NCBI GenBank assembly: GCA_903915225.1
Contig: CAIWSB010000089.1
Coordinates: 69,835-127,032, forward strand
Length of the DNA: 57,198 bases
Direction: 5' to 3'
Source of the DNA: an uncultured Candidatus Woesearchaeota archaeon
Lineage (GTDB): Archaea > Nanobdellota > Nanobdellia > Woesearchaeales > B29-G15
Under the pieces are notes generated by a model that made no database searches, had not been told where the DNA came from, and was given only the letters and a program-made list of their open reading frames with translations. Positions 1-57,198 of this stretch are shown in pieces; the stretch's first letter is position 1, and each line of letters starts with the position of its first letter. Both the position numbers and the translations under genes were made by a program.

Positions 1-974
1 ACTTCCAGCTTTTTGGCTACAAGGATAATCTTTACAAAACAGCAATTATAGGTCCCTACGGGCTTGGCGCTGCATTGCTCAGCGTGCTTGCTGTTTTGGG
101 GATAGGGCTTGGGTTTGGAATCTATTTTCAGCTGCGCTCCAAAAACGTGATTAAGATTCGCAATGAGACAAAGCAGCTGGAGAATGAGTTTGCCTCAGGT
201 TTGTTCCAGCTTGGGAACAGGATAGGAGACGGGATTCCAACCGAGATAGCATTCCAGAATGTGGCAGAGATAATGAAGGACACCCGCTCTGGTACATTCT
301 TTACAATTGTGGCAAAGAACGTGAGCAACCTGGGCATGAGTGTTCGCGAGGCCATATTCAATAAGAAGAACGGGGCACTTGTGTTCTTCCCATCAAATGT
401 TATAAAAAGCTCAATGAAGGTGCTCATAGAGAGTGCAAAGCGCGGGCCCGAGATTGCCTCACGCACAATGCTCACAGTTGCAGAATACATCAAGGAAATC
501 CACCGTGTTAACGAGCGGCTTCAAGACCTTATGGCAGAGGTAATTTCCAGCTTGAAGCAGCAGATTAGCTTCATGGCCCCGGTAATATCTGGGATTGTAA
601 TTGGGATAACCTCAATGATAGTCAACATCCTGGGCCAGCTGAGGGAAGTTGGCAAAAGTCTCCCAACAGCCAGCACAACTGGGGGCGCGAGCGGCTGGGA
701 AACCTTTGCTTCGATGCTTGGTGACGGCGTGCCCGCGTACTTCTTCCAACTTGTGGTGGGAATATATGTGGTTGAGATTGTCTACATAATGACTGTCCTG
801 GTAAATGGGATTGAAAACGGCTCTGACAAACTCTCTGAGAATTATCTCAAGGGGCAGAATCTTGTGAAGAGCACACTCCTTTACTGCTTCATAACCTTTG
901 CAGTGATTCTCATATTCAACATTCTCGCTTCAACAATACTTTCAGCATCTAGGATTGTTGGGACAGGGACGTAA
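1..974 (+). CDS. FlaJ/TadC-like type II secretion F-domain membrane protein (5' end cut by the window)
   Basis: The reading frame is open from the left edge (frame beginning at base 3), so the start lies outside the window. The visible part has a membrane segment near bases 54-120, then a cytoplasmic helical stretch with the 'G...P...AF..VA' and 'P..VI.SSM..L' pattern of the T2SSF fold. Three hydrophobic segments follow (about bases 550-650, 735-810 and 870-960). This is the usual layout of the membrane platform protein of archaeal type IV pilus or archaellum-like systems. It probably works with a secretion ATPase encoded to the left, since the ATPase and two other F proteins at 38663-41955 form a separate operon. 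Its 3' end overlaps the convergent methionine aminopeptidase gene by 26 bases. The family call is fairly sure; the particular pilus system is not known. Confidence 0.75.
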   Translation, partial: FQLFGYKDNLYKTAIIGPYGLGAALLSVLAVLGIGLGFGIYFQLRSKNVIKIRNETKQLENEFASGLFQLGNRIGDGIPTEIAFQNVAEIMKDTRSGTFFTIVAKNVSNLGMSVREAIFNKKNGALVFFPSNVIKSSMKVLIESAKRGPEIASRTMLTVAEYIKEIHRVNERLQDLMAEVISSLKQQISFMAPVISGIVIGITSMIVNILGQLREVGKSLPTASTTGGASGWETFASMLGDGVPAYFFQLVVGIYVVEIVYIMTVLVNGIENGSDKLSENYLKGQNLVKSTLLYCFITFAVILIFNILASTILSASRIVGTGT

Positions 975-1854
975 GAACAAGTGCAGGGTCAGTCACGAGT
1001 ACTGTGTGTTCTGCCTGCGTTACGATGCCGCGCTGCTGCTCGCCCAATGGCGGATATGCGCGCACGATGCCGGCCTGGAGCATTGTGCGCAGGGCAAACT
1101 CCACCTCAATTGCAGGGAATTTCGCCTTGAGCCAGCGCTTGGCAAAAACCAGCTCACCGTAATTCTCAGCAATATATTTCATGATCTTTCTTGCTGCTGG
1201 TAAACGTACCGGTGCCTCCTTAACTAGTGCAAAGAGTGTTGCATATGCACCCTCCTGCACGATGCCTGCGCCATCTGTTGCAAATGGCTCAATTGCTATC
1301 AGCTGGCCTTTCTCAAGCCGTGTTGTGTCTCCATTGTCATAGTTCGGAATGTTAGGAGCAGAGTGTATCTCAAAACTGTCAAGCCCATGCCCAGAGAGGT
1401 TTCGCACTGGCGAAAAGCCACGCTTTGAAATTTCACCAAGTATTGCTGCACCAATCTGCCGGAGCTCAACACCTGGTTTTACCACCTTAATTGCAGCAGC
1501 CAGGGCAGCCTCTGCTGCCTCAACCATTTTTCCATACTTGCCGGAGAGGTCTACTGTTACAGCAGTGTCTCCAATGTAGCCTTTTACATGCACACCAACA
1601 TCTATCTTGACTACCTCATTGCTGAGTACGAGCTTTTCACCTGCATCCGGGTAGTTATGGGCAGCGATATGGTTTAGTGAGAGCTGGGTTGGAAATGCAG
1701 GCTCTGCACCGAGCTCATGGATTCTTTTCTCCAGCTTGTCCGTTACCTCAAGAAGCGAAGCCCCTGGTTTCACAAGGGTTCTTGCATATTCCCTAACCTG
1801 GGCTGCAATGCTGCAGGCCTTGAGCAGTTCCGGTGTCGGCTCTTTTAGAATCAT
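949..1854 (-). CDS. map: Methionine aminopeptidase, type II (archaeal)
   Basis: Removes the initiator methionine from new proteins in the cytoplasm, using a two-metal centre. The 301-residue protein has the full set of pita-bread-fold metal ligands: a first histidine region (HIAAHNYP), the first aspartate in DVGVHVKGYIGD, the second in the same IGDTAVTVD stretch, the histidine in SGHGLDSFEIH, the glutamate in IEPFAT and the last glutamate in TQAEHTV. The length and the insertion before the final strand fit the archaeal/eukaryotic type II enzyme. A TATA-like box (reads CTTTAATAAT on the minus strand, about 1874-1884) lies about 25 bases before the ATG, so the mRNA may be leaderless. The 3' end overlaps the converging F-domain gene. 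Confidence 0.95.
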   Translation of the reverse strand: MILKEPTPELLKACSIAAQVREYARTLVKPGASLLEVTDKLEKRIHELGAEPAFPTQLSLNHIAAHNYPDAGEKLVLSNEVVKIDVGVHVKGYIGDTAVTVDLSGKYGKMVEAAEAALAAAIKVVKPGVELRQIGAAILGEISKRGFSPVRNLSGHGLDSFEIHSAPNIPNYDNGDTTRLEKGQLIAIEPFATDGAGIVQEGAYATLFALVKEAPVRLPAARKIMKYIAENYGELVFAKRWLKAKFPAIEVEFALRTMLQAGIVRAYPPLGEQQRGIVTQAEHTVLVTDPALVLTSLSQQS

Positions 1855-1939
1855 AAATTGCGCCTATTGACTAAGGATTATTAAAGGTTGCGGTGATTTT
1901 TTGAGCATTCATACTTTTGGGAATGTAATAAGATATTAT

Positions 1940-1966
1940 AACAAAGATATAATAACAAAAAAAGAA
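1940..1966 (-). terminator. T-rich terminator after the TEX264-like gene
   Basis: Directly after the stop codon of the minus-strand gene at 1967-2509, the minus strand reads an A-rich stretch followed by a run of eight Ts (about 1956-1963) and more AT-rich sequence. Archaeal RNA polymerase typically stops at such oligo-T tracts without needing a hairpin. The call rests on composition and position only. Confidence 0.45.
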
Positions 1967-2509
1967 TTATTTTTTAATTCCCGTCTGGTAGATTATCTTT
2001 CCAGCGGAAAAATCATAAATCTCCATCACAGAGCCCATAGTATATCCTTTCGCTGCCAAATACTTAGCAATGGCAGGATAGACCTTTGCAATACCCTGTG
2101 TTATTGATTGCTTATCTTTGTAGGGGTACTCTGCAAAAACACGGGTTGCCTCTGAGAGCTTTGCATATTTGACTTGTTTATCAGCCTTCAAAATAAGCTT
2201 GACATACTGCTCATTCCCTATAATATACCCTACAATGCTCCTAAGCTTGCTGGTTTCAACGAGCGCGGGGTTGTCAAAATAAATCCCAAATGCCTGAGTG
2301 CTGTTGATCCCATTACTCTTAAGGAAGCTGTTTACTTTGTCTATTGCAACCCCAGATTTGCTGTAGTCTCCTGTGAGGTTTGTGAAAACCAGGAAATATG
2401 GGCCTGTGAGCCCTTCCTTTACCTGAATTTTATTCATTGCCCTGTAACCAAAGAAACCGGCCACAAGTAACAGGACAATAATCACCAATCCCAAAATTAG
2501 TTTCTTCAT
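1967..2509 (-). CDS. Membrane-anchored GyrI-like domain protein resembling animal TEX264
   Basis: A 180-residue protein with one N-terminal membrane segment (residues about 4-23) and a soluble GyrI/SOUL-type small-molecule-binding-like domain. Landmarks in order are YFDNP (77-81), LRSIVG (89-94), EYPY (127-130), VYPAIAKYL (143-151) and MEIYD (162-166). From memory, human TEX264 has the same layout: a short N-terminal anchor, then YDNP, a CRCAVG turn, FPYT, VHPALDTY and LEIYQ in the same order. TEX264 is an ER-phagy receptor that also works with p97 and SPRTN on DNA-protein crosslinks. The archaeal role is unknown. It is flanked by genes on the same strand with no overlap and is followed by a T-rich terminator. 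Fold confidence is good; the link to TEX264 is an inference. Confidence 0.65.
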   Translation of the reverse strand: MKKLILGLVIIVLLLVAGFFGYRAMNKIQVKEGLTGPYFLVFTNLTGDYSKSGVAIDKVNSFLKSNGINSTQAFGIYFDNPALVETSKLRSIVGYIIGNEQYVKLILKADKQVKYAKLSEATRVFAEYPYKDKQSITQGIAKVYPAIAKYLAAKGYTMGSVMEIYDFSAGKIIYQTGIKK

Positions 2510-2579
2510 CTTGAACCACCCCCTTTGATAATGTTAATTATTATACTACACAAAGCGGGCTTAAATTATTTTCTGTGGC

Positions 2580-3290
2580 CTACAGCTTGAACGGGATTGG
2601 GATGCCGAAGTAAACTTCCCACGCAGGCGACTCAAAATTTGAAAATTTGTAGAGGTGCTGATCCACACCACCATTTATGTGGGCAATTCCGCAAAGCCAG
2701 GTTGCTCGCACCCCTGCCTCAATAAGGGGATAAAAGACACGGCCACCTATTGAGCCTGTAAGGTACAAATTCCTGTCTTGACCTTCCATTGAAACTATTC
2801 CAGTCCACTTAACGTCAATACCAACCCCATGCGGGCCGTCCTCGTAGTTCCAGCTGCTGAACCTTGCCAAGTCCCATGAGGCACCAAAGGCATCGCCCAT
2901 GAAACCAGGGTTTAAGGAGAATTGCTTATTCAAATCCCGATTGAGCACATATCCCAATGTTGAAAAATTAGCAAATACAGAGAGCTCGCTTTGAAGTGGT
3001 CTGTCTCCAAGAATTTCACCAAGCCCTATGCTTGCTTCGGCGTATGCGCCCCAACAGTCATTGAACCCAATAATAGGCTGGACTGAGACTGAGCGCCTGT
3101 AATCCGGACTGCACGTAGGCTCCTTGAAACCATCTGCGGACACGCAGGTCTCAAGCGTGTCATGGTGTAGCTGCTGATTGGCGTTTGAAGGCGCAGCCCC
3201 CATTGCCCCAAAAGCTACAGCTGCCATTAGCACTGGCGGAAGAACATACTTTGCTATTGATTTCCCTGCTTTCTTTTCTGAATCATTCAT
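2580..3290 (-). CDS. Secreted protein of unknown function, beta-rich
   Basis: I do not recognise this 236-residue protein. The N terminus is charged, then has a hydrophobic segment (residues about 15-33) ending in an Ala/Gly-rich region that could be a signal peptide or an anchor. The remainder has few charged stretches and many alternating glycine and aromatic residues (for example the SIGLGEIL, GVGIDVKWTG, YLTGSIGGRVFY and VRATWLCGI regions) and ends in an aromatic-aliphatic tail, FGIPIPFKL. This resembles amphipathic beta strands. Four cysteines outside the signal could form disulfides. The next gene downstream in transcription is the TEX264-like gene, 70 bases away. A role outside the membrane is likely; anything more specific would be a guess. 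Confidence 0.6.
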   Translation of the reverse strand: MNDSEKKAGKSIAKYVLPPVLMAAVAFGAMGAAPSNANQQLHHDTLETCVSADGFKEPTCSPDYRRSVSVQPIIGFNDCWGAYAEASIGLGEILGDRPLQSELSVFANFSTLGYVLNRDLNKQFSLNPGFMGDAFGASWDLARFSSWNYEDGPHGVGIDVKWTGIVSMEGQDRNLYLTGSIGGRVFYPLIEAGVRATWLCGIAHINGGVDQHLYKFSNFESPAWEVYFGIPIPFKL

Positions 3291-3394
3291 CTTCAGAACA
3301 CCCCCTATTTAAATTCTGTGCACGAAGGAGAGTTTCAACTATTTAAATTTTATCATACTGGAGTGGTCAATAAATGGAATTATGGGGCAAAAAA

Positions 3395-3787
3395 CTAAAA
3401 AATATGCCCTATAATTGACCCAATGCCGTAGCCTATCAGAGTCTGGATTGCACCATATGCTCCCCCAATCGTGCCACCAGCAGCTACGCCTATTGCAGCC
3501 CCAGACAGGGCCCCGGCGGAACTCTTCGCAATGATTTTAGCGAGGCCGTTCCCTGCATCCGAGGCTACCAAGCCTCCAACTGCCCCGCCGCCCAGCAGGC
3601 CAACCAGGCCGCCGGTGATTCCACCAAGGCCGGCCCGGACAACCGTTGGCCCATACTTCATTGTCCAATCCAGGTTTGGTGCAAGGGGTATTCCCTTGGC
3701 ATGGCAATAGCCATGGTATGCGCCTGCCCCAAGTGAGGCAAGGCCAAGGAGCCCCCCAAATCTTACTGTGTGTATGTGTTTTTCCAT
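3395..3787 (-). CDS. Small glycine-rich membrane protein (glycine-zipper-like)
   Basis: 130 residues, mostly Gly, Ala and small hydrophobic residues. About three to four hydrophobic segments show repeated GxxxG spacing (for example around residues 53-75 and 92-110), as in glycine-zipper membrane domains. The N terminus is short and basic with histidines. It has its own spacing on both sides and lies next to the secreted beta-rich protein on the same strand. Low sequence complexity makes family assignment impossible by eye. It could be a membrane scaffold, a small pore former or a toxin-like peptide; none of these is shown. Confidence 0.6.
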   Translation of the reverse strand: MEKHIHTVRFGGLLGLASLGAGAYHGYCHAKGIPLAPNLDWTMKYGPTVVRAGLGGITGGLVGLLGGGAVGGLVASDAGNGLAKIIAKSSAGALSGAAIGVAAGGTIGGAYGAIQTLIGYGIGSIIGHIF

Positions 3788-3849
3788 TTGTCCCCCTATT
3801 TTTAGTGGACCCTAAAATACTTTTATATCAGAAACGCCGCTTCGCCTTG

Positions 3850-4320
3850 TCAAGGCAATAGCAAACGCTCTGAAAGCTGAGGATCTGCAAGAAAGGCCTC
3901 ACGCTTGAACTCCAGAATTATTGGGAAAACCTCCGTCTCTGTATTTGGAAATGCGCGCCTTAATTCCTGCAAAAAAAAGTCCATGTCCTTCCCGTCCCGA
4001 AATATAACTTCAACCAGAAAGTCGTATTCATCGCTTAGTTTGAACAGCGTATTTACACTTGGGTGGCTTGCTAGGAAATTCTCCAAAGCCCCCCTAGATT
4101 CTGAGCCTGCGCGCAGAATAATATTTGCTCTTGTTTTGAAGCCAAGCTTCTGAAAGTTGAGCAAGGCAGTGTAACGTTTTATCAGCGTTCTTTCCTGGGT
4201 TTTAAGCCTGTCAAAAATTGTGCTTGTGGGAATACCAGTTGTTTTGCTTATGTTTGTCAGCGTCTCCCTGGAATCGCGCCTCAGATGGCTCAATATTTTT
4301 ATATCCTTATTGTTTACCAT
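3850..4320 (-). CDS. Lrp/AsnC-family transcription regulator
   Basis: A 156-residue DNA-binding regulator. Residues about 5-50 form the winged helix (DIKILSHL, then the recognition helix region GIPTSTIFDRLKT). A short linker leads to the RAM/AsnC effector domain with its ferredoxin-like pattern (LLNFQKLGF, then VNTLFKLSDEYDFLVEV). The start at 4320 is chosen because the minus strand has GGTGAT just before it; the upstream GTG in the same frame would overlap this Shine-Dalgarno sequence. It is divergent from nothing obvious and lies just beyond the end of the enolase gene. Such regulators usually sense an amino acid or act as nucleoid-type local regulators. Confidence 0.88.
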   Translation of the reverse strand: MVNNKDIKILSHLRRDSRETLTNISKTTGIPTSTIFDRLKTQERTLIKRYTALLNFQKLGFKTRANIILRAGSESRGALENFLASHPSVNTLFKLSDEYDFLVEVIFRDGKDMDFFLQELRRAFPNTETEVFPIILEFKREAFLADPQLSERLLLP

Positions 4321-4417
4321 TGTAATCACCGGAAGAAATGGAAATAGCTGCGTTAATTAAAATAATCCCGGCTTTTGTGAAACCCTTTCACAAAAACCCC
4401 GGTCTTTTGGAAGAAAT

Positions 4418-5644
4418 TCAGAGCTTTTCAGATATCCTCAGTAAGCGATTGTACTTTGCAGTTCGCTCGCTCCTGCAGGGCGCGCCTATCTTTATCTGCC
4501 CGCAACCAAGTGCAACAGATAGATCAGCAATAAACGTGTCCTCTGTTTCACCCGAGCGGTGGCTAACCATCACTCCCCAGCTATTGGAAATGGCCAGCTT
4601 TGCTGCCTGAATAGCCTCTGTAAGCGAGCCAATCTGGTTCACCTTCAACAGCAGAGAATTGCAGAGTTTCTTTTCAACTGCTATCTTTATACGATTTACA
4701 TTGGTAACCAGCAAATCGTCTCCAATTATTGGAATCTTTGAGCCCAGGGCCTTGGTCAGCAATGCCCAGCCCTCAAAATCATCTTCAGCAAAAGGATCCT
4801 CCAGGGAGACCACGCCATAATCTGCGACTAGCCTCTTCCAATAATCCACCAATTGCTTTGAGTTGAATGGCTGCTCCAGCCCGTAAATGCCATTTGAAAA
4901 GAAGGCTGATGCAGCTGCATCCAGGGCAGGCTCAACCTTGCCCTTATAGCCAGCCTTTTCTATTGCATCCCTTATTGTTTTTAGTGCCTCGTCTCCGGTC
5001 TTGAATGGCGGGGCAAATCCTCCCTCATCGCCAACATTCACAGAGTTCTTGCCGTAACGTTCCTTCAGGAGTCCCTTGAGGGTGTGGTAAACTTCAGAGA
5101 CTGCCCTCATGGAGTCTGCAAATTTGGGCATTCGCGGAACGATCATGAATTCCTGTATCTTTAAGTCCCCGCTAGCGTGCTGGCCGCCATTGACAATGTT
5201 GGCAAATGGGGCAACCATTTTGGGCTTTGTGCCTGCAAGCCTTGCCAGGTACTCGTAGAGTTCCATACCGGAGAGGTTGGATGAAAGCCTCGCTGCAGCC
5301 ATGCTGACGCCAAGTATTGCATTTGCACCCAGCTTGGTCTTGTTGGGTGTGCCATCAAGCTTAATCATGTAATTATCCAGCTTTTCCTGTTCACGGATAT
5401 CAAAACCGCGGATTCCCCGTGCTATATCGCCAACATTTGCCACAGCCTTCTGCACGCCCTTGCCCAAGTAGCGCGAACCACCATCCCTCAGTTCAAGTGC
5501 TTCGTAGGTTCCGGTGGATGCACCTGATGGCACGATAGCAGTGGAAAAGCCATCTGCTGTGTGCAGCTCCACCTCTACAGTGGGGTTGCCCCTGGAATCA
5601 AGAACTTCGCGAGCAATGCATTTTGTAACCTTAAAATCAGCCAT
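4418..5644 (-). CDS. eno: Enolase (2-phosphoglycerate dehydratase)
   Basis: Interconverts 2-phosphoglycerate and phosphoenolpyruvate in glycolysis and gluconeogenesis. The N-terminal domain begins with the family pattern REVLDSRGNPTVEVE and has the flexible loop SGASTGTYEALELRD. The TIM-barrel part holds NVGDEGGFAP (catalytic Glu), the metal ligands in LEDPFAEDDFEGW and IIGDDLLVTN, the catalytic lysine in LLLKVNQIGS, and the signature MVSHRSGETEDTFIADL. The end is normal (KYNRLLRISEKL). At 408 residues it is slightly short, as in several archaea. The ATG at 5644 is chosen because a GAGGTT sequence lies at suitable spacing; the TTG nine bases upstream overlaps that region. It follows the PAC2 gene by 14 bases, so the two are probably co-transcribed. 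Confidence 0.97.
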   Translation of the reverse strand: MADFKVTKCIAREVLDSRGNPTVEVELHTADGFSTAIVPSGASTGTYEALELRDGGSRYLGKGVQKAVANVGDIARGIRGFDIREQEKLDNYMIKLDGTPNKTKLGANAILGVSMAAARLSSNLSGMELYEYLARLAGTKPKMVAPFANIVNGGQHASGDLKIQEFMIVPRMPKFADSMRAVSEVYHTLKGLLKERYGKNSVNVGDEGGFAPPFKTGDEALKTIRDAIEKAGYKGKVEPALDAAASAFFSNGIYGLEQPFNSKQLVDYWKRLVADYGVVSLEDPFAEDDFEGWALLTKALGSKIPIIGDDLLVTNVNRIKIAVEKKLCNSLLLKVNQIGSLTEAIQAAKLAISNSWGVMVSHRSGETEDTFIADLSVALGCGQIKIGAPCRSERTAKYNRLLRISEKL

Positions 5645-5658
5645 TTGTATCAACCTCT

Positions 5659-6429
5659 TTATCCTATGTAGCTTGTCTCTTTATTTTGCCTTAACGGCGT
5701 TGGCGTGAGTTCCATTTCCTTGATTTTCGAGCGAACTGCTTTCTCAAGCTCCGCAATGCTCTTGTCATACTCTTTTAGCTTAAGTCCCAGTTGGAGTTTT
5801 CTATCCAGCAATTCCAGCAGCACTCGGGCCTCTGCTGTGCCCACATGCAGTGGGTGTGCAAAGCTTTCCACCAGGTATGCAATAGCCGGCATCTTCTGCT
5901 TCCCAGCAAGCCCAATCATTAGCCCTGTTACCCCCACAATTGGGCCAACAACGCCTACGAGCGAGCGCCGTGTTGTCTTGTCTGCAAATGCATTAACTGC
6001 CTCTTTGGAATTCCCTGTGATGTAAACATGAGGGTCCTTGGGGAATTGGCTCATACCAATTCCTCCCAGAGTGATAATGCTTTTGATGCCCAATTCCTTT
6101 GACATGGCCAGCACGGTCTCAACAAACTCATGGCTGGAAATCTCATCAATAGGTTGAATGTCACCGGACATTATCACCAAGTCGGGCTTCCTGCCGCGCT
6201 TCAGGGCATACATCCTTATCTTGGGCAGTTCAACCAGGCTGTCCTTGTTCACAAAAACAGAGTGGGGCATTGAATGGGAATAAAAATCATATATCTCAAC
6301 AGGCTTAAGCTGGTCTATAACAAAGTCAATTGCAATCTTGCCCACATTGCCAATGCCAGGAAGGCCTTCAACAAATATGCTGTCCTTGAGCTTGGGTACT
6401 TTTTTTAACTGCGTTACTTGCCATGCCAT
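5659..6429 (-). CDS. PAC2-family protein (archaeal proteasome-assembly-chaperone-like)
   Basis: 256 residues with the PAC2 fold pattern: FVEGLPGIGNVGKIAIDFVID near the start, a central PDLVIMSGDIQP strand, TLGGIGM, and the GPIVGVTGLMIGLAGK segment typical of archaeal PAC2/DUF75 proteins. The C terminus (about 210-245) is a charged helix that may be a coiled coil, a common addition in this family. Eukaryotic relatives help assemble 20S proteasomes; the archaeal role is less settled. A TATA-like box (ATATTTAAAC on the minus strand, about 6452-6462) lies about 25 bases ahead of the ATG, implying a leaderless transcript that probably continues into enolase. Confidence 0.88.
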   Translation of the reverse strand: MAWQVTQLKKVPKLKDSIFVEGLPGIGNVGKIAIDFVIDQLKPVEIYDFYSHSMPHSVFVNKDSLVELPKIRMYALKRGRKPDLVIMSGDIQPIDEISSHEFVETVLAMSKELGIKSIITLGGIGMSQFPKDPHVYITGNSKEAVNAFADKTTRRSLVGVVGPIVGVTGLMIGLAGKQKMPAIAYLVESFAHPLHVGTAEARVLLELLDRKLQLGLKLKEYDKSIAELEKAVRSKIKEMELTPTPLRQNKETSYIG

Positions 6430-6531
6430 TCCCTCGTCAGAAGCCCGGTTTGTTTAAATATTTTGTGTTGAGATGGAAATATGTTTTACATCACAAAAAA
6501 GGTTAAAAACAAGGATTGCTTATGTTTGTAA

Positions 6532-7737
6532 ATGGGGGAAAACACAAAACCAGTTGAGGATTTCTTCGGCCAGCACATATACCGGGCTCCGTTACCTGAC
6601 GGCAGGATTTACTCAGACTATCAGGATGTTGTGGACGTTGCCCCGCTAATGTTCGAGCGGTTCATGTTTGAGCTGGGGCATCTGGTGCGCGAGCGGGGTA
6701 AGCTTCCGGATGTTTTCCTGGTGCCCGGACGTGGGGCGTATGCATTCTTCTATGCCCTTTATCCGCACTTCAGGAGCTTTGCAGACACAAACGGATTGGA
6801 ACCACCAAGGTTTATTCCGTTCATCGCCACATCCTACCAGGCTGAGAACACGGCAGAAAAAACCAAGCTCATTGGGCTGGACCATTACATCAAAAATGGA
6901 ATGCTCCATGACAATATGTGGGCTGTGATTGTTGAGGATCTTGTTGACAGGGGCACAACAATCAGCGGCTTTGATGAGTTCCTGCGAAACCACGGACTTG
7001 ACATTACATGGCATGTGCTAACAGACTCTGTGAAAGTTCCCCGGTTTTACGACAGGTTCCCAGAACTCAAAGAGCGTGTTGTTTACGTTCGAAAGATTAC
7101 TGCTGGAAACGAGCCCTCGCGAGCTGATTGGAAAATCCAAGGGCATGAGCTGGCTGATGTCGGAGCAGATGAGATGCTGCTCCAAATCAGGAACAAGGGT
7201 TTGGGACTTTACGACCTAATCTGCGGTGACAAAATAGGATGGGGGCTTGAGAACAGCCGAGGTATCTTCAAGCCAAATGACTTGCTCGCTGCGGGGTTTG
7301 CACTTGGCAGAATGTATGTGAAGGTTTACGGAAACGTGCCAAACATAGTTTACGCAATCTGGCCAGACCACCATTTCGATGAGCTCAACATTGCCCCAAG
7401 CGTTCCTGCTGTGCCTTTCAATGAATACTGCAGGGCTCTTCCAAAGATAAACGAGGCATTGGGCGCTGAAAAGGTTGGCAGGGCGCCGAACACGAAAGTA
7501 AAGAACAACACAGTTGACTTCGGGTTGATAACCAAGGGTCTCGGGGCTGATTTCAGCCTCCAGAGTCGCAAGCCGGAGTCATGGGAAACTGCTGTGGTTG
7601 TGGCAAATGAGATACCAAAAACCCTGCCCAAGCACAAGCTCTTTGAGATGCTTGGCACGCAGAACGTCCGCACAGTGTCATTGTTTTACACTCCAGACAG
7701 GGAGAAGCCTGATTTGTATGCCCTGGCACGTTTTTAG
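6532..7737 (+). CDS. Phosphoribosyltransferase-fold protein with unknown C-terminal domain
   Basis: The N-terminal half (residues about 50-200) has a PRTase core. VPGRGAYAF could be the PPi-binding loop, and VIVEDLVDRGTTISGF (residues about 133-148) is a clear PRPP-binding motif with adjacent acidic residues and a following TT loop. The C-terminal half (about 205-401) is not familiar to me and contains several conserved-looking stretches such as YAIWPDHHFDELN and VNEI-type helices. At 401 residues it is about twice a single PRTase. A TATA-like stretch (AGGTTAAAAACAA, about 6498-6510) about 25 bases before the ATG suggests leaderless transcription. The substrate is unknown; a salvage or tRNA/nucleotide-modifying role is possible. 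It is divergent from the PAC2-enolase pair. Confidence 0.75.
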   Translation: MGENTKPVEDFFGQHIYRAPLPDGRIYSDYQDVVDVAPLMFERFMFELGHLVRERGKLPDVFLVPGRGAYAFFYALYPHFRSFADTNGLEPPRFIPFIATSYQAENTAEKTKLIGLDHYIKNGMLHDNMWAVIVEDLVDRGTTISGFDEFLRNHGLDITWHVLTDSVKVPRFYDRFPELKERVVYVRKITAGNEPSRADWKIQGHELADVGADEMLLQIRNKGLGLYDLICGDKIGWGLENSRGIFKPNDLLAAGFALGRMYVKVYGNVPNIVYAIWPDHHFDELNIAPSVPAVPFNEYCRALPKINEALGAEKVGRAPNTKVKNNTVDFGLITKGLGADFSLQSRKPESWETAVVVANEIPKTLPKHKLFEMLGTQNVRTVSLFYTPDREKPDLYALARF

Positions 7738-7740
7738 GAA

Positions 7741-7917
7741 CTAAAGAAGCCCTTGTTCGCGCCAGGCCTGTTCCTTAGCCTTCCTGCGGTAATCCCCGTA
7801 CGGGTCTTCAGGTGAATAGCGTGGCGGCTTTACTTCTTGAGCCTTGCCGCCGCAGGGGCATTCCTCGTGCAGGGTGTATTTCCCGCATTTGGTGCACCTA
7901 AGAATGTGTTTAGCCAT
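7741..7917 (-). CDS. nop10: Ribosome biogenesis protein Nop10
   Basis: A 58-residue protein of the H/ACA ribonucleoprotein, which guides pseudouridine formation in rRNA. The sequence has a zinc ribbon (CTKCGKYTL, then CPCGGKA) followed by the conserved linker PPRYSPEDPYGDYRR that binds Cbf5. The length is exactly typical. The open frame extends upstream, but the start at 7917 is the family start (MAKHILRC) and leaves one base between it and the aIF2-alpha stop codon. The gene order L44e-S27e-aIF2alpha-Nop10 is a well-known archaeal operon. Confidence 0.96.
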   Translation of the reverse strand: MAKHILRCTKCGKYTLHEECPCGGKAQEVKPPRYSPEDPYGDYRRKAKEQAWREQGLL

Positions 7918-7918
7918 A

Positions 7919-8677
7919 CTAAGCCTTCTCGAATTCCACCTGGCCAGAGAAATTGGACTGGAAATTCTCAAGAACATTTTTGAGGATGTCCTCGCAAGTC
8001 CCGTAATCCGGGGCTTCGACGCCGAGCGAGTATCCACCGCCACCCAGATATTTCACTTCAAACTTGCCCTTAACCTCTTTTCTCACCTTAGCAACAGCAT
8101 CCCTAATTAATTCAACCCCGTTGGGTGCGTATGTCACAAGCTTCAAGTGCCCCTTGATGTAGCTCACTGGCGGCTTTATTTTTTCAATTATAAGCTCCTT
8201 GAGCTTTGGGGCAATCTTCTTGTCAAATGTTAAGTCCAGCTTGCCCTCTGTCACATCCATGAAGGCATCGTAAAGGTACTGGTAATCCTTGAAGAGGGCA
8301 TTTGTGACAAGCTTGTAAACCTCATTCACATCCATATTCAGGAGCTTGGCTAGCTGTTCGAGTATCTTCTCAGCGCGCTGCTCCTGCGAAACCTGGTTGG
8401 TTTTCTCACGCCTCTCGCGGTCGTTGACACGTCTTAGGCTCAAGTCAACCTGGTTCTTTTCTGTGCTTACTCTCAGGGTCTTGCAGACAATGAATTTTCC
8501 TTCCTTGACAAAATCCCGTATGTTGCGGATTCTGCCAGGGGCAATCTCAGAAATATGAATCATGCCCTCAATGCCGTACTCGATAATCTTCACAAAGACA
8601 GAATGGAAATGAACCTTTTTTACTTCGCAGAGAAGGAGTTCGCTCTCTTGGGGCAGGCCTTCGCGCTTGAGTAGCAT
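7919..8677 (-). CDS. Translation initiation factor aIF2 subunit alpha
   Basis: Subunit of the heterotrimeric factor that carries initiator tRNA to the small ribosomal subunit. Residues 1-85 are the S1/OB domain (GTEGMIHISEI-type loop seen as YGIEGMIHISEIAPGRI, with V-CKTLRV and LSLRRV strands). Residues about 90-170 are the helical domain, and the last 80 residues are the alpha-beta domain that contacts aIF2-gamma (GHLKLVTYAPNGVELI, then FEVKYLGGGGYSL). At 252 residues it is close to the usual archaeal length. It sits between S27e and Nop10 with one-base or no spacing, so it is certainly in the operon. Confidence 0.95.
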   Translation of the reverse strand: MLLKREGLPQESELLLCEVKKVHFHSVFVKIIEYGIEGMIHISEIAPGRIRNIRDFVKEGKFIVCKTLRVSTEKNQVDLSLRRVNDRERREKTNQVSQEQRAEKILEQLAKLLNMDVNEVYKLVTNALFKDYQYLYDAFMDVTEGKLDLTFDKKIAPKLKELIIEKIKPPVSYIKGHLKLVTYAPNGVELIRDAVAKVRKEVKGKFEVKYLGGGGYSLGVEAPDYGTCEDILKNVLENFQSNFSGQVEFEKA

Positions 8678-8851
8678 CTAATCCAGAACCTCCAGGATGC
8701 TGCATTTCACGTCGCTCTTGCCCCCGGATGGCCTGGCCATCTCTTGGCCGCACACCAGGCAGTTCACGACTGTGGAACACTTGCCGAATATTACCTGCTC
8801 GTTCTTGCACTTGGTGCATCGCACCTTGATGAACTTTGAATCGTTTTTCAT
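8678..8851 (-). CDS. rps27e: Ribosomal protein S27e
   Basis: A 57-residue small-subunit protein, read directly from the minus strand. It has four zinc cysteines in two pairs (RCTKCKNEQ at residues 11-16 and NCLVCGQ at 30-35), followed by the family ending MARPSGGKSDVKCSILEVLD. Its stop codon abuts the aIF2-alpha start codon and its start lies one base from the L44e stop. It is easily missed because of its small size. Operon position and full-length match make the assignment firm. Confidence 0.95.
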   Translation of the reverse strand: MKNDSKFIKVRCTKCKNEQVIFGKCSTVVNCLVCGQEMARPSGGKSDVKCSILEVLD

Positions 8852-8852
8852 T

Positions 8853-9170
8853 TTACTTTATCTCCAGCTTCTTGGTGCGCTTGCCCTTGCGCTGCACATG
8901 GGATTTCTTGCAGATTAAGCATTCGTACCTAAGATCATTCTTCTTGGTTTGCTTTACCCCGGTCCTCTTTCTGGCAGTGACCGGCTTTCTGGAATAACGC
9001 CCTTTGTTGCCGCAGCCGCGGTTAACGCCACGATGCCGTTGCCTGACTTTGGAGCCGTGCGAGAGCGGATGGGCTGAGCCAGGTGTGGCCTTCTTGGCTG
9101 ACTTCACCTTGTGCTCTGTGTGCTTCTTGCAGTAAGGACAATACCTTTTGATTACCTTTGGGATTTTCAT
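8853..9170 (-). CDS. rpl44e: Ribosomal protein L44e
   Basis: 105-residue large-subunit protein with the family start MKIPKVIKRYCPYCKKHTEH, a basic middle part (RQRHRGVNRGCGNKGRYSR) and the second zinc pair in YECLICKKSH. The open frame continues 24 bases upstream, but a TATA-like box (AGCTATTTAAATG on the minus strand) centred about 30 bases before 9170 would place transcription right at the family ATG, so the gene is probably leaderless and heads the L44e-S27e-aIF2alpha-Nop10 operon. Confidence 0.95.
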   Translation of the reverse strand: MKIPKVIKRYCPYCKKHTEHKVKSAKKATPGSAHPLSHGSKVRQRHRGVNRGCGNKGRYSRKPVTARKRTGVKQTKKNDLRYECLICKKSHVQRKGKRTKKLEIK

Positions 9171-9192
9171 AGTCGTGGATGAACAGTGCCAC

Positions 9193-9206
9193 ATTTAAAT
9201 AGCTTT
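9193..9206 (-). promoter_or_regulatory. TATA-like promoter of the L44e operon
   Basis: The minus strand reads AGCTATTTAAATG here, about 25-30 bases before the L44e ATG at 9170. This places the predicted transcription start on or next to the start codon. Confidence 0.6.
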
Positions 9207-9235
9207 TGGTAAAGTTGATGGTTGTGTAGAAACTG

Positions 9236-9616
9236 CTAAGACTGCCCGTATTGTCCCAAAAAGCGCTCAATTCCCGGGCTTATCTTTTGGGATTTATCCT
9301 TTATGCCAGTTAGAATTCTCAAGTACAATTCCTGGGTGTTTTTGTACTGCTCAATTTCCCCTGCTTTCGGTTGGATGACGCCATTATCTCCCGGAAACGA
9401 GCCATTTTTCAAAAGCTGTGAGATCTTGTAGAGCTCGCCTTCCATCTCCAGCACCATAATCTCAAGGTTCTCCGGAAAGTGGAGGCCGTGCTCAGGAGAA
9501 ACATGATATGAGTCAAACACTTCGCCCCCGTGCGTGGAGCCGACAACGCCTATGGAACGGTACTGCTTTGTTTCGTCGTATTCAACCTCAATCCCATGTA
9601 TCTGCAGCTTTTTCAT
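9236..9616 (-). CDS. Unknown protein, last gene of a three-gene overlapping set
   Basis: 126 residues, not recognised. It is soluble with no signal peptide or membrane segment. The N terminus looks like a strand-rich motif (MKKLQIHGIEVEYDETKQ) and the centre has a run of alternating hydrophobic and acidic residues (LEIMVLEMEGELYKI) followed by a helical tail. Its start overlaps the stop of the preceding gene by 4 bases (ATG inside the end of 9613-9951), so it is translationally coupled to it. No catalytic pattern is visible. Confidence 0.7.
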   Translation of the reverse strand: MKKLQIHGIEVEYDETKQYRSIGVVGSTHGGEVFDSYHVSPEHGLHFPENLEIMVLEMEGELYKISQLLKNGSFPGDNGVIQPKAGEIEQYKNTQELYLRILTGIKDKSQKISPGIERFLGQYGQS

Positions 9617-9951
9617 TTTCTATCCCCTGCCTTTTCTTGGCCATAAGGCTGGAATTTACCCATTTTTTGATAGAATATCTTAACCCCATCTATCTCGTGC
9701 GGGAGGTTCATGCTCTCAGGAGGCTTTTCATCGAGCCCCACAATTACGCACATTTCTTCAAGATTATCTGTCTTCTTTGGGACTTCACCGTAAATGTAGT
9801 TTCTCTTCTTAAAAGGCCAAGCAAGATCCCTTGCCACAATTTTGATGAATGTCCAGCCAACCATTGTTATTGGGGTTTCAGTGTAAGGGTGCTTAAGATA
9901 CTGATCAGAAAATTTTCTCGCTGCTGCTTCCACTTGTTCTTGTGTTATCAT
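9613..9951 (-). CDS. Unknown protein, middle gene of a three-gene overlapping set
   Basis: 112 residues, not recognised. It is soluble. It begins with a helix (ITQEQVEAAARKFSDQYL) followed by mixed strands including TMVGWTFIKIVARDL and MCVIVGLDEKPP. No cysteine cluster, no signal peptide. It overlaps both neighbours by 4 bases, so the three products are likely made together and may form one complex. Confidence 0.7.
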   Translation of the reverse strand: MITQEQVEAAARKFSDQYLKHPYTETPITMVGWTFIKIVARDLAWPFKKRNYIYGEVPKKTDNLEEMCVIVGLDEKPPESMNLPHEIDGVKIFYQKMGKFQPYGQEKAGDRK

Positions 9952-10307
9952 TTTGTCTCACCTTGTTTTTGCATGTATATGCAATGTGATGGGGTCATGA
10001 CAATTCCAGAAGAAAGTGTGAAGGTAATGCACTCCTTATTTGCTTCAACTATCCTCGGCACTCTTGCGGGGTCGTAATTTGAAGTGAACATTACTCTTGT
10101 AATTACACCATCTAAAGGGCTCAGACTGCATTTTTGTTCTTCAGTGTTATAGGTTACCCTAAATTTGCTCGCACCCTCAATTCCTATCAGCGCCCTCATC
10201 AGATCTCCCATAATTGAACCTGCGGGATTTGCATCTGGTTCTGCATGCGAAGAGCGGACAATAACCTCAAGATCAATAAGGGTTCCTGAAATAGTGTATT
10301 CTGGCAT
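9948..10307 (-). CDS. Unknown protein, first gene of a three-gene overlapping set
   Basis: 119 residues, not recognised, apparently soluble. It starts with strand-like MPEYTISGTLIDLEVIVRSS, has a small helix with glycine (SIMGDLMRALIGIEGASKF), and continues as strands with many Thr/Ser. A TATA-like box (AAATTTATAAAC on the minus strand, about 10328-10340) about 25-30 bases ahead suggests a leaderless operon start at 10307. The gene overlaps the next one by 4 bases. Confidence 0.7.
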   Translation of the reverse strand: MPEYTISGTLIDLEVIVRSSHAEPDANPAGSIMGDLMRALIGIEGASKFRVTYNTEEQKCSLSPLDGVITRVMFTSNYDPARVPRIVEANKECITFTLSSGIVMTPSHCIYMQKQGETK

Positions 10308-10396
10308 GAAGGGAGGGAATCTACATATGTTTATAAATTTAATCGCTACTTATAAGAGGTAAAATTAGCGTGGGCTTGAAAAGAAGAAAACACAAA

Positions 10397-10449
10397 AGGG
10401 TATTGTCCGAGATTTTAACCAAAAATGGTTCACCAGCCAAGAATACCCT
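10397..10449. other. Nested hairpin in the intergenic region (possible small RNA)
   Basis: An 8-bp outer stem (AGGGTATT at 10397-10404 with AATACCCT at 10442-10449) encloses two opposing single-stranded stretches of about 12 and 11 bases and an inner 5-bp stem (AACCA/TGGTT) with an AAAA loop. An ACA trinucleotide lies 9 bases after the outer stem on the plus strand. The layout resembles an H/ACA guide but the inner stem is short and the ACA is not at the usual distance. A TATA-like stretch at about 10330-10337 could drive it. The strand is uncertain. Confidence 0.35.
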
Positions 10450-10528
10450 GTCTCTCCACAGATAACCAAAAGGTTTTTAAATAAGGTAAGTTTGCTACCA
10501 TCTAGTAGTCATTTTTAAGGTGATAAAT

Positions 10529-10900
10529 ATGCAACAGATTGAGGAGAATGTTATTAAGTCTTTCAGGCTGGCAAAAAACGACATAATCAGGCTGCAGAGG
10601 GATTTCCTCTCACTAAGCCAAGCAGAGGAGAGGATTATGGAGCTTCTCGACGGGCTTAAGGCAAGCCAGGCCGATATATTCCAGAGGATTAGGGAGATGG
10701 AGCATGGCAGTAAACCCATTGCCGCTGCATTAAAGCACAGCAACGCCAGGAAAGGTTATGTGGCTTCAAAGGTTGGCAAGTCATACCACAGAAAGAACTG
10801 CCCTTTTGCACACAATATCAAGAACAAGACCAAGGTTATATTCTATACCAAGTCAAAGGCAGAGAACCTCGGGCTAAAGGCCTGCAGGTGTGTTGCGTAA
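10529..10900 (+). CDS. Coiled-coil protein with C-terminal Ada-type zinc-binding domain
   Basis: The N-terminal half (residues about 1-70) is a long helix rich in heptad-like hydrophobics. The C-terminal half carries the motif YVASKVGKSYHRKNCPFAHNI ... V.F.TKSKAENLGLKACRC, which is the pattern of the Ada-like metal-binding domain (two Cys, then CxC) found as a stand-alone domain in many bacteria and archaea. The ATG at 10529 is preferred over the GTG at 10520, because GGTGAT lies 5 bases before it and serves as ribosome-binding site. A TATA-like box (TTTTTAAATAAGG, about 10472-10484) precedes it. Its partner and role are unknown. Confidence 0.75.
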   Translation: MQQIEENVIKSFRLAKNDIIRLQRDFLSLSQAEERIMELLDGLKASQADIFQRIREMEHGSKPIAAALKHSNARKGYVASKVGKSYHRKNCPFAHNIKNKTKVIFYTKSKAENLGLKACRCVA

Positions 10901-10903
10901 GGT

Positions 10904-11476
10904 TCAGTTAATCTTGTTTGCCCTTCCGCGTTGGATTAGTAGTTCTGCAATCTCTTCAGGCAGCTCAGTCTCTTCCCCTGTGTTGAAAGGCCCATAAACC
11001 TCAAGCTGTTTCCCGACGAATCTTGGCACTGGGCACAGAAATGACACTTTTAACTTTCCTGTGATGCATGCTGGGATTGCCTCAGCTTGGGCCCCTATTG
11101 GTTTTTCTTCCTTCACTGCTCCTGGTCTGATTTCAGAATTAAGGGTTTCACGGAACTTGGCCAGCGTCTCAATAAGAGATGTGTAGAAGAATTTCTCAGC
11201 TTCAGTCAACCCCTCAATATTAGGGCCTTTGCTGCGTGCAAGTTCTAAGAGTTTGCGTTCACGCACATTAAACAGCTCTTCAAGGATTTTGTGCACGTTC
11301 TCGAGCTGCCTTTCTGAGTCAGTGCCCTGCCCGGTCATGCCCTCCTTGTGCTCCAGATAGGTTCTAACCTCTGCAAGAAAACCATTGGAGAGCTGCTGCA
11401 GCTCATTTCGCTTCTTTTCCATCCTCAAGATTTCAAAGAGCGTTTCAAGTGTTACGTTTATTTCCCCTTCTTGCAT
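10904..11476 (-). CDS. GINS complex subunit (archaeal Gins51-type)
   Basis: 190 residues. The N-terminal part (about 1-125) is helical like the GINS A domain, with LFNVRERKLLELA in the middle. The C-terminal part (about 140-190) is the small beta-rich B domain with the typical line KVSFLCPVPRFVGKQLEVYGPF followed by ELPEEIAELLIQRGRA. This A-then-B order is the Gins51 (Sld5/Psf1) arrangement. GINS associates with MCM and a Cdc45/RecJ-like protein at replication forks. It is transcribed divergently from the radical SAM gene at 11567. A TATA-like box (AAATTTATATAG on the minus strand, about 11509-11521) is present. Confidence 0.9.
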   Translation of the reverse strand: MQEGEINVTLETLFEILRMEKKRNELQQLSNGFLAEVRTYLEHKEGMTGQGTDSERQLENVHKILEELFNVRERKLLELARSKGPNIEGLTEAEKFFYTSLIETLAKFRETLNSEIRPGAVKEEKPIGAQAEAIPACITGKLKVSFLCPVPRFVGKQLEVYGPFNTGEETELPEEIAELLIQRGRANKIN

Positions 11477-11508
11477 AATACGACCCCCAGAAACAGCAGA
11501 GGAGATAG

Positions 11509-11546
11509 TCTATATAAATTTTTGCACAGCGAAACCTATTTAACCC
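11509..11546. promoter_or_regulatory. Back-to-back TATA-like boxes between GINS and the radical SAM gene
   Basis: On the minus strand AAATTTATATAG (about 11509-11521) serves GINS; on the plus strand CCTATTTAAC (about 11535-11544) serves the radical SAM gene. They lie within 40 bases of each other, so one repressor site could control both. Confidence 0.5.
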
Positions 11547-11566
11547 AGGGCGGGCTTTGCACGGAA

Positions 11567-12766
11567 ATGGCCCGGCTTTCATTTGAGGGATTGCGCTTCA
11601 GCATGCACAGGGATTTTGTAAAAGTCTTCCTATACAAGATTTTTGAGTTCAGCCTAGACTCACGCGAGCTGAAGGCTATTGGAGAGTTCAGTGTGGGCGA
11701 GGACTTCATTGAATTCCCAAAGGATAAAGAGGATACAGTCAGACGCAAAGTGATGTTCCTCCTAGGCAAGAAGATTAACGGGCTAAATAACTCACTCACT
11801 GGAAATCCCACCACATACATTCACCAAAACTCAGGAATCCCGCTTGTTGGCAACATCAGCTTTGGCATTGTTGACCGCGGTACTAGCCTTCTTGAAATAA
11901 AACCAGTCACGTCATGCCCTCTCAATTGTATCTACTGCTCAATTGGCGAGGGTAAGCAATCAAAAATGCATGATTTTGTAATCGAGCGCGAGTACCTTGT
12001 GAAGGAGCTTGAGCCAATTGTTGAATACAAGGGCATTAAAGATGTGGAGGTTCACATCGGCTGCCAGGGTGAGCCGCTGCTCTATTCCCAACTCACAGAG
12101 CTTGTCTCAGACATTTCCAAGATAAAGAATGTTTCTGTAATTTCAATGGACACAAACGGCGTCCTCCTTACATCTGAAAAGGTTGATGAGCTGATTGACG
12201 CCGGAATGAACCAGTTCAATATTTCCCTCAATTCCCCGGACCAGGGCATCGCTGACAAAATGGCTGGCACGAATTACCCAGTTGAAAATGTCATTAAAAT
12301 TTGTGAGCACATAGCCAAAAAGAAGACGAGGCTGGTGATTGCACCAGTTTACCTTCCGGGCATAAATGATAGCGAGCTGCCAAAGCTTGTTGAGATGGGA
12401 AAACGACTCGGTGCAACAATGGGCATCCAGAATTTCCTGGAGTACTCGCATGGGAGGCGCCCTGTGGGACAGCTCTCCTGGGAAGAGTTCTATGCCCGCC
12501 TGGCTGAGCTGGAGACCAAGTTAAAGACCAAGCTCAAGCTTTACCCTGAGGATTTCAACATCCGCCCAGCAAAGTCACTGCCAAAACCATTCAAGCTCGG
12601 AGATACACTCAAGGGCGAGATTCTATGCCCGGGGCGTTACAGGAACGAGGCAATTGTGGCGCTCAAGGACCGCAGCATAACGGTTATCACAGCTAAGGTT
12701 TCAGGCACGGTAAATTTCAGAATTGTCAGGACAAAACACAACATATACCTAGGAAAATCCCTGTAA
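11567..12766 (+). CDS. Radical SAM protein, archaeal COG2100-like, with C-terminal TRAM-like domain
   Basis: 399 residues. An N-terminal domain of about 100 residues precedes the radical SAM barrel. The iron-sulfur cluster cysteines are C117, C121 and C124 (SCPLNCIYCSIGEG), and a GEP motif follows in HIGCQGEPLLY. The last about 60 residues read like a TRAM/OB-type RNA-binding domain (DTLKGEILCPGRYRNEAIVALKDRSITVI). This domain order is known for a group of archaeal radical SAM proteins of unknown reaction, probably acting on RNA. The ATG at 11567 follows a TATA-like sequence (GAAACCTATTTAACCC, about 11531-11546), so it is probably leaderless; the open frame upstream crosses the divergent GINS gene and is not used. 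The 3' end overlaps the converging zinc-ribbon gene by 18 bases. Confidence 0.85.
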   Translation: MARLSFEGLRFSMHRDFVKVFLYKIFEFSLDSRELKAIGEFSVGEDFIEFPKDKEDTVRRKVMFLLGKKINGLNNSLTGNPTTYIHQNSGIPLVGNISFGIVDRGTSLLEIKPVTSCPLNCIYCSIGEGKQSKMHDFVIEREYLVKELEPIVEYKGIKDVEVHIGCQGEPLLYSQLTELVSDISKIKNVSVISMDTNGVLLTSEKVDELIDAGMNQFNISLNSPDQGIADKMAGTNYPVENVIKICEHIAKKKTRLVIAPVYLPGINDSELPKLVEMGKRLGATMGIQNFLEYSHGRRPVGQLSWEEFYARLAELETKLKTKLKLYPEDFNIRPAKSLPKPFKLGDTLKGEILCPGRYRNEAIVALKDRSITVITAKVSGTVNFRIVRTKHNIYLGKSL

Positions 12767-12949
12767 CCGTTTGTACTCGAGAATAAAGGCATGCGCTTGC
12801 CTAAACTCCCTGAATTCCTTAAGGATTCTCAGCCCTGCTGATAGCGCCCGGGTTTTACCGCAATTGATGCACTTGAATGTTTTAAGGGCCTGTGTGAGCT
12901 GAACCCTGCCGCAATAGGGGCAAATCACAACCTTGTAGCTGCCTGGCAT
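12749..12949 (-). CDS. Small zinc-ribbon protein (DUF1922-like)
   Basis: 66 residues. Two CxxC pairs, VICPYCGRVQ and FKCINCGKTR, make a zinc ribbon in the first 35 residues; the remainder is a basic helix (LRILKEFREFRQAHAFILEYKR region). Similar archaeal proteins are annotated DUF1922. The gene overlaps the convergent radical SAM gene by 18 bases. A role in RNA or protein binding is plausible but not shown. Confidence 0.75.
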   Translation of the reverse strand: MPGSYKVVICPYCGRVQLTQALKTFKCINCGKTRALSAGLRILKEFREFRQAHAFILEYKRLQGFS

Positions 12950-12992
12950 TGTTCACAACTTGACCTTTGGATTAAAGAACTTTTCGCTTTGC

Positions 12993-13661
12993 TTAACGTT
13001 TCTTTTTTTTCCGTACAACCAGAGAATGGAATTTCTTAAAGAGAGGTGGCAGAATCTCTTTCACCAGTGGTATAAACGATACAAAAATTATGGCGAGCAC
13101 AAGCACGCCAAACCTTTCCTTAACCCAGGGGATGTTGCCAAAGAAAAAACCGCCCAGTGTGAAGAGTGCGCACCAAATTGCCCCTCCAATAACATTGTAG
13201 GCCAAAAAAACAATGTAGGGCATCTTGCCAATGCCTGCAACAAATGGAGCAAATGTCCTTATAACAGGTATAAACCTCGCAAGCACTATTGTCTTTTTGC
13301 CATGCCTTTCATAGAAGCTCTGGGCCCTCGCCAGATACTCCTTATTGAAAAAAAATGAGGATTTCTTTCTGAATATCTTGGGGCCAATATATTTCCCAAT
13401 GTGATAGTTAGCCGTGTCGCCGAGAACAGCGGCTAGGAAAACAATCAAGAGGAGAGCCCAAATATTAAAGGCACCTGAGGCGGCAAGCGCCCCTGCTGCA
13501 AAGAGGAGGCTATCCCCTGGCAGGAATGGAGTCACAACAAGCCCGGTCTCAAGGAAGACAACCAGGAATAGCAGGGCATATGTCGTTGTTGAGAATTGCC
13601 TAACAGCTGCCAGCAGATATTTATCCAGGTGAAGAAGAATCTCAAGTAAATTAGATATCAT
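12993..13661 (-). CDS. DedA/VTT-family membrane protein
   Basis: 222 residues with about five to six hydrophobic segments and the family landmarks ETGLVVTPFLPGDSLLFAAG, GDTANYHIGKYIG, and the reentrant-helix line ARFIPVIRTFAPFVAGIGKM with its conserved arginine, followed by IWCALFTLGGFFFG. DedA relatives act as lipid (undecaprenyl- or polyprenyl-phosphate, phospholipid) translocases. In an archaeon, recycling of the lipid carrier used for surface-protein glycosylation is possible, which would fit the adjacent S-layer gene. The C terminus is very basic. Confidence 0.92.
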   Translation of the reverse strand: MISNLLEILLHLDKYLLAAVRQFSTTTYALLFLVVFLETGLVVTPFLPGDSLLFAAGALAASGAFNIWALLLIVFLAAVLGDTANYHIGKYIGPKIFRKKSSFFFNKEYLARAQSFYERHGKKTIVLARFIPVIRTFAPFVAGIGKMPYIVFLAYNVIGGAIWCALFTLGGFFFGNIPWVKERFGVLVLAIIFVSFIPLVKEILPPLFKKFHSLVVRKKKKR

Positions 13662-13696
13662 TCTGCGTGATATTTTGGGTGAGGTTAAAAATGTTG

Positions 13697-13733
13697 TGTA
13701 AGAAAAAAAAAGGATAAAAAAAGAAAAAGGTTA
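13697..13733 (-). terminator. T-rich terminator after the S-layer gene
   Basis: Just after the S-layer stop codon, the minus strand has three T-rich tracts in close succession (around 13705-13735), including a run of at least eight Ts. This is the expected intrinsic terminator for a very strongly expressed archaeal gene. Confidence 0.6.
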
Positions 13734-13740
13734 GGTTTGC

Positions 13741-16062
13741 TTACTGTGTGGTTGGAGCGCTGACACTAATTTCAGTCAGGCTTGTACCGGTCACTACCAT
13801 CTCTTTTCCGCTGAGAGCGTAGTTGCCATAGTTGGACAGCACAGTTGTTGCCTTCCTTGTGTCAAGTGCAGAGTAACCTGCAACTAACAGAGCAACATTC
13901 TGGCCGTTCTCAATTAATTTGAGTATGGCTTTGCCCTCTTGGAATCCAGCAGTACAGTCTTTGGGGCTACCCATCAACGTGTAGGCTACCTTGTTGGCAC
14001 ATGGACCACCAACAACAATTAAGTTCTGGGCAGTTGGATCGGCGATTTCGCCTGCCAATTTAGCCGCAGCGTTTATCTTGTTGGTCTCGTAGTACGTCAC
14101 AGTGTCTCCGCCAGGTGTGGTGCTGATTGTTGCACCAACAGGTGTGAAGAACATGTGGTAGCTGGTCTCCTCATTGGGGTAGTAGAAGTCTAGGTAATCA
14201 CCGTAGTTATCCTTCTCCCTCTCCATGTAGGTGCCGAACTTGGTTATGCCGTACTGGACATAGTTGTCTTCGTCGGAAGCTGTGTTCCAGTTGCCCGCGG
14301 TGGCTACATCCAATTCACCGATGGTTATGTCTTGGTCTCCATTAGCTGAGTCACCAGTTATGTTGATGTCGAACACTTGCTCAGATCCAGCAAGGAGGTC
14401 ATCAAAGTTTGTGGTGCCTTCAGTGAAGGTCATATCCCATCTGGTATTGTTGGTGTCTGGGTCGTTCCTTATCGCGATTGCGCCATCGAACTCGGTGGTT
14501 ATCGTGAGCTTCGATGTCTCGTTCAGCGTGATCCAGTCGACATTGTTGTTCATGTCGGCGATCTTGACACCAGTGTCACCAATCTCATCGTTGACTTTTA
14601 GCTTCAACTCTGAGTTGTCGGCCAGGTCCTTCAGCTTGGCGTAATCCACACTGTCTTCTGTCACAACTGAGGTCAGCTTGTAGACCTTTGTGATGTCAGT
14701 ACCCTCAGTGAGGATAAAGTACTTGCCATTTGTTATGTTTGTGGCTGCGCCTGCGAAGTCCTCATACCTTGTCACAGTTGCGCTTCCTGAGTCGCTGTGG
14801 AAGATGTCAAAGGCGTACGCTTCACCGTCCTTGTTCTTGAAGCTGAGCTTGTAGTCTCCACCGGACCTTGTCAAGGAAATCCTTGTCTTTGAGGCATCCT
14901 TCATGTCTGGGGTCATACCGCCGAAGTTCATGTTGAATGACTCAAACAATGGGTCGGTTATGCTCTCTCCAATAAACAGGTACTTGTATTGGTCGTCGTC
15001 GTTGTCTGATGGGGTGTATTTGAAGTCAATCTGGGTGAGTGCTTCAACGCCGCCTGTTATCTTAGCGGTCATCCCTGTCAGAGTGTCGCCATCGACATCA
15101 ACATCAGCATATGCGCCTCCTGCGTCCAAGGTCACTTTCTTTGACCCCACGAAGAGATCTACTGCTGCGCCGTTCACCGGTATGTTGTAGGTGAATACGT
15201 CGTTGATGTAGATTTCAGTGTCACCAACTGTCACAGAGTCACCCTTCAAAACAGACTCCTGCTTGCCGTTGATCTTCAATGTGGCTGAGTCCTTGTCTGA
15301 ATTGGCTCCAACAACCAAAATGGTTATCTTTGTGCCATCGGCCAAGGTTATTTCCTTGGTGTCGCCAACAGAAATACTCTCTGTCTTATCAGACATGTAC
15401 ATGACAATCGATGTGTCTGTTTGTTCCACAGCTGGGTCAAAGGTCCAGGTCGTGCCAGCGATTTTTATCTTCTCGTTGTCGTCAAGTGCAGATACGTTTA
15501 AGGCTGTGTCAAAGTCTACGGTCAATGTGTAGGCCTCGCCAGTTGACTGGTCCAAGTAAATCTTGGGCACTTTACCGAAAATGTCCTTGTCTGCATTTCC
15601 GAACTTCACGATATCGGCTGACGGTGCCAGCTTCTGGGTGTACTTGAAGTTATCGTTGCTCGATTCGTCCTTCACTGTCCCATCGGCCAGCAGGGTTGGC
15701 AGGTTCTCCTTCTTCAGGTTTACCTTCACTGCGTTCAATGCTTCGCCCAATGTCAAGTGGTTGCCTGACGCGATAATCTCTGCGCCAGATGAAGCACTGA
15801 CTGTGGTGGTTCCACCAACTGACACTGTCCTTGTTGTTCTAGCTGCGTACTGTAGGCTTGCTGCCAAGTCTATAGCACCAACCACATCTGAAGACACTGC
15901 TGTGTCTCCTACTACAATAGCTGCGTTAAATTTGCTGTCCTTTAGGAACATGTTGGGGTAGTCTTTCAGGTCTGCGGCCAATGCGCCCATGAAAGTGGCG
16001 CCAACAAAGGCCAAGCCTGTCCCAACTGCAGCTATTTTGCTTAATACTGCTTTGGTTCTCAT
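13741..16062 (-). CDS. S-layer protein (archaeal Methanococcales-type domains)
   Basis: A 773-residue secreted protein, probably the main cell-surface lattice protein. The N terminus is a clear signal peptide (residues 1-29, ending GALA before ADLKDYP), followed by the S-layer N domain pattern DYPNMFLKDSKFNAAIVVGD...DVVGAIDLAASLQ. The centre is acidic with many Thr/Asp beta-strand repeats, low in cysteine. The C-terminal domain has NLIVVGGPCANKVAYTLMG and ENGQNVALLVAGYSALDTRKATTVLSNY, which together form the conserved cell-wall-binding-like ending; the two cysteines there (GGPC and KDC) could bond. The gene stands alone, with its own strong promoter, an untranslated leader with GAGGTGA, and a T-rich terminator, as expected for the most abundant protein. 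Confidence 0.92.
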   Translation of the reverse strand: MRTKAVLSKIAAVGTGLAFVGATFMGALAADLKDYPNMFLKDSKFNAAIVVGDTAVSSDVVGAIDLAASLQYAARTTRTVSVGGTTTVSASSGAEIIASGNHLTLGEALNAVKVNLKKENLPTLLADGTVKDESSNDNFKYTQKLAPSADIVKFGNADKDIFGKVPKIYLDQSTGEAYTLTVDFDTALNVSALDDNEKIKIAGTTWTFDPAVEQTDTSIVMYMSDKTESISVGDTKEITLADGTKITILVVGANSDKDSATLKINGKQESVLKGDSVTVGDTEIYINDVFTYNIPVNGAAVDLFVGSKKVTLDAGGAYADVDVDGDTLTGMTAKITGGVEALTQIDFKYTPSDNDDDQYKYLFIGESITDPLFESFNMNFGGMTPDMKDASKTRISLTRSGGDYKLSFKNKDGEAYAFDIFHSDSGSATVTRYEDFAGAATNITNGKYFILTEGTDITKVYKLTSVVTEDSVDYAKLKDLADNSELKLKVNDEIGDTGVKIADMNNNVDWITLNETSKLTITTEFDGAIAIRNDPDTNNTRWDMTFTEGTTNFDDLLAGSEQVFDINITGDSANGDQDITIGELDVATAGNWNTASDEDNYVQYGITKFGTYMEREKDNYGDYLDFYYPNEETSYHMFFTPVGATISTTPGGDTVTYYETNKINAAAKLAGEIADPTAQNLIVVGGPCANKVAYTLMGSPKDCTAGFQEGKAILKLIENGQNVALLVAGYSALDTRKATTVLSNYGNYALSGKEMVVTGTSLTEISVSAPTTQ

Positions 16063-16436
16063 AGCCTATTTTCACCTCGTCTCTATTTATTCGGCTATCT
16101 TAGTAAAGGCGTACAGAAAGGCTCTTAGAACAACCCTTAACTCGAGTGTTATTTATAAATCTTTCGTTGACGACAACTGGATTCAAAACTACTGGGGAGT
16201 GGTTATATAGTTAATATATATGTATATAATATAGAGAACCAATTGGGCACCAATGGAGTTAAAATACATCCTTTCTCGAGGGCAGCAACAATAATGGCGG
16301 CCATCGGAGCTATCGCTCCTCCCGAGGCACCCCGCTGGGGCCATCCCTTACCTCGGCGGCGCCATTGTTGCTGCATCGAAAGCAATGTCTCTTTCAGCAA
16401 AAGCTTTTAATAGAATAGCCTCTTCCGACGCCTGGG
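16063..16436. promoter_or_regulatory. Intergenic region with S-layer promoter, second TATA cluster and RDD promoter
   Basis: This 374-base gap holds, from left to right: the S-layer Shine-Dalgarno (GAGGTGA on the minus strand, about 16073-16079, spaced about 10 bases from the ATG); a strong S-layer TATA (GATTTATAAATA on the minus strand, about 16151-16163), giving a leader of roughly 65 bases; an AT-only stretch (about 16204-16234) that reads as TATA on both strands; the structured element at 16282-16374; and a TATA-like box (AGCTTTTAATAGA, about 16400-16412) about 30 bases before the RDD gene. Confidence 0.6.
16282..16374 (+). repeat. Structured element, copy 1 (three-way junction with bulged closing stem)
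   Basis: A 15-bp closing stem pairs 16282-16299 with 16360-16374, interrupted only by a 3-base TAA bulge in the left arm. Inside lie a perfect hairpin (GGAGC at 16306-16310 with GCTCC at 16315-16319) and a larger one (CCGAGG at 16322-16327 with CCTCGG at 16351-16356, enclosing CCCC/GGGG at 16330-16340). A second copy with the same closing stem and bulge is at 47467-47592. The strand shown is that with the bulge in the 5' arm; the real transcript direction is not known, though an AT-rich TATA-like stretch lies about 50-75 bases to the left. Confidence 0.7.
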
Positions 16437-16928
16437 ATGGCAAAACAGCTCGTTGTGAAGAATAAACTGGTGAAAGCAAAGGCATTGAAACGCCTTATGG
16501 CCTTCCTGGTGGACATAATCCTGCTCAACTTCATAGTTGCTGCCCCATTCAGGGGTTTACTTTCCGGGATGATGCCCGAGGGGGATTTCAGCCAGGTCTT
16601 TAATGCGCTCAGCAGCAACCCGAATTTGGTCTATCAGTTTAATTTAATTTACATAATTATAGGGGTGCTGGCATTTATTTATTTTACATTATCCGAATAC
16701 AAGTTCCAGCAATCACTAGGCAAGATGCTATTCGGGCTTTACGTTGTCGGAACTGAAAAGCGCCCGTCATTGCTGCAAGTGGCAATACGAAACCTCTTCC
16801 TCGTGCCTGTTTTCCCGTTCATACTCCTTGTGATAATTGACCCAATCCTCCTGCTGTTCACTCACCGGAGACTATCAGACTTCATCGCCAAAACGGATGT
16901 GGTGGAATATGAAAAAAGAATATACTAG
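16437..16928 (+). CDS. RDD-family membrane protein
   Basis: 163 residues with the family start KRLMAFLVDIILLNFIV (the R and D of the RDD motif), a second hydrophobic segment around residues 65-85 and the conserved QSLGKMLFGLYVV line, then LFLVPVFPFILLVIIDPILLLF as third segment and RRLSDFIAKTDVV at the end. RDD proteins are small membrane proteins, some linked to ion exchange. The 3' end overlaps the SppA gene by 20 bases, so the two are co-translated. The start follows a TATA-like box by about 30 bases. Confidence 0.9.
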   Translation: MAKQLVVKNKLVKAKALKRLMAFLVDIILLNFIVAAPFRGLLSGMMPEGDFSQVFNALSSNPNLVYQFNLIYIIIGVLAFIYFTLSEYKFQQSLGKMLFGLYVVGTEKRPSLLQVAIRNLFLVPVFPFILLVIIDPILLLFTHRRLSDFIAKTDVVEYEKRIY

Positions 16929-17829
16929 TGGCTCCAGATGGAGATTCATGATTTATCTGCTTGTTGGACTTTTCATCCTCAGCTACATAGGTGCCGGTAT
17001 CCTTGGCTCTGGTAGCAGTCAGCTCTCTGGCAACGTGGCTGTTATTCAAATCTACGGAACAATTGGCTCAGGGGATTCATGGCTTGAGCAGACAGTAAAC
17101 CCTGCTGACACAATTCCTTTGATTGAGCGTGCTGCAAAGTCACCTCAGATAAAGGCTGTGATTCTGGACATAAATTCAGGAGGCGGGGCACCGGTTGCAT
17201 CTGAGTCCATTGTTAATGCTGTAAAAGCCATCAACAAAACAACAGTGGCTGTAATTGGCGATGTGGGCGCGTCCGGAGCGTACTGGATTGCCAGTGCAAC
17301 CAATCGGATAATTGCCAGCAAGTTCTCTGTTGTGGGGAGCATAGGCGTAATTGGTTCTTACATTGACTATTCCGGCCTGCTGGCGAAGTACAACATTACC
17401 TATCAAAGATTTGTGGGGGGGGAATTGAAGGACATTGGCGTGCCTTACCGAGAGCCCACTACACGCGAGAAGGCAATTCTGCAGGCTCGTGTTGACGCTA
17501 TGCAGGCCCAGTTCATGGAAGAGATACGTCTTAACAGGAACCTGAGTGAATGGCAGGTCGCGGAGCTTTCCAGCGCTCTGTTCTATACAGGCGATGATGC
17601 TAAAAGGCTAGGTCTCGTGGACGATTTTGGGGGCATGGGTACGGCAGAGGCATACCTCAAAAAACAGCTAAACACAACTAACATTCAGCTGGTTACGCTA
17701 ACAAACAAAAAGAGCCTAATAGAAAGCCTTTCGCAGCTGTCCTCAAATTGGGCATTCCATTTAGGCCGCGGGGTTGGCACAGCTCTTGCGAACCTCAAGA
17801 TAGACCCGAAAATCAGCTTTGGGTCTTGA
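16909..17829 (+). CDS. sppA: Signal peptide peptidase SppA-like serine protease
   Basis: 306 residues of the ClpP/crotonase-like SppA family, which cut remnant signal peptides or membrane peptides at the membrane. An N-terminal anchor (about residues 14-32) is followed by VAVIQIYGTIGSG, the oxyanion loop ILDINSGGGAP, the probable nucleophile serine in GDVGASGAYWIASA, and SVVGSIGVIGSY. A lysine in GGELKDIG is the best candidate partner base; I could not settle it by eye. The start at 16909 is chosen because GGTGG precedes it; the longer frame would lie fully inside the RDD gene. It overlaps the convergent ZPR1 gene by 17 bases. Confidence 0.9.
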   Translation: MKKEYTSGSRWRFMIYLLVGLFILSYIGAGILGSGSSQLSGNVAVIQIYGTIGSGDSWLEQTVNPADTIPLIERAAKSPQIKAVILDINSGGGAPVASESIVNAVKAINKTTVAVIGDVGASGAYWIASATNRIIASKFSVVGSIGVIGSYIDYSGLLAKYNITYQRFVGGELKDIGVPYREPTTREKAILQARVDAMQAQFMEEIRLNRNLSEWQVAELSSALFYTGDDAKRLGLVDDFGGMGTAEAYLKKQLNTTNIQLVTLTNKKSLIESLSQLSSNWAFHLGRGVGTALANLKIDPKISFGS

Positions 17830-18337
17830 GCTTGGTTTTAACAGCTTTGTCTGAAATAATTGCAGAATTTCCCGATGGGTCTTCTATTATTATCTTAAGC
17901 TTCTCGCTCCCCACCAAAGCGCGGTTCAATTTCTTGAGCAGCTTCCAGCCCTCTTTCTTAACCTCGGGATCCTCCTCATCCTCAATACTGGCATCTATCC
18001 TGTCCTTAACCTGTGTAAGGAGCCCCTCAACATTGGTTATGTAACCCTCGGAATCAGGCCCGGGAATTATCTCTGTGATGAATGGGATTTTCACATAACC
18101 CTCTGAAGATTTGATAATGCGCACGTTTAGGTCCTCTTCGCTCTCAACTGTGAATGTCCACTTCACTGGCTCTTGAGTCTCAGCTGCCTCTATATCTGCC
18201 TTCTTGAAACCGCAGCCGTCGCACTGCATAGAGAAGATGAACACCTTACCAAAATAGGGGATGTCCTGCGCGTCTTCAGTCAACGTGCACGAAGGCTTGT
18301 GACACATCGGGCACGGTTGACCCTCAATCCTTTCCAT
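17813..18337 (-). CDS. ZPR1-type zinc finger protein
   Basis: 174 residues, one copy of the module that eukaryotic ZPR1 carries twice. The zinc finger has C9 and C12 in QPCPMCHKP and C39 and C42 in MQCDGCGFKKADIE. The beta-helical A domain follows with VKIPFITEIIPGPDSEGYITNVEGLL and the helix KKLNRALVG. Eukaryotic ZPR1 acts as a chaperone for eEF1A; the archaeal role is probably related to translation. A TATA-like box (AAAATTTTTAAGC on the minus strand, about 18360-18372) precedes it. Confidence 0.9.
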   Translation of the reverse strand: MERIEGQPCPMCHKPSCTLTEDAQDIPYFGKVFIFSMQCDGCGFKKADIEAAETQEPVKWTFTVESEEDLNVRIIKSSEGYVKIPFITEIIPGPDSEGYITNVEGLLTQVKDRIDASIEDEEDPEVKKEGWKLLKKLNRALVGSEKLKIIIEDPSGNSAIISDKAVKTKLKTQS

Positions 18338-18431
18338 GGGGGGAGAGGGGTAGAGTCCGCTTAAAAATTTTATTGTTTTGAAGTTGATATGTCTGCGGAA
18401 AAATGTGTTAATTAAGAACGTAGTACGGATA

Positions 18432-21400
18432 CTACGACATTACCGGCAGTGTAGTTCTTTGCAGCTTTATAGTCTTGGGGTTGGCCGGGTACCTTGTTAT
18501 CAGGCCGGTGGCATCCCTTGCTAAGAATTGTATGGATACAAGCTTTATGTCGTTACCACCCATGTCTGGCTGCCATGTGAAACCCTTAATATCAGATGCT
18601 GCACCAGAACCAGCAGGCACCTCAACCCCGTCAACCAACAGTTTCAGTTCAACTGTGCTGTCATCCTCAACCAAAATCTCAGTGAAATCCACCTTGTTGT
18701 CTGGCATGAGCACAAGCTCTTCGTTCCCCAGTGTGTTTAGTTCTTTAGATATCCTAAGAAGCCTAGTTTCATCTATGTCTTTCTGATAAAGCCTCACGCT
18801 GATGCGCCTAATCTTTGGCGCAGCCTGATCGCAGGCTTTGGTGGCAATGTATCCATTGCAGCAATACTTACCAGAGGCATCTGTGCCTAGGGGATTAAAC
18901 ACAACCTTTGTGCTTGTTGAATCCTGGCACCAGCAGACTCCTGTGTTTGAACTAATTGCCCCGTTCACGCACTGGGGCTCTGCTTGCCCCTCACCTGAGC
19001 AGGCAACTGGAATGCTCAGCCTGAAGAACTGGGGCTTATCCTCATATACGAGGACTTCATTATCCGCTTGCAAGCCTCCGGTCTCATTATCCTTAACCTT
19101 GGTGAGTGCAATTATCAAATCCCATTTTGCCGGGTGATTCATGTCATACTTTGAGCATTCTGTTCCGAAGGGCTCTGCAGTCACTGTCGGCCAGAGCTCG
19201 CTGAAATCCTCAAGCTTGAATGTGCCTGTGTTCTGCAGGAACACAGTGTTTTGTGAAACCTGCTGGCCCTTGTGATCAGTCACAACCACATTGAGGGCCT
19301 TGGGCACAGTTTTACCTTCTGGCATTTCAACCCCAATCTCGCCTTGCAACTTGAGCACGTCCCCTGGCTGGAAGGCAACTGTTGGAGCAGTGGGAGTGCC
19401 AATGAAGAACGCAACACCGTCACCTGTCAAGATGACCTGGCAGCGGTACTCTTTGAACACGGATGAGAATGTGCAGTAGTTTGGAGGGGTTGCACCTGCG
19501 ACAGAAATCTTTTTCACAGCACGCCCTGTGCTTTGCACGCCGTTGTTGTCTGTCCAGGTCCATTCCAATATTGCCTTATCAAACCTAAGGCCTTCTGTTA
19601 TCTTTACATATTTCTCCTCGTTTGCAAACTGGCCTGCTGTGAGGCTTCCTGTGGCAATTGACTTTGTGACCTGCTCGCCGCGGGCAAAGCAATCACACGC
19701 ACCGGGTGTATCTGTATTACCCTCATCAGCGCAGCTCAGGTCATTTGAGCACACAAGCTTGAGCTCATAGGTGAGGTCTGCACCTGCATTCAGGGCATAT
19801 GCAACATGGTACATGAAGGTTGCCCAGCCCTGCTGAAATGGATTGCTGGTGAGGAATCTCCGTGATGCTGGTGCAACAAGCCCCTCACTCGCGAGCACAG
19901 GCATTCCCACATCCGCACTGAACATCGCATTCAAATCAAATGAGGCCATGTCGCCTGTAAAGAAGGCTAAGCATGCACCGTGTATCAGCTTGCGCTGGTT
20001 GAACATTGTGTCAAACATAGCTGTCTCGCCGTATCTGCTGGAGACTGAATCTGAAACTGAGTTGGCTGCATCTGCAACCTTGGCAGCTGCGTCCAAGATT
20101 CCGAGATCAAATCTACCATTCTGGCTCCCCGCAGTAAGCCCTCCGCCAAGGCATCTCACTGAGTCCCATATGAAGTCGCAGACATACTGGCTAAGCACAG
20201 CCTTGCAGACACCCGGCGTGCCAGTTCCATTGACCTGAATCATCTGGAGGCACTGCTGAACCGCACCCAAGATTTGCTCCCAATGGCTAATGTAGCCTGA
20301 GAGCGCAGGGAGGCAGCCTCCTGTCAAGGCTTCGTACGGACCGGCAGTTGGATCAAAAACATATTCCTTGGTTTTATCGCTCCCATCTCCCATCAGTTGG
20401 AGTATCTGAGGAGGTATCTGATCTGAAGGCAGTGGCTCGCTTGAGATCACATATTCAGCCCCGGCAACAGTCACCTTCTTGCCTTCACGGTCAGCTGACA
20501 ATATTGACACAACCTGCCAAACCTGCACATCGCCCTGGTCATCTGGGCCAATGTAATAATCCTGTTGGTTAACCCTCACAATCTGCCCGGGGAAGCCCTT
20601 CTCAGCAGGGCAGAATGAGTTGCTCTCCATTACAATTTTATTAATATCATTCAAGGCAGATGACTTCAATGTGTCAGTGGCCATGCCCCACTCATCCACG
20701 AATAAGCCTGCTGTATTCCATGCGTCCTTGTACTCTTGTTCGCAGGCGGCATTTGACTCCCCCAAAACCTTGCACCTGCTCTCCTGTTTTGTGAGCGAGT
20801 CCACATATGTCTGGGCGTGCTTCTCAAGTGTTGGAACACTGGGGCAGAAAAGCCTGTCGCAGAGCCAGTTGCGGGTTATTTCTGATTTTTTCACAGACCA
20901 AATTGAATCCAGGCATGACTGGCAACCATCGGGTTCAGTGCAGGTTTTCAGGCCCTGATAATATGCCTGCTCAGCTTCGGTCTTGCCGCTTGTGCATGCA
21001 GCTATCATGGTGTATCTTGTTATGAGGTCATAAACAGCAGTGCCCGCGCATCCCCATATGGTTGCGGTCTTGACCAAATCAATCGGGGCCTGCACTGAAT
21101 CCAGCACAGAAATTGTGCCGTTGATGAAATTAATAGTTTTGTTAATCATTGCATTGGGTTTGTAGAAATCCATCAAAGCCTTGTCCACCATTAAGGTGAA
21201 GTCCATGCACTGTTCCTGTACTTCTGGCTTCGACTCGCCACCCAGCTCTCTTGTGTATTGAATGCGGAGCATCAGAGGCAGTTTTATCCATGTCCTATTG
21301 CTGAGCTGCTGCCTGGTGCCGTACCAGGGCGCCAGGTTTACCAGGAAATAGCACTGCGAACGATCTTCTGAGCACTGCGCTACCGAGGTTGAGAACAGTT

Positions 21401-22469
21401 CCTCATCATACCTGTCACGTTTTTCCTGGCTCATCTGTGGCTGGACTGTCAGAGATGGCTCGGCCTGCATATAGGCATTCTGGCCCCCACCAGCATAGCT
21501 AAAGTCCATCCTAAATCCAAACTGAGCCATGCCGTTCATTAGATGGTCCGGAATTATTACGTCTGGCGTGAGATCATATAAGCGCGTTGAATAGCCTGAG
21601 CCAGAGCCGCACTTGACATAGGAGATTGAGCCGTTTACTAGTAGATCAATCCTGCCGTAAGTATCTTTTGAAAATATCTCCACCCCATTGATGCCGTTTT
21701 CTAAAGAGGTGTCCAGAATTATATTTATGTTGAAAAGCCCATCTGCATTGGCCTTGCCTGTGAATTTCTTTCCTGAAACATCCACTGTAATGGCCACATT
21801 GGGCTTGCTGACCTTGCCCTTGAGCACCTGCGCGGACTCTGAGCTGTAGTCCAGTGCAGCAAGATTAGTCTCCAATATCAGAGTTGGCTCAGGGTCTGCC
21901 TTCACGGAGACTGATTTCTCTGCCTTGTTGCCGGCACCATCTGTGGCCTTGAGCAGGATTGTATTCTGGCCATCCTGAAGCTGGATTGAAACTGTAAATG
22001 TACCATTCCCAGTAATATTCCCTGTCGAGTTCCCGTTCAAAATTACCTCAATTGTGGACTCCTCGCTCACGGTCACAACCAAGTCCAATGTGGAATTGAA
22101 GGTCATACTTGGTACTGTGCCGAAGGTTAAAACTGGTGGGGTGGTATCGGGCACAACTAGCGTGAAACTGCCATCCTGCGATGCACAGCCATCATCATTG
22201 CAGGATGTGGCACTAAACATGTACTCGGTGTTCTCAGTAATCTGGGTTAGATATATAAGATGGCCAACTGTCCGCAGCTGCCTTGCTTCATGCAAATTCA
22301 GCTCACCAATTCCGTAGTCCAGCTGGGAATCTGCAGCCACATCAGTCTCCCATGAAACCTTCACAAAGGTGGGTTGGAGCTCTGTGTTGAGGTTTGAGAT
22401 TATGGGCGCAGCTGCACCTGCCATTGGCACCAGCACCAACAGCAGCAACACTAGCCCAAGCTTTTTCAT
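18432..22469 (-). CDS. Giant secreted protein with FN3/Ig-like N-terminal domains and Cys-rich C-terminal region
   Basis: 1345 residues. A signal peptide (1-20, ending AGAAAP) leads to a fibronectin type III-like domain (about 22-105), then Ig-like domains with the bacterial-style line ...DGQNTILLKATDGAGNKAEKSVSV (about 110-190) and another to about 285. The middle and C-terminal parts are long, helical or mixed, and cysteine-rich, with patterns such as GCLPALSGYISHWEQILG, QQCLQMIQV and GTPGVCKAVLS. The 1088-residue gene at 26572-29838 has a matching region (CLPGIMDNLKQFSNIQC ... CLQEASKMGIPSLYC), so the two are paralogs. It overlaps the preceding prepilin-like gene by 4 bases and is the last gene of the envelope operon. 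It probably forms part of a surface structure exported by the pilus-like system; no enzyme motif is visible. Confidence 0.75.
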   Translation of the reverse strand: MKKLGLVLLLLVLVPMAGAAAPIISNLNTELQPTFVKVSWETDVAADSQLDYGIGELNLHEARQLRTVGHLIYLTQITENTEYMFSATSCNDDGCASQDGSFTLVVPDTTPPVLTFGTVPSMTFNSTLDLVVTVSEESTIEVILNGNSTGNITGNGTFTVSIQLQDGQNTILLKATDGAGNKAEKSVSVKADPEPTLILETNLAALDYSSESAQVLKGKVSKPNVAITVDVSGKKFTGKANADGLFNINIILDTSLENGINGVEIFSKDTYGRIDLLVNGSISYVKCGSGSGYSTRLYDLTPDVIIPDHLMNGMAQFGFRMDFSYAGGGQNAYMQAEPSLTVQPQMSQEKRDRYDEELFSTSVAQCSEDRSQCYFLVNLAPWYGTRQQLSNRTWIKLPLMLRIQYTRELGGESKPEVQEQCMDFTLMVDKALMDFYKPNAMINKTINFINGTISVLDSVQAPIDLVKTATIWGCAGTAVYDLITRYTMIAACTSGKTEAEQAYYQGLKTCTEPDGCQSCLDSIWSVKKSEITRNWLCDRLFCPSVPTLEKHAQTYVDSLTKQESRCKVLGESNAACEQEYKDAWNTAGLFVDEWGMATDTLKSSALNDINKIVMESNSFCPAEKGFPGQIVRVNQQDYYIGPDDQGDVQVWQVVSILSADREGKKVTVAGAEYVISSEPLPSDQIPPQILQLMGDGSDKTKEYVFDPTAGPYEALTGGCLPALSGYISHWEQILGAVQQCLQMIQVNGTGTPGVCKAVLSQYVCDFIWDSVRCLGGGLTAGSQNGRFDLGILDAAAKVADAANSVSDSVSSRYGETAMFDTMFNQRKLIHGACLAFFTGDMASFDLNAMFSADVGMPVLASEGLVAPASRRFLTSNPFQQGWATFMYHVAYALNAGADLTYELKLVCSNDLSCADEGNTDTPGACDCFARGEQVTKSIATGSLTAGQFANEEKYVKITEGLRFDKAILEWTWTDNNGVQSTGRAVKKISVAGATPPNYCTFSSVFKEYRCQVILTGDGVAFFIGTPTAPTVAFQPGDVLKLQGEIGVEMPEGKTVPKALNVVVTDHKGQQVSQNTVFLQNTGTFKLEDFSELWPTVTAEPFGTECSKYDMNHPAKWDLIIALTKVKDNETGGLQADNEVLVYEDKPQFFRLSIPVACSGEGQAEPQCVNGAISSNTGVCWCQDSTSTKVVFNPLGTDASGKYCCNGYIATKACDQAAPKIRRISVRLYQKDIDETRLLRISKELNTLGNEELVLMPDNKVDFTEILVEDDSTVELKLLVDGVEVPAGSGAASDIKGFTWQPDMGGNDIKLVSIQFLARDATGLITRYPANPKTIKLQRTTLPVMS

Positions 22470-24328
22470 CGTCTCACCTTTGGCTCCAGCATTGTTGAGT
22501 TTCTTGATATTAACCGGATTATTTCAGATTGGTCCTTGCCTGGGAAGTGATAGCTATAAAAGTCAACGCTTGTAAGGCCAGCAAGGTTGCCTGGCTTCCA
22601 GTTGTCCAGGCTGTAGCCACCCACAAGGGTTTCACCATCAAATATGTAAAGCCTCAGTTTGTAAACAGCGTTAGCATCAACCAATCCTAACCCGGGGCTT
22701 GTACCAGGTAACACCAGTGAATAGAGTTCCTGATCTCCCCCCACAAGGCTGAGGTAAAGTGAAGCGCGTTCTTCTCCGCTCAATGCTGAATAGCTCTTGC
22801 TGGAATTGTCAAACTTCAGGACAGAAACGTTGAGTTTCACCAGGGGCAGCATATAGATGTTGGTTGTTTGGGCATTTCCAAGTTGGGTTTTTGTTTTCAG
22901 ATAACCATTCTTTTCAGCAGTGAGTATTCCGCCAGAACACCCAGCTGGAACATCCGTGAACAATCTCCCGAATTGTTCATCGGTCTGGCCAAGCTTGCAC
23001 ACATAGCGTATGCAGCTGAATGAGACGCTCACATTCTTAAGCCTGTCAAATGTCTTGGCATCCTGGACAAATACACTGCGCTCAGGCTGCTCCAAATCTG
23101 AGCAGAAATCCTCTGATTCTGATAGTTCTGTCTCGGTGTATGGCTCTGAATTTCTCCATCCGTGATTGTCTTTGACAATAACAGGGAAAGCATAGCTGAA
23201 TGAGTAGCCGCTGGATTTTTCATCGTATATGGAAACCCTCACGGGGTATGTTATGTCATAAGTGAAATGGTAGAACTGTATGCATGCCCCTGTTAGGTCT
23301 ACCATGCTATAGCTCCCACCCTGCACAGAAGTTGAGCGCATATCGTTGCCTGATGATGGCCGTACGACCATTGTCATACCCCAGTTCGGCAGGTATCCAA
23401 CACCAATTTTTAAATCAGCAAAATCCTCACTCAGAGGGTTCCAGAGCAGCATTGCATATTCAGCAACGTCGGTGGGATAGGGCGCTGAGGGGTTTAGGTA
23501 ATAATTTAGCTCCCTCTCAAACGGCATGAAATTCGTCTTCTGGACACGGATGCGCGGGAGGTTGTATTTCAAAAGCTGCTTCAGCTCGGACTCAACACCA
23601 TCAATTGTCCAAGTCATGGGCACGCAGCTGAAGCCAATGCTGGTGAAAGGTATTTTGCTGTCAGGGAGGCTGGCCATTAAATCAATTGTACGCTGCTCAA
23701 GCCATGCCTGCCTGTTCTCAGCCAGCAGGAGCTCGCGTGCAAGCCTCAGCACCCGCCCGAGCCTAATGGGTATATCTGCATGGAAGCTGTCAAGTCTGCC
23801 TCGCCCGGTGGGGTAAGCCACATCAATGGTATAAGAAATCCCAACATCAACTGAGCCCTCTTTAATGGCAATTGCCGGAACAGGTGCCTGGCTTATTTCA
23901 GTTACCTCATATGTATCCTTAAATGGTTTGAAGCCATTGATGCAGTTGCCCAGCCTTGCTGCCACATAATTTGCTATCTCCTGTTCCACCTCTTGGTTTG
24001 AGGGGATTGCATTACGGTTGTTTCTGTACCAGTACGGCAGTTTAAACTCGCCCATAACAGCCAGGTGTGCCTGGGGGTCATTTGCGATGTCTTCCGGCAC
24101 TTTTGTGTATCCCCCTTGTGCGCCCACTAGCATTACAGCTTCGTTGCCGACTCGCTCCAGGCACTCATTGACGTAGGCCTGAATTGGGAGCAGCTCATCG
24201 GGTATATCAGAAGTGACAACAGAGGGGCCTTGTGAGCGAAGGTAGACTAGGATGCCAACAGCGATGAGAATTGCAACCCCAACTAGCATAAACAGGCTAA
24301 CCTGTCCCTTCACACCTCTTTTCACCAT
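22466..24328 (-). CDS. Prepilin-like protein with large ectodomain, module 2
   Basis: 620 residues. The N terminus, KRGVKGQVSLFMLVGVAILI, has the basic-Gly then hydrophobic-helix layout of an archaeal class III (pilin-type) signal peptide, with the probable cut after KG at residue 8. A large extracellular part with several cysteines follows. It shares its first 250 residues' layout with the protein at 29839-31962: a helix with a PVQ/PIQ..V...L....AV... pattern, then a PYWY segment, then an ..E.EI..Y...R... helix. It is therefore the second prepilin-like paralog. It is followed with a 4-base overlap by the 1345-residue protein, which mirrors the order of module 1. The likely role is a minor pilin or pseudopilin-like subunit. 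Confidence 0.7.
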   Translation of the reverse strand: MVKRGVKGQVSLFMLVGVAILIAVGILVYLRSQGPSVVTSDIPDELLPIQAYVNECLERVGNEAVMLVGAQGGYTKVPEDIANDPQAHLAVMGEFKLPYWYRNNRNAIPSNQEVEQEIANYVAARLGNCINGFKPFKDTYEVTEISQAPVPAIAIKEGSVDVGISYTIDVAYPTGRGRLDSFHADIPIRLGRVLRLARELLLAENRQAWLEQRTIDLMASLPDSKIPFTSIGFSCVPMTWTIDGVESELKQLLKYNLPRIRVQKTNFMPFERELNYYLNPSAPYPTDVAEYAMLLWNPLSEDFADLKIGVGYLPNWGMTMVVRPSSGNDMRSTSVQGGSYSMVDLTGACIQFYHFTYDITYPVRVSIYDEKSSGYSFSYAFPVIVKDNHGWRNSEPYTETELSESEDFCSDLEQPERSVFVQDAKTFDRLKNVSVSFSCIRYVCKLGQTDEQFGRLFTDVPAGCSGGILTAEKNGYLKTKTQLGNAQTTNIYMLPLVKLNVSVLKFDNSSKSYSALSGEERASLYLSLVGGDQELYSLVLPGTSPGLGLVDANAVYKLRLYIFDGETLVGGYSLDNWKPGNLAGLTSVDFYSYHFPGKDQSEIIRLISRNSTMLEPKVRR

Positions 24329-25101
24329 TTTTCCAAAACTCGAACCATGTACAGCTTGCCCCAGGCCACGAATAGCACGAACACCACCAGGGTTACTGTA
24401 AACTGGGGATACTTGGGCAGGTTGTTAACCAGCTGCAACATAGCGTTTAGCAGCACGAACACAATGGCTTGAATGAACACCATGCGTTCCCAAGCACAAA
24501 TGTTTCTTCTCCTATTTGAACCTTTCTGTTTCCACAGAGCAAAGGCATCTCCATGGATAAATCGGCTGTAGAAAAGTGAGGCCGAGAAACATGTGACATT
24601 AAGCAAAATAGGCATGATAACAATCGCGGATACTAGGTATGTTAAAGGGAGTGCAATCCACGCATTGGGGATCAAAAGTATAGGGTTTATCAGCTTTAGT
24701 GCCATAGAGCATAGGAAGCCGAGTAGCACCCAGGTAATTGCTGTCACCATAATACCAAATGTGAAAGTCGGAAGGAATTGTTGTTTTCTTTTAGTAAGAA
24801 TCGTCCAGACCCAGTTTCGTGATGCAGACCAGAGGATTACTGTTAAGACAAGGAAGAGTGAACCAAAGCTCTTGAAGGTTTCTTGAGTAACTGTAATATT
24901 AAAGTAAGTTAGCCTCGGGGTGGCCAGTGAGTTCAAGACATTCACAAAAACCAAAAGGAGCCCATATAGGGAGATATAAGTGACAAACTCAGCCAATAGC
25001 AGGCCGGGCAGATGAGGATCGCGGCAAAGAGAAGCCCCTAGACAACATCGTCTGGATTCTCTGGACCCTGTGTTACCTGGGGTTTTTCGTATTCGAGCCA
25101 T
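24322..25101 (-). CDS. Polytopic membrane protein of unknown function (start uncertain)
   Basis: About six hydrophobic segments follow one another from residue about 35 to the C terminus (for example ISLYGLLLVFVNVL, LFLVLTVILW, IMVTAITWVLLGFL, LVSAIVIMPILL and IQAIVFVLLNAML). No known family is recognised. The longest frame begins inside the end of the preceding gene and its first 30 residues read like out-of-frame sequence. A TTG at 24996, after that gene's stop at 25038, is a plausible true start. The end overlaps the next gene by 7 bases, so it belongs to the same operon. The position inside the prepilin operon suggests a membrane partner of the exported proteins. Confidence 0.6.
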   Translation of the reverse strand: MARIRKTPGNTGSRESRRCCLGASLCRDPHLPGLLLAEFVTYISLYGLLLVFVNVLNSLATPRLTYFNITVTQETFKSFGSLFLVLTVILWSASRNWVWTILTKRKQQFLPTFTFGIMVTAITWVLLGFLCSMALKLINPILLIPNAWIALPLTYLVSAIVIMPILLNVTCFSASLFYSRFIHGDAFALWKQKGSNRRRNICAWERMVFIQAIVFVLLNAMLQLVNNLPKYPQFTVTLVVFVLFVAWGKLYMVRVLEKW

Positions 25102-26585
25102 TTGTCTTTAACTTCAACAACCGGTGTGCAGAACATATTGTTAGTGAGTTTCTTCAGGAATAGCGGGTCTAGCACATAATTATTGTCAACAAACTCAACA
25201 CATACCTTGTCCAGTTTGTATTTAATATATTTAACAATCGCATTTTTACCTGAAAGTGAATAGCTCCCGTCGCTCATTTCAAGGTATGTTTTATCAGACT
25301 CGGGATCTAGGTCAATAAACTTCTTTATGCTACCGATGAACCCATACATGTGCAACTCATAGGTCTTATCCTTTCCAATGAGCAGGGGGTCAATAATTCC
25401 TTGGTATCTTAAGGTTATCTTAGTGTAGTAACGTGTGCCATAAAGGGGTAAGGTTGGACTGGGAACTATGCCCTCTGTCAATACATCATCTTCAACAGTT
25501 GTCGTTGTCTCAGTTGTTGTGGTCATGCCAGCTGTCGGCAGGATGGTTGTGGTTGTCTCTTTTGGATATTTGATGGCTGTGCTCCTGATTGCCTGGAGCA
25601 TTAGTGAGGGGAGTTGTCCTGCCTCAGTGCCCAGCATTGTTTGGTCGTTTGCATTTGCTTCAGGCTGGGTGACTTGCGCGCAGTAGGCCTCTTCAAATGT
25701 AGATGGTAAGGTGAATGAGTCCAATGCAAATGCCTGCCTGAGCTCTTTGCTGACTTCAGGGAATAACTGATTGACCCCCCATTCCCAACCTGCCGCAGCG
25801 GAGCCCCAACTGCCAAGCTTGTGAAGAACAGTGAGTAAGTTCGGCTTTTGTTCAGAGGTATCCTGGGGCGGATTTCCTCCACCATCTGAAGGTTTAGGTG
25901 TTCCTCCAGTCTTGACTACAAAGTATCTTAATGTTCCGGGGTCAAAATATTCTGTATCACTAATTTTGTATTTATCCTTCAAATCCGAAAAGCCAGGGAT
26001 TTCATCTGTGCTACTCACTTCATTGCGCATATAATAATCCCCATAGCCTTTTACGTTCGAGTATATTTGGTAATCACCGTTTTCCGACAGCTTAACTGTA
26101 AAGGTTTCTGTTTGTCCGCCGGATTGTCCACCAGTTTGTCCGCCGTTTGTGCCCGGTACTACGGGGCCACCTTGCAACGGCTGACCAGATCCACCATTTA
26201 CATATACTTTAGTCTCTATTGTTTCGCCATCTGTTTCTGAGCCTTGTACCTGCCCTAAATCTGGCGAAACACCCCCTTTCTCCTCCACTTTTGGGGAGGT
26301 CTGGTCCGAAGCATCTTTATCAGATGTGGTTGAGTCAAGCTTATAGTATTTACCCGAAGATATGTCAAAAGCCTCAGTATCGCTGATATATTCTGCTGAC
26401 CCTGGTATTTTTGTAACCACAACAGTGTCGTAAAGCCCCATACATTGGTTGTCTGTGCATACTTGGACAACCCCTTCACCTTGGTCGGGCCTTGGTGTAA
26501 CATGATATTTATTCGCTGCAGCTGCAAAGCTAATTGACATGACCATTACAATTACTGCAATCAATATTCGATTAGCTCGCTTCAT
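25038..26585 (-). CDS. Secreted protein with Thr-rich linkers, unknown function
   Basis: 515 residues. An N-terminal signal peptide (1-24, ending SFAAA) is followed by two similar short units ending in ISDTEAFDISSGKYYKL and ISDTEYFDPGTLRYFVV (residues about 68-84 and 208-224), which look like a repeated small domain, separated by a Gly/Gln-rich linker (PGTNGGQTGGQSGGQTE). A Thr-rich stretch (TTTTILPTAGMTTTTETTTT) at about residues 345-365 is a likely O-glycosylation site. The C-terminal 130 residues form a further domain with cysteines. The gene starts 13 bases inside the end of the 1088-residue gene, so they are coupled. Confidence 0.7.
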   Translation of the reverse strand: MKRANRILIAVIVMVMSISFAAAANKYHVTPRPDQGEGVVQVCTDNQCMGLYDTVVVTKIPGSAEYISDTEAFDISSGKYYKLDSTTSDKDASDQTSPKVEEKGGVSPDLGQVQGSETDGETIETKVYVNGGSGQPLQGGPVVPGTNGGQTGGQSGGQTETFTVKLSENGDYQIYSNVKGYGDYYMRNEVSSTDEIPGFSDLKDKYKISDTEYFDPGTLRYFVVKTGGTPKPSDGGGNPPQDTSEQKPNLLTVLHKLGSWGSAAAGWEWGVNQLFPEVSKELRQAFALDSFTLPSTFEEAYCAQVTQPEANANDQTMLGTEAGQLPSLMLQAIRSTAIKYPKETTTTILPTAGMTTTTETTTTVEDDVLTEGIVPSPTLPLYGTRYYTKITLRYQGIIDPLLIGKDKTYELHMYGFIGSIKKFIDLDPESDKTYLEMSDGSYSLSGKNAIVKYIKYKLDKVCVEFVDNNYVLDPLFLKKLTNNMFCTPVVEVKDKWLEYEKPQVTQGPENPDDVV

Positions 26586-29500
26586 TTCCTACTCCGCTTG
26601 TATCTGCAATGGTTGTTGTTTCTGCTGTAGTTGTGGTTTCCAGCAATGAACAATAATCCACTGGGGTTGACCAGCTGCCCCAGTTGTTCACAACGTTCAG
26701 CACTAAATCCACTGAGTTAAGTGCCTTGCCAATCTTTACGAAATTGCACACAACGTCAATTCCTGGTATGAATTCACAGGCTATAGCTCCACCTGTTGCA
26801 ATTAATGATATTGGGCTCTTCAGGGCCATATTGCCAGCCTGAGCGAAATCATCATAGACCTTCTTGATAGGAAAGAAGTACATAAATTCTTCTGCCATGG
26901 CCACACAGTTCTCATAACTTTTCAAATCCTCGCAATATAGAGAGGGAATCCCCATTTTGGAGGCTTCCTGCAGGCAATATGCATAGCCGCATTGGATGTT
27001 GCTGAACTGTTTTAGATTATCCATAATCCCGGGGAGGCAAAGCATTGCCACACTGGCAATCAAGCTCTTCTTGGGGTTGGTCAAATCATCCTGTGTGTAG
27101 CCATTGTCTTTCATCCACTTGGAGCCAATATTGCTACTCGCAAATTTCTCAGGCTCCTTCAATACATTTTCCACAAAGGGACTGTCAGGGAAGATCTCCT
27201 CCCATATGCTCTGGTTACATGAGAGCCAGGTCAGGTAAGGAGCAACAGCAGAATGAATCGCATTTAAATCCTTTATAAAAGGATCCATGAATGTACTACA
27301 CGTTCCTGCACCCAACACATCGCAAAGCCCCTCAACAGCAGTCATCGCATCGGCAACCTGCAATAAAACACGGTCTGCTTCAGTTAGTGTTTGCGCAATT
27401 CCGTAAACTGTTTCCAAGGTTTGGTATAATGGCGATTTTACAATGTTTACAAATAAGTTGTCGTTCACAGCCGAGTCAATCTTCTTCTTGAGGACTTCTG
27501 CCGGCAGCTCTGTATCATAGAACGGTATCTCCAGGGTCACGTTCTTCTGCTCAGGGTTATCGTTGACCCATTTCTCATCACCACTAGTTATCAGGCTGTA
27601 AAGCTCAAGGTGGCACGTTATGTTTAGATTCCTTAGCGGCATGACCATTTGCTTGAGTAAAATCTGGTAGAAAGGCCTCTCACCAAGGTCAGAGCCGTCA
27701 AACAACTCATCAGTCAGCACATAATCCTCCCAATCCTTGCCTGTGCAGTTGGCATCAACAACCTTAAGCAGTTTTACATAAGTGGCAGGGGCAGATGCCT
27801 CAATCCCCTTGGATCTCACTGCATCCAGCTGGGCTGTTGCACTCCCGGTTAAGCAGGAGGCGCCAGTGCATCCACCTGTTGTTGTTGGTGTTGTAGAGGC
27901 GACTGTTGTTGGGGTAGATGTCAAAGTGGTGGTGGTTGGTGGAGTCATGCCTGGATTAATCAGCCCTAGCCCAACCAGGAACATCAATTGGTGGTTCAGA
28001 TATGGAGCTGTGCTCCTGTCAACAGCTGAGGGCATTCTCTCCATGCTCCCAACTTTCCAGTATTTAGTGGTTGTGTTCCTTACATCATAGACTGTCATTT
28101 CAACTGTTTTTTCAGCTGAGCCCATGCCTATGTCCTCGAAAACAAATGTGGCCCCATATACCCCGGGGAATGGCTTTTCAATAGTATAGGTGCAATTCCA
28201 GAACCCATCAGAGAGCCTGTTGCATCCTTCGGTAATTTGTGCGGTAATGTTGTCAGAAACCTCAGTTGTGCCAACCAAATCAGTGTCATTCAGGAGTCCG
28301 GCTGCCCTCACCCATGCTGGATCCACACGGGTTGTAAGCAGTTCGTTGGCCTCCTGCAGCTTGGCATTCACAATTATTGGATATCCTTCGAGGAATGTGT
28401 AATTCCTCAGCTGGAATGGCGCATCAGGCTGGGTCATGTTGAAGCTTATGATTGAGGGCGCATTGCAGTCAATGTGGAGCACCTTTGAAAGTGAACCAGT
28501 CATTGCATTGCCCAGAGCGTCAGTGGTATCAGATGATACTGAGATTGTGGCTGAAGGAAGGCCACATGCAGATGATAACTCGCCCCAGCTGCAGCCCCAT
28601 TCTTCGTCACTAGCCTTAGTACAGGATTTTGCAGGCGCCTTTTCTGAGCCGCCCAATACGCTAAGGTCTAAGAAAACCTTGTCTGGGGAAAGCCCTGCTC
28701 CGTACTCTTTGAATTTAACAAAAATGGATGTTATTGAGGGGCCAACCCAGAGAGGGTCGTCTTGCTTATTGTTTACAATCATGGAGAGTGGTTCTGGCCC
28801 TGAATTGTCCAGCCCGAACTGATAGTTAAGTGTCAATGTGGCATTGTTGCCAGCTAGGTCTGACACTTTCAGGATAACTGAAGAAGTTGCCTCGGTTCCA
28901 AGCACGACCTCAACGTTGTTGAATACGCACTCAAACACGCCGGTATCAGCCAAAGTGCACTGGTTGGCATCCATCAGGTAATTCTGGTGCTCTGAATTAA
29001 CACCTGAAAAATCAGCAGTCACCTTGTCAGTGTTGGGATCATTTAGTTTCACATAAACATCTGCTAGGTACGACTTGCCTGGCCCCAGGAAGGTATTTCC
29101 TTCTGGCAACCCTTGTATATCAAACCGGAGTGAGTCCTCAACAACAGTTGGCGCCACAGTATCAACCTTAATAGTCTGGCAAGCAAACGGGCCGTTCTGC
29201 ATCAGCAAGTCAAAGGCCAATGCACAGACTTCAATATCTTCAGTTCCTGGCGGGATTGTAATCAGGGTAGAACCCTCTGCCTCGCAATCTGAAGTACTTA
29301 TGTCTAGGGTTTGGTCGCTCCCGCCTGGCACTGTAAAGGTTATACCGCCGATTCCTGAGCAATCCTCTGAACCGGGGAATGCAGTATCAACAATTGAATA
29401 GTTTACCTGCACAGGGTTCTTACCATTTGTAAACCCCGACTTGAGTAGCAAATTTACTGTTGGCCCGTAACCGTCAATCCCCAGAGCATAATCCTGTGAC

Positions 29501-29838
29501 ATAACTTCATTACCTAAATCATCAAAAAGGTGTATTGGTACAGTGACCTCTGAAGGCACGTATGTTTCCGAACCCAGGCTAACTGAGCACTTATATCCAC
29601 CGCGAAGTGCATAGCAAGACTGGGCGCTCGCAAGCCCAAACTTTACCTGACCCGGGGTAATCTCCATGTCACCATCGACCTTAACAACAGCTTCACCATT
29701 GAAAGAATCATACGCCTTAAGCCAGCCACCGATGCCTCTCTCCCCGGAAATTTTTGTGTCGTTAATTTCGGTTGCAGCCCGCGCAAGGCTACAAACTAGA
29801 GCAAGGCACAACACCCAAACTATCAGTTTGTTTTCCAT
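26572..29838 (-). CDS. Giant secreted protein with Ig-like domains and Cys-rich helical C-terminal region, module 1
   Basis: 1088 residues. Signal peptide at residues 1-21 (ending LARA). About five beta-sandwich domains of bacterial Ig type occupy roughly residues 25-580, with lines such as VKVSDLAGNNATLTL and VSSDTTDALGNAMTG. A Thr/Pro/Ser-rich linker (about 640-665, with TTTTLTST) leads to a helical, cysteine-rich C-terminal part that includes CLPGIMDNLKQFSNIQCGYAY and a matching pattern of later cysteines. The same region is present in the 1345-residue protein, so this is its paralog. A second short Thr-rich tail closes the protein. The gene is directly adjacent to the prepilin-like gene upstream (stop at 29839, start at 29838). 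Confidence 0.75.
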   Translation of the reverse strand: MENKLIVWVLCLALVCSLARAATEINDTKISGERGIGGWLKAYDSFNGEAVVKVDGDMEITPGQVKFGLASAQSCYALRGGYKCSVSLGSETYVPSEVTVPIHLFDDLGNEVMSQDYALGIDGYGPTVNLLLKSGFTNGKNPVQVNYSIVDTAFPGSEDCSGIGGITFTVPGGSDQTLDISTSDCEAEGSTLITIPPGTEDIEVCALAFDLLMQNGPFACQTIKVDTVAPTVVEDSLRFDIQGLPEGNTFLGPGKSYLADVYVKLNDPNTDKVTADFSGVNSEHQNYLMDANQCTLADTGVFECVFNNVEVVLGTEATSSVILKVSDLAGNNATLTLNYQFGLDNSGPEPLSMIVNNKQDDPLWVGPSITSIFVKFKEYGAGLSPDKVFLDLSVLGGSEKAPAKSCTKASDEEWGCSWGELSSACGLPSATISVSSDTTDALGNAMTGSLSKVLHIDCNAPSIISFNMTQPDAPFQLRNYTFLEGYPIIVNAKLQEANELLTTRVDPAWVRAAGLLNDTDLVGTTEVSDNITAQITEGCNRLSDGFWNCTYTIEKPFPGVYGATFVFEDIGMGSAEKTVEMTVYDVRNTTTKYWKVGSMERMPSAVDRSTAPYLNHQLMFLVGLGLINPGMTPPTTTTLTSTPTTVASTTPTTTGGCTGASCLTGSATAQLDAVRSKGIEASAPATYVKLLKVVDANCTGKDWEDYVLTDELFDGSDLGERPFYQILLKQMVMPLRNLNITCHLELYSLITSGDEKWVNDNPEQKNVTLEIPFYDTELPAEVLKKKIDSAVNDNLFVNIVKSPLYQTLETVYGIAQTLTEADRVLLQVADAMTAVEGLCDVLGAGTCSTFMDPFIKDLNAIHSAVAPYLTWLSCNQSIWEEIFPDSPFVENVLKEPEKFASSNIGSKWMKDNGYTQDDLTNPKKSLIASVAMLCLPGIMDNLKQFSNIQCGYAYCLQEASKMGIPSLYCEDLKSYENCVAMAEEFMYFFPIKKVYDDFAQAGNMALKSPISLIATGGAIACEFIPGIDVVCNFVKIGKALNSVDLVLNVVNNWGSWSTPVDYCSLLETTTTAETTTIADTSGVGNEAS

Positions 29839-31962
29839 TTAGCTGAACACCGGGGGATATTTTGAAAGGTAAACTGAATAATCATCAAGTTTTGAAATCA
29901 CAGTCAAATCCGTTGGCTTTCTCTCTGCCTCTGGGATTGAATAAATATTAAGGTATGCTCCGTGTAAGGTAAGCCTGTTACTGCCCATGTTTTCAGAAGT
30001 GAGCTTGAGCCCTTTTATTGTGCCCCCACCAACCTGGACAGAGTTATTCATTACAATCTTGTCTGAGGGGATGCAAATTGCCAAGGATTTTGCCAAATCC
30101 CCACACTTATGCTCTGGGATTACTAACTGCTTGTCCTTGAAAATTCGAATCTCAACCTCGTAATCCCCAGAAGTCAACATTGCCTGGGCAGTCTCGCCAC
30201 CCTTGACATAAACCGGGAACTGGTAGGTTGACAGCCCGCCCGTGCTTATTCTTTTAAATAATATAAATGCACCCTCATCAAGTTCCATAGCAGCCTCTGT
30301 TGTGGGATAGCTCAAGCTCTTGAAGCTGGAGAACTCATGGGGCCATTTGTAATCTGATGCAGATGGCTCAAATACAACCTTTCTCAGGTCCACTTGGAAG
30401 GATTTGGTTGTGTCCATTTTCAGGGTTGGAGCAACACCTGACTTACCAAGTTGTGTATCAAACTTAACAGGGTCACCAACATACTTATCCTTGATTGGCA
30501 CCACAAGGCCGCCAACACACATGGGGAGTTTGGCCTTCAAGCCTCCGTTGCGGTCTGTCTTGCCAATGTAGCAGCCCTCGCCGGCGCAGTGGTAGTAAAC
30601 ATCTACTCCCTCAATGGGCTTGCCCTCGTTTGTTTGGGCTTTGAGTGCAATGTCGCCGCTCAATGCCTGTTCCTGGTCGCAGAGCATGGTTGAACCTTCA
30701 CCTTCTGTTGCCCCAGTCGCACCCTCAAAGAGGGGTTGATTGCCTCGGATGTTGGCCTCGACAGCAAACTGGAACAGGTAGTCCTCACCATTCAAGCCAT
30801 ATGGCAGCTTTGCTGTTACAAGCACCGGGAATGATATATCATATGCAAATGCATATTTATTAATAATTAGAGTATAGAATAATATCTGGCTGGTTATTGT
30901 GTTGGGCCCCAGCATACCCCTATCGAGCCCATTGATCCCTAGGTAATATGGTCTGTTGTCAGGGAAACTGAAATATACGTCCATATCCTGGAACTCATCT
31001 GAACCAAGCACCACAACACTTGTTGAAATCTCCGGGCGCAGGGCAAAGTTCTGTGTGCCTTTAATCGGGATTGCAGAAACCTTGCTCAAAACCTCTTGGC
31101 CCAATTGTGTGCGGATATCTTCCAGGTTCCAGAATTGGGGTGATGTGCCGAATTCAACAGTTCGGCCAATTGGAGGCAGCCTGCCTTTGGCCATGCCCGA
31201 ATAAACGGATAGCAGCTCTAATACATAGTTTTCAATGAAATGGGTTTTCTGTTCCTGGCTCGTCAGGGTATCTGCCAAGGAGTAAACCCGTTTCAGCTCC
31301 ATGTTCACCTGGGCGTTGAATAGTTGAAGTTTTTGCTTTGTAGAGTCCTTTGTTGCCTGGAGTGGCAGGGTCAGCTCTACTGAAATTGCTTTTTCTCCAA
31401 TTCGGGTTGTTACCTGTGCTTGTCCAACCCTGACGACATCCAGGTTCTGGAGTTTGAAGTCTGAAAAGTCCAGTGCTTGCATCCTGCCTTCTATATACCT
31501 ATCAATCTGCGCCTCGATGGAGTTATCATCTGCCTTTCGCTTTGCACCATCTTTCTCTTCACTGTTCAGCTTGGGTTTTAGGGTCTTGAAAGTGCACATG
31601 GAATCGCACTGGTTGGGGGACTCCATATAATACCAGTAAGGGATTATTCGTGATGAGGAAAAGAACGGCTTGAGTGCCACTGCCTCAGTGGGGTTTGAGA
31701 TTTCATCAATTGGTGCGTAGCTGTAGGGGTCAACATAGCCAGCGTGCTGCCCCAGGTTTTTTATGGCGCTGACAAGGGCGTTCTCCAGGTTAAACTCAAC
31801 GAACTTCTGCACAGGCTTAAATTCAACAGGGACTTCTTCGACCGAAGGGGAAATCTCCTTTGCCGGAATAATTTCCTCCCTGAAGAAAAGCAGCACCGCC
31901 AGGGATATAAGAACCACAAGAGCAATAATAATGTAAGCAGTTACTTGACCTCTTCTTTTCAT
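29839..31962 (-). CDS. Prepilin-like protein with large ectodomain, module 1
   Basis: 707 residues from the ATG at 31962. The start MKRRGQVTAYIIIALVVLISL is a class III pilin-type signal: basic residues, a glycine cut site (RRG/Q), then a hydrophobic helix. The upstream ATG at 31986 would add eight residues and is not needed. The ectodomain has the PYWYY segment and an acidic helix EAQIDRYIEGRMQ also seen in the 620-residue paralog. It probably enters the type IV pilus-like export path. It is the first gene of a leftward run that reaches 18432. Confidence 0.72.
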   Translation of the reverse strand: MKRRGQVTAYIIIALVVLISLAVLLFFREEIIPAKEISPSVEEVPVEFKPVQKFVEFNLENALVSAIKNLGQHAGYVDPYSYAPIDEISNPTEAVALKPFFSSSRIIPYWYYMESPNQCDSMCTFKTLKPKLNSEEKDGAKRKADDNSIEAQIDRYIEGRMQALDFSDFKLQNLDVVRVGQAQVTTRIGEKAISVELTLPLQATKDSTKQKLQLFNAQVNMELKRVYSLADTLTSQEQKTHFIENYVLELLSVYSGMAKGRLPPIGRTVEFGTSPQFWNLEDIRTQLGQEVLSKVSAIPIKGTQNFALRPEISTSVVVLGSDEFQDMDVYFSFPDNRPYYLGINGLDRGMLGPNTITSQILFYTLIINKYAFAYDISFPVLVTAKLPYGLNGEDYLFQFAVEANIRGNQPLFEGATGATEGEGSTMLCDQEQALSGDIALKAQTNEGKPIEGVDVYYHCAGEGCYIGKTDRNGGLKAKLPMCVGGLVVPIKDKYVGDPVKFDTQLGKSGVAPTLKMDTTKSFQVDLRKVVFEPSASDYKWPHEFSSFKSLSYPTTEAAMELDEGAFILFKRISTGGLSTYQFPVYVKGGETAQAMLTSGDYEVEIRIFKDKQLVIPEHKCGDLAKSLAICIPSDKIVMNNSVQVGGGTIKGLKLTSENMGSNRLTLHGAYLNIYSIPEAERKPTDLTVISKLDDYSVYLSKYPPVFS

Positions 31963-32000
31963 TGCATTAGCCTCTATCCTAGCCAATCAAAAAAAAGAAT

Positions 32001-32016
32001 CACATATATATATTTT
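32001..32016 (-). promoter_or_regulatory. TATA-like promoter of the prepilin operon
   Basis: The minus strand reads AAAAATATATATATGTG here, about 40-50 bases before the ATG at 31962, with GATAGAGG closer to the start as a possible ribosome-binding site. The tract is symmetrical enough that it could also serve the small gene at 32097, but that gene has its own box. Confidence 0.5.
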
Positions 32017-32096
32017 TCTACGAGGGCCTGTCGATAAGTTGTGTTTAGGGGAATTTGGCAAGAAAATTTATATATTCTCAATGCCAAAAAGGTAAA

Positions 32097-32279
32097 ATGA
32101 AAAAATTAAATTGGTTAGAATTGATTTACTCATTAACCGGTATCATTTTTGGCATTTCTGCCATAACCTGGGCACAAAAAGGGTATGAGGTCTTGGCCGG
32201 ATGTAGCTTTATTGTTTTTGCACTATTCTACCTGATCGCAACTCTTGAAAGAATAAGCATGAGGAAGCAAGGGAAATAA
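32097..32279 (+). CDS. Small membrane protein, unknown
   Basis: 60 residues with two hydrophobic segments (about residues 8-22 and 29-48) separated by a short polar turn and a basic C terminus. The ATG at 32097 is chosen because a TATA-like box (AATTTATATATTC, about 32065-32077) lies about 27 bases before it, which makes the mRNA leaderless. The longer frame upstream lacks a promoter at the right place. The gene sits alone between the divergent prepilin operon and the convergent metG gene. Confidence 0.6.
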   Translation: MKKLNWLELIYSLTGIIFGISAITWAQKGYEVLAGCSFIVFALFYLIATLERISMRKQGK

Positions 32280-32329
32280 ATTTTTATTGTTTAATATTGC
32301 TTCGTGCATTGCTTGGTGATAAAGATAAA

Positions 32330-34465
32330 TTAAGAAACGGAAGTTCCGTCTGACATGTCAATTGCCAATGTCTCTGAAGCGCTCTGCAATGGACCTTTGC
32401 CCTTTGAGTAAACCTGCTTACCATTGATAGATAACTCCGCCTCTTTGAACTCAGAAATGTTTACAATCTTTGCAGGTGTCTGAATGATTCCTTTAATCCC
32501 AACCGGCTCGCCTGGCTTTGATTTTGGCGCCAGCACCAGCTTCAAATCTTTCCCGCTCAATGCAGCCAGTAGCATGCCATCACTTTTCTCACCACGCAGC
32601 ACAGCTGGCTCAAGGTTTGCCACAACAACAATATGCTTTCCAACTAGTTCGTCAGCATTGAAATACCCGCGGAGCCCTGAAACAATCTGCCTTGTTTCAG
32701 TCCCAAGGCTAATTTTTTCAATGAAAAGCTTATTTGCGCTGGGATGCTCCCTCACCTCAAGAATCTCCGCCACCCGAAGGTCAATTTTAGAGAACGGATG
32801 CGCGGCCTGCTGCTGCCCGGAATGTTTTGCTCGCATGATGTCTGGGAAGTTATCCTCCATTTTGTTGAACATGTGTGCAGGTTCTAAAATCTTATCCCCT
32901 GGCTGAAGGGAAAGCTTACCCAGGTCTGCCCATTTGGGCTCCTTTAGCTGAAGCTGCTTTTGGATTTCTTCTGCAGACTTTGGCATGAAAGGGAAAAGGA
33001 GTATTGAAAGATCTTTCAGAAGGTTTGCCAATAAGTATAATGCAGTGTCCGCCACTTCTGGTCCAGACTTCCACGGCTCACTAGTTTGGAAGTACCAATT
33101 GCCAAGGCTTGAGAGCTCCATAATTTCACGCAATGCTTTCTTTAGCTCAATTGCCTCCATGGCCTCATCAATCCTGCCCAAAGAGAGTTTCCACTGCTCA
33201 AGGAACTTGTGTGCATCATTCGGTTTGCTTTCAGCTGGCTTTGGCAGCTCGCCATTCCTGAATCTCGCAATAAAAGAGAGTGTCCTGTAAACAAGGTTGC
33301 CCAGGTTTGCCACAAGCTCCCTGTTGTTCTTGTCCTTGAAATCCTGCCATGAGAATTCAGTATCAGCGCGCTCGGGGCGGTTGACCATCAGATAATATCT
33401 GTAAATATCTGCAGGTACTTTGCTCTCCATAGCATCATCCCCAAACACGCCGACGCCCTTGGATTTTGAGAACATTCCTCCTTCATAGTTGAGGTATTCG
33501 TTCACAGAAATCTCATCCAATAGTGTGTAATCATCTCCTGAACCGATGAGTGATGCGGGGAACAGAATTGTATGGAAGGGTATGTTATCTTTACCCATGA
33601 ACTGTACAAGCCGGACTTTGCTAGAGTTGAGCCACCAATCCTTCCATTCATTTAGGTTCTCTTTTGTGATACCAATGTAAGCAATCGGTGCATCAAACCA
33701 TGAGTAGAAAACCTTGCCCTCGAACCCTTTATAGGGCACAGGGATTCCCCACTGTAGATCTCTTGTTATGCAGCGCGGTAAAAGCCCCTCCTTGAGCCAA
33801 GCCTGGGTCATTGTCTTGGCATTTAGGCTCCATTTCTTTTCGCTCTTGGCAATCCATTCCCGGAGCTTTGGCTCAATTTTTGGGAGGTCTATAAATAGGT
33901 GCTTTGAGTTTTTGAAAACAGGTGTTCCTGAGCAGAGCTCACACCTTGGATTAACGAGCTGCTTTGGTTCCAGCAGCTTTCCGCATTTCTCGCACTGGTC
34001 GCCGCGCGCAGATGTGTAGCCACAGAATGGGCATTCCCCAAGAATGTAACGGTCTGATAAGAACCGTTTGCAGCTGGGGCACCAAGCCTGCTCCACCTCG
34101 CCCTCTTTTATGTAGCCATTCTTGGCCAGCTTCAAGAAAATATCCTGGGAAAGCTCTGCATTTTCCTTTGATGATGAGCGCCCCCAGCAGTCTGGTGAGC
34201 ACTCAAACCAGTCATATATTTTCTTGTGAATCTTGGCGTATTTGTCGCAAACTTCACGTGGCGTCAGGCTCTCTTTTATTGCCCTTGTTTCTGTGGTGGT
34301 GCCATGCTCATCTGTACCCAGCACGTATATTACCGGGATTTTTCTTAACCTAAGGTATCTAGTATATACATCTGCGCTCAGAACGCAAACCATGTTGCCC
34401 AGGTGCGGAACATTATTCACATAGGGCAATGCTGAAGTAACTAGTACCTTATTCTTTACCATCAT
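32330..34465 (-). CDS. metG: Methionyl-tRNA synthetase with C-terminal tRNA-binding domain
   Basis: Charges tRNA-Met in the cytoplasm. The HIGH motif is PHLGN (residues 20-24), the KMSKS loop is FSKSK (332-336). Two zinc knuckles are complete: C129, C132, C145, C148 and C158, C161, C175, C178. The anticodon-binding helices follow from about 390. Residues about 570-675 are the OB-fold tRNA-binding domain (FSKIDLRVAEILEVREHPSANKL, VVANLEPAVLRGEKSDGM), which some archaea encode as a separate protein. A GGAGGC sequence lies right before two consecutive ATG codons (34465 and 34462), and the second may be the true start. It overlaps the upstream unknown gene by 4 bases. Confidence 0.96.
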   Translation of the reverse strand: MMVKNKVLVTSALPYVNNVPHLGNMVCVLSADVYTRYLRLRKIPVIYVLGTDEHGTTTETRAIKESLTPREVCDKYAKIHKKIYDWFECSPDCWGRSSSKENAELSQDIFLKLAKNGYIKEGEVEQAWCPSCKRFLSDRYILGECPFCGYTSARGDQCEKCGKLLEPKQLVNPRCELCSGTPVFKNSKHLFIDLPKIEPKLREWIAKSEKKWSLNAKTMTQAWLKEGLLPRCITRDLQWGIPVPYKGFEGKVFYSWFDAPIAYIGITKENLNEWKDWWLNSSKVRLVQFMGKDNIPFHTILFPASLIGSGDDYTLLDEISVNEYLNYEGGMFSKSKGVGVFGDDAMESKVPADIYRYYLMVNRPERADTEFSWQDFKDKNNRELVANLGNLVYRTLSFIARFRNGELPKPAESKPNDAHKFLEQWKLSLGRIDEAMEAIELKKALREIMELSSLGNWYFQTSEPWKSGPEVADTALYLLANLLKDLSILLFPFMPKSAEEIQKQLQLKEPKWADLGKLSLQPGDKILEPAHMFNKMEDNFPDIMRAKHSGQQQAAHPFSKIDLRVAEILEVREHPSANKLFIEKISLGTETRQIVSGLRGYFNADELVGKHIVVVANLEPAVLRGEKSDGMLLAALSGKDLKLVLAPKSKPGEPVGIKGIIQTPAKIVNISEFKEAELSINGKQVYSKGKGPLQSASETLAIDMSDGTSVS

Positions 34466-35178
34466 GCCTCCAACTTAATTGTGCTTTTGTATTCTTTGCC
34501 ATCTGCAACCACTGTGCGCTTTATTTCTCCCTTACGCATTGCCCTTAAGCGGGCCTGCTCGGGATCATTCTCAAATTCTTTCGGAATTTTAATATCGTTA
34601 ATAATATATGTGTGATTCACTTCTGCACTCTTGACGTTCTCAGCTCCCGGTACATCAAAAAGGAATTCTTTGCACGCTGCGGCGCCCTCACTCCCTGGCA
34701 GTTCCAGCTTTGCAAAAGCCGGAATCATTTTCCCAATCTTCGGAGGCTTATCCTTTTTCAGTTTTAGAACGCGACCTTCTGAATCCTCTGCATTCAGTAT
34801 GAGGAAGCAATCATAAAACTCCTGGCAGAGCTTTTTGTAATTGGCAGAGCTGACTGTTGCGCCAATAATATATTTGTATGCTGAGACCCCTCTAACCTTT
34901 TCAACTGAGATTGGCTCAATGCCTAACCCGCTGAAAACATCCTTCACATCTTTTGCTGTGATGATGTTGCCGCTGAGGCTAACTTCACCCTTTGCGAGGC
35001 TTGCCAAATAAGTGTTGAATGAGTTTACATACTCAAAACCGCCGCTGAGCTTCACCTTGCTTGCAGAGCGCGCGATTTTCAATGGCTCTTTTTCAAACTC
35101 CCCAATACCATACCTTATAAAAGCCCTGTGTGTTGGGCCATCAATTTTTCCCTCTGCGACATTCTTTATGAAATTCAT
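34462..35178 (-). CDS. Unknown archaeal protein co-transcribed with metG
   Basis: 238 residues from the ATG at 35178. It is mixed alpha-beta, with no signal or membrane segment, and the pattern is not familiar. The first part (GPTHRAFIRYGIGEFEKEPLKI) and the later KKDKPPKIGKMIPAFAKLELPG region look conserved, and the C terminus is basic. The GTG at 35187 is rejected because it lies inside AAAGGTGGTT, which serves as ribosome-binding site for 35178. A TATA-like stretch (ATTTTAAATAATAC on the minus strand, about 35208-35221) lies upstream, inside the end of the PLP gene. The tight coupling to metG suggests a translation-linked role. Confidence 0.75.
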   Translation of the reverse strand: MNFIKNVAEGKIDGPTHRAFIRYGIGEFEKEPLKIARSASKVKLSGGFEYVNSFNTYLASLAKGEVSLSGNIITAKDVKDVFSGLGIEPISVEKVRGVSAYKYIIGATVSSANYKKLCQEFYDCFLILNAEDSEGRVLKLKKDKPPKIGKMIPAFAKLELPGSEGAAACKEFLFDVPGAENVKSAEVNHTYIINDIKIPKEFENDPEQARLRAMRKGEIKRTVVADGKEYKSTIKLEA

Positions 35179-35215
35179 TGCAACCACCTTTTGGGTGTTT
35201 AGCTGCCCGTATTAT

Positions 35216-36028
35216 TTAAAATTTCCCTTTTTCTGGTGGAGAAAGGCGCTTGATCTCAATTGATACTGCCTTTTCATTGACCCGGTGATACCTCGGACAG
35301 AGCATAAAGGGGAGTTTGTTTGCAGCGCAAAATTCCAACAGGGGCTTTGGCTGCCCTTTGATGACAAGGTCAATGCCGCGCGATGAAGGGTGAGCGATCT
35401 CACCGTAGCGGGCCAGCATGACCATTATTTCATTTCTTATCTGTTTGAAGAACTGCCATCTCTTGCCCAGGTTTTTTACTGCCTTTGTTAGGGCTTCATT
35501 GAAAGCTTCTGGGAAATTGCACAGCGTAAGCAGGGGTGTTTCAATTTTTGAGTTTGAGCAAACCATTCCCCCAAAGCCAACTTCCAGCGGCTTATGCAGG
35601 CCGAAGCTACACACTGCATAGTCAAAGCCCTTGAACTCTAGGCCGATGGAGCTGCTGATGTCCCCAATGACCAGAGCGCCTGCTTTCTTTGCCAGCTTTG
35701 CAATTTCCTCAACAGGTTCCTCAACAAAATAGCCCCCAAATATGGAGTAAAGCAGTACTGAATTTTTCCCCAGCTTTGCCTTGAGGTCCTTCAAATCCAA
35801 GAGTGCCCAATTGGTTTCGACTGTCTTTACGGTCATTCCAAGCAATTGAGGGTAATGCTTATATGAATACCAACCTCCGTCTTTTGGAATAAGCACTTCT
35901 GTTTTTCCCCAAAGCTTGCACTGGTGCAATGCCACCAATATTGCATGGTTCCCTGAACAGGTTAAGGCAATGTTCTTCATTCCAGCCAGCTTGGCAAGCC
36001 TAGTCATTAGCTTTTCATCCATGCCCAA
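35216..36028 (-). CDS. Short PLP-dependent enzyme of the aspartate aminotransferase fold
   Basis: 270 residues. The PLP pattern is present: an N-terminal TCSGNHAILVALHQ helix (PLP phosphate-binding), ALVIGDISSSIG with the pyridine-binding aspartate, and CSFGLHKPLEVGFGGMV with a lysine expected to form the Schiff base. This is the DegT/SHMT/cysteine-desulfurase region of the fold. The protein is about 100 residues shorter than typical, with a reduced C-terminal small domain, so activity should be checked. The neighbours give no clear hint of a substrate. A TATA-like box (CCTTTATTAC on the minus strand, about 36044-36054) suggests leaderless expression, divergent from the pilus operon. Confidence 0.75.
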   Translation of the reverse strand: MGMDEKLMTRLAKLAGMKNIALTCSGNHAILVALHQCKLWGKTEVLIPKDGGWYSYKHYPQLLGMTVKTVETNWALLDLKDLKAKLGKNSVLLYSIFGGYFVEEPVEEIAKLAKKAGALVIGDISSSIGLEFKGFDYAVCSFGLHKPLEVGFGGMVCSNSKIETPLLTLCNFPEAFNEALTKAVKNLGKRWQFFKQIRNEIMVMLARYGEIAHPSSRGIDLVIKGQPKPLLEFCAANKLPFMLCPRYHRVNEKAVSIEIKRLSPPEKGKF

Positions 36029-36127
36029 TTATTGGAAAGCAGAGAGTAATAAAGGTTTCTGTGTAGATTCAAGTTCTTCAATCTCCGATGGAACTTTTAG
36101 TTTAACCCTTCTAAAGTAATTAACAAA

Positions 36128-36138
36128 GTTTATTAATT
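36128..36138 (+). promoter_or_regulatory. TATA-like promoter of the pilus operon
   Basis: GTTTATTAATT lies about 27 bases before the ATG at 36162, so transcription would begin at or next to the start codon. Confidence 0.5.
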
Positions 36139-36161
36139 GTTCAGGATGAAAATATACCCAG

Positions 36162-38666
36162 ATGCCCCTCGAAAAGGAGTACATCACCACGGAGGCTGAT
36201 CGTCTCCTGGCTTTGTTGCAACAAAGGAGAGAGATTTCTATAGAGGAAGCTGCAAAGGTGCTCACCATGTCTGTAAGGACAGTTGAGAGTTACGCCAATT
36301 TTTTTGAGGAGGAGGGGCTAATAGGCATCAACTACAAGTTCACAACACCATTTCTGACAATAAAAGAAGTCAAGACCACTGCGCCAGAAATTAAGTTCAC
36401 CCTTGAACCAGAAAAAAAGAGCGTAGGGGGAATATTCCTCCGGCGCATTGGTGAGGACTTTAACATACTCAAGTTAAAGCTAAGGAGTGGCGAGCTGTAT
36501 CTTCTAAAAGAAAAGTATCCTGAGATGATTAAGAATCTTAGGGAAATCCTTAAGGGCTCTGAGTCTGGACTTAGTGTCAAGAATACCAATGAGCTCCAGT
36601 TCAAATTAAATGAGGTTAACGTAAAGCTCGATGAGGCAATCAGAAGCCTCAATGAGGATAAGGCAGATGTGGCCCGCTCTAATTTCTTTTTCATTGAACA
36701 GGAACTAGCGCGGGTATTTGAGCAGATGCAGGGTGGCACGCCTGCAGCCTCGGCACTTTCACTGCCAGAACCTACAAGGGTTGGTTCTGACTTAAGCCCG
36801 CTGATTGAAGAGATAAAGGCGGCAGCAGGGCGTGGCGACTTTGAAAAAGGGGAGAGGCTTCTCAAGCAGCTCCAGCAGGCATACAAGTCCATGCCCCAGG
36901 AGTACCGCGAAAGAGAAGAGAGGATGAAGCAGGACCTGGAAGTGCTTGAGAGGGACTTTTCAATAGGGCAGGCGGACCACCTCTCCAAGGAAATGGAAGA
37001 CAAGAGCACAAGGATCCATCATTTCCTGGCCATTGCCAACAAGGCCCTGGAGCGTGGCCAGCTTAGTGAGGCAATAGTGCAATTCAATAGGATAAAAGAG
37101 CTATACCTTGGCCTTCCGAAGGGTTTTGTGCAGGAGAGGATTGGCCTGAACAGGGAGATAATCGGGCTTTTCAGAAGCATAAGCGCTGCCCGCAGCGCCA
37201 CACTGGATGACAGCTTTGTCACAATCTCTACAAATATGGAGCAAAAGCTCACAGAGATTCGTGAGCATCTAGCCCAGAACAAGTTTAATGATGCAATCCA
37301 GGCCTACAATGAGGCAGTTGAGTTGTTTGGCAAGCTCCCGGACATTAAAGCACCTGTAAAAAACAATCTAAAAAATTACCTCCTGCTTATTTTTGAAAGG
37401 CTCTCTGCTGCCAAGGAGGAATTTTTCGCCAAAAACCTAAAGGATATTATTGCTGAGATTTACCGCGAACTGGGCAGGGCAGTGATGTGCCTTGAACACA
37501 AGGATTTCAAGACTGCCAACCTGCACTACGCTGCAGCCTTGACAACTTACAAAACAATCCCAAGGGGTTACACAGAATCACTGCTGCCAGTGCATGAGCG
37601 ACTAATGGAGTTCTATCAGAGATTCTCCCTGGGGCTTGAGCAGGAGAGCAGCAGTGAATTCCAGGCAATCAGCGCAGAGATAAACAGTGAGATAGAAAGA
37701 CTTACGAAGCTCATCCAGGGTAAGGCGTATGAAGAGTCATTGGGGCTTTACCAGAGAATAATGATAATGTACAACAGGCTCCCGGGCGGGTTCATTAAGG
37801 AGAAAGCCGCCATGAGGAAGCAACTCACTGTACTCTCGCACAGCATTACTGGCGAGATAGATGACATTGTCCTCAAGGGCGTGCCCCCCGATGTCAGGGA
37901 AACATACCATGAGCTGCTGCGCTACATTGCCCTATTCTATATGCATGTGGAGAGCCACCGCCTCAACCTTGTGAGTATTGATTACCGCCAGATAAGGCGC
38001 CTCGTTGACAGGCTGCCCTATGGGCTAATCACTGGCTCCAAGCTTATTTCCAAGGAACTCAAGGAAATTTCTGGCGAGGTTGACGTTATAGGCCAGGTTA
38101 AGCAGCTCGCGCAGCTGGTCGAGCTGGGATACAGCACAAAGTCAAAGGAGCTTTTTGCCACAATAATTTCCAAAATAGATAGACTCGACAAAACAAAGCC
38201 AGAAGTGAGGGGCCTATATGAATACGTTAAAGGTATAATGGTAAAGAAACCCAAAAAGGTTGTTCTGCTGCCAAATAAGGATGTGCTTCAAACTGAACTG
38301 CCCAGAGTTGAGCCATTGAAAAAACCAGAGGTTGCAAAACCCACTGTGCAAAAAGAGGGTGCTATACCGAGGATACAACCACTCACGGGGAATGAGGAGC
38401 AGGACCTTATAAGGATTGCCAGCAGGGGGCAGGTTGGCCAGGCCTCTGTTGAGTTTGAAAAGCTCAAGGGTGTGCTGCAGCGTGATATCATTGCAACAAT
38501 AACTTCAAGAAAACGGGAAATGGTAATCAACAATAAAATCAGCATGGCCCGGATGTTCTTGGAGTTTGGAAAGAAAGAACGCGCGCAGGAGTTACTGCGC
38601 GAGGCGCTGCTGCTGGATCCAGACAATAAGCCTGCCAAGATGCTACAGGCACTGGTGGGAGCATGA
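36162..38666 (+). CDS. HTH protein with six strict 74-residue helical repeats, first gene of the pilus operon
   Basis: 834 residues. Residues about 10-60 are a winged-helix or HTH domain (ISIEEAAKVLTMSVRTVESYANFFEEEGLIG). A beta-rich linker leads to a long all-helical region in which the motif Y/L..(L/I/M)P.GF/Y recurs at P245, P319, P393, P467, P541 and P619. The first five intervals are exactly 74 residues. Each repeat is two or three amphipathic helices, like a TPR or HEAT relative. The last part has Pro/Lys linkers and a TPR-like ending (KKERAQELLREALLLDPDNKPAKML). It overlaps the ATPase gene by 4 bases. It may be a cytoplasmic scaffold or regulator of pilus assembly. Confidence 0.7.
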   Translation: MPLEKEYITTEADRLLALLQQRREISIEEAAKVLTMSVRTVESYANFFEEEGLIGINYKFTTPFLTIKEVKTTAPEIKFTLEPEKKSVGGIFLRRIGEDFNILKLKLRSGELYLLKEKYPEMIKNLREILKGSESGLSVKNTNELQFKLNEVNVKLDEAIRSLNEDKADVARSNFFFIEQELARVFEQMQGGTPAASALSLPEPTRVGSDLSPLIEEIKAAAGRGDFEKGERLLKQLQQAYKSMPQEYREREERMKQDLEVLERDFSIGQADHLSKEMEDKSTRIHHFLAIANKALERGQLSEAIVQFNRIKELYLGLPKGFVQERIGLNREIIGLFRSISAARSATLDDSFVTISTNMEQKLTEIREHLAQNKFNDAIQAYNEAVELFGKLPDIKAPVKNNLKNYLLLIFERLSAAKEEFFAKNLKDIIAEIYRELGRAVMCLEHKDFKTANLHYAAALTTYKTIPRGYTESLLPVHERLMEFYQRFSLGLEQESSSEFQAISAEINSEIERLTKLIQGKAYEESLGLYQRIMIMYNRLPGGFIKEKAAMRKQLTVLSHSITGEIDDIVLKGVPPDVRETYHELLRYIALFYMHVESHRLNLVSIDYRQIRRLVDRLPYGLITGSKLISKELKEISGEVDVIGQVKQLAQLVELGYSTKSKELFATIISKIDRLDKTKPEVRGLYEYVKGIMVKKPKKVVLLPNKDVLQTELPRVEPLKKPEVAKPTVQKEGAIPRIQPLTGNEEQDLIRIASRGQVGQASVEFEKLKGVLQRDIIATITSRKREMVINNKISMARMFLEFGKKERAQELLREALLLDPDNKPAKMLQALVGA

Positions 38667-40108
38667 AGCGCAGAATTGAGGACTTGGACTCATACCAGGT
38701 AAAAGTTGGAGATACGGTTGTCAACATTGAGATTTTCCTGGAGGAGGAAGAGGTTGTGCCAACATACAACATTTCAATCCTCAACATTAGCACCACAACC
38801 CAAATTATCCTAAAGAAAATAAGGGATGAGATTGTTACAAAGGTTTCATTATCCCCTTCTGGGTTGGCTGAAGGCGGCGAGAAAATAAAGGAAGTGTTCA
38901 TCCGCGAGGTGAACACGTTAATCAAGAAATATTTCCCAAACATAGACCCTTCTACCAATGCTTTGCTCGTCAACCACATTATCCGCGAGTACATAGGTCT
39001 TGGTGACCTGGAAATTCTTGTGCGGGACTCACAGCTGGAGGAGATTGTCATCAACAACTCCAAGGAGCCAGTCTGGGTGTTCCACAGAAAGCACGGTTGG
39101 TTGAAGACAAACATTGAAGTGCCATCTGAAAAGAGGATTAGGCATTACATTACCCTTATTGCACGTGAAGCCGGCAGGGACATAACACTGCTCAAGCCAT
39201 TACTAGATGCCTCGCTGGAATCTGGAGATCGTGTCAACGCCACCTTGTTTCCCATCTCATCCAAGGGCAACACGCTCACAATCAGAAAATTCAGGGAGCG
39301 CCCCTGGTCAATTGTGGACTTTATCCAGTCAAAAACAGTTAACATTGAGGGGGCTGCCCTAATATGGCTTGCTATTGAGACCGAGCTATCAACAATTATT
39401 TCAGGAGGCACAGCCTCTGGTAAAACATCCATGCTAAACGCAGTCTCAAACTTTTTCCCACCTAATCAGAGGATTGTATCAATTGAAGACACCAGGGAAT
39501 TAACGTTGCCAAACACGCTTCACTGGATCCCCATGGAGACCAGGCTGCCCAACCCGGAGGGGAAGGGCGAGATTACAATGCTTGACCTAATCGTAAACTC
39601 ACTCAGAATGAGGCCAGACAGGATTATCATGGGTGAGATAAGGAGACAGAAGGAAGCAGAGGTTCTCTTTGAGGCAATGCACACCGGACATTCTGTTTAC
39701 GCAACCCTCCACGCCAACGATGTCGATGAGACAATTGCCCGGCTCACAAACCCGCCAATAAATGTGCCCAAGGCACTGCTGAGTGCAGTCTCAATGGTTG
39801 TGGTAATGAATAGGAACCGGCGCACAACGAGGAGGCGTGTGCTGCAGATTGCAGAAATAACCAACACAGGGGATGCGAGAGTGCTTATGCAGTATGAGTT
39901 TGCCCGGGATGAACTTTTCACTGTGAATAAACCTGAAAGGATTTTCAGCACCCTAAAGACATTCAACGGCATGGAGAGGGCGGATGTGGAGAGAGACTTG
40001 AGGAATAAGGAGTTTATCCTTAAGCAGCTCTGCGACAAGGGTGTTAAGGACGTGCACTCCATAGGGCACGTTTTGGCAAATTACTATTTCAAAAGAATTC
40101 ATGGTTAA
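38663..40108 (+). CDS. Type II/IV secretion ATPase (TadA/FlaI family)
   Basis: The motor ATPase of an archaeal type IV pilus or archaellum-like system. Of 481 residues, the first 140 are the N-terminal domain, then the RecA-like core: Walker A GGTASGKT (about 248-255), the aspartate box IEDTRELTLP, Walker B IIMGEIRR (about 322-328) and the histidine box TGHSVYATLHAN (about 341-352). All catalytic motifs are intact. It lies between the helical-repeat gene and two F-domain membrane proteins with overlap or 2-base spacing, so the set is one operon. Confidence 0.95.
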   Translation: MKRRIEDLDSYQVKVGDTVVNIEIFLEEEEVVPTYNISILNISTTTQIILKKIRDEIVTKVSLSPSGLAEGGEKIKEVFIREVNTLIKKYFPNIDPSTNALLVNHIIREYIGLGDLEILVRDSQLEEIVINNSKEPVWVFHRKHGWLKTNIEVPSEKRIRHYITLIAREAGRDITLLKPLLDASLESGDRVNATLFPISSKGNTLTIRKFRERPWSIVDFIQSKTVNIEGAALIWLAIETELSTIISGGTASGKTSMLNAVSNFFPPNQRIVSIEDTRELTLPNTLHWIPMETRLPNPEGKGEITMLDLIVNSLRMRPDRIIMGEIRRQKEAEVLFEAMHTGHSVYATLHANDVDETIARLTNPPINVPKALLSAVSMVVVMNRNRRTTRRRVLQIAEITNTGDARVLMQYEFARDELFTVNKPERIFSTLKTFNGMERADVERDLRNKEFILKQLCDKGVKDVHSIGHVLANYYFKRIHG

Positions 40109-40110
40109 AC

Positions 40111-40920
40111 ATGGGGCTTGTTACTTATCTGGTGAGGGCCAATCCTTGGCTGGTGAAAGACCTTAAGATTGCTCATATTAGGAAGAGCCCTGAAGAATTC
40201 ATGAAGCAGGCGGTTTTCACAGCCACTATTTTAGGGATTGTCACCGGTCTTGTGGCATTGCTGTTCGTCACGAGGTTTGCGCTGAATTTTAGCATCGTTC
40301 TTGTGGCTGCTTTTTTGGGGTTTGTTGTTTCATTCATGTTCGTCCTCCAATCCCCAAAGGGAACCATTAGGAGAAGGGAGCGTGAGATTAACCAAGAGAT
40401 TTTGTTTGCCGGACGCTACCTGCTGGTAAAGTTGGAGTCGGGCATGCCCCTCTTCAATGTACTAATTGAGATTTCCAATAGCTATGGTGTTGCTGCAAAA
40501 TACTTCAAGGAAATTGTTGATGACATTGAAACAGGCTCAACACTGGAAGAGGCGCTTGAAAAGGCCCGCGAATACAGTGCCTCAAAAAAGTTCCAGCGGA
40601 TATTATGGCAAATTGTGGCTTCATTGAAGACAGGCATGGAGATATCCTCCAGCCTCAAGGCAACCCTCCATGACATCACCGAGCAGCAGATAATCGAAAT
40701 AAAGAGCTACGGCAGGACTTTAAACTCGCTTATGCTGTTCTACATGATTGTGGGGTGCGTGCTCCCCAGCTTGGGGTTTGCGCTGTTCACAATTTTCAGC
40801 AGTTTCCTATCACTCACAATTAGCCCAGGGATTGTGTTTGTGCTGATATTTGTGCTTGCTGTTATCCAAACTGCATTCATTATACTTATCAAAGCCTCAA
40901 GGCCAATGGTGAACTTGTAA
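40111..40920 (+). CDS. FlaJ/TadC-like membrane platform protein, first
   Basis: 269 residues. Two membrane segments near residues 33-75 are followed by the cytoplasmic T2SSF helix bundle (EINQEILFAGRYLLVKLESGMPLFNVLIEIS, then FKEIVDDIETGSTLEEALEKA) and two further membrane segments (about 200-260). It contains one F domain, where bacterial and some archaeal proteins have two. Together with the next gene it would make a heterodimeric platform, the pattern known for TadB-TadC. It starts 2 bases after the ATPase stop. Confidence 0.9.
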   Translation: MGLVTYLVRANPWLVKDLKIAHIRKSPEEFMKQAVFTATILGIVTGLVALLFVTRFALNFSIVLVAAFLGFVVSFMFVLQSPKGTIRRREREINQEILFAGRYLLVKLESGMPLFNVLIEISNSYGVAAKYFKEIVDDIETGSTLEEALEKAREYSASKKFQRILWQIVASLKTGMEISSSLKATLHDITEQQIIEIKSYGRTLNSLMLFYMIVGCVLPSLGFALFTIFSSFLSLTISPGIVFVLIFVLAVIQTAFIILIKASRPMVNL

Positions 40921-41955
40921 ATGCCGCAGAAAATAATATTCCTCGAAGAATTCGGTAAGGCTTTTATTCCCAAGAGATTCAGGCCGAAAATGGGTGAGTA
41001 CCTCATGAAAGCGGGGTACACAGAGGTCCCTTACAAACTCTATGGGGTATTCTTCTACCTCAGCCTTCTCATTACTGGAGGAATTTTCATCACACTAGTA
41101 AATCCCCAGATGAGATATATGCCACTGTTTAAGGTACTGGTCTTGTCTTTCCTTTCCTGGGCAGGCATCCAGCTCTTTGTTGTCTTCTTTATAGGCCTAA
41201 TCTATTATATTTACATGGAGCAAAAAATCTACATGCGCACCCAGAAGATGGAGGATGTGCTTGAGGATTTTCTCCACCTAGTCTCAGAAAACCTTAAGGG
41301 GGGCTTAACACTTGAGGAGGCACTCTGGGATGCTGTTCGTCCGGAGTTCGGGGTTCTTTCAAATGAGATTAAGCTGACTGCAAAGAAGGTAATGACTGGT
41401 GAGGATGTGCCAGATGCCCTCACTGACTTTATGATGAAATACAATTCGCCAATGCTCACACGCTCATTCAACCTCATAGTGCAGAGTATCTCAGGCGGAG
41501 GCAAGCTCTCTGACATAATTGATAAGGTTATCCGAAACATCATTGAAACCAAGCGGTTGAAGAAGGAGATGGGGGCAACCAATCTAACATATGTAATCTT
41601 TATTTCTTTCGTAGTTGTGGTTGTCACGCCGGCCTTGTTCACTTTGTCCAACCAGTTCCTGAGGATCCTCGGGCTTTTCTCTGTTGCCAGCACAGGGACG
41701 ATGGTAGCCTCAAGCAATTTTCCGCTCAGCTTTGGCGCAGTGAGCATTGACCCCTCATTATTCAAGAAGTTTTCAATATATGCCATTGGCACAATCTCTG
41801 TATTCGCTTCAATGATCATCTCAATAATACGCAGAGGCAGCATAAGGGCAGGGATTAGGCTAATTCCAATCTACCTGATTGCCTCTTTTGTAATGTATGC
41901 ATTGATATCCCAGATAGCTCAGACGGTGATTGGGGCATATTTCGGACTTCAGTAG
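40921..41955 (+). CDS. FlaJ/TadC-like membrane platform protein, second
   Basis: 344 residues. It begins directly after the stop codon of the preceding gene. Two membrane segments (about 42-105) are followed by the F domain (MEDVLEDFLHLVSENLKGGLTLEEALWDA ... FNLIVQSISGGGKLSDIIDKV) and about three more membrane segments toward the end. This is the second half of the heterodimeric platform. The 3' end overlaps the convergent coiled-coil glycosyltransferase gene by 7 bases, which marks the end of the pilus operon and the start of the radical SAM cluster. Confidence 0.9.
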   Translation: MPQKIIFLEEFGKAFIPKRFRPKMGEYLMKAGYTEVPYKLYGVFFYLSLLITGGIFITLVNPQMRYMPLFKVLVLSFLSWAGIQLFVVFFIGLIYYIYMEQKIYMRTQKMEDVLEDFLHLVSENLKGGLTLEEALWDAVRPEFGVLSNEIKLTAKKVMTGEDVPDALTDFMMKYNSPMLTRSFNLIVQSISGGGKLSDIIDKVIRNIIETKRLKKEMGATNLTYVIFISFVVVVVTPALFTLSNQFLRILGLFSVASTGTMVASSNFPLSFGAVSIDPSLFKKFSIYAIGTISVFASMIISIIRRGSIRAGIRLIPIYLIASFVMYALISQIAQTVIGAYFGLQ

Positions 41956-44900
41956 GCCTTGATGCGGCTCATCTCCTTTTCCAGCTCGGCAATTCGGGCC
42001 TCGATGTCGTAGAATTCCCTGAATACTTCAGCCTGGATTAGCAGTGCGTTGAGTTTGTTCTTCAACTCCCTAATACGTGAGATCTGTTCACTTTGGCTGG
42101 CGTATGCATCGCTGAGCTTGCACTTGATTTTTACAAGCTCATTGTACGCACCTGAAGAAACAAGGAGTGCATCTCTCTTCTGGTTGAGGAATGCCATATA
42201 AGACTCATCACGAGCATTTCTTTTTTTCTCAATAATTTTCTCGAGGTCCAAAATTCTATCATTAATTTTCTTTAGCTTGCCAGCAATTCCGCATGCCTCG
42301 AGCTTGGATACCCATTTTGACTCAATCTCTTTAGATTGCGTCCAAAGGGTGGTGATTTCGGAAGAGAGCTTTTCCATTTCTTTGTTAGTTGTAGAAATAG
42401 GCTTGTCTAATTTTGATTTAAATTTAATGTATGCCACAGAATTCTCAATTTGTTTTAACTCAGATTCCATTCGCTCAACTATTATTTTAATTTCATCCAA
42501 CTGTTTCCCTTTTGCCAGCCTTTTAGTATCTAGGTCGCTAACTATCTGAACAAACTCAGTTTGTTTTTTGGCGTAGCTTGGGTTTGCTTCCAGCTTTCTA
42601 ATCTCAAAAAGCAACTTGTCCTTATCCCGTTCTAGTGGGGCCAATTCTCTTGTCCATATTTCATCCCTTTCAGCTTTTAGCTTTTCCAAATTGGATTTTT
42701 CTGCTTCAGTCAACACGCTTTTGGATTCCAACAGTGAAATGGCAATTCTCACAGACTCAAAACGAGTTTTGATTAGATTGTTGAATTTGGTGTCAACCTG
42801 CGACATTTGCGCCTTAACCTTTTCAATGAGCACAAATTGGCCCAATTTAGCTTTTTTCTTTCCAAACTCACTCCTCTTTTCATTAAGCTCTGCCTCAATA
42901 TTTATGTATTCTTCCCAAAACCCATTCTTCCTCTGAGTTGCCTCTCTCAATGATTCCTGCAAGGCAATTATTTTTGAGTGGGTTTTATTGCCTTTTAGCC
43001 TAAGTTCACGCTCTTTAATTAGCTGCTCCGCTTTTTCCTGTAGTTTTTTCTGACAGGTCCAAACGAGTTCCCTTTTTCTTTCGAGTTCTTTTGCCAGGGC
43101 AATATGTTTGCTCCGTTCTTCAACTAGTCCTTTTGACTCAAACAAGAGGTGTTGCTCATAATAGAGCCTGTTCTGCTCTAAGGTTAACGGTTTTAGAACC
43201 TTGTTGAAATGGGCGTTTAAACGTACATTGAGCTTTTCTATTTGTTTGTCCAATTTTTGAAGCTCATCAATAATGCCTTTAGATTTGAGCAGGAGCTGCT
43301 TTTTAGCCTCAAGATTTTCAATCTCCATGCTGTTATTAGGCATAAATAGTCCGAGAATCTCATCCTGAATATGCCCAAATCCCAGCTGGATGTTCTTACT
43401 AATGAGCAAGCCTTCTTTTTGTTTAACCCGTGCCTTGTGTTCATTCACAACCTCTGCCAACTCTTTGGCTTTAAGGTATTCTTTTGAAGGAAAGTTCTGC
43501 TCAGTGCCCAACGTAATATCAAACAATGAATTCTCCGGCAGCAAACGTTGATTCGCTAATTGGAGTAATTGCGAACCAGTGCCCATCAACTGGATTGTGT
43601 ATGCTTTGAGCCCGATTAATTCATTTACTGTCAATTTTGCCTCGTCTGGACTTTTAGCCAAAACCCTGAAAAGCAAAGGCAGGTGCCTGGATTTTAGCAG
43701 CCTCAATGCAGGCAATAATTGCTCAAGGGTTTGCCTTGAGTCTAGGTTGAAAAGATAGACAATAGGATATTTTTCAAGGCAAGGAAGCATTGCCCCAGGT
43801 ATTGGCTTATCAACAGAAAGGAAAATTTCAGTTGATCCAGCAACTTTAAGCCATTCAAGGAGCAGCTGAAGGTCCTGCCAGCCAAAGCTGCCTTTGTCTA
43901 TGAATATACGCCCCAGATACTCCTGCATTTTTACCTCTGCGATAGCAGCAGTAAGGTTTTTTCCTTCAAGGGCTATTTTGGGCAATGCTGATGCAGGGCC
44001 AATTAATTTCCCAATTTCAACTGCACCATTCCTCATCTTGAGCTTAATCAGTGATTCGGAAATTTTTCTCAAGCCTTCACGGTTATTAGAAACCAATGAG
44101 AGTATTCCCATCCGAATTTTTTCGTGATTCCAATCCTCTATTCCTAAGCAAAGCCCTGCTTCACCAAGGGTTCGCACACGTTTTTTCTGATCGTCACCTT
44201 CCCTATAAACGGGAAGCAGTATTGATGGCACCTTGTAGTGCAGCAGCTCATTACTCGTGTTCCGGCCAGCATGAGAAATCACCAAATCAACAGATTGCAT
44301 AAGTGATATGAGTTTTGGCTCGTATCTGGTAAACTTAACGCCATCCATGCCAATGAACTCCTTATGGCCGCGGAACAATGGTCCAGAGACTGCAATGATG
44401 TTAAGATTCATCTGCTGTTGAAGCTGCTTGCATGCTTTTATGGATTCGGAAAGCAGTGACTTCGTTTCTGGTTCATAACCACCACTCCCGCAGGTGATGA
44501 GCAAATTCAACTTTTCCTTGGTTATTCCATATTTTTTCCTGACTGATGAATCCCATTGCTCCTCCCTAATTATGGTCCCAACAAAGTTTACCTTTGTATT
44601 GGAACAAGAAGAATCTGGTTCTGAACCTATGAAAACAGTATCAAACTTTGGAAGCAAGGTTTCAACCAAGTCTGTCTTATAGCCATCTAGAATCATGAAC
44701 GCCCGTACTCCTCGCATTTTGCAGTCAATGAGAAACTCTTCTGGGCAGATAGTATCGAAGAAAATCAAATCGGGATTAAAGCCGGAACATATGCCTTCAA
44801 GGATTTTCAGGTTTGATGGCTTGGGCACTGCAAAATCAAAATCCTCTGGTGCCAAGGTTGAGTCAAAATCTTTTGGAATCTTAACAAAGTGGAGTTTGTA

Positions 44901-45047
44901 CCTGTAGAAGAAATCCACAAAATCAGAGTTTGTGACAAACAGGAGGCGTGCAGCAGGCCACTGCCTTCTCAACGCACGAGCAATGCACACCAGGCGGTTG
45001 ATGTGCCCCAGTGAAACCCCGTTGACTGCATAAAACAATATGTTCAT
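41949..45047 (-). CDS. GT28-like glycosyltransferase fused to an alpha-beta domain and a long coiled coil
   Basis: 1032 residues. Residues 1 to about 345 are a GT-B glycosyltransferase of the MurG/UDP-glycosyltransferase kind: the N-terminal loop NGVSLGHINRLVCIARAL and the nucleotide-binding SHAGRNTSNELLHYKVPSILLPV (about 258-280) are both present. Residues about 365-520 are a set of alternating strands and helices (IFIDKGSFGWQDLQLLLEWL, then IFLSVDKP) that look like a degenerate radical SAM-type barrel with no cysteine cluster. From about 575 to the end there is a nearly uninterrupted charged coiled coil. It overlaps the start of its upstream neighbour (radical SAM-GT2 protein) by 4 bases and is the last gene of the cluster. 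The predicted role is glycan transfer, possibly with the coil as scaffold. Confidence 0.75.
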   Translation of the reverse strand: MNILFYAVNGVSLGHINRLVCIARALRRQWPAARLLFVTNSDFVDFFYRYKLHFVKIPKDFDSTLAPEDFDFAVPKPSNLKILEGICSGFNPDLIFFDTICPEEFLIDCKMRGVRAFMILDGYKTDLVETLLPKFDTVFIGSEPDSSCSNTKVNFVGTIIREEQWDSSVRKKYGITKEKLNLLITCGSGGYEPETKSLLSESIKACKQLQQQMNLNIIAVSGPLFRGHKEFIGMDGVKFTRYEPKLISLMQSVDLVISHAGRNTSNELLHYKVPSILLPVYREGDDQKKRVRTLGEAGLCLGIEDWNHEKIRMGILSLVSNNREGLRKISESLIKLKMRNGAVEIGKLIGPASALPKIALEGKNLTAAIAEVKMQEYLGRIFIDKGSFGWQDLQLLLEWLKVAGSTEIFLSVDKPIPGAMLPCLEKYPIVYLFNLDSRQTLEQLLPALRLLKSRHLPLLFRVLAKSPDEAKLTVNELIGLKAYTIQLMGTGSQLLQLANQRLLPENSLFDITLGTEQNFPSKEYLKAKELAEVVNEHKARVKQKEGLLISKNIQLGFGHIQDEILGLFMPNNSMEIENLEAKKQLLLKSKGIIDELQKLDKQIEKLNVRLNAHFNKVLKPLTLEQNRLYYEQHLLFESKGLVEERSKHIALAKELERKRELVWTCQKKLQEKAEQLIKERELRLKGNKTHSKIIALQESLREATQRKNGFWEEYINIEAELNEKRSEFGKKKAKLGQFVLIEKVKAQMSQVDTKFNNLIKTRFESVRIAISLLESKSVLTEAEKSNLEKLKAERDEIWTRELAPLERDKDKLLFEIRKLEANPSYAKKQTEFVQIVSDLDTKRLAKGKQLDEIKIIVERMESELKQIENSVAYIKFKSKLDKPISTTNKEMEKLSSEITTLWTQSKEIESKWVSKLEACGIAGKLKKINDRILDLEKIIEKKRNARDESYMAFLNQKRDALLVSSGAYNELVKIKCKLSDAYASQSEQISRIRELKNKLNALLIQAEVFREFYDIEARIAELEKEMSRIKAY

Positions 45048-47389
45048 CTTAGGTCATTCCTGCTCACCGCATAAGGCTTTCCAAAGAGATCGTACATTCT
45101 TAGGAATACATTCATATTCAGGGCCAGGAACTCGGAAAAAATATTCACTGTGGTAACTTTTATCTTAAGTTTCTTGGCAAGCTTCAAACTTCCCAGGGCA
45201 TAGTAGTATAAAGTGCCTGAGAGCGGTAGGCTTGTCTCATCAAACATGTATTTGTTTGGGTCCTGGCTTAGTGGAAGGTTCAGCTCAATACGCTTAACCC
45301 CAAATTGATGCAGCAATGCAACTGTTTCCTCCAAACTGGCGAAATTGAGCCTAGAGATTAGTAGCCGGACCTTAAGTCCCTGGTTCAATAATATTAAGTT
45401 CTGGATTGCCTTTAGGGCCGCATCAAACGAGCCTTTCTTGTTCATCAGGATATCATGATGTCCTGGATTTGCCCCACTGAGGTTAATTGTAAAGCGGTCC
45501 ACTCCAAGTTTCACTAGGTCAATGCAGTCCTTGAGGTTAGTCAGGGATTCTGCTTCTGTGTCAATCCCTATATGCCTGAAGCCTTTTGCTGATTTTATCA
45601 TCTCCTTGATATCTGGGTGCAGGAGAGGATTTCCACCCACAAAGGTCACCAATTTGTCACCTTCACCTGTAAACAACTCGAGCTGTTGCTTAACTTCCTC
45701 AAGAGAGCGCTCCTTGCCTGGCTTCTTTCCCAGATACTTAAAGAAAACGCTGTCATTAATTGTGGCATCATTCACCTGGATTGTACATTTCTTTTGATGT
45801 ATCCAGGGTTTGTAAACCTCATATAAAGAAGGATCAACAAACTTTTTATAGAATATCCTGGCGTTATATTTCAGAGCCTTGTCCATGCCATCCTTTGACG
45901 AATATACAACAGGATGGTGCTGGTGATAACCCTTTGCCTGTGGGTTTAGCACAAATCTCAGCCATTGTAACCTATAGCCAAGTTCCTGGTCCTCGATGCT
46001 CCAGAAGACAAAGCTCTCGTCAATGAGTCCTGCTCCCAACATATGTTTGCGCCTAACTGAAAGGTTGTTGGTGTAAATCATGTGCCACGGTGCATGGAAA
46101 TTTGATGGGCGGTCCTCGCACCACTTGAAGAAATCCTCGCGCATGTCAACCCTGCTGGGTATGCGCTTTATCTGGTCAAAGTCGTTGAGTATTATCTCTG
46201 GGTTAAGGGTTGCTTGGATTTCTGTGTTTGTGTGCATATCCAGGCGCTTGCCAATGACAACTGCATCATGGTTGTATTTCTTTTTGTAGAACGCATGGCT
46301 TCTCATGTGTTCTTCTAGGTTCTTTGGATCACAAATCACATCCGAATCCAGATATAGCATTATTTCCCCATTTGCGTATAGCGTACCGATGTTTCTGGCT
46401 CGTCCGGGGCCATAGCCCAGATCATCCTGGAGGAAATATCGCAGGCGGAATGGCGGATTCAGACGCGTTATCATTTCAGAAGTGTCATCTGTGCTGCCAT
46501 CATCCACAACAATTACTTCGAATTGCTCTGTTGGCAGGGTTTGGTTGAAAAGCGAGGTTAGGGTGTTTTCAAGTATTTTTGAGCGGTTGAATGTTGGTAT
46601 TATTACACTCATGGCCGGTTTTTTATTGATGTTTTTCCGGTTGTCAAACAGCAGCTCATGCCCCTCTTTCTTGCCTGTTTTCCTACCACGCTTCACCCAA
46701 CTGCTGTTGTAGAACTTCATTGAGAATGGTGTGAAGCGGGGTACAAGCAAGATCTCTAGCTCTGCCATCTTAGCGAGTGCCTTGCTTAGGTGTGGTACTG
46801 CATCGGGTATTTTTGGCACATAACGCTCGAGCACAGCATACTCTTCTGGGAGCGATTCTGGGTAGAATATCTGGATTTTTTTTGCTCCTAAATCTCCAAG
46901 AAACTCAACTGTCTTGTCGAGTGCCTTAAGGTTTTCGATTATTAATGGGACCTTCACTATTAAGTCAAACCCTGTAGCGATAACATTTTTGAGGCCAATT
47001 AGAGCCTCCCTAAAGGCGTCCTTTGAGCCAGTGGCAAAGTTGTGAATCTTAGCCTCGTGGGAATAAATGTCTATATAGAATCCAATAATTCCAGAGCGTT
47101 TTAGCTGCTCAACAAGAGGTTCATAAGCCAGTACGCGGCCGTTGCTCTCAATCCAGGGTTTAAAGCCATATGCCTTGACCAGTTTGATAATATCAAAAAT
47201 GTCCTCGCGGAGAAGCACTTCTCCCCCTACTAGAATTACCTCAGAGTAGACTTCTTTCCTCAGCTTCTGGAGCTCCTGCTCAATGTCAGGGATGCCTCTA
47301 TGTGGACATTTCTTGTCCATGAATCTGCATAAAGCGCATTCATTGTTGCACCTATCCCCAACAAGCAAAGTAGCCTGAATTTTAACCAC
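45044..47389 (-). CDS. Radical SAM - GT2 glycosyltransferase - cysteine-less radical SAM-like fusion protein
   Basis: 781 residues in three parts. Residues 1 to about 215 are a radical SAM barrel with C14, C18 and C21 (DRCNNECALCRF) and a GGE motif (VILVGGEVLL). Residues about 259-480 are a GT2 glycosyltransferase with MSVIIPTFNRS, VVDDGST (294-300) and the metal-binding DSD (348-350). Residues about 533-781 again read like a radical SAM barrel, with LVTFVGGNPLLHPDI (about 580-594), but the cluster cysteines are replaced: the expected positions hold A542, D546 and F549. The GTG start at 47389 follows a TATA-like stretch (AAATTAAATAATCC on the minus strand, about 47411-47424) and is probably leaderless. 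Substrate unknown; sugar transfer and radical chemistry on the same molecule is the simplest idea. Confidence 0.8.
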   Translation of the reverse strand: MVKIQATLLVGDRCNNECALCRFMDKKCPHRGIPDIEQELQKLRKEVYSEVILVGGEVLLREDIFDIIKLVKAYGFKPWIESNGRVLAYEPLVEQLKRSGIIGFYIDIYSHEAKIHNFATGSKDAFREALIGLKNVIATGFDLIVKVPLIIENLKALDKTVEFLGDLGAKKIQIFYPESLPEEYAVLERYVPKIPDAVPHLSKALAKMAELEILLVPRFTPFSMKFYNSSWVKRGRKTGKKEGHELLFDNRKNINKKPAMSVIIPTFNRSKILENTLTSLFNQTLPTEQFEVIVVDDGSTDDTSEMITRLNPPFRLRYFLQDDLGYGPGRARNIGTLYANGEIMLYLDSDVICDPKNLEEHMRSHAFYKKKYNHDAVVIGKRLDMHTNTEIQATLNPEIILNDFDQIKRIPSRVDMREDFFKWCEDRPSNFHAPWHMIYTNNLSVRRKHMLGAGLIDESFVFWSIEDQELGYRLQWLRFVLNPQAKGYHQHHPVVYSSKDGMDKALKYNARIFYKKFVDPSLYEVYKPWIHQKKCTIQVNDATINDSVFFKYLGKKPGKERSLEEVKQQLELFTGEGDKLVTFVGGNPLLHPDIKEMIKSAKGFRHIGIDTEAESLTNLKDCIDLVKLGVDRFTINLSGANPGHHDILMNKKGSFDAALKAIQNLILLNQGLKVRLLISRLNFASLEETVALLHQFGVKRIELNLPLSQDPNKYMFDETSLPLSGTLYYYALGSLKLAKKLKIKVTTVNIFSEFLALNMNVFLRMYDLFGKPYAVSRNDLR

Positions 47390-47599
47390 CCAAGAAAGTT
47401 GACACTTTTTGGATTATTTAATTTTTTCTATGGTGAAAGTCAAGCGAAGAGTAATATTCTCCTTAAGCAGCAGCAATAATGGCAGCCGTGAGCGGGGCCC
47501 CCTTTAGGGGTTAGCTCACCGTGCCCGCTGGCTCCATATTAGTCACCGCTTGGTACAACTATCCTCGGCCCCTGCGGCGCCATTGCTGCTGCAAAGAGG
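47390..47599. promoter_or_regulatory. Gap within the radical SAM cluster holding a promoter and the second structured element
   Basis: A 210-base stretch. On the minus strand AAATTAAATAATCC (about 47411-47424) lies about 25-30 bases ahead of the GTG at 47389, a likely promoter dividing the cluster into two transcription units. The rest is dominated by the structured element at 47467-47592. Confidence 0.5.
47467..47592 (+). repeat. Structured element, copy 2
   Basis: The closing stem pairs 47467-47483 with 47579-47592 over 14 bp with the same TAA bulge as copy 1 (16282-16374). Compared with copy 1, the base pair at position 7 has changed from A-T (16288/16368) to G-C (47473/47586), a compensatory change. 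The first inner hairpin is longer (GTGAGC at 47488-47493 with GCTCAC at 47514-47519, and CCCC/GGGG around a TTTA loop). The second arm shares the CCCGCTGG, CTCGG and GGCGCCATTG stretches with copy 1 but is longer. It sits between the stand-alone SPASM gene and the radical SAM-GT2 gene. Confidence 0.7.
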
Positions 47600-47962
47600 T
47601 TATTTCTCTTTTTTATTCACTGCGCCAACTCGCTTCAGGTAAGGTTCTATCTCATCCTCTTTGCCAATCTCTCTCAAGAAATCCAATATCTCTTCGTCGC
47701 TGATTTGAGGTGTGTCATAGCCTTTGCAGTGGAGACATTTAGGAAAATCAACTTTCGTGCGGACTTTGTCAAACTCACCCCGGATGTGGCACAGCCTTAT
47801 CTCATTTGCTTCGTCCCCGTACCATATCTCCCTGAATGGCTTATCTTTCAGGTTCCCCAGGGAGAGGTTCATCATGCCATCAAAACAGCAGATTGTGACA
47901 CTGCCATCCCACATTATTGTGGGGGTTTTAAAGGGACCAGAGCAAGGCCTACGGTTACTCAT
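47600..47962 (-). CDS. Stand-alone SPASM domain protein
   Basis: 120 residues consisting almost entirely of a SPASM-type auxiliary iron-sulfur domain. It starts MSNRRPCSGPFKTPTIMWDG, then SVTICCFD (two adjacent cysteines), GNLKDKPFREIWYGDE and CLHCKGYDTPQISDEEI. SPASM domains normally form the C terminus of a radical SAM enzyme and hold one or two extra clusters. The same sequence pattern occurs as the N terminus and the C terminus of the protein at 50661-52229. It overlaps the 90-residue gene upstream by 8 bases, so it is probably made together with it. It probably works with the SPASM-less radical SAM protein at 49953-50657. Confidence 0.82.
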   Translation of the reverse strand: MSNRRPCSGPFKTPTIMWDGSVTICCFDGMMNLSLGNLKDKPFREIWYGDEANEIRLCHIRGEFDKVRTKVDFPKCLHCKGYDTPQISDEEILDFLREIGKEDEIEPYLKRVGAVNKKEK

Positions 47963-48230
47963 CGGGATTCACCTTTTTCTTGTTCAGCCGCTGCGAATCC
48001 CAGACATTGTCATCATAGGATATAAGCCTAAAATGCTTTTCTTTCTTTGAGAAGAGATTATTCTCACTAATAGCTTTGTTGAACAGCTCATTTGCCTCCC
48101 TCTGCTTTCTTTCATGCGAGACAGCATCCAGCCTTTTCAGCCAAATAATGTCTCTGGTCCATTCCTCATCTGGGAATGAGATGGATGCAAGAAGTTCCAT
48201 CTGCGCCTTGTTGGGTTCCTCAATGCTCAT
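47955..48230 (-). CDS. Small protein resembling the link between a radical SAM barrel and its SPASM domain
   Basis: 91 residues. It starts with ATG at 48230 in a 4-base overlap with the stop of the double radical SAM gene. The segment RDIIWLKRLDAVSHERKQREANELFNKA is similar in pattern to the piece between barrel and SPASM in the protein at 50661-52229 (KDTIFLRVMGDLEPSQQ...LHEKIIRASKHF). The C terminus is basic and directly precedes the SPASM gene in frame order. It is likely a detached bridging segment. No independent motif is visible. The longer frame starting at 48317 lies inside the upstream gene and is not used. Confidence 0.6.
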   Translation of the reverse strand: MSIEEPNKAQMELLASISFPDEEWTRDIIWLKRLDAVSHERKQREANELFNKAISENNLFSKKEKHFRLISYDDNVWDSQRLNKKKVNPDE

Positions 48231-49963
48231 TTTCCCAGCCACCCCGTGAGCTCGCCTAGTCCGTTGTAGAATCGCTGGATGTCCTCCTGATAAACGCACA
48301 TTCTGCACCCGCGACACAAGAGTGGCTTATTTGGTTTATTGTAGAGCCCCAGCACTTTTTCCCTATAAGCTTTGTACTCTTGGGAATTCCACATCTCTGT
48401 AAAGCCTCTGCCTTTAATGTGGAAGATAGTTGGATGAAGGCAGCATGGCGCAATCTGCCCATCAAGATGAACTTGAGTTTCAAAGAAAGGCACCAAGCAG
48501 CCGACTTTATTGAAAATTCGCTTTGTATGGCTACCCGATAACGTCTCTTGATGGTTGAGCACATCCAGATAATGGTAGAAATTGTTGGCCAGGCTGTATC
48601 TTTCAGCAGCTTCCTGAGCTTCCACTACAAATTTGTTGACTTCCCTAATCTGCTTTGGCTTGAGGAGCAAATAATCTGTAAGCGGGGTTGTCTGGAGATG
48701 CCCAAGGTAAACAGCAGAGGCTCCGTTCTCCCTAGCAAAATCAACCATTTTAGGTATCTCATTATAGTTGATTGAGCAGATGGGGTTCATTATCCTAATC
48801 TCTGGCTTGGCAACACCAAGTTTTGCCTTTAGTTGTTTTATGTGCTTCAGATTGTTGACAACCCGAGCAAACTCGGTTTTAGGAACTGAATGAATCTTTG
48901 CATAGGTTTCTGCTGTTACTCCCGAAACATTTAGCTCTAGCACGTCTGCTCCGAGGCGAACAATTTCACGAATTTCTTCAGGGCTAGGCCGGGTTAGGTT
49001 TGTGAAAACCTGAACCTGGAGCCCGAGTCTCTTAATGAGACGCAGCATTGCCATGAGATCTGGGTGTGTTGTTGGCTCGCCTCCACCACCAAGCTGTATG
49101 TAACGACAGCCGGTTTTTGCAGCCTCCTCAACATAACTCTTCAAGAGAGTGAAATCAATTCGCTGGCTGTGCCAGGATGCAGGCCTTTTGACAAGCTCCT
49201 TGTCATATTTATGGGTTTTGAAATAATTATCCTCTTCTTTGAGGAGATGTGGGGAATGATGGTAGCAGAACACGCACTGGTGGTTGCATGTGTTTGTAAT
49301 CTCAAATTGAGTTACAATCGGCCCAGTGAACATATTATTGAGCAGGATTGACAGCTCGCGCTGGTAATTGGCGAAATCAATCTGGAGGTTATGTTTTTTT
49401 CCATAATCCCATACTTCTTTTATTTGAGGGAAAGCCTCAGCAAGGTCACAAAGTAACTCAAACCTGAATTCATGAACTCCAAACCCCTTAAAAAATTCCA
49501 CTGCTGAAAGGAGGCAATCCGAATTATCACTAGTTATAGTGTAATCCAGGGTGCGTTGAAGGCCCGCCAAGCGCATATTCACCAAACCCGCAATTGCCTC
49601 ACGAAAACTCCCCTGAACGCCGGTTGCAGCATCATGCTCAAGCTCACGGTAATCCATGAAAGCAACAAGAGCTTTCACACCATTGACAGCTAGTGCATCT
49701 GCAAGGTGGTTTTTGGCAAAAAGCCGGCCATTAGTTCTTATTGTTGTTTTAAACCTAAGGTGTGCTGCAGCCTCAATCAGTTGCGTTGATTCAGGGTGAA
49801 GTAAAGGTTCTCCACCAGCCAGTGTGAGCTCATTTGTGTGTAGCCTTACCTCCTTCATTAGCTTCAATGCATCACCATATTTTATTGCTGCAGCTGGTTT
49901 CCTGCGCAACTCATTGCACAGATTGCATTTATTATTGCATTCGTTGAAGAGCTTAAGCTCCAT
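48227..49963 (-). CDS. Double radical SAM protein with C-terminal SPASM domain
   Basis: 578 residues. The first barrel has C9, C13 and C16 (NECNNKCNLCNEL) with AGGEPLLHPE; it is short, about 200 residues. The second has C226, C230 and C233 (NTCNHQCVFCYHH) with LGGGGEPTTHPD and is complete. The C-terminal about 75 residues are a SPASM domain (GCLVPFFETQVHLDGQIAPCCLHP and CRGCRMC). Two radical SAM barrels with complete CxxxCxxC motifs in one chain are rare. The ATG at 49963 is chosen because the longer frame lies inside the upstream gene; it overlaps that gene's stop by 11 bases. The reaction is unknown; peptide or glycan modification is likely for a SPASM enzyme. Confidence 0.85.
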   Translation of the reverse strand: MELKLFNECNNKCNLCNELRRKPAAAIKYGDALKLMKEVRLHTNELTLAGGEPLLHPESTQLIEAAAHLRFKTTIRTNGRLFAKNHLADALAVNGVKALVAFMDYRELEHDAATGVQGSFREAIAGLVNMRLAGLQRTLDYTITSDNSDCLLSAVEFFKGFGVHEFRFELLCDLAEAFPQIKEVWDYGKKHNLQIDFANYQRELSILLNNMFTGPIVTQFEITNTCNHQCVFCYHHSPHLLKEEDNYFKTHKYDKELVKRPASWHSQRIDFTLLKSYVEEAAKTGCRYIQLGGGGEPTTHPDLMAMLRLIKRLGLQVQVFTNLTRPSPEEIREIVRLGADVLELNVSGVTAETYAKIHSVPKTEFARVVNNLKHIKQLKAKLGVAKPEIRIMNPICSINYNEIPKMVDFARENGASAVYLGHLQTTPLTDYLLLKPKQIREVNKFVVEAQEAAERYSLANNFYHYLDVLNHQETLSGSHTKRIFNKVGCLVPFFETQVHLDGQIAPCCLHPTIFHIKGRGFTEMWNSQEYKAYREKVLGLYNKPNKPLLCRGCRMCVYQEDIQRFYNGLGELTGWLGK

Positions 49964-50657
49964 TTTCCAACTCCATGAATTTCTCATAAACCCAGTTCTG
50001 TTTGAGAAGCTCAACTCGCCGTTCATTGGAGAGCAGGGGCCAGGCATCTGCAAGGTTCAACTTTACCTCGTCCTTTAGGAAACTGCTCCAAAACTCCACA
50101 AACTCCCTGCACTCTGCTGAATTTTCTTCCATAATTATGAACTGGAAGATGAACCGAGGGAACTTAAGATGCTGGCGTTCACGCTCCTTTACGAAATACA
50201 TTATCATCTGTTTAGCATTATCAAAGTCACCGCCACGGCGGATTGCCTTGTGGGTTTCTGGGTTCATTGCGTCAAGAGAGAAAGTAATCCGGGGCAAAGT
50301 CTCACCCAGGCTCAGCATAAATTCGATCATTGGCTTGGTGAGCAAGGTGGCATTTGTGTGAAGGTCAATATACGCGTTCTTACCCTTGATTTTTTCTGAG
50401 GCATAAGCAAGCATCTCCCTGAAGTCTGGATGCAGCATGCTTTCCCCCACCCAGAAGAGCTTGAGTGCCAACGGCTCAGCTCCGAACTCCAAACCATCTA
50501 TTGCCCGCTTAAAAACCTCCAAGTCCATAAATCCTTTTGGCACCTTGTGCGGGTTCTCAATTCCGAGCAGGGCCCTGGTGCACATTATGCAATCGCAGTT
50601 GCAGTAGTCAGTAGGCTCTATCAGAACATAGCGTCCGCGAAAGCCTTTATCCCACAT
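49953..50657 (-). CDS. Radical SAM protein without SPASM domain
   Basis: 234 residues. The barrel has C19, C23 and C26 (DYCNCDCIMC, with an extra cysteine at 21), LKLFWVGESMLHPD as the GE motif, and the family lines IDLHTNATLLTK and ITFSLDAMNPETHKAIRRGGDFD. This is the same family as the N-terminal domain of the 1548-residue protein and the barrel at 50661-52229. The chain ends soon after the barrel (WSSFLKDEVKLNL), where the relatives continue into the bridging helix and a SPASM domain. It starts 3 bases after the preceding gene. It probably pairs with the small genes at 47600-48230. Confidence 0.85.
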   Translation of the reverse strand: MWDKGFRGRYVLIEPTDYCNCDCIMCTRALLGIENPHKVPKGFMDLEVFKRAIDGLEFGAEPLALKLFWVGESMLHPDFREMLAYASEKIKGKNAYIDLHTNATLLTKPMIEFMLSLGETLPRITFSLDAMNPETHKAIRRGGDFDNAKQMIMYFVKERERQHLKFPRFIFQFIIMEENSAECREFVEFWSSFLKDEVKLNLADAWPLLSNERRVELLKQNWVYEKFMELENGA

Positions 50658-50660
50658 TGT

Positions 50661-52229
50661 TTATACAAAATCCCTCAGCATCTTATAGTTTTTCATTCTC
50701 CTCAGGAAAGGCGCAATCTCATGCATCTGACCTGTGTTTTGGAGATACTCCACAATTTCAGAATCTGTCATTTGTGGTGAATCAAGGTTAGGGCAGCCAG
50801 CACAGGTCTGCATACCTGCAAAATCGCCTCGGATGTGGTTCAAACGGCGATTAACCATTGTATCCAGGTTCCAGAGCCAGCTGAGCTTGAGCTCAGATAC
50901 ATTTCCAAAAGAGAGGTTCATATTGTAATCGTAGCAGCATACCCCCACTTCTCCATCCCATCTGATAACAGGAGTTTTCCAAAGCCCTGCGCAAGGCCTT
51001 CTTATGTACTCTTTTTGTTCCTTTGCGGGTGATTCAGCAGGAGTATTAAAGTGTTTTGAAGCACGAATAATTTTTTCATGCAAGCGCCATGAATCTGGCT
51101 GCTGCGAAGGCTCCAAATCACCCATAACCCTTAGAAAGATTGTGTCTTTCAGAAACGGTGGCTCGTAGCCTGCATTTATCTGGAATGGGAGGTTGAGTGT
51201 TTCAAGCTCACGCTTCCAGTAATCCACAAAGCCCTCAGCTTCGTGGGCGTTCTCAGGCATAACAATGAATTGGATGACTATCACTGGCCTTACTGTTTTA
51301 CGCATTTTGTTAAGCGGGTTCTTAATCAGTTCCGCTTTCAGCTTCAAGCACTCCTTAAGATTTTCAACAACCCTGTCAAAGTCTCCCCCACAACGGATTT
51401 TGTCATATGTTGGCTTTGTCAATGCATCAAGTGAAAACACAAGGTATCCAAGTGACCGGGCAGCCTCTTCTGAAAAGAGATATTCACGCATCTCCTTGGT
51501 CATAAGGATTCCATTTGTGTGGAGCTCCATATACTCAAATATCCTATTATTGAAGGGGTAAGTTTCAAGAAAATCCCTAAACAGGGTTTTATCTTTGGTG
51601 GATTGAATCTTATTGAATCTCTTGTCATACTCAGGATTAAAGTTGAGTTTGAACGCGAATTTGAGCATGTCCAGCAGCTTGGGGTGCAGCAAAGGTTCTC
51701 CATACCAAAAGGGGGTAATTGCTTTTACCCTAAGCTTGGAATTAAGCAGATCCAACATGATTTGTTCCCACATTTCCGGACTCATGTAGCCCTCTTTCTG
51801 GGGATTCAAAGTGCGTTTGCACATCACGCACTTCAAATTGCACTTTGACGTAACCTCAATTAACAGGGATTCAATTTTATTCCAACCTGTGCAAACCCTG
51901 TCAAGGTAATTGTCAACCAACTCTTGGCGATCAATCTGCTTCAAGTAGGAAATGACTTCAGCATCGCTGATTTTTGGGGAGCTGAACCCAGGACAATTGG
52001 CGCAGTTGATGTATGGTGCTTTTGGATCCCCAAGCTTAGAGAACTCTCCCATTACGTGTCTTAGCCTTAGTTCATCTGCCTTGAGGCCATACCAGATCTC
52101 ATCGAATTCTTGACCTTTGAGGTTCCCAAGCTTATAGCTCAGATGCTTGTCATGGCAACACACGGTGAGATTTCCTACTGAGTCTATTGCCGGAGTCTTC
52201 CAAGGTCCTGCGCAGGGTCTTCTGTTCAT
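50661..52229 (-). CDS. SPASM - radical SAM - SPASM protein
   Basis: 522 residues. The first 95 residues are a SPASM domain (RRPCAGPWKTPAI, LTVCCHD, GNLKGQEFDEIWYG, NCANCPGFSSPKISDAEV). A radical SAM barrel follows with C130, C134 and C137 (SKCNLKCVMCKRT), FWYGEPLLHPKL and the FSLDALTKPTYDKIRCGGDFD line. The last about 110 residues are a second SPASM domain (IRRPCAGLWKTPVI, GVCCYDYN, CAGCPNLDSPQM). A SPASM domain at the N terminus is unusual; it may serve the SPASM-less radical SAM protein encoded just upstream, with which this gene overlaps by 4 bases (ATGA). The iron-sulfur content would be high (three to five clusters). Confidence 0.88.
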   Translation of the reverse strand: MNRRPCAGPWKTPAIDSVGNLTVCCHDKHLSYKLGNLKGQEFDEIWYGLKADELRLRHVMGEFSKLGDPKAPYINCANCPGFSSPKISDAEVISYLKQIDRQELVDNYLDRVCTGWNKIESLLIEVTSKCNLKCVMCKRTLNPQKEGYMSPEMWEQIMLDLLNSKLRVKAITPFWYGEPLLHPKLLDMLKFAFKLNFNPEYDKRFNKIQSTKDKTLFRDFLETYPFNNRIFEYMELHTNGILMTKEMREYLFSEEAARSLGYLVFSLDALTKPTYDKIRCGGDFDRVVENLKECLKLKAELIKNPLNKMRKTVRPVIVIQFIVMPENAHEAEGFVDYWKRELETLNLPFQINAGYEPPFLKDTIFLRVMGDLEPSQQPDSWRLHEKIIRASKHFNTPAESPAKEQKEYIRRPCAGLWKTPVIRWDGEVGVCCYDYNMNLSFGNVSELKLSWLWNLDTMVNRRLNHIRGDFAGMQTCAGCPNLDSPQMTDSEIVEYLQNTGQMHEIAPFLRRMKNYKMLRDFV

Positions 52230-55200
52230 TTTCTGAAAAATAGGAGTATTGGTAGCTCAAGAGGCTTGTGCTCTTTTGTCAGGCTTTCCCCAAATAGGGA
52301 AATTCCCTTTTTGTGCTTGGCGGTTCCTTTAATTTTGAAGACAAGGGAATTGCTTTTTCCTTTCAGTTTAACACCTTTTGCGTGCCAATGGGTCACAAAA
52401 GTGGAGCGGTTTGGTTCAAATGGCAACAACTTTGTTTCAATCTCTTTGTTGTTAATTATGAGAGCCACATCTGAGGAATTTTTGGGGTCCTTGCCTTCCT
52501 TATGGGAATGTGAGCAAACCTTAGCAAAAATATCAATGCTGCAGGGGCCAGTGACCGAAGAGTCGAAATGGTATTCAAAAAACCCATAATCATCACCAAA
52601 GGCTAAGGCAAGCCCTTGGCTGTATTGTTCATCCCCCCGCCAAATCGCTGGCCCAAATCTGTTCCAGGAGGCAGAGTGCCATTTGAGCGGATCAATTAAA
52701 GCCAAATGCATATCGGGAGTTGAAGGTATTGGGGCTTTAGTGTCTTCTTTTTGCTTGAATTGTTCTACGTTTATCAGGTTTCCTCCGTACTTGAAAACAA
52801 TATCCTTTAGGTTAGCTTCACCTTTCATCAGGGAATTAATAAATTTAGAATTAACATGGGATGAAAACACTATGGCATCAACATAAGGATTAATAAAAAT
52901 TCTCTTCGCTTTTACAGTGTTGGTTCCGTGATATACCACAATATTCTTTGCTTCTTTGTGTCTCTTTTTTACATCTTCAAATACCTCAAGGAGGTTGCAG
53001 TTGAAATCCTCAAGCCAGATTCCAACATTTAAATCCTCGTTTAATCTGGACTTCTCAAAATTCAAATCTAACAGAGATGCACCAGGGAGTAATAGTCTAT
53101 TTGCCAATGGATAAACCTCAACGGATTGAGGATATTTCATATAGAACTGGGGAATAGATTGAGGGTATTTCACATAGAACTTTGGGATAATGAGGGATGC
53201 TGACTCGGACTTAAACAGATTTCTTAGGGATGAAGAGGATTTCCCATGGTCTACACTTGAAGAGAGGGTTATATCGCCATAGATTAATTGCATATTTATC
53301 TTAGGAAGTTTGTTGGGTTTCAAATTAGGATTGATTATATTACCTCCGTACTTGAAGCTGAGATTATCGAGACCAGCCCTCCCATCCAAGAGTGATTTTA
53401 GAAGAGAGGGTGTGGCATCCGAGGATTGGATTAGCCCGTCTACATTGGGGTTTAGCAGCAATCTCTCTGCTTCAGTTTGGTTTTTGCCATGGTATACAAC
53501 ATAATTCCTAACCCCGGGGCTTGTGTTTTTAGCATTGGCGAAAACCTCCATTAGGTTGCACTTTTGACCCTCAAACCAGATCCCAACATTTGCTTCGAAG
53601 TTGGGTACAATGGGGAATATGTTTCCATCTTGGAAGGAAAACTTTTTCACAGCTGAATAATAGCTCCGGGCTAGGTCATACACACCCGAGGGGTAAGCCC
53701 TATAGAACTTGGGGATAATGAGGGATGCTGACTCGGACTTAAACAGATTTCTTAGGGATGAAGAGGATTTCCCATGGTCTACACTTGAAGAGAGGGTTAT
53801 ATCGCCATAGACTAATTGCATATTTATCTTAGGAAGTTCGGTGGGTTTCAAATTAGGGTTGATTATATTACCTCCGTACTTGAAGCTGAGATTATCGAGA
53901 CCAGCTCTCCCATCCAAGAGTGATTTTAGAAGAGAGGGTGTGGCATCCGAGGAATAAATTAGCCCATCCACATTGGGGTTTAGCAGTAATCTCTCTGCTT
54001 CAGTTTGGTTTTTGCCATGGTATACAACATAATTCCTAACCCAGGGGCTTGTGTTTTTAGCATTGGCGAAAACCTCAATAAGATTGCACTTTTGACCCTC
54101 AAGCCAGATCCCAATATTTGTTTCATGATTGGGCACAATAGGTAAGATGTTTCCATCCTGGAAGGAAAACTTTTTCACAGCTGAATAATAATTCAGAGCC
54201 AAGTCATAAACCCCGGAGGGGTAGGTCTTATAGAACTTCGGGACAATTAGGGAGCAAGAAGATGCAGGTTTGAACCCAAAAGGAGAGATCTCCATCACAA
54301 TTCTCCGCTCTGATGAAGATATCTTTCTCATGCTTTTTGTGTGGTTAACTATGAAGTTTCCTCCAAAAATAAAGCCAGTTCCAGGGGTAATTATAGTCTT
54401 CAAATTGGGGAATTCCTTGAAGAAACCCAATGAACTGTTGACTGATACCACAAAATCAAGCTCAGCATTTAACAAATCTACCTTAAGCCTCTTTAATTCA
54501 TACTCTATCAGAAAGATTTTTGTATCATGATTTAAAGATTTAATCTCATCAACAACCCCAAAAGCATCGTTTTTGAATGAGAAATTATTAACAATCACAG
54601 ATCCAGCTTTTTTTATTGCCTTAATCGCAGATTCAAGTGAAGTGACATTAAAATCAAGAGATTGGCAACTCAACTGTTCCTGGAGTTTCCTCGCAAGTGA
54701 TATCTCATTAACAGAAACATTCTTATCAAAAATTTTGGGGATTACACTCACTATCGGCTTTGGATTGTTAAGAATTGTAGTCTCAAGGGTATGCAAAATT
54801 ATTTGAGAAATAAAAGAGGGTTCTGCTCTCTTAGATTTCGCTTTGCCTTCCAAAACATAGCATCTTTTTCCGTTTGCTACAAATTCCTTGAAATCATATC
54901 TCTTCCTAAATTCTGGGTTTTGGTGCCATACAAATGAAAAATTTCTAATGTCCTGAAACACAAGTACACGGGGGAACTTTTTCCACAGAATATTATGGAG
55001 GACCAAATCTATTTCGCTTTTGTAAGAACTTGTTTTTACTCTTTTTTCATTTAGTTCTTCTAATACAATCTTAAGATGAGGAAAACTATTCTTAAGCCGT
55101 TTTGCTAAGCCAAACGTATCTGAGTCCATATTAGAGTAATTAACAAGGACCGCTAATGGAATTTGCTTCGATTCTATAAGGTCAAATAACTCTTTCTCCG

Positions 55201-56872
55201 GAGAAAGATTGCTATTGAAATAATGCGGATCGTAAACCCCATCCGTATTCTCTTCATTGTCCCTTAACGAGAAACTCTCAATAAGATCAGATTCGTGTAA
55301 AAGCATTTTTATGGGGTGCTGTTTCAAATTGAATATAGGGGGTGAAACCACAACTATTGGTGTCCTGATGTTTGATTTGAAAAGATTTCTATCTAGCCCA
55401 AAGTCTAGGTTCAAGAAGAAGTTTTTCTCAAATCTTTCATCCCAATAAAAAACTTTGACTCCCAACTTGCGTCCTAGCTCCACAGCATTTGATCCAGGAT
55501 ATTTATCACAAATAATCACCGTTTTGATTCCTTCATCTTTAATGAGAGTTACAAGTTTTTCAACTCTCATTTTCAAAATATTCAAATCGAGGAATTTAAT
55601 CCTCCCTTTCAAAGAAAGAATGGAAGCGAGCTTCCCGCAATCCTGGAGAACTTTACCCAATAATTCGTGGTTTCCTCTAAAGTGTATCCTAGGCATTAAA
55701 AGTAAGATAGGAAAAGGGGATGGAGTATGCAGTGAAGGAACAGAATCGCTCAAGAATAGGTTAAGCTTATCCCAAAGAGTGTCTAATGCAATAATTTCGT
55801 CTATTTCGATGGACCTCAGCGCCTGTTCTATTGGACCATCAAAAATAAGTATATTCTTGACCAGCGGATCAACCTGTTTTAGGGTATAGAATATGTCAAG
55901 GAGATTATCCAAGTTTTGGGCTGAACTAAATCCCAAATTAAGTCTGGTATTTTCATCCACAAATTCCGCAAGGAAGTGTTTTGAAAACACAGCATTCGGC
56001 GTGTTCAAATCAAGAAAGTTCTTGCACCGATTGGCGAGTGCATCGGGCATTGTTTGAAGCTTTGAATATATTCTCTCTGTTGAACCCTTTTTCAACCTGA
56101 AAAAAGGAATGATTAAGTTGAAATACTCTGATTTATTTTCAGAAGTTTCTTTTTCAGAAGCAAGAGAGAAGACTACCCGGGCATCTGCTGAGAAAAGGTT
56201 TGAGGTGTCCAGATGTCTGATAAATAAGCAATCGTTGTCTCCCGGGTAATCTTTTTCTGAAAAAACAAGTGTGGGGGTTATGCCAAATCTAATAAGATAA
56301 TTGCTCCAGTATTTGATGAACGGGTCTTTCTCTTTCAGGTTGTGAGACATGACGATAAATTGGAATACCAACAAGGGCTCTTGCCTTGAGTATTTACTTC
56401 TTGCCTCAATGAAACCCTTGATGTTCTGCAAAACTTTCTCAAAGTTACCATTCCGCCGAATCTTGTTATAGGTTTCTGCTGTGGCTGCATCAAGAGAAAG
56501 CACGATTCGTTTCATAATGTTGGAGTCTAAGCTGAAAATTTTTTGAGTCACAAGGGGAGTTAAAAAAGTCGCGTTGGTGTGAATTTCAATTCGTATTTCT
56601 TTATTCGCCAATTTTTTTGTGGCATATTCAACCATCTCCACAAAGGAAGGATTCATCAGAGGTTCCCCAAGCCAAAACGGAACAAGGGTGCCTGCCTCAA
56701 ACTTTGAATTTGCAAGTTCATCGATTATCTTCCTGAACAATGAGAAATCAAGATGGTGCCTCTGGTTTACAGGGGTTTTTCCAGTGTCGCACATTACGCA
56801 ATCAAGATTACAATGGTTTGTGAACTCTAGAGTTACGTACCCCTCTTTATTTGGTAAAACCCAATGCTTCAT
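52226..56872 (-). CDS. Giant radical SAM protein with tandem B12-binding-like repeats and beta-rich C-terminal domain
   Basis: 1548 residues. Residues 1 to about 230 are a radical SAM barrel with C21, C25 and C28 (NHCNLDCVMCDTG) and FWLGEPLMNPS. Residues about 300-870 hold two or three Rossmann-like stretches (for example FPILLLMPRIHF ... GIKTVIICD). Residues 874-1049 and 1050-1225 are two nearly identical 176-residue repeats, and 1226 to about 1370 a diverged third. Each repeat reads IGIWLEGQKCNLIEVFANAK, VVYHGKN, LLLNPNVDGLI..S, LLDGRAGLDNLSFKYGGNII, which follows the line of a cobalamin-binding radical SAM N-terminal domain, but the usual GEGE is replaced. The C-terminal 170 residues are beta-rich, galactose-binding-like. 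There is no SPASM domain; the next gene begins with one. The promoter is at about 56900-56911. Confidence 0.8.
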   Translation of the reverse strand: MKHWVLPNKEGYVTLEFTNHCNLDCVMCDTGKTPVNQRHHLDFSLFRKIIDELANSKFEAGTLVPFWLGEPLMNPSFVEMVEYATKKLANKEIRIEIHTNATFLTPLVTQKIFSLDSNIMKRIVLSLDAATAETYNKIRRNGNFEKVLQNIKGFIEARSKYSRQEPLLVFQFIVMSHNLKEKDPFIKYWSNYLIRFGITPTLVFSEKDYPGDNDCLFIRHLDTSNLFSADARVVFSLASEKETSENKSEYFNLIIPFFRLKKGSTERIYSKLQTMPDALANRCKNFLDLNTPNAVFSKHFLAEFVDENTRLNLGFSSAQNLDNLLDIFYTLKQVDPLVKNILIFDGPIEQALRSIEIDEIIALDTLWDKLNLFLSDSVPSLHTPSPFPILLLMPRIHFRGNHELLGKVLQDCGKLASILSLKGRIKFLDLNILKMRVEKLVTLIKDEGIKTVIICDKYPGSNAVELGRKLGVKVFYWDERFEKNFFLNLDFGLDRNLFKSNIRTPIVVVSPPIFNLKQHPIKMLLHESDLIESFSLRDNEENTDGVYDPHYFNSNLSPEKELFDLIESKQIPLAVLVNYSNMDSDTFGLAKRLKNSFPHLKIVLEELNEKRVKTSSYKSEIDLVLHNILWKKFPRVLVFQDIRNFSFVWHQNPEFRKRYDFKEFVANGKRCYVLEGKAKSKRAEPSFISQIILHTLETTILNNPKPIVSVIPKIFDKNVSVNEISLARKLQEQLSCQSLDFNVTSLESAIKAIKKAGSVIVNNFSFKNDAFGVVDEIKSLNHDTKIFLIEYELKRLKVDLLNAELDFVVSVNSSLGFFKEFPNLKTIITPGTGFIFGGNFIVNHTKSMRKISSSERRIVMEISPFGFKPASSCSLIVPKFYKTYPSGVYDLALNYYSAVKKFSFQDGNILPIVPNHETNIGIWLEGQKCNLIEVFANAKNTSPWVRNYVVYHGKNQTEAERLLLNPNVDGLIYSSDATPSLLKSLLDGRAGLDNLSFKYGGNIINPNLKPTELPKINMQLVYGDITLSSSVDHGKSSSSLRNLFKSESASLIIPKFYRAYPSGVYDLARSYYSAVKKFSFQDGNIFPIVPNFEANVGIWFEGQKCNLMEVFANAKNTSPGVRNYVVYHGKNQTEAERLLLNPNVDGLIQSSDATPSLLKSLLDGRAGLDNLSFKYGGNIINPNLKPNKLPKINMQLIYGDITLSSSVDHGKSSSSLRNLFKSESASLIIPKFYVKYPQSIPQFYMKYPQSVEVYPLANRLLLPGASLLDLNFEKSRLNEDLNVGIWLEDFNCNLLEVFEDVKKRHKEAKNIVVYHGTNTVKAKRIFINPYVDAIVFSSHVNSKFINSLMKGEANLKDIVFKYGGNLINVEQFKQKEDTKAPIPSTPDMHLALIDPLKWHSASWNRFGPAIWRGDEQYSQGLALAFGDDYGFFEYHFDSSVTGPCSIDIFAKVCSHSHKEGKDPKNSSDVALIINNKEIETKLLPFEPNRSTFVTHWHAKGVKLKGKSNSLVFKIKGTAKHKKGISLFGESLTKEHKPLELPILLFFRK
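53190..54253 (-). repeat. Tandem 528-bp repeat inside the giant radical SAM gene
   Basis: Two adjacent copies, about 53190-53725 and about 53718-54253, are nearly identical in DNA over most of their length, with a period of 528 bases (176 codons); for example the same stretch starts at 53184 and again at 53712. Most differences fall near the part corresponding to the first 60 residues of each unit. The third copy to the left (about 52750-53190) is clearly related only at the protein level. Confidence 0.85.
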
Positions 56873-56899
56873 GTCCCCCTAGGGGCATAAAGAAAACCC

Positions 56900-56912
56900 A
56901 GTTTAAATAGGT
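56900..56912 (-). promoter_or_regulatory. TATA-like promoter of the radical SAM cluster
   Basis: The minus strand reads CCTATTTAAACTGG about 30-40 bases before the ATG at 56872, and AGGGGAC lies just before that ATG as ribosome-binding site, within a CCCCTAGGGG palindrome (about 56877-56886). It would drive the first part of the cluster. Confidence 0.55.
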
Positions 56913-56926
56913 TTTCATCAACAACC

Positions 56927-57198
56927 TCATTTGATGCAGCTCATGACCGCTATAAAAATCCTTCGGGTGGATTGTAATCTTGGATTTTTAAAGCCAATCC
57001 CACAAAGAGTTTTTTTAAGCTCTACAACTGAATAAACATATAAAGAACCAGAGGAAATGGGATTCTTGCTACTTCTGCTGATGTCCCATATGTTCCTTAT
57101 TTTTCCTCTTAAAAAATTAAGAAACACTTTTCTATAAAGTTTAAGGGTTTTTAGGTTTATAGCATACCTGTTGCAAAAGCTGAAGGCAAACCCTCCAC
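56927..57198 (-). CDS. Possible end of an unknown gene entering from the right edge
   Basis: The minus-strand frame is open from the window edge to a TGA at 56927-56929, 90 codons. It reads as a basic protein with aromatic residues (start FAFSFCNRYAINLKTLKLYR, then KIRNIWDIS). I do not recognise a family, though it could be the tail of a glycosyltransferase. The internal ATG at 57127 would give 66 residues and lacks a clear promoter, so a 5'-truncated longer gene is more likely. Composition is AT-rich and the frame may be chance. Nothing else is visible between 56873 and the edge except the promoter of the giant gene. Confidence 0.35.
   Translation of the reverse strand, partial: GGFAFSFCNRYAINLKTLKLYRKVFLNFLRGKIRNIWDISRSSKNPISSGSLYVYSVVELKKTLCGIGFKNPRLQSTRRIFIAVMSCIK

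Follow-up and report, generated by a model that had tools for sequence, protein, structure and literature searches.

A cluster of eight genes in a genome of the Woesearchaeota (DPANN) was found to contain what appears, by comparison with intact paralogs, to be a single radical SAM enzyme made of three polypeptides, with its barrel, its bridge and its auxiliary-cluster domain encoded by separate genes. The window, meaning the whole analyzed stretch of 57,198 nucleotides, spans positions 69835-127032 of contig C89 in a genome of 1.69 Mb (G000), and the contig stops where the window stops. The genes are listed below in transcription order, with the evidence in parentheses, and are referred to by their first letters.

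52226-56872, minus strand: A1548, radical SAM domain plus a long repeat region (Pfam, own HMMs)
50661-52229, minus strand: B522, twitch-radical SAM barrel-twitch (Pfam, own HMMs)
49953-50657, minus strand: C234, radical SAM barrel only, without SPASM, putative piece 1 of the split enzyme (Pfam, alignment)
48227-49963, minus strand: D, two radical SAM barrels and a C-terminal SPASM/twitch, between pieces 1 and 2 (Pfam, own HMMs)
47955-48230, minus strand: E91, detached bridge, putative piece 2 (alignment with intact paralogs)
47600-47962, minus strand: F120, detached twitch domain for a [4Fe-4S] auxiliary cluster, putative piece 3 (Pfam, ligands)
47450-47599, minus strand: intergenic hairpin 3' of F, a probable transcript end, found in its own genome only (folding, z -2.8)
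45044-47389, minus strand: G781, radical SAM barrel-GT2-dead radical SAM barrel, the opening gene of the second unit (Pfam, hhalign)
41949-45047, minus strand: H1032, glycosyltransferase with a GT28 C-terminal (MurG-like) domain and a long coiled-coil-like tail (Pfam PF04101)

The open reading frames, Pfam and our own HMMs confirmed the eight genes on one strand at 41949-56872 that a previous sequence-only reading had described. The genes are packed tightly, with overlaps of 4 nt (A/B), 11 nt (C/D), 4 nt (D/E, ATGA), 8 nt (E/F) and 4 nt (G/H, ATGA), and a gap of 3 nt between B and C. Translation of D more likely starts at the ATG at 49963 (578 aa), which overlaps the C stop by those 11 nt, than at the TTG at 50053. 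Two transcription units, A-B-C-D-E-F and then G-H, are likelier than one, since F and G lie 210 bp apart and the gap between them holds a strong hairpin (-67 kcal/mol). This gap (47390-47599) was considered as a known RNA or a dispersed repeat, and both were rejected, with no match in Rfam and no second full-length copy in the three genomes of the genus, namely G000, G001 (Candidatus Woesearchaeota isolate B29_G15) and G002 (isolate AB_69_Bin_160). In G002, short GAAGTCT/GAAGTTA repeats occupy the F-G gap (L065:11000-11250) in place of the hairpin.

The domain layout proposed for the eight genes was mostly reproduced by Pfam and our own HMMs. The CX3CX2C motif and a Pfam PF04055 match place A, B, C, both D barrels and the N-terminal G barrel among the radical SAM proteins, and an alignment recovered the LDA...TY.KIR.GG.F line said to be common to A, B and C. 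The barrel of A (residues 9-208, motif CNLDCVMC) is followed by a bridge-like segment without a C-terminal twitch, and then by about 1300 aa of alpha/beta repeats with a beta-rich C-terminus. This repeat and C-terminal part is an orphan of the genus, with orthologs only in G001 and G002 among the 241 genomes of the order. The B12-like repeats suggested for A found no support: Pfam gave no match, and hhalign against B12 domains taken from B12-radical SAM proteins of the genus gave at most 48% probability. The AF2 model of A was unusable (pLDDT 41.5). Around residues 885-1236, A also holds two nearly identical tandem repeats of about 175 aa, apparently a recent internal duplication.

The pieces described earlier as detached or terminal SPASM domains are present, but their type is different, as they carry the four ligands of a BtrN-type twitch domain with one cluster. 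In an alignment with BtrN, the twitch profile built from F, B and other detached domains covers residues 169-241 with the ligand pattern CX17C...CX2C kept, and F retains all four ligands (C7, C25, C76 and C79), so that a cluster is predicted. In G, the C-terminal barrel has a radical SAM fold (hhalign 99.6% probability) without CX3CX2C and is, judging from its sequence, catalytically dead. The central domain of G is a GT2 glycosyltransferase (PF00535, 96.8 bits vs a gathering score of 23.3), whose closest match is chondroitin synthase. H belongs to GT28 by PF04101 (53.3 bits vs a gathering score of 22, E 4.5e-14), while its score of 49.6 against the MurG equivalog model is far below the cut-off of 250. 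Residues 361-560 of H were considered as a further dead barrel, and this was rejected (hhalign 1.2%).

When the barrel of C, the bridge of E and the auxiliary domain of F were joined in silico, the product aligned from end to end with intact one-gene paralogs encoded in these genomes, for example L012:906-1985 and L051:3-1019. The domains had been called shuffled, and a better description is that gene boundaries have shifted in a tandem array, with C, E and F being one enzyme in three pieces, an assembly that we infer. The distance profile of F correlated with that of the C barrel (r 0.91, rank 2 of 60; 0.88 and rank 3 in G002), whereas against the two D barrels it gave 0.00 and -0.08, near the bottom of the ranking. 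In the controls, barrel and SPASM distances of intact proteins correlated at 0.88, and the true partner came out among the top three of 60 for 12 of 14 proteins left out in turn; these mirror-trees were built on related paralogs and show likeness of distances rather than contact. The three-piece form was seen in two genomes only. Because both species encode C, E and F separately, without the barrel and twitch on one chain as in BtrN, the set is described as working like a twitch-type radical SAM enzyme and not as a standard member.

The cluster is retained in a second species. The sequence-only reading would have failed had the homologs been scattered without a common neighborhood, and the idea survived, as the cluster is syntenic in G002. 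There, contig C24 carries the order A (with the repeat part in two ORFs), B, X, C, D, E, Y, F, G, H. Two of these genes are additional to those of the window: X, which separates B from C, encodes a radical SAM protein of 410 aa, and Y, which separates E from F, a radical SAM/SPASM protein of 352 aa. Beyond H, three pilus-type genes, a TPR gene and MetRS follow in the same order as in the window, so that the surface-type neighbors are conserved on the pilus side. In the window itself, several large proteins with no match in Pfam are encoded at 22466-31986, between an S-layer-like gene and MetRS. In the third genome, G001, A and B are present together with an X-like radical SAM gene, up to the point where the contig breaks off; the presence of X in G001 and G002 and its absence from the window suggest that the window's species lost it. 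The cluster is therefore conserved as a whole, while single enzymes are gained and lost.

Between the window and G002, the pieces stand in the same order and are 57-67% identical in amino acids, while synonymous sites have reached saturation. The orthologs of B in the two congeners are 62-68% identical, and those of C (L047:6983-7720), D (L047:7698-9392), E and G are 67%, 58%, 57% and 59-60% identical, respectively, with the architecture of G unchanged. H evolves fast, with 35% identity to its ortholog at L061:2604-5789. Between the two species, pN was 0.226 for C, 0.259 for E and 0.246 for F, compared with 0.239 for MetRS and 0.174 for the PilB-like ATPase, while pS was 0.83-0.99. Because their pN is close to that of MetRS with synonymous sites saturated, C, E and F are, on this evidence of constraint, functional proteins and not debris.

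These values bear directly on whether the detached pieces could be decaying fragments that recombination in a tandem array left of once full-length genes. Recombination is likely among tandem paralogs, and many such clusters lie on short contigs or at contig ends. However, the frames of C, E and F are open and under MetRS-like constraint in two species, the ligands of F and the tight overlaps are kept, and in G002 the pieces have stayed intact despite the gene that separates E from F. For C/E/F, decay is largely refuted and we consider it highly improbable. It is unlikely, though less so, that F is an electron-acceptor subunit shared in trans by several barrels (A, C and others) without a fixed C/E/F trimer. 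A also has no C-terminal twitch, electron transfer between molecules has a precedent in a radical SAM enzyme (PMC10470005), and in G000, though not in G002, the first twitch of B fits the barrel of A (0.81) better than that of B itself (0.65). However, F tracks C best among its neighbors, and no other partner suggests itself for the bridge E. In the AF2 model of B, made to see which twitch docks, most twitch parts were at pLDDT <50. A daisy chain, in which each N-terminal twitch serves the preceding barrel, was considered for the array on contig C112 and set aside, as the mirror-tree results were mixed and the N-terminal twitch of the first gene keeps its ligands.

Separation of barrel and SPASM domains recurs in the genus. 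Split pairs were found at L012, L015, L048 and L051, for example a barrel at L012:7999-8775 with a twitch at 7718-8002, and other layouts include tandem SPASM-barrel genes (L010), SPASM-SPASM-barrel (L049) and a SPASM-B12-radical SAM fusion (L052). G000 and G002 each contain at least 24 SPASM domains, whereas the other genomes among the 233 examined from the order have at most 17. Outside the genus, detached SPASM genes are less common: of the 11 matches listed in frames of at most 125 aa, 7 come from G000, G001 and G002, including one at a contig edge, and two of the remaining four also lie at contig edges. A convincing split pair outside the genus, from another family, is L088:2886-3650 with 2578-2913. 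At the same locus, a carbamoyltransferase gene (L088:872-2566; G217:C48) adjoins the split pair and a B12-radical SAM gene. A nucleotidyltransferase/HEPN pair resembling a toxin-antitoxin system (L015:1531-2136 and 2072-2590) was also observed inside a radical SAM cluster of the window's own genome.

Arrays outside the genus are mostly intact. The locus L101 (G190:C13:56000-72500) is a tandem array of eleven radical SAM genes, the majority of which have SPASM; a GT2 gene closes the array, which can be viewed as an intact counterpart of the split one. The protein of 1960 aa encoded at L090:1576-7458 (G203:C21) combines four radical SAM domains with a B12-binding domain and ends in a SPASM, and its gene lies in a run with further radical SAM/SPASM genes and with one GT2 and one GT1 gene.

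The cluster most likely serves to tailor a sugar or glycan, because SPASM domains co-locate with GT2 genes and fusions of GT2, radical SAM and SPASM recur. In 15 other woesearchaeal genomes, chosen mainly for their many SPASM domains, at least 40 of 144 SPASM domains lay within 3 kb of a GT2 gene (the best 150 matches listed), against at most 5.6 expected, which is about seven times chance under an expectation taken from the union of GT2 neighborhoods with rounded genome sizes, ignoring the general clustering of biosynthetic genes. With one member counted per cluster, the figure was at least 18 of 78 against 2.9 expected (p 6e-10). Single-chain GT2-radical SAM-SPASM proteins of 606-668 aa occur at six loci of one woesearchaeal family (L094, L095, L096, L098, L099 and L100), and the reverse order, radical SAM-SPASM-GT2, at one (L097:3482-5305). 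Sister clusters contain PMT-type glycosyltransferases and a polysaccharide deacetylase. Among PDB sequences, B matched BtrN only and the detached domain matched BtrN best, while D gave weak matches to SkfB (the best), PqqE, BlsE and SpeY. Of the glycan or glycoprotein product proposed previously, the glycan part was thus strengthened by the co-location, the fusions and the proximity of BtrN, BlsE and SpeY.

With the AF2 model of B, Foldseek ranked SuiB and another sactipeptide enzyme above the sugar enzymes. As RiPP enzymes lead there and SkfB leads the PDB matches of D, the fold alone is compatible with a peptide substrate. The cluster might accordingly be read as a RiPP system in which the maturases act on a precursor encoded elsewhere and G is a glycosyltransferase similar to MftF of mycofactocin. 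SPASM/twitch enzymes are common among RiPP maturases, and weak matches to MftF, SkfB and PqqE were obtained. Nevertheless, the previously reported absence of a precursor peptide gene was upheld within the cluster, where the F-G gap is the sole gap and holds no conserved small ORF; Pfam found no leader-binding RRE domain, the NCBIfam RiPP models all scored far under their cut-offs, and the association with glycosyltransferases extends across the order. We regard a RiPP cluster as an unlikely reading.

The reading we favor, as a probable one, is that the locus tailors a glycan or sugar, with A, B, C/E/F and D as serial enzymes resembling twitch dehydrogenases, C/E/F as one reassembled enzyme, and G and H as glycosyltransferases. 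BtrN oxidizes an aminocyclitol, with its auxiliary cluster as the presumed electron acceptor (PMC9012708). The separate but translationally coupled polypeptides C, E and F would reassemble non-covalently into one radical SAM enzyme. As in BtrN, the SAM-bound cluster in the C barrel would generate a 5'-deoxyadenosyl radical that abstracts hydrogen from a sugar carbon, and the electron would pass to the auxiliary cluster, here carried by the separate subunit F. The chemistry, substrate and product we infer are the oxidation, epimerization or deoxygenation of a sugar residue, which G and H would then place into a larger glycan, perhaps one at the cell surface. More broadly, Woesearchaeota may tailor glycans with modular radical SAM lines whose gene boundaries are freely redrawn, with barrels, bridges and auxiliary-cluster domains separated or newly fused, and with a conserved three-subunit enzyme in which an exchangeable subunit of its own carries the auxiliary [4Fe-4S] cluster, a generalization that we put forward tentatively, at somewhat less than even chances.

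No published description of such a cluster was found in the literature searched, mostly without subscription papers. The auxiliary clusters of the characterized radical SAM enzymes described in two of these sources lie in extensions of the barrel chain, and their role is called unsettled (PMC10470005, PMC9012708). If the proposal is true, a natural three-piece enzyme would allow the auxiliary-cluster subunit to be added or omitted at will, making the role of the cluster directly testable, and would point to undescribed anaerobic sugar chemistry in DPANN archaea.

Among known systems, BtrN (2-deoxy-scyllo-inosamine dehydrogenase) resembles these enzymes in its barrel and one-cluster twitch with four Cys ligands and in its sequence matches to B and the detached domain, but it is one chain of about 250 aa, whereas here the twitch is duplicated, detached or N-terminal. 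The N_Twi_rSAM model NF033640 shares the twitch-before-barrel order of B and the C112 array, but its scores were 61-99 bits (at most 85 in the window proteins, 80-99 in L010) vs a cut-off of 170, and it includes neither a detached bridge nor a detached twitch. Of the curated models, TIGR04317, for the radical SAM maturase of a tungsten cofactor oxidoreductase, fits the barrels of A, B, C and D best, but reached only 80-124 bits vs a cut-off of 380. Mycofactocin likewise combines a radical SAM/SPASM protein (MftC) with a GT2 (MftF), but here no precursor was found, the barrels are many, and the GT2 scored 57.7 bits vs the MftF cut-off of 280. The other woesearchaeal arrays (L101, L090 and L094-L100) likewise have serial radical SAM/SPASM domains adjoining or fused to GT2, but mostly as intact or fused genes, whereas the genus of the window splits them.

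Follow-up and report, generated by a model that had tools for sequence, protein, structure and literature searches.

A gene of an uncultured Candidatus Woesearchaeota archaeon encodes a protein of 781 residues in which a glycosyltransferase (GT2) domain is placed between two barrels of the radical SAM fold. The N-terminal barrel appears, from its motifs, to be a working radical SAM domain, while the C-terminal barrel has lost all three cluster cysteines and is almost certainly a pseudo-enzyme.

Domain layout of the fusion protein

The gene lies at 45044 to 47389 on the minus strand of the window, that is, the whole stretch of 57,198 nucleotides that was analyzed (69835 to 127032 of its contig). 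Its open reading frame was confirmed in the sequence and begins with a GTG start codon. The protein is made up of a radical SAM domain (residues 1 to 225), a GT2 domain (residues 258 to 515), and a second radical SAM barrel (residues 533 to 781). Pfam finds no SPASM domain (PF13186) within the 781 residues, and a separate SPASM gene lies next door. An earlier note on this DNA had described, without giving the strand, a fusion of radical SAM, GT2, and cluster-less radical SAM domains, and this description is borne out by Pfam, motifs, and predicted fold. A model of the full-length protein contains two confident barrels but leaves GT2 unfolded, and at a pTM of 0.37 it does not give the relative placement of the domains.

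The N-terminal barrel (46715 to 47389, minus strand) matches PF04055 with an E-value of 1.1e-13 and has no SPASM module of its own. It carries an intact CX3CX2C motif, CNNECALC, at residues 14 to 21 (C14, C18, and C21; 47327 to 47350, minus strand), as well as GGE at residues 55 to 57, and so combines the barrel, cysteine motif, and GGE of a radical SAM enzyme. This agrees with the earlier description of it as active-looking.

The GT2 domain (45845 to 46618, minus strand) matches PF00535 with an E-value of 1.7e-27 when the whole protein is searched. Its motifs are intact, with DDGST at residue 296, DSD at 348 to 350, ED at 466 and 467, and YHQHH at 488, and it thus has both the GT-A profile and the DDGST, DXD, and ED motifs; the embedded GT2 domain with intact DDGST and DSD that had been noticed before is confirmed. 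Its nearest relative in the PDB by phmmer is chondroitin synthase (E = 4.9e-33). The relationship is to the first GT domain of that enzyme (2Z86/2Z87), with which it aligns over 235 residues and has the metal and ED motifs in common, and also to EpsD. However, chondroitin synthase contains two GT2 domains, whereas the Woesearchaeota protein has one, with radical SAM barrels on both sides. Against NF041875 the domain scores 145 bits, under the cut-off of 370 for that model.

A radical SAM barrel without its cluster motif

The C-terminal barrel (45047 to 45793, minus strand) is the better match to the radical SAM family. Searched alone, residues 533 to 781 match PF04055 with an E-value of 2.6e-17, stronger than the N-terminal barrel, although the match begins at model position 22, past the cysteine motif. 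AlphaFold2, run on a 15-row alignment drawn only from this stretch and the contig of the related locus, predicts a barrel with a mean pLDDT of 80. A Foldseek search of the PDB with this model returned 156 matches at an E-value of 0.001 or below, and each of the best 50 is a radical SAM enzyme, with SkfB, GDGT-MAS, BlsE, and the viperins at the top. The pseudo-enzyme idea of the earlier note depended on this domain being a TIM-type barrel, and the prediction is in its favor.

Where the cluster would be held, the domain has the loop NDATINDSVFFK (residues 540 to 551; 45737 to 45772, minus strand). Alignment with the other radical SAM domains of both loci places T543, S547, and F550 at the three positions of the cluster cysteines. 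The loss of all three had been recognized from the sequence earlier, but the replacements were then read one residue early, as A542, D546, and F549. The GGNPLLHPD line that had been noted as kept in this barrel is indeed present, with GGNPLL at residues 585 to 590 (45620 to 45637, minus strand) as the counterpart of the SAM-binding GGE, with the glutamate replaced by asparagine. The only cysteines of the domain are C535 and C622, both of which are kept in the ortholog described below; two are too few to provide the three thiolates that a standard SAM cluster needs. Since the domain lacks both CX3CX2C and, in both species, GGE, we do not file it as a radical SAM enzyme despite its fold.

Pseudo-radical-SAM proteins are already known as a class. 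The barrel is common to both domains of the fusion protein and to the enzymes of the PF04055 superfamily (SkfB, BlsE, GDGT-MAS, MoaA, and viperin); the N-terminal domain has the CX3CX2C motif of these enzymes, but the C-terminal domain is without the three cysteines and the glutamate of GGE. A cluster-less relative is catalogued in NCBIfam as TIGR04347 (pseudo-SAM/SPASM), and NCBIfam also contains a Bacteroidales pseudo-rSAM family. The score against TIGR04347 is 47.4 bits, far from its curated cut-off of 525, and live radical SAM domains match this model too. TIGR04347 is also a separate protein without a GT2 fusion, whereas the 781-residue protein is without SPASM. What is new here is the fusion, the conserved former cluster loop, and the recurrence of radical SAM/GT mosaics. 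Literature searches, which covered work outside subscription journals, returned nothing relevant on cluster-less radical SAM proteins and nothing combining Woesearchaeota, radical SAM, and glycosyltransferase, both absences being weak evidence at this coverage.

Conservation in a second species

Candidatus Woesearchaeota AB_69_Bin_160 (contig JAFCCU010000021.1, here G002) has the one full ortholog that was found, 60% identical over the whole protein. A profile of the C-terminal domain was searched against 353 genomes of the order and 371 of the phylum (overlapping sets), and among these only the source genome and G002 gave full-length matches. The ortholog has the loop GTINDSVFF at the same place, so the cluster cysteines are missing there too, and the presence of the same cysteine-less loop in an independent genome rules out a sequencing error. 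The concern that other members might keep the cysteines, raised earlier as a possible refutation, is answered by the same protein.

The C-terminal domains of the two species align over 249 residues with zero gaps, at 56% identity and a dN of 0.38. The corresponding values are 47% and 0.45 for the live N-terminal barrel, and 76% and 0.18 for GT2; dN is given alone, and dN/dS was dropped, because synonymous sites are saturated at this distance. By these values the pseudo-barrel is kept under constraint and is no less conserved than the live barrel. In the former cluster loop 11 of 12 residues are identical, compared with 7 of 12 in the live loop. Positions at the mouth of the C-terminal barrel are 65% identical against 45% elsewhere (Fisher p = 0.005), in a comparison of one sequence pair with loop boundaries drawn by hand on the predicted structure once the motifs were known; the live barrel has no excess identity at its mouth by the same test. 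The other most conserved stretch of the domain is a tail segment, residues 763 to 772, which is identical in both species. Conservation centred on the mouth is suggestive of a ligand-binding role for the pseudo-barrel.

Origin of the two barrels

Phylogenetic analysis places both barrels in one radical SAM subfamily. In a tree of 66 radical SAM domains under a site-mixture model, all four barrels of the two species form a clade (support 99/97) with one cysteine-bearing domain of a 1170-residue protein from genome G141, and in a second tree of 65 rows the four barrels fall inside a seven-row clade (96/97). The same G141 protein, with the order GT28-rSAM-rSAM-GT2, also contains the closest GT2 domain outside the genus (141 bits). 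Since the relatives retain the motif, the loss of the cysteines is derived, and the comparison places it before the two species diverged.

In the loci sampled there were 175 matches to radical SAM domains at more than 40 bits, and CX3CX2C is missing from 6 of these. The six comprise the present ortholog pair, the second halves of two split matches whose first halves have the cysteines, a partial match where an open frame ends, and a single further genuine case.

A duplication within this gene is possible from the sequences, but we do not claim that the C-terminal barrel arose as an internal copy of the N-terminal one. FastTree made the two sisters (0.93), but the site-mixture tree gave 91/45, and in the second tree the C-terminal barrel grouped with G141 (91/57) and the AU test gave p = 0.39 for the pairing of the two barrels. 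A sister relationship to the barrels of an rSAM-GT2-rSAM protein in genome G041 was likewise unsupported, as those barrels were placed elsewhere on long branches.

Radical SAM/GT mosaics in other Woesearchaeota

The earlier note knew of no described enzyme with this layout, but the layout is not isolated, as related mosaics are found in G041 and G141. The G041 protein (L040, 9868 to 12630) has the order rSAM-SPASM-GT2-SPASM-rSAM and is followed by a GT28 gene, and the G141 protein (L082, 12451 to 15960) joins its GT28, two radical SAM, and GT2 modules in one chain. Both are made from the same kinds of module as the 781-residue protein, but in a different order, with CX3CX2C kept in both radical SAM domains and, in G041, with SPASM modules. 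Further combinations occur in other families of the order: rSAM-SPASM-GT2 beside GT28-GT4-rSAM-SPASM in G236, rSAM-SPASM-GT2 near GT28 in G100, GT2-rSAM-SPASM in G130 and G131, and, in G124, one open frame that combines rSAM-SPASM-GT2-GT2 with modules of deacetylase-like, B12-binding, and radical SAM type. The G124 frame (L136, G124:C55, 1313 to 7312) runs for 2000 residues to the end of its contig, and its deacetylase-like part is DUF2334.

Another pseudo-radical SAM domain, separate from this one, was seen in genome G144 (L094, G144:C36, 11815 to 13698), where KDNNNPIFK replaces CNNNCIFC and the fusion partner is a polyamine synthase domain, BpsA_C (PF01861, E = 2.3e-27). G252 (L146, G252:C73) has a protein distantly related to the BpsA part, with an N-terminal region without CX3CX2C in which AGAEPTDHP recalls GGEP; the radical SAM profile gave no match to this region.

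Gene neighborhood

The fusion gene is joined by an ATGA overlap to a downstream gene (41949 to 45047, minus strand) for a GT28/MurG-like glycosyltransferase of 1032 residues with a long C-terminal extension (PF04101, E = 4.5e-14), the ortholog of which is adjacent to the fusion-gene ortholog in the G002 locus (L038). The genes upstream are on the same strand. The nearest encodes a stand-alone SPASM protein of 120 residues (47600 to 47962; PF13186, E = 6.9e-13; ortholog at L038 10652 to 11011), followed by a small conserved protein of about 90 residues (47955 to 48230; homolog at L038 9374 to 9631, E = 5e-27). The latter has no Pfam match and may serve the cluster as a partner protein or as a peptide substrate. 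Beyond it are a double radical SAM and SPASM protein of 608 residues with both CX3CX2C motifs intact (48227 to 50053), two proteins assigned by Pfam, namely a radical SAM protein of 234 residues without SPASM (49953 to 50657) and a SPASM-radical SAM-SPASM protein of 522 residues (50661 to 52229), and a protein of 1548 residues with an N-terminal radical SAM domain (52226 to 56872; homologs at L038 1 to 2556 and 3231 to 4250). In the last of these Pfam matches the radical SAM part only, and the protein contains internal repeats of a unit NxGIWxEG...VVYHG.

The gene order of this radical SAM, SPASM, and GT operon is kept in G002, which has two extra radical SAM genes, and in both species the cluster is bordered by the same secretion-ATPase-like and TadC-like genes, pilus-type names that are given by sequence resemblance. 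No tRNA or Rfam RNA was found near the fusion gene. A dispersed palindromic element at 47467 to 47592 (minus strand) has the arms GCAGCARCAATGGCGC and GCCATTATTGTTGCTGC around a GC-rich hairpin interior, with a fold z-score of -4.3 and no Rfam match. Its 16-mer occurs again at about 16359 to 16374 (minus strand), and exact copies number 22 in its own genome, 0 in G001, 0 in G002, and 1 in G003; the element looks MITE- or REP-like.

Possible functions of the protein

We give roughly even chances to the proposal that the protein is a mosaic enzyme from a Woesearchaeota pathway for a surface glycan or glycoconjugate, and that its C-terminal barrel has turned into a non-catalytic binding module. 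The N-terminal barrel would modify a sugar or glycoconjugate by radical chemistry, and GT2 would transfer a sugar residue. The C-terminal barrel would no longer cleave SAM, and its old active-site mouth would keep a substrate, an acceptor glycan, or a partner close to the GT2 site. GT28, which is translationally coupled to the fusion protein, and the neighboring radical SAM/SPASM proteins, including the stand-alone SPASM, may act on the same product. The earlier note had suggested a binding or pseudo-enzyme role; the pseudo-enzyme part stands on the absence of the cysteines in both species, and the binding part, the most likely function of this barrel, draws on sequence conservation. Our view of the sugar chemistry is guesswork based on context, namely the kinship of GT2 to chondroitin synthase, the GT28 gene downstream, and the recurrent mosaics of rSAM, SPASM, GT2, and GT28. 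Radical SAM/SPASM proteins act on peptides as well, and a glycopeptide, not a glycan, may therefore be the target.

A doubtful but serious alternative is that the pseudo-barrel binds no small ligand and is a structural scaffold, which either replaces a subunit of an ancestral barrel-barrel arrangement or docks the GT28 and SPASM partners. In its favor, both barrels belong to one subfamily, the identical tail at 763 to 772 could be a docking surface, and SPASM modules are encoded separately beside the gene. However, conservation is centred on the barrel mouth and not spread across the surface. Continued binding of SAM or of a non-standard metal centre, with a part in the chemistry that does not need a CX3CX2C cluster, would account for the retention of the remaining barrel pattern and of C535 and C622 in both orthologs. 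We consider it unlikely, as the domain has these two cysteines only, a phenylalanine at the third cysteine position, and GGN for GGE in both species.

The domain might also be what is left of a tandem radical SAM protein, without function and in decay, given that comparable proteins elsewhere have two live domains and a loss did occur. This is very improbable for a stretch of 249 residues that has stayed free of gaps and stops at 56% identity, with a dN below that of the live barrel and its highest conservation exactly at the former cluster loop. An error of sequencing or assembly, or a wrong domain assignment, is scarcely credible when an independent genome shows the same loop and gene order and when fold and profile both give a radical SAM barrel. 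To return to the binding module, a broader version can be offered tentatively, in which shuffled multi-domain proteins of radical SAM, SPASM, and GT modules build a glycan or glycoconjugate of the Woesearchaeota surface and, in this genus, one barrel serves as a carbohydrate- or substrate-binding module through its old mouth.

Across Woesearchaeota families, the joining of radical SAM to glycosyltransferase modules suggests a glycan chemistry of which no description was found in the literature searched, outside subscription journals. If the C-terminal barrel is a binding module, the radical SAM fold would have been re-used for binding beside a live one in the same enzyme, which would offer a direct test of the role of this fold without its cluster.
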